64,000 nucleotides of DNA from Burkholderiales bacterium (lineage in GTDB: Bacteria; Pseudomonadota; Gammaproteobacteria; Burkholderiales; Burkholderiaceae_C), in assembly GCA_028868825.1 (NCBI GenBank), contig JAGWTU010000012.1, positions 1 to 64,000 of the forward strand, in the 5' to 3' direction. Below are positions 1 to 64,000 of the stretch, piece by piece. How positions within the stretch are numbered: the first letter of the stretch is position 1; every line of letters begins with the position of its first letter. Both the position numbers and the translations under genes were made by a program. Below the pieces are notes generated by a model. That model saw only the letters and a program-made list of their open reading frames with translations. It made no database searches and had not been told where the DNA came from.

Positions 1-946
1 GCAGCCAGCGCATGAATTCCCGGAAGGGCTTGGCATCGGGCGGGTCGATGCCGGCGATGCCGAGGGTGCGCCCCAGGGCGGCGGCGGTGCCCGGCTCGGC
101 CAGTCCGGCGCGCAGCGTCGCCACCGTCTCCGCGGCCAGGCCCGGTGCCGCTAGCATGGCCAGCGGTGGCATGGGCTGGTGGAAAACGACTACGCCACCC
201 TGCTGCGTCCATTGCCCGGCGACATGGGGCGACACGGCGCCAATGATCGCGACATGCATCGTCGACATGAAGTCCGGCACCGTGGTCTGGGTGTCGGTGT
301 TCAGGACATGGGCCGCCTCGCCGCCGTGATCGGCGACGACCCTGCGCGTGACCAGATCGACGAGGCTGCCCTTGGCCGCGGTCAGGAAACGCACGGCAGG
401 CGACTTCCAGACATCGGCCAGCGCCACGCAGGTTTCGGGTGGCGGGTTGTGCACACCGAGCATCTGCAGCGAGGGACCGCCCAACTGCACCTGGCCGGGC
501 CTGCCGGGGCACGCACGGGCGATGAAGTTGACGCCCTGTGTGGGATCCCTGCCGTTGGCCAGCAGTTGCCAGCCCTTGGCCAGCAGCGCCGCCGTCAGGT
601 TGCCAGGCCGCGTCAGCGCCAGATCGAAATGACCCGGCTCGAGCAGGCTGCGGGCAATCGCGGTGCCGCCGTAGTTCACCTCGTAGGAGACGCGTCGGCC
701 GCTGATGCGGCCAAATTGGTTGGCAACGGCCTGCGCCATCGCGTCGACCTCGATGGCCGGCGCGCTCAGCAGCCCGTTGTGGATGCCCAGGCGCAGCGTC
801 GGGTTCGGCGCCGCGTCGGCCGCCCCTTGCGACAGCGCCAGCGCCAGCGCCGCGGCGAGCCACGAACGCCCGCACCGCCGGCCGCGCCGCGGTCGCGCGG
901 CCCCCTGCCGCCATGAGATGGCCCCGCTGGTGAAAGTCGGCCCCAT
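1..946 (-). CDS. PhnD-like periplasmic substrate-binding protein (C-terminus cut by window edge)
   Basis: The frame is open from an ATG at 946 to the window edge (315 codons), so the C-terminus is missing. A GGGAGAG ribosome site lies just upstream. An arginine-rich start followed by a hydrophobic stretch (LAAALALALS, about residues 32-41) looks like a signal peptide. The mature part resembles the phosphate/phosphonate (PhnD-type, PF12974) binding proteins: a LRLGIHNGLLS first strand and a FDLALTRPGN segment. It lies 88 bp after the sauT-like gene on the same strand and may be its last operon member. Its ligand cannot be read from sequence; a sulfonate is suggested only by context. No permease or ATPase partner is visible. 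Confidence 0.7.
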   Translation of the reverse strand, partial: MGPTFTSGAISWRQGAARPRRGRRCGRSWLAAALALALSQGAADAAPNPTLRLGIHNGLLSAPAIEVDAMAQAVANQFGRISGRRVSYEVNYGGTAIARSLLEPGHFDLALTRPGNLTAALLAKGWQLLANGRDPTQGVNFIARACPGRPGQVQLGGPSLQMLGVHNPPPETCVALADVWKSPAVRFLTAAKGSLVDLVTRRVVADHGGEAAHVLNTDTQTTVPDFMSTMHVAIIGAVSPHVAGQWTQQGGVVVFHQPMPPLAMLAAPGLAAETVATLRAGLAEPGTAAALGRTLGIAGIDPPDAKPFREFMRWL

Positions 947-1034
947 CGCGCTCTCCCGGTGTCAACCGACTTTGCGATCGTAATGCAGGCCACGGCCGAT
1001 GCCTGCGGCGCCCGCCGCGCACCGGCACCGCCCG

Positions 1035-2549
1035 CTACGTCGCGGCGAAGATCGACTGCATCTTGAGGCGCTGCACCTTGCCCGAGGGCCCGCGCGGCAG
1101 GTCGTCGACGAAGCGCATCAGCTTGGGCGTCTTGTAGCGTCCGAGATGCTCGACGCAGAAGACGCGCAGGTCCTCGAGCTCGCAGACGGCACCTTCGCGC
1201 AGGACGATGCAGGCGGCGATCTCCTGGCCGTAATGCTTGTCCGGGATGCCCACCGCAGCGGCGTCGAGGACGGCGGGGTGACGCAACAGGATCTCGTCGA
1301 TCTCGCGCGGCGCGATGTTCTCGCCGCCCTTGATGATCAGCTCCTTGATGCGGCCGGAGATGTAGTAGTAGCCGTCGCCGTCGCAATGGCCCAGGTCGCC
1401 CGTGCGCAGCCAGCCGTCGGCGGTGAAGGCCGCTCGCGTCGCCGCCTCGTCCTTGTAGTAGCCCATCATCAATTGCGGACCGCGAACGGCGATCTCGCCG
1501 GTCTGCCCGTGCGGCAGCGGCTGCAGGTCCCGGTCTAGCACGCGAGCCTCGCAGCCGGAGGCCCGCCCGACCGACCCGATGCGGCGCGCGTCGGCCGCAA
1601 GCCCGTTGGAGAACACCGGGGCGGCGCTCTCCGTCAGGCCCATCGTTTCGATGATCGCGATGCCGAATCGCGCCTCGAAGGCGCGATGCTGCTCGGGCGC
1701 CAGCGGTGCCGAGGCGCTGCGGCAGAAGCGCAGGCCCTGCGGGGCCGCCGCGGCCTCGCCCTCGAGCAGGTAGGCGATCATCGTCGGCACCAGGTTGAGC
1801 CAGGTGCAGGCACTGCGTTGCGCCTGTTCCCAGAAGCGGTGGCTGGAGAACCGCGACGTCAGCGCCACGCTGCCGCGGTGCGCGAGCGGGGCGAGCATGG
1901 TCACGACGAAGGCATTGATGTGGTAGAGCGGCAGCACGCCCAGGACGCGGTCGTCCGGGCCCAGCCCATGCTCGATGCCGATGGCCAGGGCGTTGGCCGC
2001 GAGCGCGGCGTGACTCAGCATCACGCCCTTGGGCCGTCCGGTGGTGCCCGAGGTGTACATCAGCAACGCCGGCGTGTCGTCGGCCAGCGGCGGCAGTTCC
2101 GGGCCCGACCCGGGTTCGCCGGGCAGGGACGCGCCGGCGGGGTCGACGACCTGCAGGCGGATCGGGCGCGCGATCGACGGCAGCAGCTGGCGCATGCGGG
2201 CTTCCCACTCCGGCGCCACGCAGACCAGCTCGGCGTCCGAATGCTCGAGCACGTAACGCATCTGTTCGGGCTGCGCGAGGAGGTTGATCGGGTTGACCGT
2301 GCAGCCCGCCGCCATCGCGCCGAGCAGCAGGCGCAGGGTCTGCAGACCGTTGGGCAGCACCAGCGACACCGTGGCCCCCGGCGCCAGGCCGCCTTCGTGC
2401 AGCCACGACGCGACGCGCCGGCAGGAGTGCGACAGCTCGGCGTAGCCGAGGACGCGCCCGCTGTCGACGTCGACGGCGTAGGGCGCGTCGGGTGCCGCCG
2501 CTGCGGCCCGCTCGACCAGCGCCAGGATGCTGCGCGGCGCGGCACTCAT
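1035..2549 (-). CDS. sauT: AMP-forming acyl-CoA ligase, probable sulfoacetate-CoA ligase (SauT-like)
   Basis: 504-residue ANL-superfamily ligase. It has the ATP-binding P-loop LLMYTSGTTGRPKG, the hinge region GRIKELIIKGGENIAPREID and a C-terminal GPSGKVQRLK that carries the catalytic lysine. The ATG at 2549 overlaps the stop of the upstream aldehyde dehydrogenase by 4 bp (ATGA), which sets the start and implies translational coupling; the frame is open further upstream but that part is antisense shadow. In Cupriavidus necator SauT activates sulfoacetate to sulfoacetyl-CoA for reduction by SauS. The function here is inferred from the sauU-sauS-sauT order and from xsc, pta and soeABC nearby. 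The ligase fold alone does not prove the substrate. Confidence 0.82.
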   Translation of the reverse strand: MSAAPRSILALVERAAAAAPDAPYAVDVDSGRVLGYAELSHSCRRVASWLHEGGLAPGATVSLVLPNGLQTLRLLLGAMAAGCTVNPINLLAQPEQMRYVLEHSDAELVCVAPEWEARMRQLLPSIARPIRLQVVDPAGASLPGEPGSGPELPPLADDTPALLMYTSGTTGRPKGVMLSHAALAANALAIGIEHGLGPDDRVLGVLPLYHINAFVVTMLAPLAHRGSVALTSRFSSHRFWEQAQRSACTWLNLVPTMIAYLLEGEAAAAPQGLRFCRSASAPLAPEQHRAFEARFGIAIIETMGLTESAAPVFSNGLAADARRIGSVGRASGCEARVLDRDLQPLPHGQTGEIAVRGPQLMMGYYKDEAATRAAFTADGWLRTGDLGHCDGDGYYYISGRIKELIIKGGENIAPREIDEILLRHPAVLDAAAVGIPDKHYGQEIAACIVLREGAVCELEDLRVFCVEHLGRYKTPKLMRFVDDLPRGPSGKVQRLKMQSIFAAT

Positions 2550-3970
2550 GAGCGATCGCAGGCCTTGAAGAACTCGGCGAAGAGCGCCGTCGGATCGGCC
2601 TCGCGCGGCGCGATGGGACGCGAGATCCTCGTGATGTTCATGTAGTGCCGATAGTTCATGTTGTCGGAGAAATGGTTGCGGCCCCAGGTGCCGCAACCCA
2701 TCGAGAGCGAGAACGGCAGGCCGTTGTCGAAACTGCCGCCGGTGGCGATGCAATGGGCCTGGTTGAGGATCACCCGCGCGACCGGCAGCTTCAGGCCGAG
2801 TTCGAGCGCCCGCTGCGGCAGCTCGCTTTGCAGGCCGACCGAATGGCCGGCGCCCTGATGCGCATAGAGCCTTGCGACCAGCGCGGCGGCGGCGTCGAAA
2901 TCGCTCGCCCGGTACAGCGCCAGCACCGGGCAGAGCTTCTCGCCCGAGTAGGGGTGCGCCGGGCCGATGCCGTCCTCGTCGACCAGCAGCACGCTCGGCG
3001 CCCGCGCGGCGATCTCGGGCCAGCCGGCGCGCTCGGCGATGGTCGCCGCCGACTGTCCGATCACCGCGGGCGAGAGCCGGCCGTCGGGCCACATCAGGGC
3101 CGCGAGCCGGTCCTTGTGCGCGGCATCGAGCAGCACGGCGCCGCGGGCCGCGAGCGCCTCCAGCAGTTGCGCGCGCCGCGATTCGACGACGATCAGGCTG
3201 TTCTCCGACGAGCAGCTGGTGGCGTTGTCGAAGGTCTTGGAGCGCACGATGCGCTCGGCGGCCAGCGCGATGTCGGCGGTCTCGTCGACGATCACCGCGA
3301 CGTTGCCGGCGCCGACGCCGAAGGCCGGCGTGCCGCTCGCCTGGGCCGCGCGCACATTCGCCTGCGAGCCGGTGGCGACGACGAGATCGCAGCGCGCCAT
3401 CAGCTCCGCCGTCGCCGCCTTGCTCGCCGGGGCGGGCAGCAGCTGGACCAGGTCGCGCGGCACGCCGATGCGGTCGAACTCGGCGTGGATGAACTCGATC
3501 AGCCGCTGGGCGGTGGACCAGCCCTTGGGCGACGGCGCGACGATCACGGCGTTGCGGCATTTCAGTGCGTTGATGATCTTGTTCGCCGGCGTCGCCGCGG
3601 GGTTCGTCGACGGCGTGATCGCGCAGACCACGCCGACCGGCCGGGCGATGCGGATCAGGCCGCGATCGGGGTCCTCGTCGATCACGCCCACGCTGCGCGC
3701 GCCATGCAGGTCGCGCAGCAGGCCCAGCGTCTTGCGCTCGTTCTTGCGCAGCTTGTCGGCGACGTTGCCGATGCCGCTGTCGGCCACCGCCCGCTCGGCC
3801 AGTTCACGGTTGCGTGCAGGCTCGACGATCGCCCAGCCGGCGGCGGCGACGGCCAGATCGGCCTGGGCCTGCGTCCACTCGTTGGCGACGGCTTGCGCGG
3901 CGCGCGCGCGCGCCACGAGGGCGGCGACGGCGCCGCCTGTGGTGAGGGTGTCGATGGTCGGCTTGTCCAT
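2546..3970 (-). CDS. sauS: CoA-acylating aldehyde dehydrogenase, probable sulfoacetaldehyde dehydrogenase (SauS-like)
   Basis: 474-residue CoA-acylating aldehyde dehydrogenase related to the AdhE aldehyde domain and EutE. It shows the cofactor-contact segment AITPSTNPAATPANK (about residues 117-131), the glycine-rich GTPAFGVGAGNV, and the catalytic cysteine in NATSCSSENSL. In the sulfoacetate pathway SauS reduces sulfoacetyl-CoA to sulfoacetaldehyde, the substrate of Xsc, which is encoded 6 kb away. The gene overlaps the ligase by 4 bp and follows the MFS transporter after 41 bp, so the three are probably one operon. An acylating dehydrogenase acting on another short acyl-CoA is possible, but the neighbours argue strongly for the sulfonate. 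Confidence 0.87.
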   Translation of the reverse strand: MDKPTIDTLTTGGAVAALVARARAAQAVANEWTQAQADLAVAAAGWAIVEPARNRELAERAVADSGIGNVADKLRKNERKTLGLLRDLHGARSVGVIDEDPDRGLIRIARPVGVVCAITPSTNPAATPANKIINALKCRNAVIVAPSPKGWSTAQRLIEFIHAEFDRIGVPRDLVQLLPAPASKAATAELMARCDLVVATGSQANVRAAQASGTPAFGVGAGNVAVIVDETADIALAAERIVRSKTFDNATSCSSENSLIVVESRRAQLLEALAARGAVLLDAAHKDRLAALMWPDGRLSPAVIGQSAATIAERAGWPEIAARAPSVLLVDEDGIGPAHPYSGEKLCPVLALYRASDFDAAAALVARLYAHQGAGHSVGLQSELPQRALELGLKLPVARVILNQAHCIATGGSFDNGLPFSLSMGCGTWGRNHFSDNMNYRHYMNITRISRPIAPREADPTALFAEFFKACDRS

Positions 3971-4011
3971 GGGGTCGCGGAGTGGGGGAGTGCGGGGTTC
4001 GTGCCGGCCGC

Positions 4012-5334
4012 TCAGCTGCCGGCCGCGCTGGCGGCGCCGGCGGCGCGCACCTGCGGCGCGAGGCCCGCGGCGGGCGCCGGCTCGGTGTCGGCGATCTTGT
4101 TGTTGGGGTCGATGAACAGCGCGGCCACGATGCCGATGGCCAGCAGGCCCGCCGAGACCCCGAACGGCAGTTCATAGCTGCCGGTGGTCTGTATGAGGTA
4201 GCCGAAGACGACCGGCGAGATCATGCCGGCGACGCCGAAGCCGGTATTCATCATGCCGCCGGCCGTGCCCGCATAGGCGCCGGCGATGTCCAGCGGCAGG
4301 CTCCAGAGCACGGCGTTCGTCAGCTCGAGGAAGAAGAACGAGGCCGCCAGCAGCGCCACCGCCGTGATCGGATCGTGGACCGTGACGACCGGCAGGATGA
4401 AGACGAGGGCCCCGCCGAGGCCCAGGACCAGCATCGTGCGCCGCGCCGTCCGCAGGTTGCCCGTGCGCCGGAAGACGGCGTCGGAGACGACGCCGCCGAG
4501 CGTGTCGCCGACGACCCCGGCCAGCAGCGGCAGCGACGTGAAGAGCGCCAGATGCTTCAGATCGAAGCCGCGCGCGTCCTTCAGATACGAAGGCAGCCAG
4601 GTCAGGAAAACCCACAGCGACCAGCCGTAGCAGAAGTCGACGAAGGTGACGAGCCACATCTTGCGCACCATCTCGGCCCAGGGCGTGGCGCGGCGCGCGG
4701 CCTTCGGGCGGCTGGCGGTGACGCCGATCTCGGCCAGTTCGGCGGGCTGCACCCAGGGATGCTCGGCCGGATGGTCGCGGAAGATCCAGACGTAGAGCAC
4801 CGTCCAGACCAGGCTGATGACGCCCAGCACGATGAAGGACTCGCGCCAGCCGTAGGCCACCGCGATGCCGATGACGACGGGTGGCGTGACGGCGCCGCCG
4901 AGCCGCGCGAAGCTGTGGGTGATGCCCTGCGCGAAGCCGCGCTCCCGCGACGGCAGCCAGAACGAGAACGCCCGCGTCGCCGTCGGAAACGCGCCGCCCT
5001 CGCCGAAGCCGAGCACGAAGCGCGACAGCATCAGCACCCCGATGCCGCCGGCCAGCCCGCAGGCGATCGTGGCGCCAGCCCAGATCACGCTGAGCACCGT
5101 CAGCACCCGTCGCGGGCCGAACCGGTCGGCGCACCAGCCGCCGATGATCTGCATCGCCGCGTAGGGGTAGGCGAAGGCCGAGAACACGACGCCCAGCTGG
5201 GTCGAGCTGATGCCGAATTCCTTCTTGATCAGCGGACCGGCGACGCCGATGTTGACGCGATCGATATAGGCAATGAAGTACATCAGGCACATGACCGCGA
5301 GGATCACATGGCGTGTTTTGAAGGTCCGGTTCAT
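4012..5334 (-). CDS. sauU: MFS transporter, probable sulfoacetate importer (SauU-like)
   Basis: 440-residue major facilitator protein of the anion:cation symporter (phthalate permease-like) type, with about 12 hydrophobic segments. It starts with a short cytoplasmic tail, then a first helix with YIDRVNIGVAGP, and has the loop 2-3 motif GGWCADRFGPRR. ATG 5334 is chosen over the longer open frame because AGGAGA lies at ideal spacing and the protein then begins in typical family fashion. It is the first gene of the sauU-sauS-sauT unit. A sigma70-like promoter and two palindromes lie at 5373-5436. In Cupriavidus, SauU (sulfoacetate) and IseU (isethionate) are related MFS carriers, so import of either substrate is plausible. 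Confidence 0.85.
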   Translation of the reverse strand: MNRTFKTRHVILAVMCLMYFIAYIDRVNIGVAGPLIKKEFGISSTQLGVVFSAFAYPYAAMQIIGGWCADRFGPRRVLTVLSVIWAGATIACGLAGGIGVLMLSRFVLGFGEGGAFPTATRAFSFWLPSRERGFAQGITHSFARLGGAVTPPVVIGIAVAYGWRESFIVLGVISLVWTVLYVWIFRDHPAEHPWVQPAELAEIGVTASRPKAARRATPWAEMVRKMWLVTFVDFCYGWSLWVFLTWLPSYLKDARGFDLKHLALFTSLPLLAGVVGDTLGGVVSDAVFRRTGNLRTARRTMLVLGLGGALVFILPVVTVHDPITAVALLAASFFFLELTNAVLWSLPLDIAGAYAGTAGGMMNTGFGVAGMISPVVFGYLIQTTGSYELPFGVSAGLLAIGIVAALFIDPNNKIADTEPAPAAGLAPQVRAAGAASAAGS

Positions 5335-5372
5335 CGTGTCTCCTGGCATGGCTGTTCCCCGAGACCGTCTTT

Positions 5373-5409
5373 GTTCTAATATGTAGAACGCGGTTTGAAT
5401 AGATAGAAC
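5373..5409 (-). promoter_or_regulatory. Tandem palindromic operator candidates for sauU
   Basis: A perfect inverted repeat GTTCTA-N5-TAGAAC spans 5373-5389. A second, weaker copy GTTTGA-N5-TAGAAC spans 5393-5409, so the centres are 20 bp apart, about two helical turns. The second copy overlaps the -10 element of the sauU promoter and the first lies just past the likely start site, as expected for repressor sites. The neighbouring IclR gene (5626-6381) is the likely ligand-responsive regulator, which is inference. Confidence 0.65.
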
Positions 5410-5436
5410 AATAGCCGAGAAGGCAGCCTCGGTCAA
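5408..5436 (-). promoter_or_regulatory. Sigma70-like promoter of the sauU-sauS-sauT unit
   Basis: On the minus strand there is a TTGACC -35 (5436-5431), a 17-bp spacer and a TATTGT -10 (5413-5408). Transcription would begin near 5401, about 65 nt before the sauU ATG. The spacing is ideal and the -10 is covered by one of the palindromes. Confidence 0.65.
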
Positions 5437-5569
5437 TCCGGGTGAATCGGTGTCGATCCCTGGCCGTTCGATGCGCAGACGAGGCCGCGCGGCGCGGCGC
5501 GTGAGGACGCGCGGCGCCAGCGCGGCCGCCGTCCCGTGCGGGCGTCTCAGTACCGCGCGGCCGCTCCGA

Positions 5570-5620
5570 AGGCTCTGAGCGCCCCCTCGGGGGGCAGCGA
5601 ACGAAGTGAGCGTCGGGGTT
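5570..5620. repeat. Short extragenic hairpin repeat of Burkholderiales type
   Basis: GCCCCC-TCG-GGGGGC at 5581-5595 forms a 6-bp stem and is followed by AGCGAACGAAGTGAGCG and a GGGG run. I recognise this layout as a small repeat often found between genes in Burkholderiales genomes. It sits just after the IclR stop codon at 5626 and may also help end that transcript, although there is no T-run. Confidence 0.5.
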
Positions 5621-5625
5621 TCACT

Positions 5626-6381
5626 TCAGGCCTGCGGCCAGCCCAGCGCCTGGCTGCAGCGACCCGCGCATTCGAGCAGCAACGTCGACAGCCGGCGCGC
5701 CTGCGCTCGCGTGTAGCGGATCGCCGGCAGGGTGATGCCGACCGCCAGCACCGGCTCGCTGCGTGCATTGAAGACGGGCGCCCCGAGCCCGCAGACGCCC
5801 AGGCGCCATTCCTGCCGGTTTTCCGAGTACCCGCGCGCCCGCACCTGGTCGAGGTCGGCGACCAGCGCCGACAGGTCCGTCAGCGTGTGGGGCGTGTGGG
5901 CCGTCAGCGGACCCAGGCGGGCCGCGAGCGCGGCCGCGTCGAGGCGCAGCGCCGCCAGCAGCGCCTTGCCCGAGGCGACGCAGTAGGCCGGCGCCCGCCC
6001 GCCGACGCGCGAGTACGCCGCGACGGGCAAGGGGCTGTCGATCTTGTCCAGGTAGATGATCTCGGCGCCTTCGAGCGCCGCGAGATGGATGGTCTCGCCC
6101 GTTTCCTGCGCCAGGACGGCCAGGTGCGGACGCAACGTCGACTTGAGGTCGGTGGCATCGTCGACCAGCGAGCCCAGTTCGAACAGGCGCAGGCTGGCCC
6201 GGTAGCCCAGCCCCGCGGTGTCCTGGACCGCCCAGCCGCAGGCCACCAGGGTCTGCAGCGTGCGGTGCGCGTTGCTGCGCTGCAGGTCGAAGGCCTGCGC
6301 GACCTCGACGAGACGGCAGGAACGCTGCTGGCGCGCCAGCCATTCGATGACGGCGAGGCCTTTGGCAAGGGTGGAATCCAT
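5626..6381 (-). CDS. IclR-family transcriptional regulator, candidate regulator of the sau genes
   Basis: 251-residue IclR protein. The N-terminal winged helix (about residues 5-65) contains LVEVAQAFDLQRSNAHRTLQ as the helix-turn-helix, followed by the IclR effector domain with AYCVASGKALLAAL. The start at ATG 6381 gives the usual family length; the longer open frame would add unrelated arginine-rich sequence. It is the gene directly upstream of sauU on the same strand, the position where a sau regulator would be expected, and the palindromes at 5373-5409 lie in the gap between them. The effector is unknown; sulfoacetate, isethionate or a CoA ester are candidates. It follows the CobT-like gene by 94 bp. 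Confidence 0.85.
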   Translation of the reverse strand: MDSTLAKGLAVIEWLARQQRSCRLVEVAQAFDLQRSNAHRTLQTLVACGWAVQDTAGLGYRASLRLFELGSLVDDATDLKSTLRPHLAVLAQETGETIHLAALEGAEIIYLDKIDSPLPVAAYSRVGGRAPAYCVASGKALLAALRLDAAALAARLGPLTAHTPHTLTDLSALVADLDQVRARGYSENRQEWRLGVCGLGAPVFNARSEPVLAVGITLPAIRYTRAQARRLSTLLLECAGRCSQALGWPQA

Positions 6382-6475
6382 GGATCGTCGGGAGGCGGTC
6401 AGAGGCGACGCGGCATCCCGGATTGGACCATGAGACCCTCGCCGCGGCGCCCGCCGATGCGCACCCCGCGATCGT

Positions 6476-8197
6476 TCAGCGCGCGCTCGCGCCGCGCGGC
6501 GGCAGCGCCAGCGCGGCCAGCAGGCCGCGCAGATCGGCGTCGCACGATGGCTCGGGGTCGGCCCAGGAATGGACGCGCGCACAGCCCGCCACGGGCTCGG
6601 CCCCCAGGCCCAGCGAGATGAGCTCGACGTCGCCGCGGCGTTCCTCGCGGGCGAGGGTGTCGAGGCGGTGCTGCTCGAGCAGCCACGGATCGTTGGCGAG
6701 CACGGTCGCGGCGTCGTGCGCCGCGCCGTCGCCGACCAGCAGCAGCACGCGGCGCGCCGCGTCGCGCGCGCGCAGCCGCGCGCAGGCCCAGGCGATGGCT
6801 TCGCCGTCGAGGCCCTCGCGGAACAGTTCCGGGCGCAGCAGCGCGGCGATGGCGGCGCGCGACCGCCGCCAGGAACGCGCGGCGCTCTTGAACACCAGGT
6901 GCTGGCGCTCGTTGAGCCGCCCCGGCTGGCGCGGCCGGCCGCCGCGCGACCAGTCGCGCCGGCAGCGCCCGCCGTTCCAGGCCGCGGTCGTGTAGCCGAG
7001 CAGTTCGCTTTCGATGCCGGCGAGGTCGAGCGCCCGCAACAGCACGTCGAGGCGCACCGCCAGCCGCTCCATGTGCGCCTTCATCGATCCCGAGCAGTCG
7101 AGCAGGACGGTCACGCAGGCGTCGGCGCGCGTCACCACGCGGTCGCGCATGAAGAGCGCGCGCTCCGACGGCGAGGTGATCAGCAGCGCGACGCGGCGGC
7201 CGTCGATGCGCCCCTCCTCGTGGGCGCCGTCGTGGCCCTCATGCTGCGGCCGGGCATACAGGGCCTGGAGCTCGCGCGCCAGCCGCGCGACGTTCGGCGC
7301 GGCGCGGCCCACGCGCCGGTCGAGGTCGAGGCGCAGCTCGCGCAGCGTCTGCGCCCGCACCAGGGTCTCGACCGCGTCCTCGCGGTCGTAGGCGCGGGTG
7401 TAGACGCGGTAGTCGGGGGCGTCGGCGCCGGCCAGGTCGCGCGCGGCGGCCGCGTCCCGGCCGTCGGGGGGCGGGTCGACGAAGCGGAAGTCGGCGACGG
7501 CGGCCTCGACGGCACCGTCGGCCGCGTCGTCGTGCGTCAGCGGTGCCTCCGGCATGCCGGCCTGCCGCAGCAGGCCGGCGATGGCGTCGGCGTAGGCCCG
7601 CGCATGGACGGCAAAGGCCGCCTGATGCGCGCGTTCGCGCTGCATGCCGGCGAGCGCGACGCCGAGCAGCGGCGCCAGGCCCGCGCGCGTGGCCTCGAGC
7701 CGATCCGCGATCGCCTCGGGCACCGGGTCGCCGCTGAGGTGGGCGCGGCAGACCTGGGCCGCGGTGAACAGGAGCAGGCCGCTCGCGCTGTCGGCCAGGC
7801 CGGCGTCGACATAGGCCTGCGACCAGGCTTCGAAGCGCCGGCGCATGTTCCGGCGCACGCCCGGCAGGCCCGCGGGCACGAGCGATTCGCAGCGCAGCTG
7901 CTCGAGCAGCTCGAACACCATGTGCGCCAGCGCGTCGGCCGGGCAGCGCCGGCGGTGGCTCGTCGCGTCGCTGTGGCGGTGGCGCAGGGCGACGGCATCG
8001 GTGGCGCCGCGCAGGGTGCGCAGGTCCGCGGGTCCCGGAAAAGGCCGCAGATGCGGTGCGCCCAGCGGCCAGGGCCGGCGCCCGACCAGCAGCTGGCGGC
8101 CGCGCCAGTCCAGCGTCGGCACGCCGCTGACGGCGCGCAGGGCCGCGCCGTGCAGCGCATCGGGGCGCGGCCGCATCGCGGCCGGCGCGCCGTTCAT
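6476..8197 (-). CDS. CobT-like VWA-domain protein
   Basis: 573-residue protein resembling the cobaltochelatase subunit CobT. The C-terminal von Willebrand A domain has an intact MIDAS motif DCSGSM (about residue 366) and the typical CobT stretch AWNGGRCRRDW followed by PGRLNERQHLVFKSA. The middle has an acidic, low-complexity part (about residues 240-270). The start ATG 8197 overlaps the stop of the CobS-like gene by 4 bp. In aerobic B12 synthesis CobT pairs with CobS and the large CobN to insert cobalt. No CobN or other cob gene is present here. The setting in a sulfonate cluster suggests a dedicated metal-insertion or remodelling role for a neighbouring enzyme, comparable in layout to CoxD/CoxE, but that is inference. 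Confidence 0.8.
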   Translation of the reverse strand: MNGAPAAMRPRPDALHGAALRAVSGVPTLDWRGRQLLVGRRPWPLGAPHLRPFPGPADLRTLRGATDAVALRHRHSDATSHRRRCPADALAHMVFELLEQLRCESLVPAGLPGVRRNMRRRFEAWSQAYVDAGLADSASGLLLFTAAQVCRAHLSGDPVPEAIADRLEATRAGLAPLLGVALAGMQRERAHQAAFAVHARAYADAIAGLLRQAGMPEAPLTHDDAADGAVEAAVADFRFVDPPPDGRDAAAARDLAGADAPDYRVYTRAYDREDAVETLVRAQTLRELRLDLDRRVGRAAPNVARLARELQALYARPQHEGHDGAHEEGRIDGRRVALLITSPSERALFMRDRVVTRADACVTVLLDCSGSMKAHMERLAVRLDVLLRALDLAGIESELLGYTTAAWNGGRCRRDWSRGGRPRQPGRLNERQHLVFKSAARSWRRSRAAIAALLRPELFREGLDGEAIAWACARLRARDAARRVLLLVGDGAAHDAATVLANDPWLLEQHRLDTLAREERRGDVELISLGLGAEPVAGCARVHSWADPEPSCDADLRGLLAALALPPRGASAR

Positions 8198-9165
8198 GCC
8201 GGCACGCTGGCCGCCGCGGCGTCGAGTTCGCGACCGAAGCAGCGCTGGAAATATTCGGCGACAAGCGGCCGCTCGGCGTCGTCGCACTTGTTCGCGAAGG
8301 ACAGGCGGAAGGCGAGCGCGAGGTCGCCGAAGATCTCGACGTTCTCGGCCCAGCTGATGACGGTGCGGGGCGACATCAGCGTCGTCAGGTCGCCGCAGGC
8401 GAAGCCCTTGCGCGTGAGATCGGCGAGCGCGACCATGCGGCGCAGCACATCCTGCCCCGCCTCGTCCGCGAAACCGGGCACGCGCGCCTGCACGATCAGC
8501 GCCTCTTCCTCGGCCGGCAGGTAGTTCAGCGCGGCGACGATGTTCCAGCGGTCGATCTGCCCGTGATTCAGGCGCTGCGCGCCGTGGTAGAGGCCGTTGA
8601 GGTTGCCCAGGCCCACCGTGTTGGCGGTCGCGAAGAGGCGGAAGTAGGGATGCGGCTGCAGCACGCGGTTCTGGTCCAGCAGCGTGAAGCCGCCGTCGCG
8701 CTCGAGCACGCGCTGGATCACGAACATCACGTCCGGCCGGCCGGCGTCGTATTCGTCGAACACCAGCGCCACCGGGCGCTGCAGCGCCCAGGGCACGATG
8801 CCTTCCTGGAATTCGGTGACCTGGCGGCCGTCGCGCACGACGACGGCGTCGCGACCGACGAGGTCGAGCCGGCTGATCTGCCCGTCCAGGTTGAGCCGCA
8901 CGCAAGGCCAGTTCAGGCGCGCCGCGACCTGCTCGACATGGGTCGACTTGCCGGTGCCGTGCAGGCCCTGAACGAGCACGCGGCGGTTGCGCGCGAAGCC
9001 GGCCAGGATCGCCAGCGTGACCTCGGGATTGAAGCGGTAGGCGGCATCGATCTCGGGCACATGCTCGTCGCGCTCGGCGAAGGCCGGCACCATCAGGTCG
9101 CTGGCGATGCCGAAGAGTTCGCGCACGCTGGCGCGGCGGTCGGGTCGCAGCGGGGCCTCGGCCAT
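8194..9165 (-). CDS. CobS-like AAA+ ATPase (MoxR superfamily)
   Basis: 323-residue AAA+ ATPase very close in pattern to CobS along its whole length. Walker A is GLHGTGKST (about residues 67-75) and Walker B VALVFDEYD (132-140). The pore and sensor region includes RLFATANTVGLGNLNGLYHG, and the end LVAEYFQRCFGREL matches the CobS C-terminus. It begins 11 bp after the IclR gene stop and overlaps the CobT-like start by 4 bp, so the two proteins are made together and probably form a complex. CobS hydrolyses ATP to drive cobalt insertion with CobN; with no CobN in the window the client here is unknown. The call as CobS family is firm, the substrate is not. Confidence 0.87.
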   Translation of the reverse strand: MAEAPLRPDRRASVRELFGIASDLMVPAFAERDEHVPEIDAAYRFNPEVTLAILAGFARNRRVLVQGLHGTGKSTHVEQVAARLNWPCVRLNLDGQISRLDLVGRDAVVVRDGRQVTEFQEGIVPWALQRPVALVFDEYDAGRPDVMFVIQRVLERDGGFTLLDQNRVLQPHPYFRLFATANTVGLGNLNGLYHGAQRLNHGQIDRWNIVAALNYLPAEEEALIVQARVPGFADEAGQDVLRRMVALADLTRKGFACGDLTTLMSPRTVISWAENVEIFGDLALAFRLSFANKCDDAERPLVAEYFQRCFGRELDAAAASVPA

Positions 9166-9176
9166 GGGGCGGCGCC

Positions 9177-10019
9177 TCAGCCGGCGGCGCGCCGGCGCGC
9201 GGAGGCCGGCGGCGCGACATCGAGCCCGCTCAGCGCCGTCGCCGCGCGCTGCAGCGCGGGCAGCCAGAGGCGGGCCTTGTCCGCGTCCATGCGCATCACC
9301 GGCGCCTGCACTGCCACGCAGAGGTTGGACGGCGCGCCGGACCCGGACTGCACGCGCACGGCGATGCACAGCAGGCCGGGCAGGAACTCCTCGTCGTCCA
9401 GCGCGTAGCCGGCCTCGGCCACCTGCCGGATCTCGGCCTCGAGGGCGTCGAAGTCGGTCAGCGTCTTGGGCGTGTAGCGGGCCAGCGGCGCCGCGTTCAA
9501 CAGCCGCCGGCGCTGCGCCGGGCTCATCTGCGCCAGGAACACCTTGCCGCTGGCCGAGCAATGCACCGGCACGCGCGAGCCCGGGTGCAGATAGAAGCGC
9601 AGCGGCGCGGCCGTCTCGACGCGGTCGAGATAGACGACCTCGTCGCCCGACAGCGCCGTCAGGTTGCAGCTCTCGCCGATCTCCTCGACGAGATGCCGCA
9701 ACACGGCATGACGCGCGCCATGCAGGCTGTCGTTGAGCAGCAGGTTCTCGGCCAGCCGGCGCAGGCGCGTGCCGGTGCCGTACTGGCGTCCGCCGTCCTC
9801 GCGCTGGAGCAGGCCGGCCATCTCGAGCTGATGAAGCATGCGGTGCAGCGTCGGCTTGGGCCAGCCGGTGGCGTCGACGAGATCGCGCAGGCTCAGGCGC
9901 TGATCCTTGGCGGCGATCAGTTCGAGCAGCGCGAACAGCCGCAGGGTCGGGGTATCGGCGCCATCGACTTCGGCGGCCGCGAGAGGGGTGGACGGGGCGT
10001 TCATGACAGCTTGCATCAT
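9177..10019 (-). CDS. IclR-family transcriptional regulator, candidate regulator of xsc
   Basis: 280-residue IclR protein. The N-terminal helix-turn-helix lies around SLRDLVDATGWPKPTLHRML and the effector domain has VPVHCSASGKVFLAQM. Three closely spaced ATGs (10019, 10016, 10004) are possible; 10019 is chosen because GGAACGGAAC precedes it. The gene diverges from xsc across 135 bp that contain the xsc promoter and a perfect 21-bp palindrome. It leads into the CobS/CobT-like pair after 11 bp, so regulator and chelatase-like genes are probably co-transcribed. It shares only family-level features with the other IclR gene in the cluster, so the two may answer to different intermediates. Confidence 0.87.
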   Translation of the reverse strand: MMQAVMNAPSTPLAAAEVDGADTPTLRLFALLELIAAKDQRLSLRDLVDATGWPKPTLHRMLHQLEMAGLLQREDGGRQYGTGTRLRRLAENLLLNDSLHGARHAVLRHLVEEIGESCNLTALSGDEVVYLDRVETAAPLRFYLHPGSRVPVHCSASGKVFLAQMSPAQRRRLLNAAPLARYTPKTLTDFDALEAEIRQVAEAGYALDDEEFLPGLLCIAVRVQSGSGAPSNLCVAVQAPVMRMDADKARLWLPALQRAATALSGLDVAPPASARRRAAG

Positions 10020-10060
10020 AGTTCCGTTCCAAAAATCTACACAAGAAATTCCAATAAATG

Positions 10061-10090
10061 TTGACCAGGCGTTGCCGGCGATCCTATAGT
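10061..10090 (+). promoter_or_regulatory. Sigma70-like promoter of the xsc-pta-soeABC unit
   Basis: TTGACC at 10061-10066 and TATAGT at 10085-10090 are separated by 18 bp. Transcription would start near 10097, upstream of the 10108-10128 palindrome and about 58 nt before the preferred xsc start. No other comparably good promoter is visible before soeC, so the six downstream genes may depend on it. Confidence 0.65.
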
Positions 10091-10107
10091 CGCGCTCCGT
10101 TTTCATA

Positions 10108-10128
10108 TTCGGAACGCAATGTTCCGAA
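10108..10128 (+). promoter_or_regulatory. Perfect palindromic operator candidate upstream of xsc
   Basis: TTCGGAAC-N5-GTTCCGAA is an exact inverted repeat with 8-bp arms. It begins about 10 bp after the predicted transcription start, a position suited to a repressor. Two further GTTCC half-sites in tandem lie at 10021-10030 beside the divergent IclR start and could allow autoregulation. IclR binding is inferred from position. Confidence 0.65.
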
Positions 10129-10154
10129 AACTTGCATCTCAACCGGAGCCCGCC

Positions 10155-11963
10155 GTGTCCGCAAAAGCACCTGTCCACACCTCACCCGCCGTCAGCGGCG
10201 TGCAGAAGATGACCCCGTCCGAGGCCTTCGTCGAAACCCTGGTGGCGAACCGCGTCACCGACATATTCGGCATCATGGGTTCCGCGTTCATGGACGCGAT
10301 GGATATCTTCGCCCCGGCCGGCATCCGGCTCATCCCGGTCGTGCATGAACAGGGCGCCGCCCACATGGCCGACGGCTATGCCCGCGTGAGCGGCCGCCAC
10401 GGCGTCGTCATCGGCCAGAACGGCCCCGGCATCAGCAACTGCGTGACGGCCATCGCGGCGGCGTACTGGGCGCACAGCCCGGTCGTCATCATCACGCCCG
10501 AGACCGGCACCATGGGCATGGGCCTGGGCGGCTTCCAGGAAGCCAACCAGCTGCCGATGTTCCAGGAGTTCACGCGCTACCAGGGCCATGTGAACAATCC
10601 CAAGCGCATGGCCGAGTACACCGCGCGCTGCTTCGACCGCGCGATCTCCGAGATGGGCCCGACCCAGCTCAACATCCCGCGCGACTACTTCTACGGCGAG
10701 ATCCAGTGCGAGATCCCGCAGCCGATGCGCGTCGAGCGCGGCGCCGGCGGCGAGAACAGCCTGAACGCCGCGGCCGAGCTGCTGGCGAGTGCGAAGTTCC
10801 CGGTCATCCTGGCCGGTGGCGGCGTCGTGATGGGCGACGCGGTCGAGGAATGCCGGGCGCTGGCCGAGCGGCTGGGTGCGCCGGTCGTCACCGGCTACCT
10901 GCGCAACGACGCCTTCCCCGCCAAGCATGCGCTGTGGGCCGGCCCGCTCGGGTACCAGGGCTCGAAGGCGGCGATGAAGCTGATCGCCCAGGCCGACGTG
11001 GTGCTGGCGCTGGGTTCGCGCATGGGCCCGTTCGGCACGCTGCCGCAGCATGGCATGGACTACTGGCCCAAGGACGCGAAGATCATCCAGGTCGAGGCCG
11101 ACCACACGAATCTCGGCCTGGTGAAGAAGATCAGCGTCGGCATCCACGCCGACGCGAAGGCGGCGGCCAAGGCGCTGCTGGGCCGGCTGCAGGGCCGCGC
11201 GCTGGACTGCGACGCGAACCAGCCCGAGCGCGCCCGCATCATCGCCGCCGAGAAGGCGGCCTGGGAGCAGGAACTCGACGGCTGGACCCACGAGCGCGAT
11301 GCCTACAGCCTCGACATGATCGAGGAGCAGAAGAAGGAAGGCGGCCGCTGGCTGCACCCGCGCCAGGTGCTGCGCGAGCTGGAGAAGGCGATGCAGCCGC
11401 GCGCCATGGTCTCGACCGACATCGGCAACATCAATTCGGTCGCCAACAGCTACCTGCGCTTCGACGAGCCGCGCTCGTTCTTCGCCCCGATGAGCTTCGG
11501 CAACTGCGGCTACGCGCTGCCGACGATCATCGGCGCCAAGTGCGCGGCGCCGGACCGCCCGGCCATCGCCTATGCGGGCGACGGGGCCTGGGGCATGAGC
11601 ATGGTCGAGATCATGACCTGCGTGCGCCACGACATCCCGGTCACCGCGGTCGTGTTCCACAACCGGCAATGGGGCGCCGAGAAGAAGAACCAGGTCGACT
11701 TCTACAACCGGCGCTTCGTCGCCGGCGAGCTCGAGAGCGAGAGCTTCGCCGGCATCGCCAAGGCCATGGGCGCCGAGGGCATCGTCGTCGACCGGCTCGA
11801 GGACGTCGGGCCGGCACTGCGCCGCGCCGTCGACGCCCAGATGCAGGAGGGCAAGACGACGGTGATCGAGATCATGTGCACGCGCGAACTCGGCGACCCG
11901 TTCCGCCGCGACGCGCTGTCCAAGCCGGTGCGCTTCCTCGCGAAATACAAAGACTACGTCTGA
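10155..11963 (+). CDS. xsc: Sulfoacetaldehyde acetyltransferase, thiamine-diphosphate dependent
   Basis: Xsc cleaves sulfoacetaldehyde with phosphate to acetyl phosphate and sulfite, the desulfonation step of this pathway. The 602-residue protein has the family length. The N-terminal ThDP domain has the cofactor-activating glutamate in PVVHEQGAAHMADGY (about E65). The C-terminal ThDP motif runs from GDGAWGMSMVE (about 475) to FHNRQWGAEKKNQ, the pattern of Xsc rather than of acetolactate synthase. GTG 10155 is preferred to ATG 10119 because CCGGAG lies 6-7 nt before it and the upstream ATG falls inside the palindromic operator. pta follows after 8 bp. Confidence 0.95.
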   Translation: MSAKAPVHTSPAVSGVQKMTPSEAFVETLVANRVTDIFGIMGSAFMDAMDIFAPAGIRLIPVVHEQGAAHMADGYARVSGRHGVVIGQNGPGISNCVTAIAAAYWAHSPVVIITPETGTMGMGLGGFQEANQLPMFQEFTRYQGHVNNPKRMAEYTARCFDRAISEMGPTQLNIPRDYFYGEIQCEIPQPMRVERGAGGENSLNAAAELLASAKFPVILAGGGVVMGDAVEECRALAERLGAPVVTGYLRNDAFPAKHALWAGPLGYQGSKAAMKLIAQADVVLALGSRMGPFGTLPQHGMDYWPKDAKIIQVEADHTNLGLVKKISVGIHADAKAAAKALLGRLQGRALDCDANQPERARIIAAEKAAWEQELDGWTHERDAYSLDMIEEQKKEGGRWLHPRQVLRELEKAMQPRAMVSTDIGNINSVANSYLRFDEPRSFFAPMSFGNCGYALPTIIGAKCAAPDRPAIAYAGDGAWGMSMVEIMTCVRHDIPVTAVVFHNRQWGAEKKNQVDFYNRRFVAGELESESFAGIAKAMGAEGIVVDRLEDVGPALRRAVDAQMQEGKTTVIEIMCTRELGDPFRRDALSKPVRFLAKYKDYV

Positions 11964-11971
11964 GCGCCGCG

Positions 11972-12922
11972 ATGAGCAGCGCCGCGCCGTTCGCCGGCCA
12001 CCCAAGGCTGGCCGCCCTCGTCGAGCGCGCCCGGTTGAAGGCCGCCGCGCGGGGGCTGCCGCGGGTCGGACTCGTCTACCCCTGCGACGCGCTGGCGCTG
12101 GACGCCGCGCGCCGCATGGTCGAACTCGGCCTGGCGCAGCCGGTGCTGATCGGCGCGCGCGCGGTGATCGAGCGCGTCGCCGCCGGCTGCGGCGTCGCGA
12201 CGCGCGACTTCGACATCGTCGACACGCCGGACGCCCCCGACCTCGCCGCCCGCCGCGCCGTCGAACTGGTGCGCGCGGGCGCCCTGCAGGCGCTGATGAA
12301 GGGCTCGCTGCACACCGACATCCTGATGGCGGCGATCGTCGACCGCGCCGGCGGCCTGCGCGGCGCGACCCGCATCAGCCACGCGTTCGTGTTCGACCTG
12401 CCGCGCTATCCCAAGCTGCTCTCGCTGGCCGATTGCGTCGTCAATATCCATCCCCTGGTACCGGCCAAGCGCGACATCCTGAGCAACGCGATCGGCCTGC
12501 TGCACACGCTGGGCATCGCGCGACCCAAGGTCGCGATCGTCGCCGCCGTCGAGACCGTCAACCCGGCGATACCGGCGACCGAGGACGCCGCGGCCCTGGT
12601 CGAGATGGCGCGCCAGGGCGCCTGGCCGGGCGCCGTCGTCGAGGGCCCGTTCGGCTTCGACAACGCGATCTCGGCCGAAGCGGCGCGCATCAAGGGCATC
12701 GTCTCGACGGTGCCGGGCGACGCCGACCTGCTGCTGCTGCCCGACCTCAACAGCGCGAACATCCTGTACAAGAACTTCAACTACATCGGCGGCGGCGAAT
12801 GCGCCGGCCTGGTGCTCGGCGCCACGCACCCGATCGTGCTGACCTCGCGCGCCGACACGCTGGCCGCGCGCATGGCGTCCATCGCGCTGGCGGTGCTGGC
12901 CGCGCCCGCCACCGGACATTGA
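11972..12922 (+). CDS. pta: Phosphate acetyltransferase
   Basis: 316-residue single-domain phosphate acetyl/butyryl transferase (PTA_PTB fold). Visible family segments include LMKGSLHTDILMAAIV, the substrate-loop region ANILYKNFNYIGGGECAG and VEGPFGFDNAIS. It converts the acetyl phosphate made by Xsc to acetyl-CoA, so that carbon enters central metabolism. The xsc-pta pair is the standard arrangement in sulfonate degraders. ATG 11972 follows the xsc stop by 8 bp, and soeA begins 3 bp after its own stop, so the genes are one transcript. Confidence 0.93.
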   Translation: MSSAAPFAGHPRLAALVERARLKAAARGLPRVGLVYPCDALALDAARRMVELGLAQPVLIGARAVIERVAAGCGVATRDFDIVDTPDAPDLAARRAVELVRAGALQALMKGSLHTDILMAAIVDRAGGLRGATRISHAFVFDLPRYPKLLSLADCVVNIHPLVPAKRDILSNAIGLLHTLGIARPKVAIVAAVETVNPAIPATEDAAALVEMARQGAWPGAVVEGPFGFDNAISAEAARIKGIVSTVPGDADLLLLPDLNSANILYKNFNYIGGGECAGLVLGATHPIVLTSRADTLAARMASIALAVLAAPATGH

Positions 12923-12925
12923 TCC

Positions 12926-15862
12926 ATGTTCAAGCTGTTTTCCGATGAGCCGCTGCACGACCCGCTGGCCGCGCCGGCGCTCGACGCCACGACGACGGTC
13001 AAGACGACGACCTGCTACATGTGCGCCTGTCGCTGCGGCATCCGCGTCCATCTGCGCGAGGGCGAGCAGGGGCCGCAGATCAGCTACATCGACGGCAACC
13101 CCGCGCACCCGCTCAATCACGGCGTGATCTGCGCCAAGGGTTCGGCCGGCATCATGAAGCAGTACTCGCCGGCGCGCCTGACGCGGCCGCTGCTGCGCAA
13201 GCCCGGCAGCGAGCGCGGGGCGGGCGAATTCGAGCCCATCTCCTGGGAGCGCGCGTTCGAGATCCTGACCGAGCGCCTGGGCCGCATCCGCGCCACCGAC
13301 CCGAAGCGCTTCGCCCTCTTCACCGGCCGCGACCAGATGCAGGCGCTGACCGGGCTGTTCGCGCGCCAGTTCGGCACGCCCAACTACGCGGCGCACGGCG
13401 GCTTCTGCTCGGTCAACATGGCCGCCGGGATGATCTACACGATCGGCGGATCGTTCTGGGAATTCGGCGGCCCCGACCTCGACCACGCCAAGCTGTTCGT
13501 GATGATCGGCACGGCCGAGGACCACCACAGCAACCCGCTCAAGATCGCGATCTCGAAGTTCAAGCGCGGCGGCGGGCGCTTCATCTCGATCAACCCGATC
13601 CGCACCGGCTACTCGGCCATCGCCGACGAATGGATCCCGATCAAGCCCGGCACCGACGGCGCCCTGTTCATGGCCCTGCTGCACGAGCTGATCGCGTCCG
13701 ACCTCGTCGACCATGCGTTCCTGAAGCGCTACACGAACGCGCCGCAGCTGGTCGTGCTCGACGAGGGCGCGCGCGAGGGGCTGTTCGCGTTCGACCCCGA
13801 CCCGGCGCAGGGCCCCCCGGGCGACGGCCGCCATCCGCACAACAAGCTGGTCTGGGACCGGTGCAGCGGCAGCGCGATGCAGGCCTACCCGCAGGGCATC
13901 GCCGAGGGCTGCGATCCGGCACTCGAGGGCCACTACACGCTCGCCGACGGCAGCCGCGTCGCCCCGGCCTTCCAGCTGCTGCGCGAGCGCGTCGCCGGCT
14001 GCAGCCCGGAATGGGCGGCCGCGATCACCGGCATCGGCGCCGACCGCATACGCCAGCTCGCGCGCGAGATGGGCCGCACGGCGCTGCAGCAGGCCTTCGA
14101 GCTGCCGATCCCCTGGACCGATGCCTGGGGCCGGCGCCACCCGAGCACGCCGGCGCGGCCGGTGGCCTTCCACGCCATGCGCGGCCTCGCGGCGCATTCC
14201 AACGGCTTCCAGACGGTGCGCGCGCTGGCCGTGCTGATGAGCGTGCTCGGCACCATCGACGCCCCCGGCGGCTTCCGCCACAAGGCGCCCTACCCGCGCC
14301 ACATCGTGCCGAACTACCGCGCCTTCAACGACCCGGGGATGATCCAGCCGAACACGCCGCTGAATGCCGCGCCGCTGGGCTTTCCGGCCAGCCCCGAGGA
14401 GCTGGCGATCAACCCGGACGGCTCGCCGATCCGCATCGACCACGCGTTCTCCTGGGAGCACCCGCTGTCGGCCCACGGCCTGATGCACAACGTCATCACG
14501 AATGCGGTGCGCGGCGACCCCTATCGCATCGACACGCTGCTGATCTTCATGGCCAACATGGCCTGGAACTCGAGCATGAACACGATGGCGGTGCGGGAGA
14601 TGCTCAACCGCAAGGACGCGCAGGGCGAGCACATGATCCCGTTCCTGGTCGTGTGCGACGCGTTCCAGAGCGAGATGGTCGCGTTCGCCGACCTCGTGCT
14701 GCCCGACACCACCTACCTCGAGCGACACGACGTGATGAGCATGCTCGACCGCCCGATCTCGGAATTCGACGGCCCGGTGGACTCGGTGCGCATCCCGGTG
14801 CTGCCGCCCACCGGCGAGTGCAAGCCCTTCCAGGAGGTGCTGGTCGAACTCGCGTCGCGCCTGAAGTTCCCGGCCTTCACGACGGCCGAGGGCGGGCGCA
14901 AGTTCAGCGGCTACACCGACTTCATCGTCAATTTCCAGCCCCAGCCCGGCATCGGCTTCCTGATGGGCTGGCGCGGCGCCGACGGCAGCCAGGCGCTGCG
15001 CGGCGCGCCCAATCCCAGGCAGTGGGAGATGTACGCCGCGAACAACTGCGTGTTCCAGTACAAGATGCCCGAGGGCATGCACTACATGCGCAACTGGAAC
15101 CGGGACTACCTCGACTTCGCCCAGGACAAGGGCTGGCGCCAGAAGAACGACCCGATCCAGCTCGCCATCTATTCCGACACGCTGCAGAGCTTCCGCCTGG
15201 CGGCCCAGGGCAAGAGCGGCGGCCGCCAGCCCCCCGACGCCCTGCGCGAGCGCATCGCCACCTATTTCGACCCGCTGCCGTTCTGGTACCCGCCGCTCGA
15301 GGAGGCGGCCACCGATCTGCAGGCCTTCCCGCTCAACGCGGTGACGCAGCGGCCGATGGCGATGTACCACTCCTGGGATTCGCAGAACGCCTGGCTGCGC
15401 CAGATCCACAGCCACAACTACCTGCACGTCAACCCGATCACCGCGCGGGCCGCCGGCATCGCGGACGGCGGCTGGACCTGGGTCGAGAGCGCCTGGGGCC
15501 GGGTGCGCTGCATGCTGCGCTACAGCGAGGCGGTCGAGCCCGGCACGGTGTGGACCTGGAACGCGATCGGCAAGGCCGACAGCGCCTGGCAGCTCGCGCC
15601 GGGCGCCGACGAGGCGCGCAAGGGATTCCTGCTCAACCACCTGATCTCGGAGGAACTGCCGCACGGCGCGGGCACGATCAGCAACTCGGACCCGATCACC
15701 GGCCAGGCCGGCTGGTACGACGTGCGGGTGCGCATACGCCCGGCCGCACCGGACGAGCCCGAACACAGCTCGCCGCAGGTCACCGCCGTGCCGGCACCGC
15801 CGGGCGTGCGCGGCGGCGCGACCGGCGTGCTGCGCTACTTCGCCGGGAAGCGCAAGCCATGA
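12926..15862 (+). CDS. soeA: Membrane-bound sulfite dehydrogenase, molybdopterin subunit
   Basis: 978-residue molybdopterin oxidoreductase of the DMSO reductase family. An N-terminal [4Fe-4S] site uses C30, C33, C37 and C69 (CYMCACRC, later GVICAKGS). The molybdopterin domain follows, and a C-terminal dinucleotide-binding domain begins near IHSHNYLHVNPITA. No twin-arginine signal is visible, consistent with the cytoplasmic Soe enzyme of Allochromatium and Ruegeria. It would oxidise sulfite released by Xsc to sulfate. The Fe-S and membrane subunits follow with overlapping codons. Related enzymes act on polysulfide, thiosulfate or arsenite, so SoeA is chosen largely from the xsc-pta context. 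Confidence 0.85.
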   Translation: MFKLFSDEPLHDPLAAPALDATTTVKTTTCYMCACRCGIRVHLREGEQGPQISYIDGNPAHPLNHGVICAKGSAGIMKQYSPARLTRPLLRKPGSERGAGEFEPISWERAFEILTERLGRIRATDPKRFALFTGRDQMQALTGLFARQFGTPNYAAHGGFCSVNMAAGMIYTIGGSFWEFGGPDLDHAKLFVMIGTAEDHHSNPLKIAISKFKRGGGRFISINPIRTGYSAIADEWIPIKPGTDGALFMALLHELIASDLVDHAFLKRYTNAPQLVVLDEGAREGLFAFDPDPAQGPPGDGRHPHNKLVWDRCSGSAMQAYPQGIAEGCDPALEGHYTLADGSRVAPAFQLLRERVAGCSPEWAAAITGIGADRIRQLAREMGRTALQQAFELPIPWTDAWGRRHPSTPARPVAFHAMRGLAAHSNGFQTVRALAVLMSVLGTIDAPGGFRHKAPYPRHIVPNYRAFNDPGMIQPNTPLNAAPLGFPASPEELAINPDGSPIRIDHAFSWEHPLSAHGLMHNVITNAVRGDPYRIDTLLIFMANMAWNSSMNTMAVREMLNRKDAQGEHMIPFLVVCDAFQSEMVAFADLVLPDTTYLERHDVMSMLDRPISEFDGPVDSVRIPVLPPTGECKPFQEVLVELASRLKFPAFTTAEGGRKFSGYTDFIVNFQPQPGIGFLMGWRGADGSQALRGAPNPRQWEMYAANNCVFQYKMPEGMHYMRNWNRDYLDFAQDKGWRQKNDPIQLAIYSDTLQSFRLAAQGKSGGRQPPDALRERIATYFDPLPFWYPPLEEAATDLQAFPLNAVTQRPMAMYHSWDSQNAWLRQIHSHNYLHVNPITARAAGIADGGWTWVESAWGRVRCMLRYSEAVEPGTVWTWNAIGKADSAWQLAPGADEARKGFLLNHLISEELPHGAGTISNSDPITGQAGWYDVRVRIRPAAPDEPEHSSPQVTAVPAPPGVRGGATGVLRYFAGKRKP

Positions 15863-16623
15863 TGCGCTGGCTCCAGGAGTGGCTGGCGCCGGCGGCGGCA
15901 CCGGGCGCCGCGGCCGCGGCATCGACGCCGCCCGCGCCGGCCGCCGCCGCCGACCGCGTGCGCGCGCTGCCGGGCGAGACGCTGGCGCGCCAGCTCGCGC
16001 TCGTGATCGACCTCAATGTCTGCGTCGGCTGCCATGCCTGCGTGACCTCGTGCAAGCAATGGAACACCTCGGGCAGCGCCGGCACGCTGTCGGACCAGCT
16101 GCCCTACGGCGCCGAGCCCAGCGGCACCTTCTTCAACCGCGTCCAGACCTACGAGGCGGGGCAGTTCCCGGCCACCGAGACGATCCATTTCCCGAAGAGC
16201 TGCCTGCATTGCGAGGATCCGCCCTGCGTGCCGGTCTGCCCGACCGGCGCGAGCTACAAGCGCCGGGAGGACGGCATCGTGCTCGTCGACTACGACAAGT
16301 GCATCGGGTGCAAGTACTGCGCCTGGGCCTGCCCCTACGGCGCGCGCGAGATCGACGAGGACCGGCAGGTGATGACCAAGTGCACGCTGTGCGTCGACCG
16401 CATCTACGACGAGCAGCTGCCCCAGGAGGATCGCAAGCCGGCCTGCGTCAAGGCCTGCCCGACCGGCGCGCGCCTGTTCGGCGACGTCAAGGACCCGGCG
16501 TCCGAGGTCTCGCGCGCGATCCGCGAGCGCGGCGGCTACGCCCTGATGCCCGAGTGGGAGACCCGGCCCGCGAATCAGTATCTGCCGCGCCGGCCCACGG
16601 CCGATTCGGAGGACGCGACTTGA
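15859..16623 (+). CDS. soeB: Sulfite dehydrogenase, iron-sulfur subunit
   Basis: 254-residue four-cluster ferredoxin subunit. Cysteine groups are CVGCHACVTSC, CLHCEDPPCVPVCPTG, CIGCKYCAWACPYG, and CTLC with ACVKACPTGA, which can hold four [4Fe-4S] clusters. It would pass electrons from SoeA to the membrane subunit. An alanine/proline-rich N-terminal stretch (about residues 10-35) precedes the first cluster and has no clear signal. The start ATGATG at 15859 overlaps the soeA stop by 4 bp; 15862 is an equally possible start. Confidence 0.87.
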   Translation: MMRWLQEWLAPAAAPGAAAAASTPPAPAAAADRVRALPGETLARQLALVIDLNVCVGCHACVTSCKQWNTSGSAGTLSDQLPYGAEPSGTFFNRVQTYEAGQFPATETIHFPKSCLHCEDPPCVPVCPTGASYKRREDGIVLVDYDKCIGCKYCAWACPYGAREIDEDRQVMTKCTLCVDRIYDEQLPQEDRKPACVKACPTGARLFGDVKDPASEVSRAIRERGGYALMPEWETRPANQYLPRRPTADSEDAT

Positions 16624-17555
16624 ATCCGGCCTCCTCGGTCATCCTGCTCACCACCCTCACCGGCGCCGCCCAGGGGCTGGTCACGCTGCTGGCGCTGGGC
16701 TTCCTGGCCGGACTGCCGATCGCGCCGGACTGCGCCCGCAGCGCACTGCTGCTGGCCGAGGCGATGCTCGCCGCCGGCCTGGCCGCGTCCTTCGCGCACC
16801 TGGGCCGGCCCGAGCGCGCCTGGCGCGCCGTCGCGATGTGGCGCACCTCCTGGCTCTCGCGCGAGGTCATCGCGCTGCCGCTGTTCATGGCCGCGGTCGC
16901 GCTCTGGTGGCTGACGCTGCGCGACGGCGGCGCCCTGTCGCTGCGGCCCGGCGTGATGCCCGCCATCGCACTCGCGCTGGCCCTGCTGCTGTGGCTGTGC
17001 ACGGCGATGATCTACGCCTGCCTGCGCTTCGTGCAGGAATGGGCGACGCCGCTGACCGTGGCCAACTTCGTGCTCATCGGCCTGTCCTCCGGGGCGATCC
17101 TCGCCGGCGCGATCGCGGCCTGGATGGGCGCGGCCGCGCTGTCGCGCGCCGCGGGCCCGTGGGCGCTCGCGCTGACGCTGGTGGCCGGCGGCGTCCGCCT
17201 GCTCTCGCTGGGGCGCAACGCGCGGCTGCGTCCGGCCTCGACCCTGCAGTCGGCCACCGGCATCCGTGCCACCCCCTTGCGCCAGCAGTCGATGGGCATG
17301 AGCGGCGGCGCGTTCAACACGCGCGAGTTCTTCCACGGTCGCAGCGCGCGCGTGTTCGCCGGCGTCCGCTCGGGCTTTCCCGTCCTGGCGTTCGCGCTGC
17401 CGCTGCCGATGATCGCGCTGGCGCTCGCGGGTGGCGGCAGGGCGGCCTGGACGGCCGCGCTGCTGTGCCAATGGCCCGGCCTGTTCGGCGAGCGCTGGTT
17501 CTTCTTTGCCCAGGCGCGTCACCCGCAGAATCTCTACTACCAGGTCGTGTCCTAG
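16620..17555 (+). CDS. soeC: Sulfite dehydrogenase, DmsC-type membrane anchor
   Basis: 311-residue protein with about eight hydrophobic segments, of the DmsC family. DmsC-type anchors pass electrons to or from the quinone pool. The start is TTG 16620, which overlaps the soeB TGA by 4 bp and has a strong GGAGGA a few bases upstream; there is no ATG near the N-terminal membrane helix. Conserved-looking parts include ASFAHLGRPERAWRA after the second helix and GERWFFFAQARHPQNLYY at the end. With SoeA and SoeB it completes a three-subunit quinone-linked sulfite dehydrogenase. Confidence 0.82.
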   Translation: MNPASSVILLTTLTGAAQGLVTLLALGFLAGLPIAPDCARSALLLAEAMLAAGLAASFAHLGRPERAWRAVAMWRTSWLSREVIALPLFMAAVALWWLTLRDGGALSLRPGVMPAIALALALLLWLCTAMIYACLRFVQEWATPLTVANFVLIGLSSGAILAGAIAAWMGAAALSRAAGPWALALTLVAGGVRLLSLGRNARLRPASTLQSATGIRATPLRQQSMGMSGGAFNTREFFHGRSARVFAGVRSGFPVLAFALPLPMIALALAGGGRAAWTAALLCQWPGLFGERWFFFAQARHPQNLYYQVVS

Positions 17556-17615
17556 CAGCGCCCCGACGCGACGCCCGGCGGGTCGCGCCGGACGGCCCAG
17601 CGCGAGAGCACCCGC

Positions 17616-19283
17616 ATGTCCAACGCCCCGAGCAACGCAGACAGCGACCCGCATTTCGACTACATCGTGGTCGGCGCGGGGTCGGCCGGCTGCGTGCTGG
17701 CGTCGCGGCTCAGCGAGGACCCGGGCACGCGCGTGCTGCTGCTCGAAGCCGGACCGCCCGACCGCTCGCCGTGGATCCATCTGCCCATCGGCTATGGCAA
17801 GACGATGTGGAGCGAGCGCTACAACTGGCGCTTCGAGACGGACCCCGAACCGAACATGAACGGCCGACGCATCTACTGGCCGCGCGGCAAGACGCTGGGC
17901 GGATCGAGCGCCATCAACGGACTGATCTACATCCGGGGCCAGCGCGAGGATTACGACCATTGGGCCGCGCTGGGCAATCCGGGCTGGAGCTATGACGAGG
18001 TCCTGCCCTATTTCATCCGATCCGAAGCCAACCAGCGCGGCGCGAGCGGGTTCCATGGCGGCCAGGGTCCGCTCCGGGTATCGGACATCGGCGCCCGCCA
18101 CGAGTTGATCGAGGCCTTCATCGCCGCGGCCGGGCAATGCGGCGCGTGCGCGGTAGGACGCAACGAGGATTTCAACGGCGAGCGCCAGGACGGTGCCGGC
18201 TACTACCAGTTGACGACGCACCAGGGTTGGCGATGCAGCGCCGCGACCGCCTACCTGCCGCGAGCGGTGCGCAGGCGCCCCAACCTGCGCATCGAGACGA
18301 ACGCGATGGCCACGCGCCTGCTGCTCGAGGGTCGACGCGCCGTCGGCGTGCGCTATTTCCAGGGCGGCGTGACCCGGCAGGCGCGCTGCGACGCGGAGCT
18401 GCTGCTGGCGGCCGGCGCGATCCAGTCGCCGGTTCTGCTGCAGCTCTCGGGCATCGGGCCGCGTGCGCTGCTCGAAGGGCGTGGCGTCGAGGTCGTGCAC
18501 GACGTGCCGGGCGTCGGCGAGAACCTGCAGGACCATCTGCAGTTTCGCCTCGTCTACGAGTGCACCCGGCCCATCACGACGAACGACCAGCTGAACTCGG
18601 GGTTCGGCCGGGCGAAGATCGGCCTGCAATGGCTGCTGCTGCGCAGCGGGCCGCTGGCCGTCGGCATCAACCAGGGCGGATGCTTCATCAATGCGCTGGC
18701 GAACGGCGAGCGACGCCCCGACACCCAGTTCCATGTCTCGACGCTGTCGGCCGACATGGCCGGTGGCCGCATCCACCCCTATTCGGGTTTCACGATGTCG
18801 GTGTGCCAGCTGCGGCCCGAGTCGCGTGGCCATATACGGATCCGATCGCGCGATCCTTTCGACGCACCCGAGATCCAGCCCAACTACCTCTCCACCGGGC
18901 TCGACCGTCGCCTGGCGGTCGCCGCCGTCCGCGCCGCGCGCGCCATCGCCGCCAGCCCGGCGCTGCGCCCTTACGTGAAGCGCGAGGTCAAGCCCGGCCC
19001 CGAGGCCGCCGATGAGGCCGGACTGCTGGAGTTCTGCCGCGCGCAGGGCGCGACGATCTTCCACCCCAGCGGCACCTGCCGCATGGGCAGCGATGCGCTC
19101 GCGGTGCTCGACCCGCGATTGCGCGTGCGCGGCTGGGCCGGTCTGAGAGTCGTCGACTGTTCGGCGATGCCGACGCTGGTCTCGGGCAACACCCATGCGC
19201 CCGCCGTGATGATGGCCGAGAAGGCGTTCGACATGATTCGCGCGGACCGGCGCGGCGCGGCCGGCCGCGGGCCGTGGCGGTAG
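17616..19283 (+). CDS. GMC-family flavin alcohol dehydrogenase, candidate isethionate dehydrogenase
   Basis: 555-residue glucose-methanol-choline oxidoreductase. The FAD-binding motif GAGSAGCVLASRL is at about residues 20-32. GMC signature 1 is GKTLGGSSAINGLIYIRG (about 92-109) and signature 2 GAIQSPVLLQLSGIGP. The catalytic histidine is probably in FHPSGTCRMG, with a second active-site region SGNTHAPAVMM. It follows soeC by 60 bp on the same strand. Isethionate dehydrogenase (IseJ) of Cupriavidus is, as I recall, of this family, and its product is the Xsc substrate sulfoacetaldehyde. The sequence alone would also fit choline or another alcohol, so no symbol is given. Confidence 0.75.
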   Translation: MSNAPSNADSDPHFDYIVVGAGSAGCVLASRLSEDPGTRVLLLEAGPPDRSPWIHLPIGYGKTMWSERYNWRFETDPEPNMNGRRIYWPRGKTLGGSSAINGLIYIRGQREDYDHWAALGNPGWSYDEVLPYFIRSEANQRGASGFHGGQGPLRVSDIGARHELIEAFIAAAGQCGACAVGRNEDFNGERQDGAGYYQLTTHQGWRCSAATAYLPRAVRRRPNLRIETNAMATRLLLEGRRAVGVRYFQGGVTRQARCDAELLLAAGAIQSPVLLQLSGIGPRALLEGRGVEVVHDVPGVGENLQDHLQFRLVYECTRPITTNDQLNSGFGRAKIGLQWLLLRSGPLAVGINQGGCFINALANGERRPDTQFHVSTLSADMAGGRIHPYSGFTMSVCQLRPESRGHIRIRSRDPFDAPEIQPNYLSTGLDRRLAVAAVRAARAIAASPALRPYVKREVKPGPEAADEAGLLEFCRAQGATIFHPSGTCRMGSDALAVLDPRLRVRGWAGLRVVDCSAMPTLVSGNTHAPAVMMAEKAFDMIRADRRGAAGRGPWR

Positions 19284-19311
19284 CTCCCGCCGACCCCGGG
19301 GCCGGGCCTGC

Positions 19312-19719
19312 TCAGCGCATGCCGACGCGGTTCAGGCTGAGCCCCAGCGCGCGATCGGTGCCCATGATGTGCGAGGTCAACCAGTCGCGCAGGAAGACCA
19401 GCAGCGCCTGCGTCCCGAGCCTTTCCCCGGACGTGCTGCGGGCCATCAGGTCGGCCACCTGCTGGAACAGCAGCCGATGCTCCTGCTCGTGCGCGTCGAG
19501 GTCGGCGTAGCCGACGCGGCGCATCAAGGCCTCCTCGAACGCGAAATGGCTCTCGGTGTAGTCGACCAGCCGCGTCATCGCGACGGACTCGTCCCAGGTG
19601 CCGATGCCGGCCTCCATCGAGTCGCCGAGCTCGTTGAGGATGCCGACCAGGATCCGGTGCTGCTGGTCGATGGAAGCGACGCCGACTGAGAGCATGTCGG
19701 ACCAGGGCATGATGGGCAT
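19312..19719 (-). CDS. Bacteriohemerythrin
   Basis: 135-residue single-domain hemerythrin. All seven di-iron ligands are present: H21, H58 and E62 (HFAFE), H77 and H81 (HEQEH), H117 and D122 (HIMGTD). Such proteins bind O2 reversibly and act in oxygen delivery or sensing; no fused signalling domain is present here. ATG 19719 has GGAGT about 8 nt upstream; ATG 19710 is an alternative. It converges with the GMC gene, 28 bp apart, and lies directly downstream of the broken HD-GYP gene. Confidence 0.88.
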   Translation of the reverse strand: MPIMPWSDMLSVGVASIDQQHRILVGILNELGDSMEAGIGTWDESVAMTRLVDYTESHFAFEEALMRRVGYADLDAHEQEHRLLFQQVADLMARSTSGERLGTQALLVFLRDWLTSHIMGTDRALGLSLNRVGMR

Positions 19720-19737
19720 GATGGGTGGACTCCGGGT

Positions 19738-21064
19738 TCAGTGGTTCGCCACCGCGACGGTCGGGGAAGCGGCCGCTTCGAGCAGGCGCAGCGTGCCGTT
19801 CACGAGCCCGCTCGGCGCCGTCTGCGGGTCGCGCTCGCGGCGCGAGCCGATCGCGGCGCGCAGGCGTTGCACGCGGTATTCGATTTCCTCGGCGAGGGCG
19901 GCCAATTCGCCATGCTCGAGCGGGTCCGCCGGCAGGATCTCCTGGCCCTGCGCCAGCGCGTCCTCGACCCCGGCGCAGCGCAGCGCGCGCAGCAGCGGAT
20001 CGACCTCGCCGAGCCAGAGCACCGCGGCCTCGCGCACGGTCTCGTTCTCGCCGAAGGGCATCGACAGCAGCACCAGCACGCGCGACAACAGGGCGTGCAG
20101 TTGACGCAGCGCGCGCCCGACCTCGGCGCCGCGGCGCAGCGGCACCTGGCATTGCGCGCCGATGGCGTCGTTGCGCGCGAGCGCGCTGATGCCGTTGACG
20201 AGCGCGGGCGCGAACTCGCCCGGCACGAGCCGGCTGCAGATGGCGGCGCGCTGCGCGCCCAGGCCGATGCGGCCGATGTGGTCCGCGACGGCCTCGGCAA
20301 AGCCGAGCGCCTGCTTCGCCGCGTCGAGCGCCGGCCCGCACAGGCCCTGCGGGTAGCCGCGGCCGTTCAGCCGCTCGTGCGAGCCGGCGACGAGCGCGGC
20401 GATGCGCGGCTCGCAGCCCGTCAGCTATCGGATGCACAGCGCGCCGAGTGCCGGATGGCGCCGGCGCGCGACCTCGGCCGCGCTGCCCGCGGCGTCGCCG
20501 CCGAGATAGAGCCGGCCCACATCGTGCAGCAGCCCGGCGCGCAGCAACTGGCGTTGCTCGGGGGGCGCCAGGCCGAGCCAGTGTCCCGCCACCGCGGCCA
20601 CCGCGGCGACGGCCAGCGCATGGCTCAGGCGGTCGCGCTCGCCGTAGCGCAGCACGGACAGCAGCAGCAGTTCCTGGGGGTCGAAGGCCAGCTCGCCCAG
20701 CATCGCCAGCAAGGCGTCGCGATGCGGGGACAGCAGCAGGCCGAAGTCCGGCGAGCGCTCGCAAAAGGCGTCCAGGGTGGCCGCCATCGCCAGCGTCGAG
20801 ACCGGGTCGAGCGCGGTCACGCACAGCTCGATCGGCTTGAGCAGTTCGCGATCGGCGAGCCGGGCCATCAAGGCCGGCAGGACCGGACGCTGGCGCGCCC
20901 AGAGCATGACGCCGTTGGCGTCGTAGATGTCCTCGGAGGAATGGATTTCGCAGCGCCCCGCCGCCTGCAGCATCGACGCGGCGAGGAATCGATTGGTGCG
21001 CAGAAACGACGACCGCCCCGTGTAGAGCGGGGGCAGCGAGGTCCCCGGGGGGCGGAATCGACAT
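19738..21064 (-). pseudogene. Broken HD-GYP domain gene (nonsense codon plus probable frameshift)
   Basis: One reading frame from 20973 to 19738 encodes a HD-GYP-like protein but is cut by an in-frame TAG at 20427-20425. Before it lies the HD part (LLHDVGRLYL); after it the GYP part (SHERLNGRGYPQGL) and a helical tail continue without another stop. Removing one base in the CCCCGGGGGG run near 21047 would join ATG 21064 to the frame, giving a sensible start with PPLYTGRSSFLRTNRFL and about 441 residues. Two independent lesions suggest decay, unless they are assembly errors. The GYP motif is also degenerate (SHE and N for HHE and D), so cyclic-di-GMP hydrolysis may already have been lost. Confidence 0.75.
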
Positions 21065-21248
21065 CACCGTTCTGCCGTCAGTGGCCTGCCCGATTGTCCC
21101 CGCCCGGCAAGCGCGGGCGCGGCCGCATCGCCGCCCCGGTGTGCAGGATCGCACTCGGCGCGGGCCCGGCGCGGGCAACAGGCCTGCGCTCGAACCAGCG
21201 GCACCCGCGGACCGCGCGGGCACGCCGGGCCGATAGTTCGATCAAATC

Positions 21249-22142
21249 TCAAATCGCGCGCGACCCCGACCCCGCCTCCAGCGCCCGGATCCGCTCCTCG
21301 ATCGGCGGATGGCTCGCGAACAGCGCCATCACGCCATGCGAGCGGTCGCTGATGCCCATCGCCGCCAGGCTCTGCGGCAGCGGGCCGGGCTCGAGCCCGC
21401 CCAGGCGCTGCAGCGCGCCGATCATCGATTGCGGCCGGCCCATCAGCCGCGCCGAGCCGGCATCGGCGCGGAACTCGCGCTGGCGCGAAAACCAGGCGAC
21501 GACCATCGACGCGGCGATGCCGAGCACGATCTGCAGCACGAAGCTGCTGACGTAATAGCCGATGCCCGGGCCGTCGCGGTTGTCGCTGCGCAGCACGACC
21601 TTGTCGATGAAATAGCCGATGGCGCGCGAGAGGAAGACGACGAAGGTGTTCACGACGCCCTGGATCAGCGTCATCGTCACCATGTCGCCGTTCGAAACGT
21701 GGGTCATCTCGTGGCCGATCACGGCCTCGACCTGGTCGCGGCTCATGCTGTGCAGCAGTCCGGTCGAGATCGCCACCAGCGATGAGTTCTTCGACGCGCC
21801 GGTGGCGAAGGCATTGGGCTCGCCGTCGTAGACCGCGACCTCGGGCATCCGGACGCCGGACTGCAGCGCGAAGCGCTCGACGGTGCCGACGAGCCAGCGG
21901 TGCGTCGGGTCGGTGGAGTCGTTGATGACGCGCGCGCCGGTGCTCCACTTCGCCATCGGCTTGCTCATCAGCAGCGAGATGAACGCGCCGCCGAAGCCGA
22001 TCACGGCCGAGAACGCGAGCAGCGACGTGAGGTTGAGGCCGCTGGCGCCGAGGTAGCGGTCGACGCCGAGCAGGCTGGCGACGACGCCCAGCACGAGCAT
22101 CACGGCCAGGTTGGTGACGATGAACAGCAGGACTCGCTTCAT
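21249..22142 (-). CDS. htpX: Membrane zinc metalloprotease HtpX
   Basis: 297-residue M48B protease. Two N-terminal membrane helices are followed by the cytosolic-side zinc site [10 protein letters not shown]; the third ligand is probably the glutamate in [10 protein letters not shown]'s preceding region REFRAD. Two further hydrophobic segments follow the zinc motif. HtpX degrades damaged inner-membrane proteins together with FtsH. The start at ATG 22142 ([11 protein letters not shown]) is the usual HtpX start; an upstream in-frame extension has no family resemblance. It is preceded by two strong hairpins and appears to be a single-gene unit. Confidence 0.94.
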
Positions 22143-22247
22143 GATGACATGCAGGCGTGCGACAAGGCACGCGGCCTGGGACGGACCCCGAGGATATGGG
22201 GATCGGCCTGCGCCGTTCAATGCCCCAGGGCCGCGCCAGGGTTCAGC

Positions 22248-22304
22248 CCGGACCGCAGAGGGTCCGGTCCTTCGTCCAGCACTCGCGAGTCCGCAGGGAC
22301 TCGC
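22248..22304. terminator. Two tandem perfect hairpins between htpX and the NYN gene
   Basis: CCGGACC-N6-GGTCCGG spans 22248-22267 and GCGAGTCC-GCAG-GGACTCGC spans 22285-22304. Both stems are perfect (7 and 8 bp) and both loops begin with GCAG. The second begins 12 bp after the stop codon of the NYN-LOTUS gene in its direction of transcription. There is no T-run, so this is a probable intrinsic-like or mRNA-stabilising terminator rather than a canonical one. Confidence 0.5.
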
Positions 22305-22315
22305 TCGGTCCGGTC

Positions 22316-23176
22316 TCAGCGCAGCTTGACGTGGTTCGGCTGGCCCGCGGGCAGCAGCTCGAAGCGGTCGGGGTACTGGCCGAACAGCTTCGTCGACGAG
22401 CCGCTGCGGCTGAGCAGCCCGGCCTCGCGCAGCCGCACCGAGGCGACGCGCAACTCGACCGTCTCGCCGCGCACCAGTTCGGGCAGGCGGGCGAGGATCT
22501 GCTGCACGCGCTCGGGCAGCGGCGGCGCGACAGGCGGTGCTGGCATTGCCGCCGGCGCGGCGGCTGCGGCCGGTGCCGCGGCCTTGCGCCGCGTCGTCTT
22601 CTTCGCCGACTTGGCCGCGGCAGCGGGCTCGCCGGCGCCGGCAGCGGTCGATGGACGCGCCGTCTTGCGCGCGGTCTTGCGTGCCGGCTCTCGCGCCGGT
22701 TCGGCCGCGGACGCCGCGGCGCTTGCCGACCGGGAAGCCGCCTTGCGCGCCGGCCGATGCTCGAGCACCGTGTAGTCGTCGTAGACCGTCAGCGTCTCGT
22801 CGCCGGTCTTGCCCTGCTGGCCGTAACCGACGACGCGGCAGCCTTTCTCGCGCAACCGCGCGACGAGCGGCGCGAAATCGGAATCGGAAGACGCGATCGC
22901 GACGACGTCGGGGCGCTCGGCGAGGACGAGATCGAGCGCGTCGACGGCGAGCGCGATGTCGGTCGAATTCTTGCCCGCCGACAAGTTGACCATCGGCTTG
23001 ATCGACAGGCGCTTGAACACCGCCTGGTGCTTGACCGCGCTCTCGGCGGTGCCATAGGCGCGCCGCACATGCAGCGCGCCATGGGCGTCGAGCAGATGCG
23101 CAACCGCCTGCTCCATCACGTCGACCGAGACGTTGTCGGCGTCGATCAGCAGCATCACGCGATCGTTGTTGCTCAT
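22316..23176 (-). CDS. NYN-domain putative ribonuclease with C-terminal OST-HTH/LOTUS domain
   Basis: 286 residues. The N-terminal NYN (PIN-like) domain, about 1-135, begins with [15 protein letters not shown] and contains [18 protein letters not shown]; these supply the acidic residues expected of a metal-dependent RNase. Residues about 140-215 are a low-complexity Ala/Lys/Arg linker that is probably flexible and could touch nucleic acid. The last 65 residues resemble an OST-HTH/LOTUS RNA-binding domain ([12 protein letters not shown]). The start overlaps the pyrC stop by 4 bp, so it is co-translated with pyrC. RNase activity is inferred from the family. Confidence 0.82.
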
Positions 23177-24222
23177 GCGAGTTTCCAGTTCAGGGTTTCG
23201 CCGCCACGCAGCGGCTTGATCGTCGCTGCGCCCAGCGCTTGTTCAGCCGGCACCGTCCAGGCCTCGCGGCGCAGCGTCACGGTCCCGGTGTTGCGCGGCA
23301 GGCCGTAGAAATCGGCGCCATGCTCGCTCGCGAAGCCCTCGAGCCGCTCGAGCGCGCCGGCGGCCTCGAAGGCCTCGGCGTAGAGCTCGAGCGCGGCCGG
23401 CGCCGTGTAGCAGCCGGCGCCGCAGACCGCCTGCTCCTTCAGCGCCGCCGCATGCGGCGCGCTGTCGGTGCCGAGGAAGAATTTCGCGCTGCCCGAGGTC
23501 GCTGCGCGCACCAGCGCACGCCGATGCTGCTCGGCCTTGAGCACCGGCAGGCAGTAGTAATGCGGCCGCAAGCCGCCGAGGAACAGCGCATTGCGGTTGT
23601 AGAGCAGGTGGTGCGCGGTGATCGTCGCCGCCAGGCGCGCATCGGCGGCAAGCACGCAGTCGGCGGCCTCGGCCGTCGTGATGTGCTCGAAGACGATCTT
23701 CAGCGCCGGGAAATCGCGCCGCAGCGGCAGCAGCACGCGGTCGATGAAGACGGCTTCGCGGTCGAAGATGTCGACCTCGGGATCGGTGACCTCGCCGTGC
23801 ACGAGCAGCGGCATGCCGGCGGCCTGCATCGCCTCGAGCGCGCCATGCGTGTGGCGGATGTCGGTGACGCCGGCATCGCTGTGCGTCGTCGCGCCGGCCG
23901 GGTAGAGCTTGACGGCGACGACGCCGGCGTCCCTGGCGCGGCGGATCTCGTCAGCGCTCGTGCGGTCGGTGAGGTACAAGGTCATCAGCGGTTGGAAATC
24001 CGATCCCGCCGGGCGCGCAACGAGGATGCGGTCGCGATACGCGAGCGCGGCTTCGGCGGTCGTCACCGGCGGGCGCAGATTCGGCATCGCGATCGCGCGC
24101 GCGAACTGGCGCGCGGTGGCCGGCAGCACGGCGGCGAGCGCGTCGCCGTCGCGCAGGTGCAGATGCCAGTCGTCGGGGCGGCGCAGGGTCAGGGTGTCGG
24201 GCGCGGGAACCATGTCGGTCAT
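23173..24222 (-). CDS. pyrC: Dihydroorotase (PyrC type)
   Basis: 349-residue dihydroorotase, nearly the length of the E. coli enzyme. It interconverts carbamoyl aspartate and dihydroorotate in pyrimidine synthesis. The binuclear zinc site is visible in [10 protein letters not shown] (HxH) and in [18 protein letters not shown], whose lysine is the carboxylated metal bridge; later histidines are in LLVHGEVTD and FEHITTAEA. The catalytic aspartate is probably in [10 protein letters not shown]. It overlaps the upstream TPR gene and the downstream NYN gene by 4 bp each. Confidence 0.95.
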
Positions 24223-25610
24223 GCGATCGATTCTCGCACCCGGTCGGCCAGGGCCTGGGCGACCTCGTCCATCATCGGCCCCCAGTTACCGGCCGCCCGC
24301 TGGCGGAACAAGCGCAGCACGCCCGGATACCAGGGCGAATCGCTGCGGCCCTTGAACCAGCGCCAGTCGGGCAGATGCGCCGGCACCAGCACCCAGACCG
24401 GGCGGCCGATGGCGCCGGCGAGATGGCCGATCGCGGTGTCGACGGTGATCACGAGGTCGAGGTTGGCGATGATCGCCGCGGTCTCGGCGAAGTCGCCCAG
24501 CGGGCCCGAGAGTGGCGTGAATTCGAAGCCGGCGGGCGGCGCCTCGTCGGCGCCGGCGCCGCTTTGCAGATTGAACCAGCGCACACCGGCGACGTCGGCC
24601 AGCGGCGCGATGACGGCCAGGCCGGGCAGCGAACGCTCGGCGTTGTTCTCGTGCGCCGGATTGCCGCGCCAGCACAGGCCGACGCGCAGCGCCGCGTCGC
24701 CGCTACCGCGGCCACGCTCGAGTTCGGCGCGCCAATGCGCCTGCCGCGCCGGCTCGGGCGCGAGATAGGGCAGCGTCGCCGGGATGTCATCGAGCGTCGT
24801 GCCGTGCAAGTGCGGCAGGCTCATCGCCGGCGTCCAGCAATCGAAGGCGGCGCGCGGCAGCGGCGCGCCGTAGTCGATCCAGGCGTCGACACCGTCGGCG
24901 CGCGCCAGCAACGTGCCGAGCGCCGGCTGGCCGTAAAGCAGCACCGCGCCCGGGTGGCGTCGGCGCAGCAGCGGCAGGTAGCGCGCCATCATCAGCAGGT
25001 CGCCATGGCCGGCGTCGCTGACGACGAGCAGGCGGCGCCCGGCCAGGTCGGCGCCGTCCCAGCGCGGCGCGTCGAGCTTGACCTGCATCTCGTCGATGCC
25101 GGCGCGCGCCTCGAGGCAGAGAAAACCCTCGGCAAGCCGGCCCTGGCGCAGCAGCAGGTAGCTGAGGTTCAGCCGCGCCTTGGCGTTCGCCGGCTCGAGC
25201 TCGAGCGCGCGCAGGCAGCAGGCCAGCGCGTCTTCGTCGCGGTCGACGAGGGCCAGCATCGCGCCCAGGTTGGACCAGGGCTGCGGCGCCTGCGGCCGCA
25301 ACCCGATCGCGTGACGGTAGGCGCGCTCGGCCTCGTCGTAACGGCGCAGCTGGCCGAGCAGCGCGCCGTGGTTGAGCCGCGCCTCGAAGGCGTCGGGATC
25401 GAGTTCCAGCGCGCGCTCATGCGCCGCGAGTGCGGCCGCGATGTCGCCGCGCTGCTCGTGCAGCAGCGCCAGATTGGCCCAGCTCGCGGCGTTGTCGGGC
25501 CGCAGCTGCAGCGTGCGCTCGAAGGCGGCGATCGCCGGCTCGACCTCGCCCGCGGCCTGCAGCCGCACGCCCTCGTCGAACGCGGCCCAGGCGCGCAGCT
25601 CGTCGCTCAC
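24219..25610 (-). CDS. TPR protein with C-terminal glycosyltransferase-like domain
   Basis: 463 residues. About five tetratricopeptide repeats fill residues 1-170 (recurring A-W-NLA-L and YRHAIGL-like units). The second half resembles the GT-B domain of heptosyltransferase/OGT-like proteins: [20 protein letters not shown], then [18 protein letters not shown] and [20 protein letters not shown]. Such TPR-GT fusions can glycosylate proteins or surface glycans, but the acceptor is unknown. The stop overlaps pyrC by 4 bp; the methyltransferase gene ends 3 bp before its start codon region on the same strand, so four genes form one dense unit. Confidence 0.75.
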
Positions 25611-25613
25611 CGG

Positions 25614-26375
25614 TCAGCCGGCGGGCTTGACGGCGTGGTATTCGGAGAAGATGCCGAGTTCGACATGGCGCTCGACCTGCGCGAAGCCGGCCGCGGCCAG
25701 CGCCGCGAGCACGCGCTCGGGCGGGATGCAGGCCTCGATCGTGTCCCAGTAATAGCGCCACAGATGCGAGGTCTGGCTGCGCCGCGCGACGAGCCGCGCG
25801 ATCGTCGGCACGACGGCACGCATATAGGTCTTCAGCAGCAGCGTCGCGGCGCGCCCCTGCGGCCGCGTGATCTCGAGCACGAGCAGCCGCCCGCCGGGCT
25901 TGAGCACGCGGTGGAACTCGGCGAAGGCCGCCGAGAGGTCCGAGAGATGGCGCAGCGCGTAGCCCATGCTGACGAAGTCGCGGCCGGCGTCTTCGCAGGG
26001 CAGCGCTTCGGCGCGGCCGGCGAGCAGCTCGACGCCGGGCAGTCCGACCTCGCCCATCATCCCCGGGCTCGGGTCGACGCCGGTGAGCCGGCCCGCGGGG
26101 CCGATGAGCTTGAGCGCCTCGCGCGCGACGAGGCCGGTGCCGATGCCGACATCGAGCATCCGCGCGCCCGGCTGCAGCCCGGCGCGCTGCAGCGCCTGGC
26201 CGCGGTACCAGCGGCCGCTGCCGAAGGCGAGCACGTTCTCGACGCGGTCGTAATCGGCCGCCGTCTCGTCGAAGATGCGGCGCACGAAACGCTGGCGCCC
26301 GGCCTCGTCCTCGTAATACGCCGTCAGCGGGACATGGGGCCGCAGCACGGGCGGCAGTTCGGAGGTTTCGGTCAT
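25614..26375 (-). CDS. UbiE/COQ5-like SAM-dependent methyltransferase
   Basis: 253-residue class I methyltransferase. The N-terminal RRIFDETAADYDRVENVLAF is the typical UbiE opening, and the SAM-binding motif I is MLDVGIGTGLVAREAL (about residues 73-88), followed by motif II-III GYALRHLSDLSAAFAEFHRV. The end diverges from canonical UbiE, with an insertion of SQTSHLWRYYWDTIEACIPP. It may act on a quinone precursor but paralogues with other substrates are common. It heads the run to TPR-GT, pyrC and NYN (3-bp gap to the next gene). Confidence 0.72.
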   Translation of the reverse strand: MTETSELPPVLRPHVPLTAYYEDEAGRQRFVRRIFDETAADYDRVENVLAFGSGRWYRGQALQRAGLQPGARMLDVGIGTGLVAREALKLIGPAGRLTGVDPSPGMMGEVGLPGVELLAGRAEALPCEDAGRDFVSMGYALRHLSDLSAAFAEFHRVLKPGGRLLVLEITRPQGRAATLLLKTYMRAVVPTIARLVARRSQTSHLWRYYWDTIEACIPPERVLAALAAAGFAQVERHVELGIFSEYHAVKPAG

Positions 26376-26408
26376 GTCGTTGTCAGCCCCGCCGCGCGGG
26401 ATGCGGCG

Positions 26409-27143
<735 letters not shown>

Positions 27144-27153
27144 GTGGATGTCC

Positions 27154-27822
27154 TCAGCGGATGATCGCGATGCGGGCCTGCAGGCGCTTGACCGCCATCG
27201 ACAGGCCGAAGCAGATCGCGAAGTAGACGACCGCGGCGACGAGGTAGGTCTCGACCGGCCGGTTGAAGTTCTTGCCCGCGATCTCGAAGCCCTTGAGCAG
27301 GTCGTAGGCGCCGATCGCATAGACCAGCGAGGTGTCCTGGAACAGGATGATGGTCTGCGTCAGCAGCACCGGCAGCATGTTGCGAAAGGCCTGCGGCAGC
27401 ACGATGAGCTGCATCGTCTGCGCATAGCTCATGCCCACCGCATAGCCGGCGTGGACCTGGCCGCGCGGCACGCTCTGGATGCCGGCGCGCATGATCTCCG
27501 AGTAGTAGGCAGCCTCGAACAACGTGAAGGTGATCACCGCCGACCATTCGGCGCCCAGCGGACGCCCGATCGCCAGCGGGATGAGCAGGAAGAACCACAG
27601 GATCACCATCACCAGCGGCACGCTGCGCATCAGGTTCACGTAGCCGGCCGCCGGCCACACCAGCGCCGGCCGGTTCGACAGGCGCATCAGCGCCAGCAGG
27701 GTGCCGATGACGATGCCGCCGACCATCGCGACGAAGGTCAGCGAGACCGAGAACCACAGGCCCTTGAGGATGAAGCTGGAGACGACGTCGGGCGTCAGGA
27801 AGGAGAAGTCGAGGTTCAGCAT
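27154..27822 (-). CDS. gltK: Glutamate/aspartate ABC transporter, permease GltK
   Basis: 222-residue inner-membrane permease of the HAAT/PAAT type with about five membrane helices. The EAA loop that contacts the ATPase is in [20 protein letters not shown] and the segment [15 protein letters not shown]. It pairs with GltJ as the second half of the channel. ATG 27822 lies 8 bp after the gltJ stop. Confidence 0.92.
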
Positions 27823-27829
27823 CGCCCGC

Positions 27830-28567
27830 TCACTTGCCGCCGATCATGCCGGGAACGCGGATGCGGTTCTCGATCAGATGGGCGACGCGGTTGACCGCGA
27901 ACGCCGAAACGAAATACAGCACCGTCACCGCGAAGTACATCTCGACGGTGCGCGCCGTCTCCTCGCCCGCCTGCATCGCGAACATCGTCATCTCGGCGAT
28001 GCTGACCGCGAAGGCCACCGACGAGTTCTTGATGATGTTCATGCTCTCGCTCGTCAGCGGCGGGATGACGATGCGCAAGGCCATCGGCAGCAGCACGTAG
28101 CGGTAGGTCTGCGGCAGCGTCAGCCCCATCGCCAGCCCGGCGTAGCGCTGGCCCTTGGGCAGCGCCTGGATGCCGGCCTTGATCTGCTCGGAGATGCGCG
28201 CCGAGGTGAAGAAGCCGAGCGCGAAGACGACGAGCACGAAGCTCGGCAGCGCGCGCAGCGAGAGGAAGATCGCCGGCAGCACGTGGTACCAGAGGAAGAT
28301 CTGGACCAGCAGCGGGATGTTGCGGAACAGCTCGGTCCAGGCGTTGCCGAAGCGCACGAACCACTTGTTCGGCGTCGTGCGCAGGATGCCGACGAGCAGA
28401 CCGAACGCCAGCGCGACGAGCAGCGCCAGCGCCGAGACCGAAAGCGTCCAGCCCCAGGCCCTGAACAGCCAGTCCAGGTAGGTGACGTCGCGCCCCTGGC
28501 CGACGCAGTTGGCGATGATGTCGCCGCTCGTCGTTTCCTTGCAGAAGACTTGCCAATCGAAGGTCAA
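27830..28567 (-). CDS. gltJ: Glutamate/aspartate ABC transporter, permease GltJ
   Basis: 245-residue permease with a longer N-terminal periplasmic part (CKETTSGDIIANCVGQGRD) than GltK, as in other GltJ proteins. The EAA loop is in EQIKAGIQALPKGQRYAGLA. It lies between gltI (31 bp upstream) and gltK (8 bp downstream) in a conserved order, which fixes the identification. Confidence 0.92.
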   Translation of the reverse strand: MTFDWQVFCKETTSGDIIANCVGQGRDVTYLDWLFRAWGWTLSVSALALLVALAFGLLVGILRTTPNKWFVRFGNAWTELFRNIPLLVQIFLWYHVLPAIFLSLRALPSFVLVVFALGFFTSARISEQIKAGIQALPKGQRYAGLAMGLTLPQTYRYVLLPMALRIVIPPLTSESMNIIKNSSVAFAVSIAEMTMFAMQAGEETARTVEMYFAVTVLYFVSAFAVNRVAHLIENRIRVPGMIGGK

Positions 28568-28597
28568 GGTCGTTCCTCGTGCGGCCGCGGAAGGCGC

Positions 28598-29497
28598 TTA
28601 CTTCTTCAGGTAGTCCTCGACCGGCTTGTCGTTCGGGTGCGCCCAGGCGTACTTGGTGGCCTCGCTCGCCGGCAGGCCGACGGCGCGGTTCAGCGGCGGG
28701 ATCGGCTGCATGAACCACTTGTCGTAGAGCTTGGCGATCTCGCCCGACTTCATCATCGCGACGAGGCTGTCGTCGACGGCCTTCTTGAACGTCGGGTCGT
28801 CCTTGCGGATCATGATGGCGATCGGCTCGACCGAGAGCACCTCGCCGACGATCTTGTAGTCGGCCGGGTTCTTCGACTTGGAGATGTTGCCGGCGAGGAT
28901 CTGGCCATCCATCACGAAGGCGTCGGCGCGGCCCGATTCGAGCAGCAGGAAGCTGTCGGCATGGTCCTTGCCGAAGAGCTCCTTGAATTCGATGCCGCTG
29001 GCGCGCTCATGCTTGCGCAGCAGCTGCACGCTGGTCGTGCCGGTGGTCGTCGCGACGGTCTTGCCGGCGAGCTGGGCGATCGAGGTGATACCCGAGTTCG
29101 CCTTGACGGCGATCCGCACCTCCTCGACGTAGGTGGTGTCGGCGAAGGCGACGTCGCGCGCCCGCGCGGCGCTGTTGGTGGTGCTGCCGCACTCGATGTC
29201 GACGGTGCCGTTCTGCACCAGCGGGATGCGGTTCTGCGAGGTCACGGGCTGGTACTTGATGTCGAGCTTGGCCAGGCCGAGCTTCTTCTGGATGTCGGCG
29301 AGCACGTGCTGGCAGACCTCGACGTGGTAGCCGACGTACTTGCCGTCGCCCAGCGTGTAGGACAGCGCGCCCGACGATTCGCGCACGCCCATCGTCACGC
29401 TGCCGCTGTCCTTGATCTTGGTCAGGGTGTCGGCGGCATGGGCGGGGCCGAAGGCGAGCAGCGACGCGAGGGCGCACAGGGGGAGCATGGATTTCAT
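28598..29497 (-). CDS. gltI: Glutamate/aspartate periplasmic binding protein
   Basis: 299-residue class 3 solute-binding protein with signal peptide MKSMLPLCALASLLAFGPAHA. Ligand-pocket segments include VRESSGALSYTLGDGKYVGY, ECGSTTNSAARARDVAF and TTTGTTSVQLLRKHE, which match the aspartate/glutamate binder DEBP. ATG 29497 has GAGGT at good spacing; a longer frame upstream would add a charged stretch before the signal peptide. It is the first gene of gltIJKL and follows a LysR gene by 76 bp on the same strand. Confidence 0.93.
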   Translation of the reverse strand: MKSMLPLCALASLLAFGPAHAADTLTKIKDSGSVTMGVRESSGALSYTLGDGKYVGYHVEVCQHVLADIQKKLGLAKLDIKYQPVTSQNRIPLVQNGTVDIECGSTTNSAARARDVAFADTTYVEEVRIAVKANSGITSIAQLAGKTVATTTGTTSVQLLRKHERASGIEFKELFGKDHADSFLLLESGRADAFVMDGQILAGNISKSKNPADYKIVGEVLSVEPIAIMIRKDDPTFKKAVDDSLVAMMKSGEIAKLYDKWFMQPIPPLNRAVGLPASEATKYAWAHPNDKPVEDYLKK

Positions 29498-29573
29498 CGG
29501 TACCTCGGTGAGTTTTCGTTTCCGGAAGGTCATTCTAGGAAGCTCGGGGGATTCCGCCTACACGCGTAAGCCC

Positions 29574-30512
29574 TCAAGCAAGTCCCGTGCGACGGGGGGT
29601 TGCATCGGCGCGCCCGAGGAACTCCCACAGCGACTGCACCGCGGGCTTGCCATGGCGCGCGATTTCGGGGCGCTCGCGGTAGATGCGCACCTCCATGGTC
29701 AGCTGCAACTCGCCCGGCGCGGCGGCGGCGACGAGGCGGCGCGACTTGAGCTCCTTGCGCACCGAGCTGTAGGGCAGGAACGCGAGGCCATGGCCCTCGA
29801 GCGCCATCGCCTTGAGCCCCTCGGCCATGTCGGTCTCGTAGATCGGATCCAGCCGCAGCGGCGATCCGACCTGGCGCAAGATGACCTCGACCAGCTGCGC
29901 CATGTAGGCGCCGGCGGCATAGCTGAGGAAGGGCACGGCGCCGGCACCGGGCAGGCGGAACAGCGGCTGGCCGTCGGCGCCGCCCTTCGCGTAGGGCGCC
30001 AGCGTCTCGCTGCCCAGACTCAGCATCTCGTAGCGGTCGGGGTTGAGCTGCAACGGCTGCGACGGGTGGTGGTAGGCGATCAGCAGGTCGCAGCCGCCCT
30101 CGGTCAGCCGCAGCACGGCGTCGTGGACGTTGAGCGCCGTCAGCCGCGTCTTCACGGCGCCGAAGCCCGGGCGCAGGTCCATCAGCCAATGCGGGAAGAA
30201 CGTGAACGCCAGCGTGTGCGGGACGGCGAACTCGATCATGTCCTGCCCCGCCGCCTGGTGGCTGCGCGTCAGGTTGCGCGTGGCGTGCAGCGCGTCGATG
30301 ACCTCGTGCGCCTGGGCCAGGAAGGTCTCGCCGGCGGTCGTCAGCCGGGTCGGGAACGACGAGCGGTCGACGAGGTCGGTGCCGGCCCAGGCCTCGAGCG
30401 CCTGGATGCGGCGTGAGAAGGCCGGCTGCGTCACATGCCGCAACTGCGCCGAGCGCGAGAAGCTGCGCGTCTCGGCCAGGCTCACGAAGTCTTCGAGCCA
30501 CTTGGTGTCCAC
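29574..30512 (-). CDS. LysR-family regulator (HypT/QseD-like)
   Basis: 312-residue LysR protein. The N-terminal helix-turn-helix lies in WLEDFVSLAETRSFSRSAQ and the following VTQPAFSRRIQALEAW, a pattern shared with the E. coli HypT (YjiE/QseD) branch. The C-terminal effector domain runs from about residue 90. It sits 76 bp upstream of gltI in the same direction, an arrangement often seen in Burkholderiales, so control of the glutamate importer is likely. Hypochlorite sensing, known for HypT, is not implied by the sequence. Confidence 0.83.
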   Translation of the reverse strand: MDTKWLEDFVSLAETRSFSRSAQLRHVTQPAFSRRIQALEAWAGTDLVDRSSFPTRLTTAGETFLAQAHEVIDALHATRNLTRSHQAAGQDMIEFAVPHTLAFTFFPHWLMDLRPGFGAVKTRLTALNVHDAVLRLTEGGCDLLIAYHHPSQPLQLNPDRYEMLSLGSETLAPYAKGGADGQPLFRLPGAGAVPFLSYAAGAYMAQLVEVILRQVGSPLRLDPIYETDMAEGLKAMALEGHGLAFLPYSSVRKELKSRRLVAAAAPGELQLTMEVRIYRERPEIARHGKPAVQSLWEFLGRADATPRRTGLA

Positions 30513-30610
30513 GCCGGCAGTGTATCGGCGCGCCGGGCCACGGGCCGCGCGGCCGCGATGCCGGCATCGCGCGCTGCTATCCTGCGCACCCGGTCCACCC
30601 TGGAGTCGAG

Positions 30611-31090
30611 ATGAAGCCGATCCGCATCGCCGCGACCACGCTGGCCGCGTGCACCGCCCTCGCGCTGACCGCCGCGCGCGCCGCCAGCTCGGCGTCGTCC
30701 GAGGTCTCGGACAGCGTCTCGACCTCGGTCGGCAGCCTCTCGAATTCGATCACCGGCTCGAGCAATGCCTCGTCGCCGGGCGATCGCAAGTTCGCCGCGG
30801 GCGCGTACCGCATCGTCGCGATCGGCGCCGAAGGCGGTGCAGACGACCATCCGGGCATGGTCGCGCTGCAGTTGCAGGCGCTGGCCGAGCCCGGCGCGGC
30901 CGGCGGTCTCACGCTCCATCTGCCGCGCGCCACGGTCGAGCAGACGCGGCTGGCCGCCGGCGGACTCGTCGACGTCAGGCTGCGACCCTACGGCGTCGAA
31001 TTCGCGCAGGGCGCCCGGCGCGAACCCTTCTTCCTCGTGCTGCACGACGATTGGTACCGCGAGCTGCAGACCCGCGCCGTCGCGATCTGA
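30611..31090 (+). CDS. Exported protein of unknown function, serine-rich N-terminus
   Basis: 159 residues starting with a signal peptide (KPIRIAATTLAACTALALTA, cut near ARA-AS). A serine-rich segment (SSASSEVSDSVSTSVGSL, about residues 28-45) follows, then a compact domain with no motif I recognise. ATG 30611 is preceded by GGAGTCG. It overlaps or abuts the DUF2145 gene at its stop codon, suggesting they are co-expressed. Function unknown. Confidence 0.7.
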   Translation: MKPIRIAATTLAACTALALTAARAASSASSEVSDSVSTSVGSLSNSITGSSNASSPGDRKFAAGAYRIVAIGAEGGADDHPGMVALQLQALAEPGAAGGLTLHLPRATVEQTRLAAGGLVDVRLRPYGVEFAQGARREPFFLVLHDDWYRELQTRAVAI

Positions 31091-32025
31091 GCCGCAAGCC
31101 GATCCGTCCCGACCCCGCGCTGCGCGGCGATGCCGCGGCGCTCGCCCTGGCCCTCGCCCTGAGCTTGGGCTGCGGCGACGCCCATGCCGGCCTGCTGCGC
31201 GAGTGCGCGCCGCCGCGCGAGCTGACGCTGGCGCAGCGCGAACGGCTGCTGCAGTTCGTCGTCGCGATCAAATCCGAGCTCGACGCCACCGACGCCCCGG
31301 CCGCGCTGATCGCGCGCACCGGCATCGACCTCGAGCGCTGGGGCCAGCGCTACTCGCACGGCGGCGTCGCGCTGGGCGCCGGCGGCGACACGCGCTGGGC
31401 CGTGCGCCAGCTCTATTACGACTGCGGCGAGGGCCGGCCGCGCATCTACGACCAGGGTCTGTCGGCCTTCGTCTTCGGCACCGACGATCCGCGGCTGGGC
31501 TATGTCTCGGTCGTGCTGCCGCCCCCCGAGGCGGCCGCCAGGCTCGCACGTGCCGCGCTCGACCGCCCGCTCGTGCTGGCGCTGCTGGGCACGCGCTACA
31601 GCGCCAACGCCCATGCCTGGAGCGTCGAATACCAGAACTGCAATCAATGGCTGGCCGAGCTGCTCGCCGGCGCCTGGGGCGCGATCGAACTCGACGGCGA
31701 CGCGCGCAGCCAGGCCCAGGGCTGGCTCGGCGCCCAGCATTACGAACCGACGACCTTCGAAGTCGGCTGGCGGCCGCTGATGTGGGTCGCATCGGCCATC
31801 CCCTGGCTGCACGACGACGACCATCCCGAGGCGGACAAGGATGCGCTGCGCTACCGCGTCAGCATGCCGGCATCGATCGAGGCCTTCGTCCACGCGCAAT
31901 GGCCGGCGGCGCGGCGCATCGAGTTCTGCCACGACGGGACGCGGGTCGTGATCCACCGCGGCTGGAACGCCATCGCGCCCGGTTGCCGGCCCGGGCCCGA
32001 CGATCGCGTCGTGCCTTTCGAATGA
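31087..32025 (+). CDS. DUF2145 family exported protein
   Basis: The protein has a secretion signal (ALALALALSLGCGDAHA) and then the DUF2145 pattern: RYSHGGVALGAG, QLYYDCGEGRPRIYDQGL and YQNCNQWLAELL, a layout resembling NlpC/P60-like cysteine hydrolases (possible Cys, His pair). About 312 residues. There is no ATG, GTG or TTG at a sensible place. The best start is CTG 31087, overlapping the TGA of the previous gene as CTGA; TTG 31165 would remove the signal. Start confidence is therefore low although the gene is sound. Function unknown. Confidence 0.65.
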   Translation: MSRKPIRPDPALRGDAAALALALALSLGCGDAHAGLLRECAPPRELTLAQRERLLQFVVAIKSELDATDAPAALIARTGIDLERWGQRYSHGGVALGAGGDTRWAVRQLYYDCGEGRPRIYDQGLSAFVFGTDDPRLGYVSVVLPPPEAAARLARAALDRPLVLALLGTRYSANAHAWSVEYQNCNQWLAELLAGAWGAIELDGDARSQAQGWLGAQHYEPTTFEVGWRPLMWVASAIPWLHDDDHPEADKDALRYRVSMPASIEAFVHAQWPAARRIEFCHDGTRVVIHRGWNAIAPGCRPGPDDRVVPFE

Positions 32026-32101
32026 CGGGCGCCTGATCGGCGCAGCGCCGGCGCAGAGCCGGCGCGTCCTAGAATCCGCCTCCCCTCGCCCCTGCCCTGC
32101 C

Positions 32102-33100
32102 ATGTTCAAGAACGCGCTGCTGTACCGGATCGACCATTGGGACCCCGAGACGCCCAAGCGTCTGGAGGAGCGTCTGGCCTCGCAGCGCTTCGTCGCCTGC
32201 GGCGCCTCGCAGCCCGAATCGGTGGGCTGGGTCGAGCCGCGCGGCGACGAGCACGCGGCGCTCGTCGAGGCCGTCGCCGGCCAGATCATCCTCAAGCTCT
32301 GCGCCGAGACCAAGGCGGTGCCGAGCGCCGTCGTCAAGGAGGAGGTCGAACGCCGGCTCGACCAGGTCGAGCACGACACCGGCCACCGGCCCAAGGGCAA
32401 GCGCGTGCGCGAACTCAAGGACGAGATCGTCCACGAGCTGCTGCCGCGCGCCTTCCCCAAGCGCGCGTCGACCTGGGTCTGGATCGCGCCCCAGGCGCGC
32501 CTGCTCGTCGTCGCCGCGGCCAGCGCGAAGAAGGCCGACGGCGTCGTCACCCGGCTCGTCGAACTGCTCGGCGGCGACGCGCGCTTCAGCGCCCTGCAGA
32601 CGCAGGTGGCGCCGGCGACGGCGATGGCGCAATGGCTCACCGACCAGGACGCGCCGGCGCATTTCACGATCGACCGCGAATGCGAGCTCAAGCAGCCCGA
32701 CAGCGAGAAGGCGGCCGTGCGCTACGCCCGCCACACGCTCGAGATCGCCGAGGTCGGCGAACATATCCGCCAGGGCAAGCTGCCGACGCAGCTCGCGCTG
32801 ACCTGGTCGTCGCGCGTCTCCTTCGTCCTCACCGAGGGACTGGCGCTGAAGAAGATCAAGCTGCTCGACGTCGTGATGGAGAACGCCGGGTCCGACCACG
32901 GCGGCTTCGACGCCGATGTCGCGATCGCCACCGGCGAGATGCAGCTGCTGATCCCCGACCTCGTCGCGGCGCTCGGCGGCTTGCAGGCCGAGATCGATGC
33001 GGCTGCGCCGCCGACGAACGCACCGGTCACACCGAGCGCTTCCGCCACTCAGGCCGAAGGGTCACCGCCCTGGAAGGTCGACGCGCCGCTCGCGGCCTGA
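32102..33100 (+). CDS. rdgC: Recombination-associated protein RdgC
   Basis: 332-residue RdgC. It opens with MFKNALLYRI and has the family blocks KEEVERRLDQVEHDTGHRP and FTIDRECELKQP, and WSSRVSFVLTEGLALKKIK. RdgC forms a ring dimer that encircles DNA and modulates RecA. The C-terminal 30 residues are a proline/threonine-rich extension. It is a single-gene unit; the small membrane peptide gene lies on the other strand 16 bp beyond its stop. Confidence 0.95.
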   Translation: MFKNALLYRIDHWDPETPKRLEERLASQRFVACGASQPESVGWVEPRGDEHAALVEAVAGQIILKLCAETKAVPSAVVKEEVERRLDQVEHDTGHRPKGKRVRELKDEIVHELLPRAFPKRASTWVWIAPQARLLVVAAASAKKADGVVTRLVELLGGDARFSALQTQVAPATAMAQWLTDQDAPAHFTIDRECELKQPDSEKAAVRYARHTLEIAEVGEHIRQGKLPTQLALTWSSRVSFVLTEGLALKKIKLLDVVMENAGSDHGGFDADVAIATGEMQLLIPDLVAALGGLQAEIDAAAPPTNAPVTPSASATQAEGSPPWKVDAPLAA

Positions 33101-33116
33101 TCGCCGCGCCTGCCGG

Positions 33117-33242
33117 TCAGGTGAAGAACCAGACGAAGACCAGCGTCGCGACGGTGATCAGCGAAACCACGCCGACGATCGTCACCAAGCTGCCTTGGGC
33201 GAAGGCCTTCGTGACCTGGGCGGTTTGGGGCTTGCTACTCAT
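33117..33242 (-). CDS. Small membrane protein (41 residues) of unknown function
   Basis: MSSKPQTAQVTKAFAQGS is followed by one strongly hydrophobic segment (LVTIVGVVSLITVATLVFVWFF) and one final threonine. ATG 33242 has an excellent AAGGAGACACG ribosome site, which supports it as a real gene despite its size. It lies convergent with rdgC, 16 bp away, and has about 150 bp of non-coding DNA upstream. The topology is a short polar N-terminus and one helix. I do not recognise a family. Confidence 0.65.
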   Translation of the reverse strand: MSSKPQTAQVTKAFAQGSLVTIVGVVSLITVATLVFVWFFT

Positions 33243-33395
33243 CGTGTCTCCTTGCGCAGGTGGCGCGGTCCGCCGCCGCACGTGCTGCGGCGACAAACCC
33301 GCTCAGTTTCCACTGTAGACAGGCCGCACCGCCCGCGCGCGAGGCTGTGGGCGAGGATCGTTGATCCAGGTCAAACGCCGCCGCCGGCGGCGGCG

Positions 33396-35216
33396 TCACT
33401 CCGGCTCGTGCCGCGCCTGCAGCCGCCACATCTGCGCGTAGCGGCCGTCGCGCGCGAGCAGCTCGGCGTGCGGCCCGCGCTCGACGACGCGGCCGGCCTC
33501 GAGGACGACGATCTCGTGCGCGTCGACCACCGTCGAGAGCCGGTGCGCGATGACGAGCGCCGTCTTGCCCTGCGACAGCCGCTTGAGCTCGGCCTGGATC
33601 GCGCGCTCGTTGGCCGAGTCCAGCGCCGAGGTCGCCTCGTCGAAGATCAGCAGCGGCGGGTTCTTCAGCAGCGTGCGCGCGATGGCCACGCGCTGCTTCT
33701 CGCCGCCCGAGAGTTTCAAGCCGCGCTCGCCGACCATCGTCTCGTAGCCCTTGGGCGTGGCGGCGATGAAGGCGTGGATATGCGCCGCGCTCGCCGCCGC
33801 GACGACCTCGTCGTGGCTCGCGCCCGGCCGGCCGTAGGCGATGTTGTATTCGATCGTGTCGTTGAACAGCACGGTGTCCTGCGGCACGATGCCGATCGCC
33901 GCGCGCAGGCTGGCCTGGGTGACGGCGCGGATCTCCTGGCCGTCGATCGTGATCGCACCCTGCTGGATGTCGTAGAAGCGGTAGAGCAGCCGCGCCAGCG
34001 TGCTCTTGCCGGCGCCCGAGGGGCCGACGACAGCGACCGTCTTGCCCGGCGGGATCTCGAAGCTCACGTCGTGCAGGATCGGGCGGTCGGCGTCGTAGGC
34101 GAAGCTCACATGCTCGAAGCGCACGGCGCCGAAGCGGACCTGCAGCGGCTGCGCGCCGGGCGCGTCGTCGACCTCGCGGTTGCGGTCGAGCAGCGTGAAC
34201 ATCTTGTCGAGGTCGGTCAGCCCCTGCTTGATCTCGCGGTAGATCACGCCCAGGAAGTTGAGCGGGATGTAGAGCTGGATCATGAAGGCGTTGATCATCA
34301 CGAGGTCGCCCAGCGTCAGCCGCCCCTGCGCCACGCCCAGCGTCGCGCGCCACAACATCGCCACCAGCGCGGTGGCGATGATCAGTTGCTGGCCGGTGTT
34401 GAGCAGGCTCAGCGTGCTCTGGCTCTTCAGCGCGGCGCGGCGCAGTTTCTGCAGGTTCTCGTCGTAGCGCCGGGCCTCGAACTCCTCGTTGTTGAAGTAC
34501 TTGACGGTCTCGTAGTTCAGCAGCGCGTCGATGGCACGGCTGTGCGCGGCCGAATCGAGCTCGTTGACCTGGCGCCGGAACTTCGTGCGCCACTCGGTGA
34601 AGGTGATCGTGAAGGCGATGTAGAGCACCAGCGCGCCGAGCGTGATCCAGGCGAACCAGGCGTCGAACTTGATCGCCAGCAGCGTCAGCACGAGCGTGAC
34701 CTCGATCAGCGTCGGCAGCACGTTGTAGACGGTGTACGAGATCAGCGACTGCACGGCGCGCGTGCCGCGCTCGATGTCGCGGCTCATGCCGCCGGTCTGG
34801 CGCTCGAGGTGGAAACGCAGGCTCAGCGCGTGCAGATGGCGGAAGACCTGCAGGCTGATGCTGCGCGCCGTGCCCTCGGTGGCCTTGGCGAAGATCAGCT
34901 CGCGCAGCTCGGTGAACAGCGAGGTCGACAGCCGCAACGCGCCGTAGGCGACGACGAGCCCGACCGGCACGACGAGCAGCGCCGCCGCATCGCCCGGCTT
35001 GACCGCGAGCGAGTCAACGAGGCGCTTGAGCAGCAGCGGCACGCCGACGTTGGCGAGCTTGGCGCCGATGAGGAACACCAGCGCCGCGCCGACGCGCCAG
35101 CGGTAGCGCCAGAGGTAGGGCAGCAGCCGCGACAGCGTGCCCCAGTCGGAGCGCGGGGCGGCGGCGGTCGCGGCGGCCGGAGGCAGGCGCGTCAATCCGG
35201 CGGCGTGACCATGCAT
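33396..35216 (-). CDS. Atm1-type ABC exporter (fused membrane and ATPase domains)
   Basis: 606-residue half-transporter of the ABCB7/Atm1/HMT1 class. About six membrane helices fill residues 35-320, including YTVYNVLPTLIEVTLVL and the loop LLNYETVKYFNNEEFEA characteristic of Atm1 proteins. The ATPase domain has Walker A GPSGAGKST, signature LKLSGGEKQRVAIART and Walker B LLIFDEATSALDS. Bacterial members export glutathione-bound metals or persulfides. It follows the methyltransferase gene by 5 bp and is probably co-transcribed with it. Confidence 0.87.
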   Translation of the reverse strand: MHGHAAGLTRLPPAAATAAAPRSDWGTLSRLLPYLWRYRWRVGAALVFLIGAKLANVGVPLLLKRLVDSLAVKPGDAAALLVVPVGLVVAYGALRLSTSLFTELRELIFAKATEGTARSISLQVFRHLHALSLRFHLERQTGGMSRDIERGTRAVQSLISYTVYNVLPTLIEVTLVLTLLAIKFDAWFAWITLGALVLYIAFTITFTEWRTKFRRQVNELDSAAHSRAIDALLNYETVKYFNNEEFEARRYDENLQKLRRAALKSQSTLSLLNTGQQLIIATALVAMLWRATLGVAQGRLTLGDLVMINAFMIQLYIPLNFLGVIYREIKQGLTDLDKMFTLLDRNREVDDAPGAQPLQVRFGAVRFEHVSFAYDADRPILHDVSFEIPPGKTVAVVGPSGAGKSTLARLLYRFYDIQQGAITIDGQEIRAVTQASLRAAIGIVPQDTVLFNDTIEYNIAYGRPGASHDEVVAAASAAHIHAFIAATPKGYETMVGERGLKLSGGEKQRVAIARTLLKNPPLLIFDEATSALDSANERAIQAELKRLSQGKTALVIAHRLSTVVDAHEIVVLEAGRVVERGPHAELLARDGRYAQMWRLQARHEPE

Positions 35217-35221
35217 GGGAT

Positions 35222-36181
35222 TCAGGACTCCTTGCGCAAATCGAATTGGCGATAGCCGATGAGCCCGAGCGCGACGCTGCCGCGCATCAGGTAACCGGCG
35301 AGGACGTTGCGACCGCGCATGCGGTTGCGGCGGGCCAGCGCGCGGCGGCCGAGCCAGGGGAAACGGATCACCGCGCCGGTGATGCGTTCGAGCTTGCGCA
35401 GGCTGGGCATCACCTCGGCGTCAAGTGCGGCCTTGGCGACGCATTGCAAGCCCGCGACTCGAGCCGCGGCGAGGAATTCGTCCTCGACCTGCAGGCCCTC
35501 GATGGCCATGCCCTTGGCGACGAGCTCGACGGCGAGCGCGGCATCGGCGTCGAGCGCGGCCGGCGGCCGCGGCAGGTAGCCGTCGAACAGCGTGCAGCGG
35601 CCGCCCGGGCGCAGCACGCGCGCGACCTCGGCGAGCGCGCGCGGCATGTCGCGGGCGTAGCAGAAGGCCTCGATGCAGAACACCGCGTCGAAGCTCGCAT
35701 CGGCGTAGGGCAGGTGGTGGAAGTCGCCGAGCGCGAGTTCGACGTTGGTCAGCGCCGCGGCGCGCAACCGCGCGCCGGCGATCTCGCGATGCGCCGGCGT
35801 CAGGTCGATGCCGGCGAAGCGCCGCGCCGGGTGGCGCTGCGCGAGGTAGGCGAGGTTGAAACCCTGGCCGTAGGCGAGTTCGAGGACGTCGCGCGGTCGC
35901 TCGCCCCAGCCCTGCTCGATGCGGCGCAGCTGGCCGTAGAAGCCGTCGGGGTCGAAACGGTCGCCGTCGTTGAGCGCCATGTGCACGGCACCCGCGGCCG
36001 AATGGTATTTGCGATAGGCGTCGTGGCAGTTCTCGTAGTACTCGACGACCTCGGCGCCGGCCAGCGGCTCGCGCCGGATCTGCTCGATGGCGAAGACGCG
36101 CTCGAGCTTGCGCAGCCGGCGCACGAGCGCCGCGCGCTCGCGATCGCTCTCCGGGCCGGCTACAGTGGGGGGAACAGCCAT
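35222..36181 (-). CDS. Class I SAM-dependent methyltransferase
   Basis: 319 residues with a long helical N-terminus (about 1-85), then SAM motif I VLELAYGQGFNLAYLA (about 99-114), the acidic loop GIDLTPAH, and FDAVFCIEAFCYARDM and VLRPGGRCTLFDGY. The C-terminal 60 residues are basic and partly hydrophobic (AGYLMRGSVALGLIGY), which may bind membrane. The substrate is not recognisable; lipid or sterol-like acceptors are typical of this branch. It precedes the Atm1-type exporter by 5 bp. Confidence 0.75.
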   Translation of the reverse strand: MAVPPTVAGPESDRERAALVRRLRKLERVFAIEQIRREPLAGAEVVEYYENCHDAYRKYHSAAGAVHMALNDGDRFDPDGFYGQLRRIEQGWGERPRDVLELAYGQGFNLAYLAQRHPARRFAGIDLTPAHREIAGARLRAAALTNVELALGDFHHLPYADASFDAVFCIEAFCYARDMPRALAEVARVLRPGGRCTLFDGYLPRPPAALDADAALAVELVAKGMAIEGLQVEDEFLAAARVAGLQCVAKAALDAEVMPSLRKLERITGAVIRFPWLGRRALARRNRMRGRNVLAGYLMRGSVALGLIGYRQFDLRKES

Positions 36182-36222
36182 GCGGCGATTGTCGCCGTCA
36201 GCGCCGCCGCCAGGATCCGCCG

Positions 36223-36651
36223 ATGTCCGACCCCCTGCCCGCCCCGCACGCGCAAAGCGTCCTTGCCCCGCTGCAGCTCGGCGGCGACCTCGAACTCGTG
36301 CTGCGCGTGATGCCGCTGCCCGGCGACGTCAACGCCAACGGCGACATCTTCGGCGGCTGGATCATGGCCCAGGTCGACATGGCCGGCGCCGTGCTGCCGG
36401 CACGCGTCGCGCGCGGGCGCATCGCCACGGTGGCGGTGAACCAGTTCGTCTTCAAGCAGCCGGTCAGCACCGGCGACCTGCTGAGCTTCTACGCCCGCGT
36501 CACCCACATCGGCAACACCTCGATCAGCGTGCATGTCGAGGTCTATGCCGAACGCAACCCGGCCGCGCCGCAGGTCGTCAAGGTCACCGAGGCCGAACTG
36601 ACCTATGTCGCGATCGATGCCGAAGGCAAGCCGCGCCAGGTCCCGAAGTGA
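36223..36651 (+). CDS. YciA-like acyl-CoA thioesterase
   Basis: 142-residue hotdog-fold thioesterase. The family motif [17 protein letters not shown] (about residues 36-52) carries the catalytic aspartate/asparagine region, and [16 protein letters not shown] follows. YciA hydrolyses a wide range of acyl-CoAs. It diverges from the methyltransferase gene, with 41 bp between them. The zinc-ribbon gene follows after 28 bp. Confidence 0.88.
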
Positions 36652-36679
36652 CGGCCACGCGGGCGGGAGGGCCCTGACG

Positions 36680-37720
36680 ATGTTCAAGTTCCTGCGCGTG
36701 CCCGAGCGGCTCTACGCCGTCGTGATGTGGCTCGTCTCGCTCGTCTTCGCCTCGTTCCTGATCGGGCTCGGCGGCAAGATCGTCGCCGACCTGCCGCGCA
36801 TCGAGCCGGGCATCTCGGTCGACCAGTACGCCGACCGCGCCGCGCTGGCGCGCTCGCGCGAGGCGATCCGCCGCCTCGAACAAGCGCAGCCCGACCTGAA
36901 CGACCGGCTCGCGCGCTCGCGGCTCGACGTGCAGGCGGCCGAGAAAGGCTACCAGTCGGCCTACGCCAGCTACGGCAACTGGCTCGCGACACGCCGCGCC
37001 ACCGTCGATGCGGCGCAGGATGCCGAGGTCGTGCAGCGCACGCGCGGCCTCGACGAGTTGCAGGCGCGCGTGCGCACGGCGCGCGCCGCGGTCGACGCGC
37101 TCGAGCGCGAATCGCTGCAGGCGAGGCAGAGCCTGGGCGAGCAGCAGCGCGCGCAGGCGCGCCTGCTCGCCGACGCGCAGACGAGCTACGAGCGTGCGCG
37201 CTTCGTCCAGGAACTGCGCGTCTTCGGGCTGCGGCTGGCGCTGACGCTGCCGCTGCTGGCGGTGTCGGGCTGGCTGATCGCGAAGCAGCGCGCCAGCGAC
37301 TACTGGCCGCTGATGCGCGGCTTCGTGCTGTTCTCGGTCTTCACCTTCTTCTTCGAGCTCGTCCCTTACCTGCCGAGCTACGGCGGTTATGTGCGCTATG
37401 GCGTCGGCGTGCTGCTCACCGCGGTGGCCGGGCATTACGTCATCAAGGCGATGCGGCGCTACCTCGCGCGGCGCCAGGCCGTCGAGGCGCAGACCGAACC
37501 CGAGCGGCGGCAGGCGCTCACGCACGAGGCCGCGCTCAAGCGTCTGGCCGCCGGCGTCTGCCCGGGGTGCGAGCGGCCGATCATGACCACCGGCGATGTC
37601 GCGGCCGACTACTGCGTGCATTGCGGGCTGCGCCTGTACGAGCACTGCGGCGGCTGCCAGATGCGCAAGAACATGTTCTTCCGCTACTGCCCGAAATGCG
37701 GCATCGGCGCAAGGGACTGA
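36680..37720 (+). CDS. Membrane protein with coiled coil and C-terminal double zinc ribbon
   Basis: 346 residues. A first hydrophobic segment ([19 protein letters not shown]) precedes a long alpha-helical region (about 55-185) rich in Arg, Glu, Gln and Ala with coiled-coil character. Three or so further membrane helices follow (about 190-270). The C-terminus has [21 protein letters not shown] and CPKCG, which can form two zinc ribbons. ATG 36680 is chosen because the earlier frame is shadow of yciA. Homologues in Burkholderiales are sometimes labelled serine endopeptidase; I see no protease motif to support that. Function unknown. Confidence 0.7.
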
Positions 37721-37724
37721 AGTA

Positions 37725-37760
37725 CCCCCCGAAGCGCCTTCGGCGCTTCCCCCCAGGGGC
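37725..37760. repeat. Extragenic hairpin repeat
   Basis: GAAGCGCC-TTC-GGCGCTTC (37731-37749) is a perfect 8-bp stem flanked on both sides by runs of six or so C residues, ending CAGGGGCGACGCC. It is another small repeat type that I recognise between genes in Burkholderiales. It lies between two convergent genes and may act as a two-way transcription end, although T-runs are absent. Confidence 0.5.
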
Positions 37761-37833
37761 GACGCCAGCGCCCCGGCAATGCCGGTTCCGCGGCGTCCGC
37801 TTGAACGATTGATTCGCCCACGCGACGCTGGAT

Positions 37834-40509
37834 TCAGGCCGCGGCGCGAGCGCGCCACGTGGCGAGCGCGGCCGTCACGTCGCCCTCGACCTTGAGCAAC
37901 TGCGCGCAGGCCGAGCCGCTGCCCGGCGGACCGACATGGACGGCGCCGAGCAGCTCGCCGCCGGCGGCGACGATGGACCACCATGCGGTCGCTGCCGCGC
38001 CGGCGGTGAGCCTGACGGCGCCCGTGGGCACGGTCTCGACATCGCCCCAGCTCAGCAGGTCGATGCCGTCGGACTTGAGCCTGAGCACGTTGCGCGCGCC
38101 GGATGCCGGCAGGCCCTGGCCAAGGATCGCCGCGGCGGCGATGCGGGCCTGCTCGACGGCGGTCGTCCACAGCCCTGGCGCGGCGCCGCGCAGCGGCTCG
38201 GCCGCGTCGCCGACGGCCCAGATGCGTGCGTCGGCGGTGCGCATCGCCGCGTCGACCACGATGCCGCGGCCGACCGCAAGCGCGGCGCCGCGCGCCAGCT
38301 CGACGTTGGGCGCGACGCCGACGCAGGCGACGCAGAGGTCGGCCTCGAAACGCCGCCCGTCGTCGAGGCACAGTGCGCTCAGGTGACGCTGCGCGCCTTC
38401 GATGGCGGCGACGCGCGCGCCGGTGACGACGGCGATGCCGCTGTTCTCGAGGTAGCCGGCAAGGCGTTGCGAGCCCTCGCGATCGAGCTGCCGCTCGAGC
38501 AGCCTGTCGCCGCGGTGCAGCAGCGTCACGCGCAAGCCCTGCCGCGCGAGCGCCTCGGCCGCCTCGATGCCGAGCACGCCGCCGCCCACCACCAGCGCCC
38601 GGCTGGCGCGCTGCGCCGCGGCGCGGATGGCATGCGCGTCGGCGATGTCGCGCAGCACATGCGCGTTGGCGTAGTCGGCATAGTCCGCCAGCGGCGGCAG
38701 CGCGGCGGCACCGGTGGCCAGCACCAGGCGGTCGTAGGGCAGGATCGCGCCGCTGTCCAGGTGCAGCAGCGCGCCGGCGCGGTCGATCGCGGTGGCGCGG
38801 GTCGCGAGCCGGACATCGATGCGGCGATCGCCATACCAGGACTCGGGCAGCAGCGCCAGGCTGTCGAACGAGCCGCGACCGTTGACGGCGCGCGGCAGCG
38901 CCATGCGGTTGTAGAAGTGCAGCGGCTCCTCGGCGACGAGGGTGATCTGCAGGGAGGCGCTTTCGCGCCGCAAGGTCTCGGCGACGGTGATGCCGGCGAC
39001 GCCGTTGCCGACGACGACGACACGCGCGATGCCGGCCGCGGCGGCGACATCGACGGCGGCGATCGCCGTGGGCGACGACGGCGGCGCCGGCGTGATCGAC
39101 GCGACCGGCTCGCGGCTGATCGTCACCGGGCCGCAGGCATGGGCGCAGCAGGCCATGCGCGCGCGGCCCTCGAGGCCGAGCCGGCGCAGCGTCGCCAGCT
39201 CGTCGGCGCCCGGCGCATCGAGGTGGCGCTCGCCCTCGAGCACCGCCACCGGGTCGGCGCCGCACAGGCCGCTGCGGCAGCCGAACTCGATGTCGATGCC
39301 GGCCGCCTCCATCGCTTCGAGCAGGGTCTGCTCGGCGCGGGCCGCGAAGCATTTGCCCGATTGGCGCTCGACGATCTGTATGGACGTCGCGGCCGGTGCC
39401 GCGACGGCGCCGGCGGCCGCCTGCGGCGCCGGGCGCAGCCGGCTGTCGTCGATGCGCACGCCGCCGCCGTCCACGCTCAGCGCGCGGTAGGCCCGCTCGC
39501 CCGCCAGCGACGCGCGCCACAGGCCGATGACAATGGGCACGCCGATGAAACGCGAGGCCAGCACCAGCCCCGGTTCCGGCAGCAGGCCGACCAGCGCCGG
39601 CAGCCCGCGTACCAGCACCGGCCCGGCCCAGACGTAGTACAGCAGCAGTGCGGCCGCCGAGAACGCCGAGACGACGCGGTAGGCCGAGGCCTTGAACAGC
39701 GCCGTCGCGGCGAGGTAGACGCCGCCGCTGACGGCCATGCAGCCGCCGAGCGCGAGCGCGTAGCCGCCGAGGGCCGCGCCGCCGCTGCCGGCCGGCGGCG
39801 GCGTGAGGTAGTAGCCGACGATCAGCCCCGGCAGCATCGCCATGAACAGGCGCCGCTGCGCCGCATGACGCGGGTCGGCGTCGTCGAGGTCGCCGAAGAC
39901 GGCGGCGCGCGGGTTGAAGTCGTAGCAGTTCTTCTGGCAGCCGACGCAGGTCGGGCAATAGCCGTTGCGCACGACGAACCAGGGCGCCTGGCCATGCGCG
40001 CGCTGCACCGGCGCCAGCGGGCAGAAGGTGCCGCACCAGCCGCTGCGGCCCTTGAACAGCAGACCGCCCGCCAGCGCCAGCGCGAGGCTGGCGACGCACA
40101 GCGCGCCGGTGGCCGTGGCGTCGCGGTTGAACAGCGGCTGGCGCAGCGCCACGAAGACGACGAGCAGCGCGACGCCGATCAGGTACGACCAGTAGCGCAG
40201 TGCCGAGGGCAGCGCGCGCGTCGTGCCGCGGCCGAGCAGGCGCGGCAGCTGGTTCATGAAGGCCATCGGACAGACCTGGCGCCACAGCCCGGGTGCGACG
40301 GCGAACAGACCCGGCAGCAGCGGCACGGCGACGGTCCAGAACAGCGCCAGCCCGAGCCGCGGCCGCTCGAACAGCAAGGCGCATTCGAACAAGGCCAGCG
40401 CCAGCGTCGCCAGCCGCAGCAGCGTCCAGACCGCGGCCGGGACGAGCCGCGGACGCTGGGTGTAGTTGTCGAGCAGGCCGGGTGCGCGGGCGCTCAGGAC
40501 GGCGGCCAT
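37834..40509 (-). CDS. Membrane 4Fe-4S / 2Fe-2S ferredoxin / FAD oxidoreductase fusion
   Basis: 891-residue fusion. Residues about 1-350 are polytopic membrane sequence resembling NapH/YccM-like electron-transfer proteins, with cysteine groups WCGTFCPLAP and CPTCVGCQKNC (near 185) for [4Fe-4S] clusters. Residues about 370-470 form a [2Fe-2S] ferredoxin-like domain (GCRSGLCGADPV, later RMACCAHACGPV). The remainder is a two-dinucleotide-domain reductase with FAD motif VVGNGVAGITVAE and NAD(P) motif VVGGGVLGIEAAEAL. It could move electrons between NAD(P)H and the membrane. The ATG overlaps the stop of the cyclic-nucleotide-binding gene by 1 bp. The physiological partner is unknown. Confidence 0.78.
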   Translation of the reverse strand: MAAVLSARAPGLLDNYTQRPRLVPAAVWTLLRLATLALALFECALLFERPRLGLALFWTVAVPLLPGLFAVAPGLWRQVCPMAFMNQLPRLLGRGTTRALPSALRYWSYLIGVALLVVFVALRQPLFNRDATATGALCVASLALALAGGLLFKGRSGWCGTFCPLAPVQRAHGQAPWFVVRNGYCPTCVGCQKNCYDFNPRAAVFGDLDDADPRHAAQRRLFMAMLPGLIVGYYLTPPPAGSGGAALGGYALALGGCMAVSGGVYLAATALFKASAYRVVSAFSAAALLLYYVWAGPVLVRGLPALVGLLPEPGLVLASRFIGVPIVIGLWRASLAGERAYRALSVDGGGVRIDDSRLRPAPQAAAGAVAAPAATSIQIVERQSGKCFAARAEQTLLEAMEAAGIDIEFGCRSGLCGADPVAVLEGERHLDAPGADELATLRRLGLEGRARMACCAHACGPVTISREPVASITPAPPSSPTAIAAVDVAAAAGIARVVVVGNGVAGITVAETLRRESASLQITLVAEEPLHFYNRMALPRAVNGRGSFDSLALLPESWYGDRRIDVRLATRATAIDRAGALLHLDSGAILPYDRLVLATGAAALPPLADYADYANAHVLRDIADAHAIRAAAQRASRALVVGGGVLGIEAAEALARQGLRVTLLHRGDRLLERQLDREGSQRLAGYLENSGIAVVTGARVAAIEGAQRHLSALCLDDGRRFEADLCVACVGVAPNVELARGAALAVGRGIVVDAAMRTADARIWAVGDAAEPLRGAAPGLWTTAVEQARIAAAAILGQGLPASGARNVLRLKSDGIDLLSWGDVETVPTGAVRLTAGAAATAWWSIVAAGGELLGAVHVGPPGSGSACAQLLKVEGDVTAALATWRARAAA

Positions 40510-40970
40510 CAGTTGCGCGCCTCGGCTTGCCGCAAGCGGGTCGCGAGCACGCGTCCGAGGTCCAGCAGCAGTTCGCGCGCGATGCGCGGGTGCCAGGCCG
40601 CGAGCTTGTCGAAGGCGCTCATCGGCAGCACCAGCAGCTCGACCGCGTCGACCGCCCACAGCGAGGCCGAGCGAGGCGCACCGTCGAAGAACGCGATCTC
40701 GCCGAACACCGACCCCGGCCCGAGTTCGGCCGTCGCCTTGCGGCCCCGCGCCAGTGCGCCGCGCACATGGCCCGACTTGACGATGTAGATCGCGCGACCG
40801 GTCTCGCCGGCACGCAGGATGGGCTCACCTGCGGCGTAGCGCAGCGGCTCGGCGAAGCCGACGAAGGCCTCCCATTCGGCCGGGGTCAGGCCGCGCAGGA
40901 TGACGTCGCCGCCATCGCCGGCGCCGGGAGCCCGGTCGGGAGCGTCGTAGTCGAACAGGTTGGGTTTCAT
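40509..40970 (-). CDS. Cyclic-nucleotide-binding domain protein
   Basis: 153 residues with one cNMP-binding domain (about 25-140): LRYAAGEPILRAGETGRAIYIV and the phosphate-binding cassette FGEIAFFDGAPRSASLWA. There is no helix-turn-helix, so it is not a Crp-type regulator. It is translationally linked (TGATG) to the membrane Fe-S/FAD protein and may sense a cyclic nucleotide for it, which is inference from position. Both genes face away from the unrelated TonB receptor gene. Confidence 0.78.
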   Translation of the reverse strand: MKPNLFDYDAPDRAPGAGDGGDVILRGLTPAEWEAFVGFAEPLRYAAGEPILRAGETGRAIYIVKSGHVRGALARGRKATAELGPGSVFGEIAFFDGAPRSASLWAVDAVELLVLPMSAFDKLAAWHPRIARELLLDLGRVLATRLRQAEARN

Positions 40971-41147
40971 CGGGTCACCCCGTCCTTTCGGAGAGGCGAC
41001 GACGATAGCCCAGCCTAGGCCTCGAGTCGAGACGGGCGAAGGGCCATGAATCGACGGCGAGCGGGGCCGGTCACGTGGCGCCCGATCCGCGAGATCGGCA
41101 CAACCGCCCCTCGACCTCCTACGACGGCGTGGTCGCTGCCGTTGCGA

Positions 41148-44075
41148 TCAGAACGCCTGCGAGTACCGCACGTACATGAATCGGTCGATGGGCATCGCCG
41201 GATCGACCGACGAAGACGACGAGGTGCCATTCTCGCCAATGGCGTAATTGGTCTGGAAATTGATGCGCGGCTTGACGTTGAAGATGTTGTTCGCGCCGAC
41301 CGAGATCTTGCCCTTCCAAGGCGTCTTCCAGCCCACATTCAGGTCGTTGTAGGTCAAGGCGGCGAGGTGATTCACGCCGGATCCCCAGGAAGCCTCCTCG
41401 TTGGGTGCATTGCAGCTGAGGCCCGCCTGCGCGTCCCAGCACTGATCCTTGGTGCCGCTGAAATACCGGGTCATGAATCTTGCGGACCAGTTGCCGAGTT
41501 CCCAATCGAGAGCCAGATTCGCCTTGACGCGGTAGTACGGCCACTCGCCGGCGTAGTCCGTCCAATCCGCGGTTTCGCTGCTTTTATTGCGGAATTTGCT
41601 CAGGTAGGTCGTATCGAGATTCAATGCCAATTTACCCCAGCTCGCCTTGGGGAAGCTGTACCTCAGACTCAGGTCGTAACCTTCCGTCAGGATGGACGCC
41701 AGGTTCATGTTGCCGCGCGAAAGCGCGGTGACCATGCCCGTCACGGGATCGCGAACGATGCTGGTGCAGAAGTTGGGGTCGTTCTGCACATAGCATTGAT
41801 TCAGCACGTAGACGGCACTGACACCCGTGACGGCCTGCTTGACCTCGATGTTGTACCAGTCGATCGATCCGGACAGACCGGGAACGGCCGACGGGTTGAA
41901 CACCATGCCCAGGGTCTTGGTGACCGCGGTCTCGGGTCTGAGTTGCGCATTGCCGGCCCCGGCATTGAAGGGGGAGATGCCCTGAGCGCCACCTTGCGAA
42001 ACGGGCGAGCCGGCCTGGTTGACCTGAACGAAGCCGGCCGGAACACCGGCAGCCGCACAGCGGGCCGCGACATTCGGATCGGTGGCCGCCTGGCCGTAGC
42101 GGCTGTCGCAAGGATCGAGGTAACTGTCGAACGACTGCTGGCCGCCGCCGAACAGGTCGCCCAGCGCCGGCGCCCTGAAGCCCTGGGCCCAGGTCCCGCG
42201 CGTCATCAGGTCCTTGATCGGCTTCCAGACGAAGCTGAACTTGCTGTTCGTCGTATTGCCGAAGGTCTCGTATTGCGATCGCCGCGTCGACAGATTGAAA
42301 TACAGGGCCTCCGCGCCCGGCACGCCCTTGAGCACCGGAATGTTCAATTCCGCGTAGACCTCTTTCGAATCCGTGCCCGCGCTGGTCGCATGTCCCGCGA
42401 GATCGGTGGTCAATCCCTGGCCAGCCAATTGATCGGGAATGTCGTACCCGGAAACCTTGCGGTACTCGGCACCCACGGCCAGGCCCAGGTCGCCCGCCGG
42501 CAGTTTGGCAATGCGACCCGTCAAGTTGGCCGTGTAGGACGTCATCGTCGTGTTGTAGATGCCATGCGTCGTCGCCATGACGTAATTCAGTGCTTCGGGC
42601 GTCGAGGCGCTGGGTCCCCCGAGCAGGTCGAACGGGACGCATTGACTGAGCGGAATCGGTGCCACTGCCGTACCGCATTGCACTTTGCCCTGGGTGTTCA
42701 TGAATGAGGGCCCCAAGGCCTGTTTCAGGTTGACGAGATTCAGGTTGCCGGTTCCGGTGACGACGCCGTCGCCCTTGTTGTAGTTGAAGCCGACATCCCA
42801 GTTCCACACGCTGCCGCCGACACCGAATTCCCCGTCGACACCGCCGTCCAGGTGCAGGGACTTGAAGTTGTTGTCGGTCACACGCGGCACTTCGATCGTG
42901 CGCCGATAGAAGAACAGGTTCTGACCATTGCCGGCACCGGCGGCGGCATTGCCATAGGGGTTGTAGTAGCTGTTCGCGTCGACGAAGACCGGATAGAGAG
43001 GCTGCGATCGGCTGTTCAGCGGATAGCCGGCGATCTGGCGCGAGGAATCCCGTTCCGCATACTGCCCTGTCAGTTTGAGTCGGACATTGCTCGACAAGTC
43101 ATAGGAACCCTTGACGAACAGCGATTTCAGATTCGTCGGCGACGTGAACATCATCTGCGATGTCGCATTGAACGTGTCGGCGTCGTCCCCGGCGTACGGG
43201 TGATAGTTGGCCGGGTTGTTCGAAGCCTGGCCGACACCGTCGCCGTAGTAGCTGCCGGTGTGGTCGAGGTACAGATTGAAGCCCTTGGCCTGGCCGTTGG
43301 CGGGATTGACCTGCCGGATCCGGCCCCAGGGACCCGTGCCGAAGCCGGCATCGAAATAATCGGGACCATAGCTGTACGCGGAGATATCGCGCTTGTTGGC
43401 CCAGACCGTGCCTTGCGTTGCCACGGTTGCGCTGGCGATCAGCGAGGCCTTGTCGCTGCGCGCACCGAAGGTGAAGTCGAACTGCTTGTTGATGCCGTCG
43501 CCCTTCTCGTTCGCGCCGTAGTAGAGCGTCGCCTCGCCGCCCTCGAAGTGCCGCTTGAGGATGAAGTTCACGACCCCGGCGATGGCATCCGAGCCGTAGA
43601 TCGACGACGCACCGTCCTTCAGCACCTCGACCCGCTCGATCAGTGCGGACGGCAGGTTCGAGACGTCGGTGTAGCCGTTGATCGAAGTCGACCAGCGCTT
43701 GCCGTCGACCAGCACCAGCACCCGCTCGGCGCCGAGATTGCGCATGTCGACATATTGACCGCCCTGCTCCCGATTGGACGTCAGCGTGGAGCCCTTGCTG
43801 AAGGCCGGCGTGCCCGACTCGGTCAATGCATTCACGATGTCGCCTACGGTGACCAGGCCGCTCTTCTGAATCTCCTCCTGCGTCACCGTCAGCACCGGCT
43901 GCGCCGTCTCCTTGTCGATGGTGCGGATGCGAGAACCGGTAACGACGATCATTTCCGCATTGGCTTGCGCCGCCGGCGCCTGCTGCGCGTAGGCCGTGCA
44001 GGATCCGATCAGCCATCCGCCGCTCATGGCGGCCATCACGGCTCTGCGGACCTGGGTGGGTTTGTACATGTTCAA
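41148..44075 (-). CDS. TonB-dependent outer-membrane receptor
   Basis: 975-residue receptor. A signal peptide (MSGGWLIGSCTAYAQ) is followed by a TonB-box-like region, the plug domain from EMIVVTGSRIRTID through VLVDGKRWSTSING and EVLKDGASSIYGSDAIAGVV, and a long beta barrel that ends in the aromatic residue F (YVRYSQAF). The plug-barrel boundary is near residue 170. It has more AT-ending codons than its neighbours and an AT-richer upstream flank, which hints at transfer. The substrate is unknown; no TonB/ExbB system or other transport gene is adjacent. Confidence 0.9.
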   Translation of the reverse strand: MNMYKPTQVRRAVMAAMSGGWLIGSCTAYAQQAPAAQANAEMIVVTGSRIRTIDKETAQPVLTVTQEEIQKSGLVTVGDIVNALTESGTPAFSKGSTLTSNREQGGQYVDMRNLGAERVLVLVDGKRWSTSINGYTDVSNLPSALIERVEVLKDGASSIYGSDAIAGVVNFILKRHFEGGEATLYYGANEKGDGINKQFDFTFGARSDKASLIASATVATQGTVWANKRDISAYSYGPDYFDAGFGTGPWGRIRQVNPANGQAKGFNLYLDHTGSYYGDGVGQASNNPANYHPYAGDDADTFNATSQMMFTSPTNLKSLFVKGSYDLSSNVRLKLTGQYAERDSSRQIAGYPLNSRSQPLYPVFVDANSYYNPYGNAAAGAGNGQNLFFYRRTIEVPRVTDNNFKSLHLDGGVDGEFGVGGSVWNWDVGFNYNKGDGVVTGTGNLNLVNLKQALGPSFMNTQGKVQCGTAVAPIPLSQCVPFDLLGGPSASTPEALNYVMATTHGIYNTTMTSYTANLTGRIAKLPAGDLGLAVGAEYRKVSGYDIPDQLAGQGLTTDLAGHATSAGTDSKEVYAELNIPVLKGVPGAEALYFNLSTRRSQYETFGNTTNSKFSFVWKPIKDLMTRGTWAQGFRAPALGDLFGGGQQSFDSYLDPCDSRYGQAATDPNVAARCAAAGVPAGFVQVNQAGSPVSQGGAQGISPFNAGAGNAQLRPETAVTKTLGMVFNPSAVPGLSGSIDWYNIEVKQAVTGVSAVYVLNQCYVQNDPNFCTSIVRDPVTGMVTALSRGNMNLASILTEGYDLSLRYSFPKASWGKLALNLDTTYLSKFRNKSSETADWTDYAGEWPYYRVKANLALDWELGNWSARFMTRYFSGTKDQCWDAQAGLSCNAPNEEASWGSGVNHLAALTYNDLNVGWKTPWKGKISVGANNIFNVKPRINFQTNYAIGENGTSSSSSVDPAMPIDRFMYVRYSQAF

Positions 44076-44628
44076 CGCTCCAATGGCTCAGGTTGGGTGG
44101 GCTCTTTGTTGCGGCGCGCATCCGTCGACTGCAATGGCCGCTCGGTTGCCGCTTCAAGAGGAACTGTGAAAATAGTTTCAACCACCCAGGCTGCCGCCAT
44201 GACTCGGGTAAACCCACAAGCCCAAAAAACGCCCACAAGCCAATGATGTCCTTCATTCAAATCAACAACTTACGAACACCTCAAACAAATCCCCCTTATC
44301 CATCAATTGCTTCTAGTTGAATTCAAACAACACCCTATAACCATTTGCAGAATGATCAATATGAGAATGATGGAATTAGAGGTCATTCGCGACCCTGGTC
44401 GACGCAAGCATTCGACACCCGCGCCCTCAGGTGCGAATGGAGCATGCGTGACCACGCGCCGTCAGATGTCCGCGCATCAGGTGCAGGTCGGAACCGTGCA
44501 AGGTCCGATTCTCGTGCACCATTGCCTTCCGACGGCGATGCCGCGGCAATAGCGCAGCCTCGATCGAAGGCTGCACCCGAGGATTCGTTAGTGCCCTGCG
44601 GCCCGCCGAGCGGCACCGCGCGATTCGC
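44076..44628. other. AT-richer intergenic stretch without a recognisable gene
   Basis: About 550 bp between the TonB receptor start and the SDR stop. Base composition is clearly less GC-rich than the rest of the window, especially 44240-44400. Short open frames occur on both strands but none has a ribosome site or a familiar protein. The left part must hold the receptor promoter; TTGAAA on the minus strand near 44180 is a weak -35 candidate only. Confidence 0.6.
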
Positions 44629-45468
44629 TCAATCGACGAAGAAGTCGGGAACGAAATTCCGGTTGCCCGGCGTCACCGCATAGCGGTCGAATTCGCTCAC
44701 GCCGTGGCTGGCCAGGAGTTCGTCGTCGATGAAGAATTGCCCGGTCGTCGCGCGCGCGTCGCTCGTCAGGATGAACCATGCCGCGTCGGCGAGGATCTCG
44801 GGCTTGCGGCAGAGCTTGAGGTCGACGCCGGGGATCATCTGCATCGCCGCGGTCGCGATCGCGGTGCGCGGCCACAGGCTGTTGACGGCTATGCCGTAAG
44901 GCCTGAATTCACCGGCATGGCCGAGCGTGCATTCGCTCATGCCGTACTTGGCCATCGTGTAGGCGACATGATTCTTGAACCAATGCTCGCGCATCGACAG
45001 CGGCGGGCTCATGTTGAGCACATGCGGATTGCGAGCGGCCTGCGCGCTCTTGATCAGTTCGGCCAGGCAGGCCTGTGTGCAGCAGTAGGTGCCGCGCACA
45101 TTGACGCCGAACATCAGGTCGAAGCGCTTCATCGGCGTTGCCGCCGTCGGCGTCAGGCTGATCGCGCTGGCGTTGTTGACGAGGATGTCGATGCCGCCGA
45201 AGCGCCGGACGGCCGCCGCCACCGCCGCGGCGACGGCGCCTTCGTCGCGGATGTCGGTCGGTGCGACGAGCGCCTGCCCGCCCGCGGCCTCGACCGCGGC
45301 CGCCGCCTCGGCCAGGGTCCCCGGCAGCTTGGGATTGGCCTCGACGGTCTTGGCGACGAGGACGATGTTGGCGCCGTCGGCCGCCGCGCGCTGCGCGATC
45401 GCCAGCCCGATGCCGCGGCTGGCGCCGGTGATGAACAAGGTCTTGCCCTTCAGGCTGCGTTCGCTCAT
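44629..45468 (-). CDS. Short-chain dehydrogenase, HSDL2-like
   Basis: 279-residue SDR. Rossmann motif TGASRGIGLAIAQRAA (about residues 15-30), NNAS (about 100), NMSPPL in place of the usual serine strand and catalytic YTMAKYG. The stretch WPRTAIATAAMQM and the ending FVIDDELL-type QFFIDDELLASHG match hydroxysteroid dehydrogenase-like 2 proteins, which are fatty-acid linked. ATG 45468 has GGAGACGG at good spacing. It is the last gene of the beta-oxidation run, 26 bp after the enoyl-CoA hydratase. Confidence 0.83.
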   Translation of the reverse strand: MSERSLKGKTLFITGASRGIGLAIAQRAAADGANIVLVAKTVEANPKLPGTLAEAAAAVEAAGGQALVAPTDIRDEGAVAAAVAAAVRRFGGIDILVNNASAISLTPTAATPMKRFDLMFGVNVRGTYCCTQACLAELIKSAQAARNPHVLNMSPPLSMREHWFKNHVAYTMAKYGMSECTLGHAGEFRPYGIAVNSLWPRTAIATAAMQMIPGVDLKLCRKPEILADAAWFILTSDARATTGQFFIDDELLASHGVSEFDRYAVTPGNRNFVPDFFVD

Positions 45469-45494
45469 CACCGTCTCCTTCGGAATCAGGGGCT

Positions 45495-46268
45495 TCAGAA
45501 CTTCGAAAAATCGGGCTTGCGCTTCTGGAAGAAGGCCTGGAAGGCTTCGGTCGCCTCGGGGCTGCGCAGCCGGCGCGCGAAGATCGCGCCCTCGGCGGCG
45601 ATCTGCGCCAGCAGCGCTTGCTGCTGCGGCGCGCGCAGCAGCTGCTTGGCCTCGCGCACGGCGCCCGGCGGCAGCTGGTTGAAGCGCTCGGCGATGCGAC
45701 GCGCATGCGCCACGACCTCGCCCGCGGGCAGCACCGCATTCGCGATGCCGCATTCCACCGCCTGCTCGGGCGTGAACGGATCGCCCAGCAGCAGCTTCTC
45801 GGCCGCGCGACGCCCGCCCATCAATTGCGGCACGAGCAGGCTGGAGCCGAATTCGGGCACGAGGCCGAGTGCCACGAAGGGCATCGCCAGCCGCGCCTCG
45901 TCGCTGACGTAGACGAAGTCGCAATGCAGCAGCAGCGTCGTGCCGATGCCGATCGCCGCGCCGGTGACGGCCGCGACGACGGGCTTGTCGCAGGCGATGA
46001 GCGCGCGCATGAAGCGGAACACCGGCGAGTCCATCGCATCGCTGCCCTGGCCGGGCGCGCGCTGCATGAAATCCTCGATGTCGTTGCCCGAGGTGAAGAC
46101 CCCCGGCTGGCCGGTGATCAGCACGGCGCGCACGGCCGCGTCCTCGCGCGCCGCGATCAGCGCCTGCTCCATCGCCTCGTACATCGCGACGGTGAGCGCG
46201 TTCTTCTTCTCGGGCCGCGCGATCTCGATCGTCGCGACGCCGTCGACCACGCCGGTGCGGATGCTCAT
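45495..46268 (-). CDS. Enoyl-CoA hydratase/isomerase
   Basis: 257-residue crotonase-fold protein. ARPEKKNALTVAMYEAM is the N-terminal CoA site and FTSGNDIEDFMQ and GAAIGIGTTLLLHCDFVY form the oxyanion-hole region; PFVALGLVPEFGSSLLVP follows. The glutamate pair typical of hydratases is not clearly complete (one E in LVPEFGSS), so an isomerase role is possible. ATG 46268 has GGAGCCC upstream; the longer frame is shadow. The thiolase gene is 13 bp upstream. Confidence 0.85.
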   Translation of the reverse strand: MSIRTGVVDGVATIEIARPEKKNALTVAMYEAMEQALIAAREDAAVRAVLITGQPGVFTSGNDIEDFMQRAPGQGSDAMDSPVFRFMRALIACDKPVVAAVTGAAIGIGTTLLLHCDFVYVSDEARLAMPFVALGLVPEFGSSLLVPQLMGGRRAAEKLLLGDPFTPEQAVECGIANAVLPAGEVVAHARRIAERFNQLPPGAVREAKQLLRAPQQQALLAQIAAEGAIFARRLRSPEATEAFQAFFQKRKPDFSKF

Positions 46269-46281
46269 GCCGGGCTCCTGT

Positions 46282-47484
46282 TCAGACTCTTTCGAGGATG
46301 CCGGCGGCACCCTGCCCCATGCCGACGCACATCGTCACCATGCCGTATTTCAGCTGGTGCCGGTGCAGCGCATGGACGACGGTGGCGGCGCGGATCGCGC
46401 CGGTGGCACCCAGCGGGTGGCCCAGCGCAATGGCGCCGCCCATCGGATTGACCTTCGCCGGGTCGAGGCCGAGTTGGTTGATCACCGCCAGCGATTGCGC
46501 CGCGAAGGCCTCGTTGAGCTCGATCCAGCCGAGATCGTCCTGCGCGATGCCGGCGTAGCGCAGCGCCGCGGGAATGGCCTCGACCGGGCCGATGCCCATG
46601 ATCTCGGGCGGCACGCCGCGCGCGGCGAAGCTCACGAAGCGCGCCAGCGGCTTCAAGCCGAACTGCTTGACGGCCTTCTCGCTGGCCAGGATCAGCGCGC
46701 CGGCGCCATCGCTCGTCTGGCTGCTGTTGCCGGCCGTGACGCTGCCCTTGGCGGCGAACACCGGCTTGAGCTTGCCCAGCGCCTCGAGCGTCGTGTCGGC
46801 GCGCGGGCCCTCGTCGATGGCAACCGTGCGCGCCTTCACGTTGACGCCGCCGCCGGCGAGATCGGGGCTGCGCTCGACGACCTGCACCGGCGTCATCTCG
46901 TCGGCGAAGGCACCGGCGGCGATCGCCGCCAGCGCGCGCTGGTGCGATTGCAGCGCGAAGGCGTCCTGTGCCTCGCGGCTGACCTTCCATTGCGCGGCGA
47001 CCTTCTCGGCCGTCAGCCCCATGCCGTAGGCGATGCCGACGTTCTCGTCGCGGGCGAAGATCTCGGGGTTGAAGCTCGGCTTGTTGCCGCCCATCGGCAC
47101 CATGCTCATGCTCTCGGCGCCGCCGGCGATCATCACGTCGGCCTCGCCGACGCGGATGCGGTCGGCCGCCATCTGCAGCGCCGTCAGGCCGCTGGCGCAG
47201 AAGCGGTTGATCGTCACCCCGCCGACCGTGTTCGGCAGCCCGGCCAGCACCATCGCGGCGCGCGCCATGTTCATGCCCTGCTCGGCCTCGGGGAAGCTGC
47301 AGCCGATGATCGCGTCCTCGATCGCCTTCGGGTCCAGCGACGGCACCTGGGCCAGCGCGTTCTTCACCGCGGCGATCAGCAGGTCGTCCGGGCGCGTGTT
47401 GCGGAAATAGCCGCGGCCGCTGCGGCCGATCGGCGTGCGCGTGGCGGCGACGATGTAGGCGTCCTGCACTTGCTTGCTGCTCAT
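46282..47484 (-). CDS. Acetyl-CoA acyltransferase (thiolase)
   Basis: 400-residue FadA-type thiolase. The nucleophile is in NRFCASGLTALQMAA (about residue 95), the histidine in ALGHPLGATGA and the second cysteine in CVGMGQGAAG. It carries out the last step of beta-oxidation, releasing acetyl-CoA. It follows the FadB-like gene by 19 bp, so the pair probably forms the trifunctional complex. Confidence 0.92.
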   Translation of the reverse strand: MSSKQVQDAYIVAATRTPIGRSGRGYFRNTRPDDLLIAAVKNALAQVPSLDPKAIEDAIIGCSFPEAEQGMNMARAAMVLAGLPNTVGGVTINRFCASGLTALQMAADRIRVGEADVMIAGGAESMSMVPMGGNKPSFNPEIFARDENVGIAYGMGLTAEKVAAQWKVSREAQDAFALQSHQRALAAIAAGAFADEMTPVQVVERSPDLAGGGVNVKARTVAIDEGPRADTTLEALGKLKPVFAAKGSVTAGNSSQTSDGAGALILASEKAVKQFGLKPLARFVSFAARGVPPEIMGIGPVEAIPAALRYAGIAQDDLGWIELNEAFAAQSLAVINQLGLDPAKVNPMGGAIALGHPLGATGAIRAATVVHALHRHQLKYGMVTMCVGMGQGAAGILERV

Positions 47485-47503
47485 GATCTCGTCGTCCTTC
47501 GCT

Positions 47504-49900
47504 TCAGTTGCGCACCGGCTTGCCGGTCTGCAGCATGCCCATGATCCGTTCCTGAGTCTTCGGATGGTCGAGCAGGGCGCAGAAGCGCTCGCGTTCCATC
47601 GCCATCAGGTATTCCTCGCTGACCATCGACCCGGCATCGACATCGCCGCCGCAGACGACCTCGGCGATCAGCGTGCCGAGGTGGAAGTCGTGGGCGCTGA
47701 TGAAGCCGCCGTCGCGCATGTTCGCCAGCGTCGTCTTCAGCGTCGCGATGGCGCTGCGACCGGCGACCGGGAACAGCGATTTGACCGGCGGCCGGTAGCC
47801 GCTGTCGGCCAGCGCGCGCACCTGCGTCGCGGCGACGAACAGCAGTTCGTCCTTGTTCGGCACGACGATGTCCGACCCCAGCAGGTAGCCGAACTTGCGC
47901 GATTCGAGCGCGCTCGTGCCGACCTTGGCCATCGCCGCGTTCGTGTAGCCCTCGGCGAGGAACTTCAGGATGTCGGCGGTCGCCCAGTTCGCCACCGGCA
48001 CGGCGCTGGCCATCTCGGCGGCGCGGCGCGCGACATAGGTCAGGCCGCCGCCGCCGGGAATCAGCCCGACGCCGACCTCGACGAGGCCGACATAGGTCTC
48101 CATCGCGGCGACGCGGCGCGCGCAATGCACGGCGATCTCGCAACCGCCACCCAGCGCGAGACCGCGCATCGCCGCGACGACCGGCACCTGGGCGTAGCGC
48201 AGGCGCAGCATCGCCTGCTGCAGTTCCTGCTCGATCGGCGCGATGCCCTTGCTGCCCTTCTGCATGAACACCGGCATCAGCGCCTCGAGATTGGCGCCGG
48301 CCGAGAACACGTCGTCGGGCGACCAGATCACGAGGCCCTTGTACGACTGCTCGGCGATCTCGACGGCCTTCAGCAGCCCTTCGGTGACGGCCGGGCTGAT
48401 CAGGTGCAGCTTGCAGGTGATGCTGGCGACGAGCACGTCGGCGTCGAGCGCCCAGACGCGGATGTCGTCGTTGCGGTAGACCTCGGTGCCGCTCTTCAGC
48501 GGCTCGACGGCGCCGGCGCCGAGCACGGTCTCCGGGAAATACTGGCGCTGGTAGACCGGCAGCGCGCTGCGCGGCACATACGTGCTGCGCGACGCGCTCC
48601 ACGAGCCCTCGGGCGTGTGGACGCCGGTGCGGCCGTCGAAGACCCAGTCGGGCAGCGGCGCCTTGGCGAGCGCCTTGCCGGCGTCGATGTCGTCCTTGAC
48701 CCATTGCGCGACCTGCTGCCAGCCGGCTTCCTGCCAGAGCTCGAACGGGCCCTGCTTCATGCCGAAGCCCCAGCGCATCGCGAAGTCGATGTCGCGCGCG
48801 CAATCGGCGACATCCTTCAGGTGCACGGCGACGTAATGGAAACCGTCGCGCAGGATCGCCCACAGGAACTGCGCCTGCGGGTTCGTGCTTTCACGCAGCA
48901 GCTTCAGCCGCTCGGCGGCCGGCTTCTTGAGGATGCGGTCGACGATGGGATCGGCCTTGGCGCCGGCGGCGACGTAATCACCCTTGGCCGGGTCGAGGCG
49001 CAGGATGTCCTTGCCGACCCGCTTGTAATAGCCGGCGCCGCTCTTCTGGCCCAGCGCGCCCTGCTCGATCAGCTTGGCCAGCACCGGCGGCGTCGCGTAG
49101 CTCGGGTAGAACGGATCGTCGGCGAGGTTGTCCTGCAGCGTCTTGATGACATGCGCCATCGTGTCGAGACCGACGACGTCGGCCGTGCGGAACGTGCCGC
49201 TGCTGGCGCGGCCGAACTTCTTGCCCGTCAGGTCGTCGACGACGTCGTAGCTGAGGCCGTAGTTCTCGGCCTCCTTGATCGTCGCCAGCATGCCGGCGAC
49301 GCCGACGCGGTTGGCGACGAAGTTCGGCGTGTCGTGCGCGCGCACGACGCCCTTGCCCAGCGACGTCGTCACGAAGCCCTCGAGCTGGTCGAGCACGCCG
49401 GCATCGGTCGTCGGCGTGTTGATCAGCTCGACCAGCGCCATGTAGCGCGGCGGGTTGAAGAAATGGATGCCGCAGAAGCGCGGCTTGATGCTCTCGGGCA
49501 GCACCTCGCTGAGCTTGGTGATCGACAGCCCCGAGGTGTTGCTGGCGACGATGGCGCCGGGAGACAGCGCCGGCGCGATCTTGCGGTAGAGGTCGAGCTT
49601 CCAGTCCATGCGCTCGGCGATGGCCTCGATGACGAGGTCGCATTCGGCCAGCAGCGCGAGGTCGTCGTCGTAATTCGCCTGGCGGATCAGCGCCGCGTCC
49701 TCGGGCACGCCCAGCGGCGCCGGCTTGAGCTTCTTCAGCCCCTCGACGGCCTTGGCGACGATGCCGTTCTTCGGCCCGTCCTTGGCCGCGAGGTCGAACA
49801 GCACGACGGGGACCTTGACGTTGACCAGATGGGCGGCGATCTGCGCCCCCATCACGCCGGCGCCGAGGACGGCGACCTTGCGGACTTGAAATCGACTCAT
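47504..49900 (-). CDS. 3-hydroxyacyl-CoA dehydrogenase / enoyl-CoA hydratase fusion (FadN-like)
   Basis: 798-residue bifunctional beta-oxidation protein with the dehydrogenase first and the hydratase last, the FadN order rather than the E. coli FadB order. The NAD motif GAGVMGAQIAAHL is at about residues 14-26, the active-site block is GIHFFNPPRYMALVELI, and the C-terminal crotonase part has AMRGLALGGGCEIAVHC and VGVGLIPGGGG. ATG 49900 has CAGGAGTCCCC upstream. Downstream genes are thiolase, ECH and SDR. Confidence 0.92.
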   Translation of the reverse strand: MSRFQVRKVAVLGAGVMGAQIAAHLVNVKVPVVLFDLAAKDGPKNGIVAKAVEGLKKLKPAPLGVPEDAALIRQANYDDDLALLAECDLVIEAIAERMDWKLDLYRKIAPALSPGAIVASNTSGLSITKLSEVLPESIKPRFCGIHFFNPPRYMALVELINTPTTDAGVLDQLEGFVTTSLGKGVVRAHDTPNFVANRVGVAGMLATIKEAENYGLSYDVVDDLTGKKFGRASSGTFRTADVVGLDTMAHVIKTLQDNLADDPFYPSYATPPVLAKLIEQGALGQKSGAGYYKRVGKDILRLDPAKGDYVAAGAKADPIVDRILKKPAAERLKLLRESTNPQAQFLWAILRDGFHYVAVHLKDVADCARDIDFAMRWGFGMKQGPFELWQEAGWQQVAQWVKDDIDAGKALAKAPLPDWVFDGRTGVHTPEGSWSASRSTYVPRSALPVYQRQYFPETVLGAGAVEPLKSGTEVYRNDDIRVWALDADVLVASITCKLHLISPAVTEGLLKAVEIAEQSYKGLVIWSPDDVFSAGANLEALMPVFMQKGSKGIAPIEQELQQAMLRLRYAQVPVVAAMRGLALGGGCEIAVHCARRVAAMETYVGLVEVGVGLIPGGGGLTYVARRAAEMASAVPVANWATADILKFLAEGYTNAAMAKVGTSALESRKFGYLLGSDIVVPNKDELLFVAATQVRALADSGYRPPVKSLFPVAGRSAIATLKTTLANMRDGGFISAHDFHLGTLIAEVVCGGDVDAGSMVSEEYLMAMERERFCALLDHPKTQERIMGMLQTGKPVRN

Positions 49901-49917
49901 GGGGACTCCTGTGGGGC

Positions 49918-50349
49918 TCATTCGACCCGTTGCCAGGTCTGGTTGCGATAGAACGGTCCGATGAAGCCGCGCACTTCGAGCGTCTTGCCGCCGTCCTTGG
50001 GGGTCAGCCGGACCCGGTAGGTCTTGCCGTTGTTCGGATCGAGGATCGTCCCGCCGTCGTAGTAGGGCTCGTCGGGGTTCTTCTTCACGCCTTCGATGAT
50101 CGTCATGCCGAGCACCTTCTGGCCCTTGCGCGCATCGCTGCATTTGTCGCAGACCGCATCCTGCTTGTCGGGGTCGAGCAGCTTGTCGATGCGCCCGCCG
50201 TAGACGCCGGCGGCGTCGGTGATGCGCACATAGGACTTGGCCTGGCCGGTCTCGTCGTCGATCGTCTTCCACAGCCCGGCGGGCGTGGACTGGCACCAGG
50301 CGGCGCCGGCGGCGAGCGCCAGCGCAGCGGCTGCGATCAGTGATTTCAT
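49918..50349 (-). CDS. DUF2147 exported protein in the beta-oxidation operon
   Basis: 143 residues with signal peptide (SLIAAAALALAAGAAWC) and the DUF2147 pattern GLWKTIDDETGQAKSYVRI, VCDKCSDARKGQKVLGM and TYRVRLTPKDGGKTLEVRG, a lipocalin-like beta domain. A conserved C-x2-C is present. It sits between acyl-CoA dehydrogenase and FadN-like genes (22 and 17 bp gaps) so it is co-transcribed. Its task is unknown; a periplasmic lipid-related role is a guess. Confidence 0.82.
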   Translation of the reverse strand: MKSLIAAAALALAAGAAWCQSTPAGLWKTIDDETGQAKSYVRITDAAGVYGGRIDKLLDPDKQDAVCDKCSDARKGQKVLGMTIIEGVKKNPDEPYYDGGTILDPNNGKTYRVRLTPKDGGKTLEVRGFIGPFYRNQTWQRVE

Positions 50350-50371
50350 CGCTGTCTCCCGTTCAGACTGT

Positions 50372-52162
50372 TCAGAACATCGATTCGTCCATCGCCAGCA
50401 GCGGCGCGACGCCGGCGCGCGCGCTGCGGATCAGCGCCGCCGTCTCGGGCAGCAGCTTGGCGAAGTAGAAGCGCGCGGTGTGCAGCTTGGCAGTGTAGAA
50501 GGGGTCGCCGCTGCCCTGCTTGGCCAGCGCGACCTTGGCCATGCGGGCGAAGAAATACGCGAACACGAGATGGCCGACGACGCGCAGGTAGTCGACCGCC
50601 GCGCCGCCGACCTCGTCGGCGTTGCCCATCGCCTTCATGCCGAGTTCGGTCGTCAGCTTCGTCACCTTGTCGCCGAGGTCGGCCAGCGGGTTGACGAATT
50701 CCTGCATCGCCTCGTCGGTGCCCTCGTCCTCGACGAAGGCGGCGATCAGGCGGCCGAACTTCTTCAGCTTCGCGCCGCTGTCGCCCAGCACCTTGCGACC
50801 CAGCAGGTCCAGGCTCTGGATCGTGTTCGTGCCCTCGTAGATCATGTTGATGCGGGCGTCGCGCACGTACTGCTCCATGCCGTTGTCGCGGATGTAGCCA
50901 TGGCCGCCGTAGACCTGCATGCAGTTCGACGTCGCCTGCCAGGCGTTGTCGGTGAGGAAGGCCTTGATGACCGGCGTCAGCAGCGCGACCTGGTCGGCGC
51001 AGTCGCGGCGCACGGCCGCGTCGTCGCTGGCCATCTCCTTGTCGAACTGCAGCGCCGTGTAGCAGGCCAGCGCGCGCGCCCCCTCGGCCCAGGCGCGCGC
51101 CGTCAGCAGCATGCGACGCACGTCGGGGTGGACGATGATGTTGTCGGCCGGCTGGTCGGGATGCTTGGGGCCGCTCAAGCTGCGCATCTGGATGCGGTCC
51201 TTGGCGTAGGCGACGGCGTTTTGGTAGGCGACCTCGGTCAGCCCCAGGCCCTGGTTGCCGACGCCCAGGCGCGCCGCGTTCATCATCACGAACATCGCCG
51301 CCAGGCCCTTGTGGGGCTCGCCGACGAGGGTGCCGACGGCGCCGTCGAGATCGATCTGGCAGGTCGAATTGCCGTGGATGCCCATCTTGTGTTCGATGGC
51401 GGTGCAGGTGACGGCATTGCGCTCGCCGGGCGAGCCGTCGGCGGCGACCTTGTACTTGGGCACGACGAACAGCGAGATCCCCTTGCTGCCCGTCGGCGCG
51501 TCGGGCAAGCGCGCGAGCACGAGGTGGACGATGTTGGGCGCCATGTCGTGCTCGCCGGCGCTGATGAAGATCTTCTGGCCGCTGATGGCGTAGCTGCCGT
51601 CGGCCAGCGGCGTCGCCTTGCTGCGCAGCAGGCCGAGGTCGGTGCCGCAATGCGGCTCGGTCAGGCACATCGTGCCGGTCCACTCGCCGCTGACGAGCTT
51701 GGGCAGATAGGTCGACTGCTGCGCGGGCGTGCCATGCGCCTTCAGGCATTCGTAGGCGCCGTGCGACAGCCCCGGGTACATCGTCCAGGCCTGGTTCGCC
51801 GAGTTGAGCATCTCGTACAGGCATTGGTTGAGCACCAGCGGCAGGCCCTGCCCGCCGTAGGCCGCATCGCAGCTCAGCGCCGGCCAGCCGCCGGCCACGT
51901 ACTGGTCGTAGGCGGCCTTGAAACCCTCGGGCGTGCGCACTGCATGCGTCGCCGCATCGAGCGTGCAGCCCTGCAGGTCGCCGCCCTGGTTGAGCGGAAA
52001 GACGACCTCGGCGGCGAACTTGCCCGCCTCCTCGAGCACGGCGTTGATGGTGTCGGCGTCGACTTCGGCATGGCGCGGCAGGCGCGCCAGTTCGTCGGCG
52101 ACGCCCAGCAGTTCGTGGAGCACGAAATGCATGTCGCGCAGCGGCGGGGTGTAGGTCGGCAT
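50372..52162 (-). CDS. Acyl-CoA dehydrogenase
   Basis: 596-residue long-form acyl-CoA dehydrogenase. FAD/substrate segments include MCLTEPHCGTDLGLLRSKA, KIFISAGEHDMAPNIVHLV and the arginine-rich QVYGGHGYIRDNGMEQYVRD; the catalytic glutamate is in INMIYEGTNTIQSLDLLGRK. The extra 120-residue C-terminal helical part is typical of this subgroup. It is the first structural gene of the operon, 34 bp downstream of the TetR gene. Confidence 0.92.
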   Translation of the reverse strand: MPTYTPPLRDMHFVLHELLGVADELARLPRHAEVDADTINAVLEEAGKFAAEVVFPLNQGGDLQGCTLDAATHAVRTPEGFKAAYDQYVAGGWPALSCDAAYGGQGLPLVLNQCLYEMLNSANQAWTMYPGLSHGAYECLKAHGTPAQQSTYLPKLVSGEWTGTMCLTEPHCGTDLGLLRSKATPLADGSYAISGQKIFISAGEHDMAPNIVHLVLARLPDAPTGSKGISLFVVPKYKVAADGSPGERNAVTCTAIEHKMGIHGNSTCQIDLDGAVGTLVGEPHKGLAAMFVMMNAARLGVGNQGLGLTEVAYQNAVAYAKDRIQMRSLSGPKHPDQPADNIIVHPDVRRMLLTARAWAEGARALACYTALQFDKEMASDDAAVRRDCADQVALLTPVIKAFLTDNAWQATSNCMQVYGGHGYIRDNGMEQYVRDARINMIYEGTNTIQSLDLLGRKVLGDSGAKLKKFGRLIAAFVEDEGTDEAMQEFVNPLADLGDKVTKLTTELGMKAMGNADEVGGAAVDYLRVVGHLVFAYFFARMAKVALAKQGSGDPFYTAKLHTARFYFAKLLPETAALIRSARAGVAPLLAMDESMF

Positions 52163-52196
52163 CGGATGTCTCCAGGCGGGTCGGTGAGTCGGGATT

Positions 52197-52868
52197 TCAG
52201 CGGCGCCGGCGCGGCGCCGGCCGCGGCGCCTCGGCGCCGTATTGGCTGACGATGCGCTCGAAGCCGGTGCGTGCGCGGTCGAGCACGCCGGGTATGCGCA
52301 GGAAGCGCGCGTCGTGGTGCAGCGCGAGGATGAGGCCGTGCATCTCGAACAGGATCTGCGTCGGGTCGGCGCCGGCGCGCAAATGGCCCTGCTCGATGGC
52401 GCCGCGGATCGCGCGCTCGAGCGCCGCGTGCCAGGCCTGCACCATCGCCGCCAGCGCGTCGCGCACGGGGCCCGGCCGGTCGTCGAACTCGACGGCGCCG
52501 CTGATGTAGATGCAGCCCGAGTCGAGCTCGACCGAGACGCGCCGCACCCAGCGCTCGAACAGCGCGCGCAGCCGCGGCAGGCCGCGCGGCTCGAGGATGG
52601 CGGGGAAGAACACTTCGTCCTCGAAGCGGCTGTGGTACTCGCGGATGACCGAGATCTGCAATTCCTCGCGCGAGCCGAAGTGGGCGAAGACGCCCGATTT
52701 GCTCATCTGCATCAGCTCGGCCAGGGCGCCGATCGAGAGCCCTTCGAGCCCCATGTGCGAAGCCAGGCCGACGGCAGCGTCGAGGATCGCCGCGCGCGTG
52801 GCCTGCCCCTTGTGGAGCGATTTGACCGGATGCCTCGCGGAGGACAGGGATTCAGGCGTCGAGGACAA
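52197..52868 (-). CDS. TetR-family regulator of the beta-oxidation operon
   Basis: 223-residue TetR protein. The N-terminal HTH is in ILDAAVGLASHMGLEGLSIG and LAELMQMSKSGVFAHFGSRE. The ligand domain (about 80-205) has the helical pattern of acyl-CoA-responsive members. It leads the operon on the same strand, with the GAACG-AC-CGTTC palindrome in its own promoter region, so it may repress itself and the downstream genes. The effector, probably an acyl-CoA, is inference. Confidence 0.87.
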   Translation of the reverse strand: MSSTPESLSSARHPVKSLHKGQATRAAILDAAVGLASHMGLEGLSIGALAELMQMSKSGVFAHFGSREELQISVIREYHSRFEDEVFFPAILEPRGLPRLRALFERWVRRVSVELDSGCIYISGAVEFDDRPGPVRDALAAMVQAWHAALERAIRGAIEQGHLRAGADPTQILFEMHGLILALHHDARFLRIPGVLDRARTGFERIVSQYGAEAPRPAPRRRR

Positions 52869-52887
52869 GGCTTGGTTCAGAAAAATC

Positions 52888-52899
52888 GAACGACCGTTC
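52888..52899 (-). promoter_or_regulatory. Inverted-repeat operator candidate for the TetR regulator
   Basis: GAACG-AC-CGTTC lies 20 bp upstream of the TetR start. The 5-bp arms are perfect, and the GAACG/CGTTC core resembles operators of fatty-acid TetR repressors such as PsrA-type proteins. Binding by the adjacent TetR protein is inferred. Confidence 0.5.
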
Positions 52900-53040
52900 T
52901 ATTCTGCCGGCATCCGGACGGAAGATGAAGCCCATAGGCGGACTTTTTCTAGGTTGCCGAACCTAGCCGGCGCGGCGTTGGCCGCACGCGACATCGCTAT
53001 CGCCCTGCAACTGTCATGCTCAATGGTTTACGCTAGAGGC

Positions 53041-53598
53041 ATGGACGTGCTCCAGCTCGACATCTCCGGGCGACCGCAGGCGTGGATTTCGCCGCGCGAG
53101 GCCGCCGTGCTGTACGCCAGCGATGCGGTGGCATGGACGCTGGGTGTGACCTTCCATGTCATGCGCGGCGGCTATCAGCGCACGACGGGCCTGCAGTCGC
53201 GCATCGACGTGCACCCCATCATCGCCGTGCGCGGCACCGTGCCCAGTCGCGCCTGGCGCCAGGCGCCGGCGCTGTCGAACCCGAAGCTGTTCGCGCGCGA
53301 CCGCAACATCTGCGCCTACTGCGGCGGCCATTTCCACGCCGACGAGCTGACGCGCGAGCACATCGTCCCCGTCTCGCGCGGCGGTGTCGACAGCTGGATG
53401 AACTGCATCACGGCCTGTCGCACGTGCAACGGCATGAAGGGCAACCGCCTGCCCGAGGAGATGAACCTGTCGCTGCTCTACCTGCCCTACGTGCCGAGCC
53501 TGCACGAGGACATGATCCTGCGCGGCCGGCGCATCGTCAGCGACCAGATGGATTTCCTGCTCGCCTCGGTGCCGCGCAACTCGCGCCTGCACGGGTAA
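53041..53598 (+). CDS. HNH endonuclease family protein
   Basis: 185 residues. The C-terminal half is an HNH zinc-finger nuclease: CAYCGGHF, then LTREHIVPVSRGG (catalytic His region) and CRTCNGMKGNRLP. The first 90 residues match the N-terminal domain commonly found in stand-alone proteobacterial HNH proteins of unknown role. ATG 53041 has GAGGC upstream; ATG 53023 is an alternative. There are no restriction or phage genes nearby, so it is probably a housekeeping protein. Confidence 0.83.
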   Translation: MDVLQLDISGRPQAWISPREAAVLYASDAVAWTLGVTFHVMRGGYQRTTGLQSRIDVHPIIAVRGTVPSRAWRQAPALSNPKLFARDRNICAYCGGHFHADELTREHIVPVSRGGVDSWMNCITACRTCNGMKGNRLPEEMNLSLLYLPYVPSLHEDMILRGRRIVSDQMDFLLASVPRNSRLHG

Positions 53599-53764
53599 GG
53601 CACGGTCGACGCCCGGCTGAGACCTCGGCGGCAACGCCGGGCAAGACTACTTTACCGATCGCGGCGGGCGCGCCACCCGGCAGACCGCTGCGATCGATCA
53701 AGATCGTTGCTCTTGCAGCGCCGCACCGGCGCCCCCAACTTCAAAGCCCCCAGCAGGAGCCGTC

Positions 53765-54253
53765 ATGAAGAAGACCAACCTCATCGCCGCCGCCGTCGCA
53801 GCCAGCCTCGTCGCGCTGGGCGCTTGCACGACCGCCGATCCGAACGTCTACAGCAGCTACGACGCGCAGCGCATGTCCACCGTCATCGACGCCACGGTGA
53901 TCGGCGTGCGGCCGGTCGTCATCGACGGCCAGCAGTCGGGCGTCGGCGCCGCGGCCGGCACCTTCGTCGGCAGCGTCGCCGGGTCGAGCGTCGGCGGTTA
54001 CCGCGACTCCTTCGTCGGCGGCATCGTCGGCGCCGTCATCGGCGGCGTCATCGGCAACGCGACCGAGCGCGCTGCGACGCACCAGGACGGCATCGAACTG
54101 ACGCTGCAGCTGCGCAACGGCGACCGCCGCGCCGTGGTCCAGGCGCGCGACAACGAGAACTTCGCCATCGGCGACCCGGTCATCATCGTCGTCACCGGCA
54201 ACCGCGTCCGCGTCACGAAGTCGCCGGTGACGGTCGTTCCCGCGTCGCGCTGA
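53765..54253 (+). CDS. Glycine-zipper outer-membrane lipoprotein (SlyB/Pcp-like)
   Basis: 162 residues. The signal peptide ends in a lipobox ALGAC (C about residue 20), so the mature protein is a lipoprotein. Glycine-zipper repeats GVGAAAGTFVGSVAGSSVGG and GGIVGAVIGGVIGNA form a membrane-inserting hairpin. The C-terminal domain (LTLQLRNGDRRAVVQ and GDPVIIVVTGNRVRV) matches SlyB-like proteins. ATG 53765 is preceded by AGCAGGAGCCGTC. It is a single-gene unit. Confidence 0.85.
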   Translation: MKKTNLIAAAVAASLVALGACTTADPNVYSSYDAQRMSTVIDATVIGVRPVVIDGQQSGVGAAAGTFVGSVAGSSVGGYRDSFVGGIVGAVIGGVIGNATERAATHQDGIELTLQLRNGDRRAVVQARDNENFAIGDPVIIVVTGNRVRVTKSPVTVVPASR

Positions 54254-54380
54254 ATCGCGCCCCGGGGCCGCGCGGCGTGGAATCCGGCGCGCTTCGCGCG
54301 GCGGCACCGCCGCGCTGCCACGCTGAGTGAGTGGTAATTCGTACAGAATGGATCTTGGGCTCATCTCGCCCACCCAGCGT

Positions 54381-54767
54381 ATGAAGAAGATACTCATCGT
54401 CGAAGACCACGCCGACATCCGGCGCCTCATCCGGATGACCCTCGAATTCGAGGATTGCGAGATCCACGAGGCGCCCGACGCCAGCGCGGGCTGGGAGCAG
54501 GTGCAGGCCCTGCGCCCCGACATGGTGATGCTCGACGTGATGATGCCGGGGCCGCTCAACGGTCTCGACCTGTGCCGGATGATCAAGGCCGACGCGACGC
54601 TGCGCCATGTGCCGGTGATCGTGCTCTCGGCGCGCGGCGGCAGCAACGACCGCGAGGACGGCCTGCTCGCCGGTGCCGACGCCTATCTCGTCAAGCCCTT
54701 CAGCCCGATGCAGCTCCTCGAGATGCTGGGCAGCTTCTCGGCGGAAGGCGGAAAGGCCAGGCCGTGA
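54381..54767 (+). CDS. Stand-alone response-regulator receiver protein
   Basis: 128 residues, receiver domain only. Acidic pocket E8/D9, phospho-acceptor D52 (VMLDVMMPG), conserved S/T in VLSARGG and K in AYLVKPF. No output domain follows. Its stop overlaps the start of the HD-GYP gene by 4 bp, so the two may function as a split RpfG-like response regulator. ATG 54381 is chosen because the upstream extension lies outside the receiver fold. The nearby histidine kinase is a candidate partner. Confidence 0.85.
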   Translation: MKKILIVEDHADIRRLIRMTLEFEDCEIHEAPDASAGWEQVQALRPDMVMLDVMMPGPLNGLDLCRMIKADATLRHVPVIVLSARGGSNDREDGLLAGADAYLVKPFSPMQLLEMLGSFSAEGGKARP

Positions 54768-55555
54768 CGACGGATCCGCCGGCGCCGCCCGCTGCCGGCG
54801 CGAGCAACTGCTACCCCGACGAAGCCACGGCGCAGATGGAGCGCATGGTGGCCGATTTCGGCCGCATGTACCGCGAGCGCAACGACGCGCTGCAGGAGGT
54901 CGCGCGCGCCCACCACGACGCGCTGCTGCGGCTGGCGCGCGCGGCCGAGTACCGCGACGACGACACCGGCATCCATATCGTGCGCATCGGCTACGTCGCG
55001 GGCCGGCTGGCCGAGCTGCTGGGCGGCGACCCGGACCACGCGGCCATGCTGCGCAAGGCGGCGCCGATGCACGACATCGGGAAGATCGGCGTTCCCGACG
55101 GCGTGCTCAAGAAGCCCGGCGGCTTCACGCCCGACGAGCGGGCGGTGATGAACGAACACCCGCGCATCGGCGCCGAGATCCTCGGCCGCTCGCGCATCCC
55201 GCTGTTCCAGCTCGCGGCCGAGGTCGCGCTGTCGCACCACGAGCGCTGGGACGGCCGCGGCTACCCGGGCGGTCTGGCGGGCGAGGCGATCCCGCTGTCG
55301 GGTCGCGTCGTCGCCGTCACCGACTTCTTCGACGCGCTCACGATGGACCGCTGCTACCGCCCGGCGTTCAGCGACGGGCAGGCCGTGGAGATGTTGCGCG
55401 CCGAGCGCGGCGGCGCCTTCGACCCGACCATCGTCGACACCTACCTCGCCCATGTCGACGAGCTCGTCGCGCTGCGCGACCGCGTCAGCCGCGACCGACT
55501 GGGGCTCGCCGAGCTTTCGGGTCTGGCCGACGTCAGCGCGGTCGGAAGCGCCTGA
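54764..55555 (+). CDS. HD-GYP cyclic-di-GMP phosphodiesterase
   Basis: 263 residues. An N-terminal helical segment (about 25-60) leads into a complete HD-GYP domain with MHDIGKIGVPDGVL and HHERWDGRGYPGGL, both intact. Such enzymes hydrolyse cyclic-di-GMP. The start is GTG 54764, overlapping the receiver stop (GTGA). It stands next to a histidine kinase and a GGDEF protein, so turnover of the messenger is probably controlled locally. Unlike the copy at 19738-21064, this one is intact. Confidence 0.88.
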   Translation: MTTDPPAPPAAGASNCYPDEATAQMERMVADFGRMYRERNDALQEVARAHHDALLRLARAAEYRDDDTGIHIVRIGYVAGRLAELLGGDPDHAAMLRKAAPMHDIGKIGVPDGVLKKPGGFTPDERAVMNEHPRIGAEILGRSRIPLFQLAAEVALSHHERWDGRGYPGGLAGEAIPLSGRVVAVTDFFDALTMDRCYRPAFSDGQAVEMLRAERGGAFDPTIVDTYLAHVDELVALRDRVSRDRLGLAELSGLADVSAVGSA

Positions 55556-55607
55556 GGGCGCGGCCATGGAGCCGCGCGCGCCGGCCGCGTCGCCAGGGTA
55601 GCCGCCG

Positions 55608-58094
55608 ATGCACGCACCGGGCCCCCGCATCACGCTGGTCGCCGGCATCGCGCTGATGGCGGCGGTGCTGACGGCACTCGCGTCGCTGGCGCTGTACGAC
55701 CGCAGCGAACTCTTCGACCATCTGCAGGAACGCAACGTGCTGATGGCGCGCCTGTTCGCGGAGCGCGCCGATGCGCATGTGGACGCCGCCGCCCGCGCCG
55801 CCGCGGGCGTGGCCGCGAGGATCGAGGCCGGCGAGCGCATCGACGGCGTCGAAGTCCGCACCGCGCTGGCGCAGACGCGGGTCAGCCTGCCCGACCTGCG
55901 CGGCATCGCCGTCGTCGACGCCCAGGGCCGCGTGCTGATGAGCAGCGATGCCGTCGAGACCGGCCTGCGCATCGAGCCCGCGGCGCTCGGCCCCTGGCCC
56001 GCCCCCGGCAGCGACCGGCTCGGGACCCTGCTCGCGGCGCGCAGCCTCGCCGAGCTGGCGGGCGGCGCGGGCGGCGCGACGCGGCCGCCGCACGCCGGCC
56101 TGTTGCCGCTGCTGCGCTGCCTGCGGGCGACGCCGGCCCGCCCCGCTCCAGCCTGCCTCGTCGCGCTGCTCGACGTCGACGCGCTGGCGAGCTTCCAGCA
56201 GGCGGCGGTGGGCGACGACCGTGTCGCCTCGGCGCTGTTCGGCCCGGGCGGGCGTCTCATCGCCGCCGCCACCGGCGAGCCCGGCGGCGGCGGCGACTTC
56301 GCGGCGACGTTGCCGGCGCCGGCGCTGGACCTGGCGGGGCGCGACGGCGCGAGCTGGGTCGGCGCCGGGCTGCGGCCCGGGCGCCAGCTCGCCGCCGTCC
56401 ACGCCGCGAAGTCGCACCCGCTGCTGGCCGTCGTCGAGTTCGGCGCGGAGAGCGCGAACGCCGAATGGCTGCGCCGTTCGCGCCGCCTGGCCGCCATCAT
56501 GGTCGCGTCGCTGCTGGTGATCGGCGCGTTGACGGCATTCGCCGCCCGCGGCGCGCGGGCGCGGCTGGCCGCGCGTGCGCAGCTCGAGCGGGCGCAGCGC
56601 GAGACGGCGCGCCGCGAACACGAACTCAGCGTCACGATCCAGAGCCTGCAGGAACTCATCTTCCGCACCGACTCGGACGGCGTCATCACCTATGCCAACG
56701 AGCGCTGGTCGACGATCACGGGCACGCGCAGCGGCATCGGGCGCCGCCTGTGGGAGCTCGTGCGGCCCGAGCAGCGCGACGCCGTGCGCGCGCTCTTCGC
56801 GACCGCGCGCGGCAGCGGCACGCGCCACCTGCAGGCCACGCTGATCGACGCCGCCGGCGCGCTGCGCAGCTTCGACATCGCGGTGATGGCGCTGCCCGGC
56901 CGCGGCGCCGACGCCGGTTACGCCGGCAGCGCCACCGATGTCACCGAGCTCGTCGCCGCGCAGCGCCAGCTGCGCGGCCAGCTCGCGCTGACGCAGCAGC
57001 TCATCGAGGTCAGCCCGCTGCCGAGCTCGGTCACCGACACCGGGCGCCGCTACACCCTCGTCAACAAGGCCTGGGAGGAGTTCACCGGGCGCCGCCGCGA
57101 CGAGGCGCTGGGCCAGATCGCCGGTGCCCATCTCTCGGGCGAGCAGCGCGAGCGCAGCGAGGAGATCGACCGCTGGCTGCTGCTCAGCGGCAGCAGCGAG
57201 CGCTACGAGGACCGCTACCTCCACGCCGACGGCACGGTGCGCGACGTCGTCGTCGTCAAGCTGCCGCTGCCCGGCACCGACGGCCGGCCCGCGTTCATCC
57301 TCTCGTCGGTCATCGACGTGACCGAGTTCCGCAGTGCCGAGCGCGCGACGATCGAGGCCCGCGACCAGGCCGAGGAGGCCTCGCGCGCGAAGTCCGAGTT
57401 CGTCGCCAACATCAGCCACGAGCTGCGCACGCCGCTGCAGTCGATCATCGGCTTCTCCGAGCTCGGGCTCGTGCGCGGGCGCGAGCACGAGAAGCTCGCG
57501 GCGATGTTCACCGACATCCACGACGCCGGCCAGCGCATGCTCGAACTCGTCAACGCGCTGCTCGACGTGGCGAAGATCGAGAGCCAGGTCGGGACCATGA
57601 ACATCGAACGCAGCGACCTGCGCGGGCTCGTGCGCGCCGTCGCGCGCGAGATCGATCCGCTGCTGCGACCGCGGCGGCTGCAGCTGCGCCTGGAGATGCC
57701 CGAGCGGCCGCTGCGCGCCAAGGTCGACCCGCTGCGCATGCAGCAGGTCGTGCGCAACGTGATCGCCAACGCGATCAAGTTCTCGCCCGAGGGCGGCGTC
57801 ATCACGATCTCGGGCGCCGTCGACGCCGAGGGGCGGCTGCAGATCGTCGTCGCCGACGAGGGACCGGGCATCCCCGAGGCCGAACTCGAGAGCGTGTTCG
57901 AGGCCTTCGTGCAGAGCAGTTTGACCAAGGACGGCTCGGGCGGCACCGGGCTCGGGCTGGCGATCTGCCGCAAGATCGTCGAAGCCCATGGCGGCACGAT
58001 CCGGGCGTCGAACCGGCAGCCGCACGGCGCGGCCTTCCACATCGAGCTGCCGCCGCATGTCATCGCCGAGACGCAGCCGGCGCCGCTGGCCTGA
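55608..58094 (+). CDS. PAS-containing membrane sensor histidine kinase
   Basis: 828 residues. A first membrane helix near residues 8-26, a periplasmic sensing region, a second helix near 300-320, then two PAS domains (about 345-460 and 465-580). The HisKA phospho-acceptor is the histidine in NISHELRTPLQ (about 604), and the ATPase domain has NVIANAIKFSPEGG, VADEGPGIPEAE and GGTGLGLAICRKI. No receiver is fused. It starts 52 bp after the HD-GYP gene and may phosphorylate the receiver protein at 54381. Confidence 0.9.
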   Translation: MHAPGPRITLVAGIALMAAVLTALASLALYDRSELFDHLQERNVLMARLFAERADAHVDAAARAAAGVAARIEAGERIDGVEVRTALAQTRVSLPDLRGIAVVDAQGRVLMSSDAVETGLRIEPAALGPWPAPGSDRLGTLLAARSLAELAGGAGGATRPPHAGLLPLLRCLRATPARPAPACLVALLDVDALASFQQAAVGDDRVASALFGPGGRLIAAATGEPGGGGDFAATLPAPALDLAGRDGASWVGAGLRPGRQLAAVHAAKSHPLLAVVEFGAESANAEWLRRSRRLAAIMVASLLVIGALTAFAARGARARLAARAQLERAQRETARREHELSVTIQSLQELIFRTDSDGVITYANERWSTITGTRSGIGRRLWELVRPEQRDAVRALFATARGSGTRHLQATLIDAAGALRSFDIAVMALPGRGADAGYAGSATDVTELVAAQRQLRGQLALTQQLIEVSPLPSSVTDTGRRYTLVNKAWEEFTGRRRDEALGQIAGAHLSGEQRERSEEIDRWLLLSGSSERYEDRYLHADGTVRDVVVVKLPLPGTDGRPAFILSSVIDVTEFRSAERATIEARDQAEEASRAKSEFVANISHELRTPLQSIIGFSELGLVRGREHEKLAAMFTDIHDAGQRMLELVNALLDVAKIESQVGTMNIERSDLRGLVRAVAREIDPLLRPRRLQLRLEMPERPLRAKVDPLRMQQVVRNVIANAIKFSPEGGVITISGAVDAEGRLQIVVADEGPGIPEAELESVFEAFVQSSLTKDGSGGTGLGLAICRKIVEAHGGTIRASNRQPHGAAFHIELPPHVIAETQPAPLA

Positions 58095-58168
58095 GTCGAC
58101 CTCGGCTACATTCTTCGCCTGTAGAAATCGGACTGCAGCGGCCGCAGCGCGGCCGGAACCGAGCTTGG

Positions 58169-60112
58169 GTGGTGACGGTGCGGCAGCTGGACAGGGTCGG
58201 ACGGGGGATCGTTGGCGTCGTCGGCGGCTGCATGCTGCTGGCGTCGGCTTGGGCGTTCGAGGTCCCGCCGGCGATGGTCGAGCTCGACCGCAACCCGGCG
58301 CGGGTGTGGGCCGACGCCAGCGAGGAACTCGCCAGCGCAGCACCCGCGGGCCGCGCCGCGCGCATGGGCCGACTCGCGACGACGCTGGTCGCGGCGATGG
58401 CCGCCCGCTCGCTCGGCCGGCTCGACGAGGCGAACAAACTCCTCGACACGGCGCAGGCCACCTCGACCGATCTCGGCGACACCTTCGGCCTGGCGATGAG
58501 CGAGGCCGTGCGCGCCCAGGTCTACGCCGACACGCGCGGGCCGGCGGCGACCGAGCCGGCCGCCCGGCAGGCGCTCAGCCTGGCGGTGGGCCTGCCCGAC
58601 GAGATGCAGCAGGCCCTGGTGCGCGAATACGCGGCCTGGGCCTTGGCCGCCGGCGTCGGCCGCTACGGCGACGCCGAACCGCATTTCCGCTACGCGATGG
58701 GCGTCTACCAGCGTCACGGCGCGCCGATACGCGTCGCCGCCTGCATGGCCGGGATGGCCACCATCCACATGGGCATGGGCGACGACGAGGGCGCGCGGCG
58801 CGAGGCCGAGCGGGCCTACGCGATGCTCGACCACGAGGACGCGCCGTTCGTGAAGATGTCGCTCGAGCTGATGCTGGGGCAGGACTACCTGGAGGGGCGC
58901 GACTTTCCGATGGCGGCCAAGCTCTTCGCCCGCGCGCTGGCCTCGGCGCAGACCGCCGGCGCCGACGTCGATGTCGCCGTCGCCTACCAGGGCCTGGCGC
59001 TGACGGCGATGAAGGCCGGTGAATGGGCCCGCGCCGAGCGCTATTTCGCGCTCGGCCAGCCCGTGCTGCACGACCATGGGCTGCTCGACATGTGGGCCGT
59101 CGGCCAGGCCGGCTGGGCGCGCGTGCGCGCCGCGCTGGGGCGCACCGACATCGACGCGCTGCTGGCACCGGCGCGCGCCCAGATGCGCGCGCCGCGCCAC
59201 GACATGCGCTACCTGATGTTCATCGTCTACGAGGGGCAGGCGCTGCGCGCCGTCGGCCGCGGCGCCGAAGCGGCGCCGCTGTTCGAGCGCGCGATCGAGC
59301 TGCAGAACGAGCTCGACTCGCGATCCACCGCCGCTCATCTGGCCGAGCTGACGGTGCGCTACGGCGTACAGCGCAAGGACGACGAGAACGCCAAGCTCAA
59401 GCTGATCAACGAACGCGACCGGGCACTCATCAACGAGCGAACGGCGAGCCAGCGCCTGATGGGCGCGCTGCTCGCGCTGGCCGTGGTGACACTGGCCTCG
59501 CTCGCCTATTTCCTGCGCCACCAGATCCGGCGCCGGCGCCATTTCGCCCATCTCGCGCTCGTCGACACGCTGACCGGGGCGCCGAACCGCCGCGCGATGC
59601 TCGAACTCGTGCAGACGCTGCACGAGCGCGGCGCGCCGCTGCTGCTGGGCATCGTCGACCTCGACCTCTTCAAGGCCATCAACGACCGCCACGGCCACGA
59701 GACCGGCGACCGCGTGCTGCAGTCGTTCTACCAGGCCGCGCGCATGGCGCTGCGACCGGGCGAGCATCTCGGGCGACTCGGCGGCGAGGAATGGCTGTTC
59801 GTCGCCGAGACCTTCGATGCCGGCACCGCGGCGCAGATCTTCGCGCGGCTGCGCGAACGCGTGCGCGCCTGGCCCATCGAGGGCCTGGGCGAGGACGAGC
59901 CGATCAGCTTCTCGATGGGCACCTGCGTGCTTCAGCCCGGCCAGCTGCCGAGCGCCGCGATGGCCGCGGCCGACGATGCGCTCTACATCGCCAAGGCCAG
60001 TGGCCGCGACCGCCTGCACGAGAGCACACCCGAGCCGCACCCGGTGACGATCGGCCGGCGCGCGCGCGGCGCGGCGCGCGCGGCCGCCGACGAGGAACCG
60101 CTGAGCCGTTGA
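58169..60112 (+). CDS. TPR-containing diguanylate cyclase (GGDEF)
   Basis: About 647 residues. A signal-like hydrophobic N-terminus (GIVGVVGGCMLLASAWA), a large TPR-like helical region (about 40-410), one membrane helix (GALLALAVVTLASLAYFL), then a GGDEF domain. The active-site motif is GGEEW, a permitted E for D but with W for F; the preceding I-site reads RPGE, not RxxD, so feedback inhibition is probably weak. Starts GTG 58169, 58172 and 58178 are all possible. The 5' end follows the kinase stop by about 75 bp. Confidence 0.85.
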   Translation: MVTVRQLDRVGRGIVGVVGGCMLLASAWAFEVPPAMVELDRNPARVWADASEELASAAPAGRAARMGRLATTLVAAMAARSLGRLDEANKLLDTAQATSTDLGDTFGLAMSEAVRAQVYADTRGPAATEPAARQALSLAVGLPDEMQQALVREYAAWALAAGVGRYGDAEPHFRYAMGVYQRHGAPIRVAACMAGMATIHMGMGDDEGARREAERAYAMLDHEDAPFVKMSLELMLGQDYLEGRDFPMAAKLFARALASAQTAGADVDVAVAYQGLALTAMKAGEWARAERYFALGQPVLHDHGLLDMWAVGQAGWARVRAALGRTDIDALLAPARAQMRAPRHDMRYLMFIVYEGQALRAVGRGAEAAPLFERAIELQNELDSRSTAAHLAELTVRYGVQRKDDENAKLKLINERDRALINERTASQRLMGALLALAVVTLASLAYFLRHQIRRRRHFAHLALVDTLTGAPNRRAMLELVQTLHERGAPLLLGIVDLDLFKAINDRHGHETGDRVLQSFYQAARMALRPGEHLGRLGGEEWLFVAETFDAGTAAQIFARLRERVRAWPIEGLGEDEPISFSMGTCVLQPGQLPSAAMAAADDALYIAKASGRDRLHESTPEPHPVTIGRRARGAARAAADEEPLSR

Positions 60113-60128
60113 GGCGCAGGTTGGCTGG

Positions 60129-60356
60129 CTAGTGCGGCGCCATGCCGCAGGCGCCCGGCCCGCCCGGATGGCCGCAGGATCCGCAGGGCCCCGGCAGCGG
60201 CGCGGGCGCCGGCGCGGCGGCCGAGGTCGCGAACACCGAGAGCTGCTTGTCGAGCGCCCTAGAGTGGCACTGCGGGCATTGCGCGACGGTGTCCGAACGC
60301 ACCAGCTGTTCGAATTCGCGCCCGCAATCGCGGCAGGCATATTCGTAGATCGGCAT
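60129..60356 (-). CDS. FmdB-family zinc-ribbon protein
   Basis: 75 residues. MPIYEYACRDCGREFEQLV and QCPQCHSRAL form the CxxC-CxxC zinc ribbon of the FmdB (putative regulatory) family. The C-terminal 40 residues are a glycine/proline/cysteine-rich tail (CGSCGHPGGPGACG). It diverges from the acyl-CoA synthetase gene (67 bp). Function unknown beyond the fold. Confidence 0.8.
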   Translation of the reverse strand: MPIYEYACRDCGREFEQLVRSDTVAQCPQCHSRALDKQLSVFATSAAAPAPAPLPGPCGSCGHPGGPGACGMAPH

Positions 60357-60423
60357 CGTCGACTCCAGATTTCAGGAGCGATTGTGGGGCAATAATTCCG
60401 GCGACCCATCGAAGGAGCGTCCC

Positions 60424-62100
60424 ATGACGGAACAGGAATCGTTCACGAATCTGCGCGACCAACTCCAGCGCGACCGGCTCGACTGGGATCGCGCCTACCG
60501 CGGGTTCGCCTGGCCGAAGTTGCAGGAATTCAATTGGGCGCTCGACCATTTCGACCGCCAGGCGCAGGGCAACGAGACGCCGGCGCTGTGGATCGTCGAC
60601 GAGGACGGGCGCGAGGACAAGATCAGCTATGCCGCGATGTCACGGCGCTCGAACCAGGTCGCCAACTGGCTGCGCGGCCTGGGCGTGCGCCGCGGCGACC
60701 CGGTGCTGCTGCTGCTGCCCAACGAGGTCGCGCTGTGGGAGACGATGCTCGCCTGCATCAAGCTCGGCGCCGTCATCGTGCCGACGACGATGCTCGTCAG
60801 CAGCGACGACCTCGCCGACCGTTTCGAGCGCGGCGGCATCCGCCATGTCGTCGCCAGCCATGCCGTCGTCGACAAGTTCGCCGCCTTCGGCCAGGCCTAC
60901 ACGCGCATCTGCGTCGGCGCCGCGGCGCCGGGCTGGCGCGACTACGCCGAATCGCGCCGGGCCGACGAACATTTCATGGCCGAGGGCCGCACGCTGGCCA
61001 CCGACCCGCTGCTGCTGTACTTCACCTCGGGCACGACATCGCGGCCCAAGCTCGTGCTGCACAGCCACCAGAGCTACCCGGTGGGCCATCTCTCGACGAT
61101 GTACTGGATCGGGCTGCTGCCCGGCGACCTGCACTGGAACATCAGCTCGCCGGGTTGGGCCAAGCATGCCTGGAGCTGCGTCTTCGCGCCCTGGAACGCC
61201 GGCGCCACGGTGTTCATCTACAACTACGCCCGCTTCGACGCGCCGCGCGTGCTCGACACGCTGTGCCGCTACCGCATCACCTCGCTGTGCGCGCCGCCGA
61301 CGGTCTGGCGCATGCTGATCCAGCAGGATCTGGCGTCGTACCAGGTGGCGCTGCGCGAGCTCGTCGGCGCCGGCGAGCCGCTCAACCCCGAGGTCATCGA
61401 GCAGGTGCAGCGCGCCTGGGGCATCACGATACGCGACGGCTTCGGCCAGTCCGAAACCACCGCCGTGATCGGCAACCCGCCGGGCCAGAAGCTCAAGCCG
61501 GGATCGATGGGCCGACCGCTGCCGGGCTACCGCATCGAGCTGCTCGACGCCGACGGTGCGCCGGCCAGCGAGGGCGAGGTCGTGCTCGCGCTCGACCCCC
61601 ATCCGCTGGGCCTCATGCTCGGCTACCAGGGCGACAACGCGAAGATGGGCGAGGCGATGCGCGGCGGCTGGTACCACACGGGCGATGTCGCATCGCGCGA
61701 CGCCGAGGGCTACATCACCTACGTCGGCCGCGCCGACGACGTCTTCAAGTCCTCGGACTACCGCATCAGCCCGTTCGAGCTCGAGAGCGTGCTCATCGAA
61801 CACCCGGCGGTGGCCGAGGCGGCCGTCGTGCCGCTGCCCGACCCGCTGCGGCTGTCGATCCCGAAGGCCTTCGTGACGCTGCGCGCCGGCTTCGAGCCGG
61901 GGCGCGAGACGGCGCTCTCGATCCTGCGCTTCACGCGCGAGCGGCTGGCGCCGTACAAGCGCATCCGCGCGCTCGAGATCCGCGAACTGCCCAAGACGCT
62001 GTCGGGCAAGATCCGGCGCGTCGAGCTGCGGCGCCTGGGCGACCCCGCCGAGCGCGGCCCGCTCGACTTCCGCGAGGGCGATTTCGACGAGCTGAAATAG
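60424..62100 (+). CDS. AMP-binding acyl-CoA synthetase (medium-chain/acetyl-CoA synthetase-like)
   Basis: 558-residue ANL ligase. LLLYFTSGTTSRPKLVLHS is the ATP P-loop, GWYHTGDVASRDAEGYI and the hinge region GRADDVFKSSDYRISPFE follow, and TLSGKIRRVELR carries the catalytic lysine. The N-terminus (NWALDHFDRQA) matches acetyl-/medium-chain acyl-CoA synthetases rather than the SauT branch. ATG 60424 has GAAGGAGCG upstream. The substrate is unassigned. The solute-binding protein gene follows on the same strand but behind its own promoter. Confidence 0.85.
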   Translation: MTEQESFTNLRDQLQRDRLDWDRAYRGFAWPKLQEFNWALDHFDRQAQGNETPALWIVDEDGREDKISYAAMSRRSNQVANWLRGLGVRRGDPVLLLLPNEVALWETMLACIKLGAVIVPTTMLVSSDDLADRFERGGIRHVVASHAVVDKFAAFGQAYTRICVGAAAPGWRDYAESRRADEHFMAEGRTLATDPLLLYFTSGTTSRPKLVLHSHQSYPVGHLSTMYWIGLLPGDLHWNISSPGWAKHAWSCVFAPWNAGATVFIYNYARFDAPRVLDTLCRYRITSLCAPPTVWRMLIQQDLASYQVALRELVGAGEPLNPEVIEQVQRAWGITIRDGFGQSETTAVIGNPPGQKLKPGSMGRPLPGYRIELLDADGAPASEGEVVLALDPHPLGLMLGYQGDNAKMGEAMRGGWYHTGDVASRDAEGYITYVGRADDVFKSSDYRISPFELESVLIEHPAVAEAAVVPLPDPLRLSIPKAFVTLRAGFEPGRETALSILRFTRERLAPYKRIRALEIRELPKTLSGKIRRVELRRLGDPAERGPLDFREGDFDELK

Positions 62101-62133
62101 ACCCAATGCCCGCGTGCAGCCGGGATACCCCGG

Positions 62134-62161
62134 TTGACAGGGTTCCTGGCCCCTCAATACT
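62134..62161 (+). promoter_or_regulatory. Promoter candidate for the substrate-binding protein gene
   Basis: TTGACA at 62134-62139, 16-bp spacer and AATACT at 62156-62161. It lies between the acyl-CoA synthetase stop and the TTG start at 62207, placing a transcription start near 62168. Confidence 0.5.
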
Positions 62162-62206
62162 GACCGGTTGCGGCTAGCCGCCGCCCCCACCCATCGGAGA
62201 CCGAAC

Positions 62207-63352
62207 TTGAAACTGCTGAAAATCCTCGCCGCCGCAACCCTGCTGGCGGCCCTTGCCCCGGCCCGCGCCGACATCAACATCGGCGTCACGGTCTCGGCCA
62301 CCGGCCCTGCCGCATCGCTGGGCATACCCGAGAAGAACACGATCGCGCTGCTGCCCAAGACCATGGGCGGACAGAAGGTCAACTACATCATCCTCGACGA
62401 CGGCTCCGACACGAACTCGGCCGTCAGCAACACGCGCAAGTTCATCACCGACTACAAGGTCGACGCGATCATCGGCTCGACCGTGACGCCGAACGCGCTG
62501 GCGATGATCGGCGTCTCGGCCGAGGGCCAGACGCCGACGATCTCGCTGGCCGCCTCGTCGCGCATCGTCGAGCCGATGGACGCGCAGCGCCGCTGGACCT
62601 TCAAGGTGCCGCAGAACGACATCATGATGTCGCTGGCCATCGCCGAGCACATGGCCAACGCCGGCATCAAGACGGTGGGCTTCATCGGCTTCTCCGACGC
62701 CTACGGCGAAGGCTGGCTGAACGAGTTCGGCAAGGCGGCGGCGCTGAAGAAGCTGCAGATCGTTGCCACCGAACGCTATGCGCGCAGCGACACCTCGGTG
62801 ATCGCCCAGGTGCTCAAGGTGATGGCCGCCAAGCCCGACGCCGTGCTCATCGCCGGCTCCGGCACGCCGGCCGTGCTGCCGCAGAAGACGCTCAAGGAGC
62901 GCGGCTACACCGGCCCGATCTACCAGACCCATGGCGTGGCGAACAACGATTTCCTGCGCGTCGGCGGCAAGGATGTCGAAGGCACGCTGCTGCCCGCAGG
63001 GCCGGTGCTCGTGGCGGCGCAGCTGCCGGTATCGAACCCGGTGCGCAAGTCGGCACTGGCCTATATCGCCGCCTACGACGGCGCCTACGGCAAGGGCAGC
63101 TACTCGACCTTCGGCGGCCATGCCTGGGACGCGGGCCACCTGCTGGCGGCTGCCGTGCCCGCGGCCCTCAAGAAGGCGCAGCCCGGCACCGCCGCCTTCC
63201 GCGCCGCGCTGCGCGACGCGCTCGAGCAGGTCCACGACCTGGCCGGCGCGCACGGCATCTTCAACATGTCGCCGCAGGACCATCTGGGCCTCGACCAGCG
63301 CGCGCGCGTGATGGTCAAGGTCGTCAACGGGGCCTGGAAGTACCAGCCGTAA
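62207..63352 (+). CDS. Branched-chain amino acid-type ABC substrate-binding protein
   Basis: 381-residue periplasmic binding protein of the LivK type (Peripla_BP_6). The signal peptide is KILAAATLLAALAPARA and the mature protein begins DINIGVTVSATGPAASLG. Other fold markers are VDAIIGSTVTPNALAM and GFIGFSDAYGEGWLNEFG. The start is TTG 62207 with GGAGACC at good spacing; there is no ATG before the signal. It stands alone without permease or ATPase genes, so it may feed a transporter encoded elsewhere. Location after the acyl-CoA synthetase suggests an organic-acid ligand, which is a guess. Confidence 0.85.
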   Translation: MKLLKILAAATLLAALAPARADINIGVTVSATGPAASLGIPEKNTIALLPKTMGGQKVNYIILDDGSDTNSAVSNTRKFITDYKVDAIIGSTVTPNALAMIGVSAEGQTPTISLAASSRIVEPMDAQRRWTFKVPQNDIMMSLAIAEHMANAGIKTVGFIGFSDAYGEGWLNEFGKAAALKKLQIVATERYARSDTSVIAQVLKVMAAKPDAVLIAGSGTPAVLPQKTLKERGYTGPIYQTHGVANNDFLRVGGKDVEGTLLPAGPVLVAAQLPVSNPVRKSALAYIAAYDGAYGKGSYSTFGGHAWDAGHLLAAAVPAALKKAQPGTAAFRAALRDALEQVHDLAGAHGIFNMSPQDHLGLDQRARVMVKVVNGAWKYQP

Positions 63353-63364
63353 ACGAGGTCAGCT

Positions 63365-63724
63365 TCAGGCGGCGAGGTAGCGCGCGAGGAGATCGGTGGC
63401 CTCGCGCGCCGATCCGGCGAATTGCACGCCGACCTGGAAGGCGGCGTACTTGCCGCTGAGCATCGCGTAGGCGACGCTGCCGCGCAGCGTCACCGGGTGG
63501 ATGCTGCCATCCTTGAGCATGAGAGACAGGCGCAGTTCGCAACTCGCGGACGGCGCCAGGTTGACGGGGCATTCGACGCCGATGCCGCTGGCGCTGATGT
63601 CGATGCCGCGCGTCTCCACCGTCTGGCCGTCGCCCAGGCGCAGCATCACCTTGCCGTGGAAGATGCGGCGCGGCTCGCGCCGGCGTTCGGCGCCATGGCC
63701 GGTGGGCGCGGGCTTGGCGTTCAT
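63365..63724 (-). CDS. PilZ-domain protein
   Basis: 119 residues. The PilZ motif starts with RRREPRRIFHG and has DISASGIGVEC, the two c-di-GMP-contacting segments, both intact. Starts at 63724, 63755 and 63784 are possible with no strong ribosome site; 63724 gives the usual family length. It converges with the substrate-binding protein gene, 12 bp apart. As a c-di-GMP receptor it fits the GGDEF and HD-GYP genes in this window. Confidence 0.78.
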   Translation of the reverse strand: MNAKPAPTGHGAERRREPRRIFHGKVMLRLGDGQTVETRGIDISASGIGVECPVNLAPSASCELRLSLMLKDGSIHPVTLRGSVAYAMLSGKYAAFQVGVQFAGSAREATDLLARYLAA

Positions 63725-63858
63725 CGCTGGAACCGGCGGGTCTGCGCCATGGCTCATCCAAAGACGTGGGTCGCCGATTGTCATGCCACTGGCCGGGACG
63801 AAGCCGGTCGCATTTGACGCCCGACGCCGCCACGGCGCCCGCCGTTAAGATTCGCGCC

Positions 63859-64000
63859 ATGCCCCGCGCCGCCCTCGAACTGCTGGCCCCCGCGCGCGAC
63901 GCCGCGATCGGCATCGAGGCGGTCAACCATGGCGCCGATGCCGTCTACATCGGCGGGCCGGGTTTCGGCGCGCGCGACAAGGCCGCCAACGAGGTCGCCG
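63859..64000 (+). CDS. Peptidase U32 family protein (N-terminus only)
   Basis: ATG 63859 opens a frame that runs off the window edge (47 codons). LELLAPARDAAIGIEAVNHG and GADAVYIGGPGFGARDKAAN match the start of YegQ/TrhP-type U32 proteins, which act in tRNA hydroxylation rather than proteolysis. The remainder is outside the window. Confidence 0.72.
   Translation, partial: MPRAALELLAPARDAAIGIEAVNHGADAVYIGGPGFGARDKAANEVA

Follow-up and report, generated by a model that had tools for sequence, protein, structure and literature searches.

The locus analysed here raises the question of why two genes of the CobS and CobT families lie among genes for sulfonate degradation, and which enzyme they serve. 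The window, a stretch of 64,000 nucleotides of a Burkholderiales bacterium (GCA_028868825.1, contig JAGWTU010000012.1), holds them together with a regulator gene, IclR1, divergent from xsc (Table 1). Xsc serves the use of isethionate and sulfoacetate as well as taurine. A preliminary description had suggested a dedicated ATP-driven machine acting on either SoeABC or Xsc. Here we find that the Xsc half of this suggestion is sustained, since across genomes the pair goes together with a single Xsc clade, whereas the SoeABC half is not.

The gene pair and its surroundings

The pair is real and its motifs are intact, as the preliminary description had it. The two open reading frames overlap by 4 bp, and Pfam matches above the gathering scores were obtained to CobS_N and AAA_5 for the CobS-like protein and to CobT and CobT_C for the CobT-like protein. 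The Walker A residues K73, S74 and T75 and the Walker B residues D137 and E138 of the former were invariant in 16/16 aligned rows, and the MIDAS residues (DxSxS-T-D) D367, S369, S371, T404 and D490 of the latter were invariant in both alignments made (16/16 and 34/34 rows). The structure model of the CobT-like protein (mean pLDDT 76.9, pTM 0.52) has the order N-domain, low-confidence linker, VWA, and its best fold match in the PDB is the VWA domain of NorD in NorQD (TM-score 0.55 on the target); a VWA fold is thus what the model predicts.

Table 1. Features of the locus, with positions in the window.
Feature	Position	Strand	Evidence or remark
Sulfoacetate genes: AMP-ligase (SauT-like), SauS, MFS transporter (SauU-like)	1035..5334	-	Context
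IclR2 regulator	5626..6381	-	Context; downstream of CobT-like gene
CobT-like adaptor, 573 aa	6476..8197	-	N-terminal helical domain, low-confidence linker, C-terminal VWA with MIDAS
CobS-like MoxR-class AAA+ ATPase, 323 aa	8194..9165	-	ORF, Pfam, Walker motifs
IclR1 regulator	9177..10019	-	11 bp upstream of CobS-like start, same strand
Palindrome GGAAC-N5-GTTCC	10111..10125		Candidate operator through which IclR1 would act on both transcription units; lies in the IclR1/xsc gap
xsc, sulfoacetaldehyde acetyltransferase, A-type	10119..11963	+	Proposed client; TIGR03457, 1041 bits, cut-off 676
pta-like phosphate acetyltransferase	11972..12922	+	PTA_PTB; downstream of xsc
soeABC-like molybdenum oxidoreductase (Mo subunit, Fe-S subunit, DmsC anchor)	12926..17555	+	Context; domains
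GMC-family oxidoreductase, choline-dehydrogenase-like	17616..19283	+	Context

The spacing and strand of IclR1 suggest that it is co-transcribed with the pair, and its product probably controls xsc along with the pair. The palindrome was found in the IclR/xsc gap of 11/34 divergent loci, and 25 copies were counted in 1.43 Mb of the loci of the best 80 of at least 286 relatives. Since the ATG at 10119 falls within the palindrome, the GTG at 10155 is the more likely start of xsc. Among the sulfoacetate genes, SauS was assigned by NF047625 (717.9 bits, cut-off 600), and the other two matched AMP-binding and MFS domains and are, by their position, presumably SauT and SauU. The molybdenum oxidoreductase we take to be Soe, and the GMC oxidoreductase is possibly an isethionate dehydrogenase. 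No B12 gene was found among the called genes scanned between 1035 and 26375, and the only CobN-family protein of the source genome is encoded on another contig, in agreement with the earlier statement that neither lies nearby.

Co-occurrence with one type of Xsc

Of 399 genomes sampled from the order, 12 have this type of CobT (at least 322 bits; the next match reached 186), eight of the 20 matched genomes being left out at no more than 186 bits (G083, G169, G255, G119 and a further four that reached about 21 bits at most). All 12 carriers encode an A-type Xsc (>1020 bits) on the same contig, within about 10 kb of the pair in ten cases and at 21 and 28 kb in the other two, while the pair was found in none of the 34 genomes having only other Xsc (Fisher 1e-9, with kinship ignored); where the regions of 18 of these 34 were read, it was absent within 10-14 kb in 18/18. 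In a sample of 398 genomes of the phylum, the seven genomes with this CobT type (at least 619 bits) are the seven with this Xsc (E 1e-180 or better), after 130 of the 137 matched genomes (at most 384 bits) had been set aside as having canonical or intermediate CobT; five of the seven are also in the order sample. Six of six plasmid matches (H2-H7, H1 left out) likewise have Xsc within 12 kb.

Two genomes of the order, G142 and G328, encode an A-type Xsc without the pair, together with pta-like and tauY-like genes; therefore, the pair is not strictly required for A-type Xsc. In an Xsc tree built from 53 of the 104 collected rows, the A-type sequences group together (SH-aLRT 100), and within this group the pair has been lost once. 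Because the A-type is a single clade, the co-occurrence may reflect one gain and one loss rather than many independent events.

The pair and ordinary cobaltochelatases

The nearest sequence family of the pair is that of CobNST (CobS_N, AAA_5, CobT and CobT_C), and solved CobS and CobT structures are its best sequence matches in the PDB. The preliminary description held that both proteins match CobS and CobT closely. This is true of the CobS-like protein, which is 61-67% identical to nine canonical, urease-linked and other CobS, but not of the CobT-like protein, which scored 233.2 bits against the equivalog TIGR01651 with its cut-off of 759.05; the CobS-like protein also stayed below its equivalog cut-off (TIGR01650, 517.9 against 558.55 bits). 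In a CobS tree of 38 of 39 loci (no CobS row was obtained for L179), 27 xsc-type rows were separate from nine canonical or other rows (SH-aLRT 99), with a rooting that leaves paraphyly of the 27 possible. Pandoraea oxalativorans has relatives of CobS and CobT next to its urease genes, and in G083 such relatives lie some 10 kb away from a CobN-family gene.

The preliminary description had counted a cobN elsewhere in the genome, with these two as its only partners, as evidence against a new system. To the letter this is what the source genome holds, namely one CobN-family protein, on contig C33, and no further CobS/CobT match of the pair's kind. However, this does not carry the inference of a chelatase, because the C33 locus, with its TonB receptor (best family TonB-hemin, below cut-off), MotA/ExbB-like gene and DUF2149, resembles by its gene content an HmuS-type haem locus, because HmuS is reported to be ATP-independent (PMC12583661), and because many carriers have no CobN. 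The HmuS-like locus also lies on another contig than the pair. A CobN-family gene is present in 6/12 order-sample carriers (the source genome included) and in 28/48 isolate carriers, and absent from 6/12 and from 20/48, the genome completeness of the 48 not being stated.

A metal-insertion machine that works in trans with a CobN-family protein as a cobalt or haem chelatase, its adjacency to xsc being incidental, would account for the domain families, for the single CobN-family gene of a source genome with no other CobS/CobT, and for the carriers that have such a gene. We nevertheless regard it as very improbable, given the carriers that lack CobN, the missed cut-offs and the separate branch; moreover, the high-scoring cobN of G133 (1295 bits) adjoins its own ChlI-type ATPase gene, and for G093, a pair carrier on one contig that is 100% complete and has no CobN, the explanation is refuted. 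Because the equivalog cut-offs were missed, the tree branch is separate and many carriers have no CobN, the pair is, as judged from its sequences, not an ordinary cobaltochelatase, from which its link to xsc also sets it apart.

Neighbours of the pair in a wider scan

We then considered the best 80 of at least 286 relatives, Actinomycetota included, retrieved by a CobT search seeded with mostly xsc-linked rows; all counts of 80 loci, and of the 49 among them with full flanks, refer to this set. Neighbours were counted from homology-based ORFs, as the gene caller was unreliable on low-GC loci, and directly, as an ORF clustering of the 49 full-flank loci overcounted because of antisense shadow ORFs and the merging of clusters (Pta 48). 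Xsc was found within the fetched flanks of 70/80 loci when partial matches were allowed and, by a stricter rule, in 65/80 and in 45/49 full-flank loci. The bacteria in which the pair has kept company with one branch of Xsc are many and unrelated. In the 65 loci, Xsc is divergent upstream of the pair in 39, convergent downstream in 22 and co-directional in four. The three full-flank loci without a nearby Xsc piece belong to genomes with an A-type Xsc elsewhere. No Xsc match was obtained in five of the ten genomes whose pair locus lacked Xsc; in each of these the pair lies about 2.3 kb or less from a contig end, where an Xsc neighbour was possibly lost.

Other sulfonate genes are less constant. 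SoeA-like genes occur in only 8/80 loci (4/49 with full flanks), and SoeABC, proposed earlier as a molybdenum-dependent client, was rejected on this count. Pta was found in 49/80 (39/49) and TauY in 31/80 (29/49) loci, GMC in 24/80 and aldehyde dehydrogenase in 17/80; the upstream route varies among loci while Xsc stays. In L109, L126 and L138, and in G314 and G158, xsc is farther from the pair than are other genes of the sulfonate type (tauY-like, sauST-like or GMC). A client among the other sulfonate enzymes, whether SoeABC, taurine dehydrogenase TauXY or Pta, is suggested by the frequency of Pta and TauY and by the loci of G314 (L047), Cupriavidus lacunae (L126) and Modicisalibacter (L138), where tauY-like genes lie closer to the pair than xsc does. 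It is still improbable in our view: SoeA is rare where Xsc is frequent, TauY had no match in the window below 30 kb or in eight actinobacterial loci of the best 80, and the Pta near the pair are of divergent kinds (that of L052 is 56% and 33% identical to two references).

The IclR gene, present in 66/80 loci, is as frequent as Xsc near the pair (46 against 45 of 49), but it is of several kinds. Together with the candidate operator, a regulator gene in common with xsc would also fit a pair that is merely co-regulated, handling by-product stress of growth on C2-sulfonates (for example sulfite or metal) with no contact with Xsc, and retention of the pair even when unlinked suits any role in the shared pathway. 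All Xsc should release sulfite, yet the pair follows one Xsc clade and is found in 0/34 genomes with other Xsc, and we consider such a role improbable as well.

A possible mechanism

What we observe are the genes with their intact motifs, the shared candidate operator, and the fact that the pair has long co-occurred and been linked with one Xsc clade. On these grounds, we favor, somewhat above even chances, the reading that A-type Xsc has in this pair an AAA+/VWA remodelling machine of its own, of the MoxR type, which probably reactivates the enzyme or reloads its cofactor; a stable genetic link to one enzyme, as in MoxR AAA+/VWA pairs, is found here with Xsc. If it works as CbbQO and NorQD do, the CobS-like subunits would form a hexameric ATPase ring, into which the CobT-like protein would plug via its VWA domain; its MIDAS metal would hold Xsc by an acidic residue on the enzyme's surface. 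ATP hydrolysis would then put Xsc under strain, letting a dead cofactor state out and fresh ThDP-Mg2+ in. Both the physical interaction and the remodelling are inferred. MIDAS binding of an acidic client residue has been described for CbbQO (PMC4660213) and NorQD (PMC9976466, PMC13036017).

The reason for repair is the most speculative part. Xsc is reported to hold a central place in the aerobic route that leads from taurine to acetyl phosphate and sulfite (PMC5320631). The sulfite would come free next to the ThDP of the enzyme, and thiamine is cleaved by sulfite. In its fullest form, which we put forward tentatively and hold to be rather unlikely, the pair would be the first AAA+ activase for a ThDP enzyme, opening A-type Xsc, expelling ThDP that the enzyme's own sulfite has destroyed or trapped and reloading ThDP-Mg2+, with the MIDAS docked on the acidic E380 loop. 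Residue E380 sits in an insertion seen only in the A-type clade among the rows compared. Because E380 and E123 are also kept in the two unpaired A-type Xsc, ancestry alone may explain both. Other Xsc branches manage without the pair, though sulfite is expected from them too.

Instead of repairing Xsc, the pair could act once per enzyme as a maturase, loading Mg2+/ThDP into new A-type Xsc or aiding subunit assembly. ThDP enzymes generally take up ThDP-Mg2+ unaided and G142 and G328 have A-type Xsc with no pair, and this role thus seems unlikely, although the genomic evidence is the same as for repair and NorQD is reported to insert metal by remodelling (PMC13036017).

Comparison with known systems

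The Rubisco activase CbbQO, like the pair, combines an AAA+ protein with a VWA protein that has an intact MIDAS and is encoded beside one particular enzyme. The likeness extends to the client, whose branch bears its own sequence marks in both cases; Rubisco linked to CbbQO is reported to have a C-terminal HK/R motif absent from other forms (PMC4660213). In contrast to CbbQO, the proposed client is a ThDP enzyme, and the families are CobS/CobT, whose sequence similarity to CbbQ is weak (E ~3e-08). NorQD shares the AAA+/VWA pairing, the best-matching VWA domain and the order N-domain, linker, VWA, but its client is reported to be the membrane-bound nitric oxide reductase, which receives iron (PMC13036017), whereas Xsc is by its domains a ThDP enzyme.

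The general MoxR-plus-VWA layout is also that of CoxD/CoxE, which act in CO dehydrogenase maturation, and to this extent the earlier comparison with them holds. It does not extend to identity, which we rejected, as the VWA protein had no match to a CoxE-type Pfam family, only to CobT and CobT_C (E up to 0.001).

Significance

Among the PMC papers searched, we found none joining Xsc with CobT, CobS, MoxR or von Willebrand, and an earlier mention in subscription papers is possible; the main text of PMC5320631 makes no mention of cobalt, chelatase or AAA. If one branch of Xsc has its own ATPase, the label 'cobalt chelatase' on such genes, for example in Caballeronia sp. NK8, is misleading. Since CobS/CobT relatives also lie near urease genes and a CobN-family gene elsewhere, the pair would offer a clean system for asking how MoxR/VWA pairs switch clients. 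If the proposed function is true, ThDP enzymes would have a helper comparable to the activases of Rubisco.

Gene Layout and Identity of the Pair

A gene for sulfoacetaldehyde acetyltransferase (xsc), a pta-like gene and soeABC-like genes are divergent from IclR1, and IclR2 and sulfoacetate genes, including a SauS gene scoring above its NCBIfam cut-off, lie downstream of the CobS-like and CobT-like genes (the pair). The preliminary description of an AAA+/VWA pair stands, as all Pfam domains (CobS_N, AAA_5, CobT, and CobT_C) exceed their gathering scores and the Walker residues of the CobS-like protein and all five MIDAS residues of the CobT-like protein are intact and invariant across the aligned relatives. 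The close resemblance to cobaltochelatase that it also reported did not hold for the CobT-like protein, a distant match; both proteins score below the NCBIfam CobS/CobT equivalog cut-offs, CobT far below.

Features of the pair and its upstream region in the window
Feature	Position	Strand	Remark
CobT-like VWA protein	6476-8197	minus	
CobS-like AAA+ protein	8194-9165	minus	4 bp overlap with CobT-like gene
IclR1	9177-10019	minus	regulator gene, 11 bp gap to CobS-like gene
Palindrome GGAAC-N5-GTTCC	10111-10125		between IclR1 and xsc

The Pair Travels with One Type of Xsc

Searching 399 Burkholderiales genomes (the order sample) with CobT gave 20 matches, twelve at 322 bits or more and the next at 186. 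Xsc exceeded the TIGR03457 cut-off in 48 genomes, 14 with a high-scoring A-type Xsc (>1020 bits) and 34 with other Xsc (≤981 bits). All twelve carriers of the xsc-type CobT fall within the 14 A-type genomes, with pair and Xsc always on the same contig, at most about 10 kb apart in ten and 21 and 28 kb apart in G314 and G158. None of the 34 genomes with only other Xsc has the xsc-type pair; one, G083, has an other-type pair on a contig separate from its xsc. Among 398 genomes sampled across the phylum, the seven with xsc-type CobT are exactly the seven with Xsc at E 1e-180 or better, and since five of these carriers are common to the order sample, only G574 and G636 are new.

A wider scan of genome contigs with the CobT-like alignment as query gave at least 286 relatives, of which the best 80 were used, from Burkholderiales, Rhodocyclales, Halomonadaceae, other Gammaproteobacteria, Amycolatopsis, Streptomyces, and Rhodococcus. 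In these 80, Xsc was present in the fetched flanks of 70 (65 by a stricter rule), and xsc takes three orientations relative to the pair (39, 22, and 4 loci), indicating that the link outlived rearrangement. Ten loci lack Xsc nearby. Five of them, among which are the three full-flank loci L109, L126, and L138, have Xsc elsewhere in the genome; for the other five the genome search gave no Xsc, and no more than about 2.3 kb separates the pair from a contig end. All six plasmid records opened (H2-H7) carry xsc. On a Cupriavidus sp. EM10 plasmid (L045, 11989-13661) the CobT-like gene is broken over two frames, by a frameshift or a sequencing error.

Neighbors in the 49 loci with both flanks complete were IclR (46), Xsc (45), Pta (39), TauY (29), GMC (22), and SoeA (4). 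Thus, of the two clients proposed earlier, Xsc is supported by these loci and by the twelve order-sample carriers, whereas SoeABC is not. The supplier of sulfoacetaldehyde varies by locus, being what by similarity would be taurine dehydrogenase, a GMC oxidoreductase or sulfoacetate genes, while Xsc is constant and is the enzyme common to these routes. The palindrome GGAAC-N5-GTTCC occurs in the IclR/xsc gap of 11 of 34 divergent loci (the exact motif is missing in 23), against 25 copies in the 1.43 Mb of all 80 loci, and its recurrence suggests that pair and xsc may share a regulator acting via this candidate operator. In Caballeronia sp. NK8 pNK83 (L041, 13633-16250) a CobW-family GTPase and an amidohydrolase adjoin the pair; similar matches occur in 9 and 10, respectively, of the best 80 of at least 286 loci.

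Is the Pair Part of a Cobaltochelatase?

The preliminary description named a CobN having these two proteins as its only partners as evidence against its proposal. To the letter this is the situation in the genome itself, as it encodes one CobN-family protein, on contig C33, and no further CobS or CobT of this kind was found there. At this C33 locus (L017, 13841-18479; L018, 185-2422) the gene lies with a MotA/ExbB-like gene, a DUF2149 gene and a TonB receptor. The receptor scores highest against the NCBIfam model TonB-hemin, but its 163.9 bits fall short of the cut-off, 316.85. In layout, not through a HmuS model, the locus resembles the hmu operon, whose HmuS reportedly takes iron out of haem with no need for ATP (PMC12583661).

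More telling than this single gene is that many pair carriers show none: no CobN-family gene was found in six of the twelve order-sample carriers, including the closed genome G093, or in 20 of 48 searched isolate carriers, whose completeness is unstated; the remaining six and 28 have one. No order-sample carrier, the set searched, has a second strong CobS. In G133, a high-scoring CobN is present and its neighbor is a ChlI-type ATPase gene. A branch with an SH-aLRT of 99 in the CobS tree separates the 27 xsc-type rows from 9 rows of canonical, urease-linked and other CobS.

Lack of a neighboring cobN is in itself nothing unusual: on three alphaproteobacterial plasmids (L062, L063, and L064), annotated cobS/cobT have DnaJ-domain and BolA genes close by, and the annotated stretch contains no cobN. 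On Pandoraea oxalativorans plasmid pPO70-1 (L046, 5517-12975), the ureE- and ureG-like genes of a urease cluster are immediately followed by a CobS/CobT pair, whose CobS groups with alphaproteobacterial CobS in the tree; this is a possible further client switch of CobST. Contig C12 of G083 (L058 and L151) carries an other-type CobS/CobT-like pair and, roughly 10 kb away, a CobN-family gene. Two TonB receptors and an Fe-S protein are encoded in the interval, and the whole may be a complete CobN/S/T-like system for a metal or haem.

A Putative Activase for Xsc

In the predicted structure of the CobT-like protein, an N-terminal helical domain is followed by a linker of low confidence (217-260) and then by a VWA domain, the same order as is reported for NorD (PMC9976466 and PMC13036017). 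Among PDB folds, this model comes closest to NorD VWA chains of NorQD complexes; a PDB sequence search with the pair placed solved CobS and CobT on top and midasin and CbbQ far lower. From this domain order, fold match and sequence matches, we propose that the pair may be an activase for Xsc. The need for one would arise if sulfite, freed at the ThDP active site of Xsc, attacks the thiamine there; sulfite cleaves thiamine (PMC8839250). The weak point is that other Xsc should also make sulfite, yet occur without the pair. The main rival reading is that the pair is a maturase or a ThDP-Mg loader.

For an activase, A-type Xsc would be the client. It forms one clade (SH-aLRT 100) in a tree of 53 rows, and since the only A-type Xsc found without the pair, in G142 and G328, are nested inside it, one gain and one loss of the pair suffice for this tree. 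These two clusters (L156 and L157) have no IclR or TauR match; in their kin G009 and G299, CobS sits on a long branch.

Set against 18 other Xsc rows, 86 rows of A-type Xsc, counting second copies and the unpaired two, share an insertion around 377-381 that all 18 lack. Glutamate 380 is present in 86/86 A-type rows, and glutamate 123 in 85/86, where other Xsc have lysine or arginine. In a structure prediction for Xsc with a mean pLDDT of 77.5, the insertion comes after a helix whose last residue is 378, and confidence in this part of the model is modest. As CbbO and NorD reportedly bind their clients via the MIDAS and an acidic residue on the client's surface (PMC4660213 and PMC9976466), E380 and E123 are by analogy candidate contacts for docking of the pair. 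Both glutamates also occur in the unpaired Xsc, however, so ancestry alone could account for them.

No description of the link between pair and Xsc was found in the open-access literature searched, and one may exist elsewhere. The pair belongs to a known kind, the MoxR AAA+/VWA pairs, for which Xsc is, to our knowledge, not an established client class; the novelty lies in that client class.
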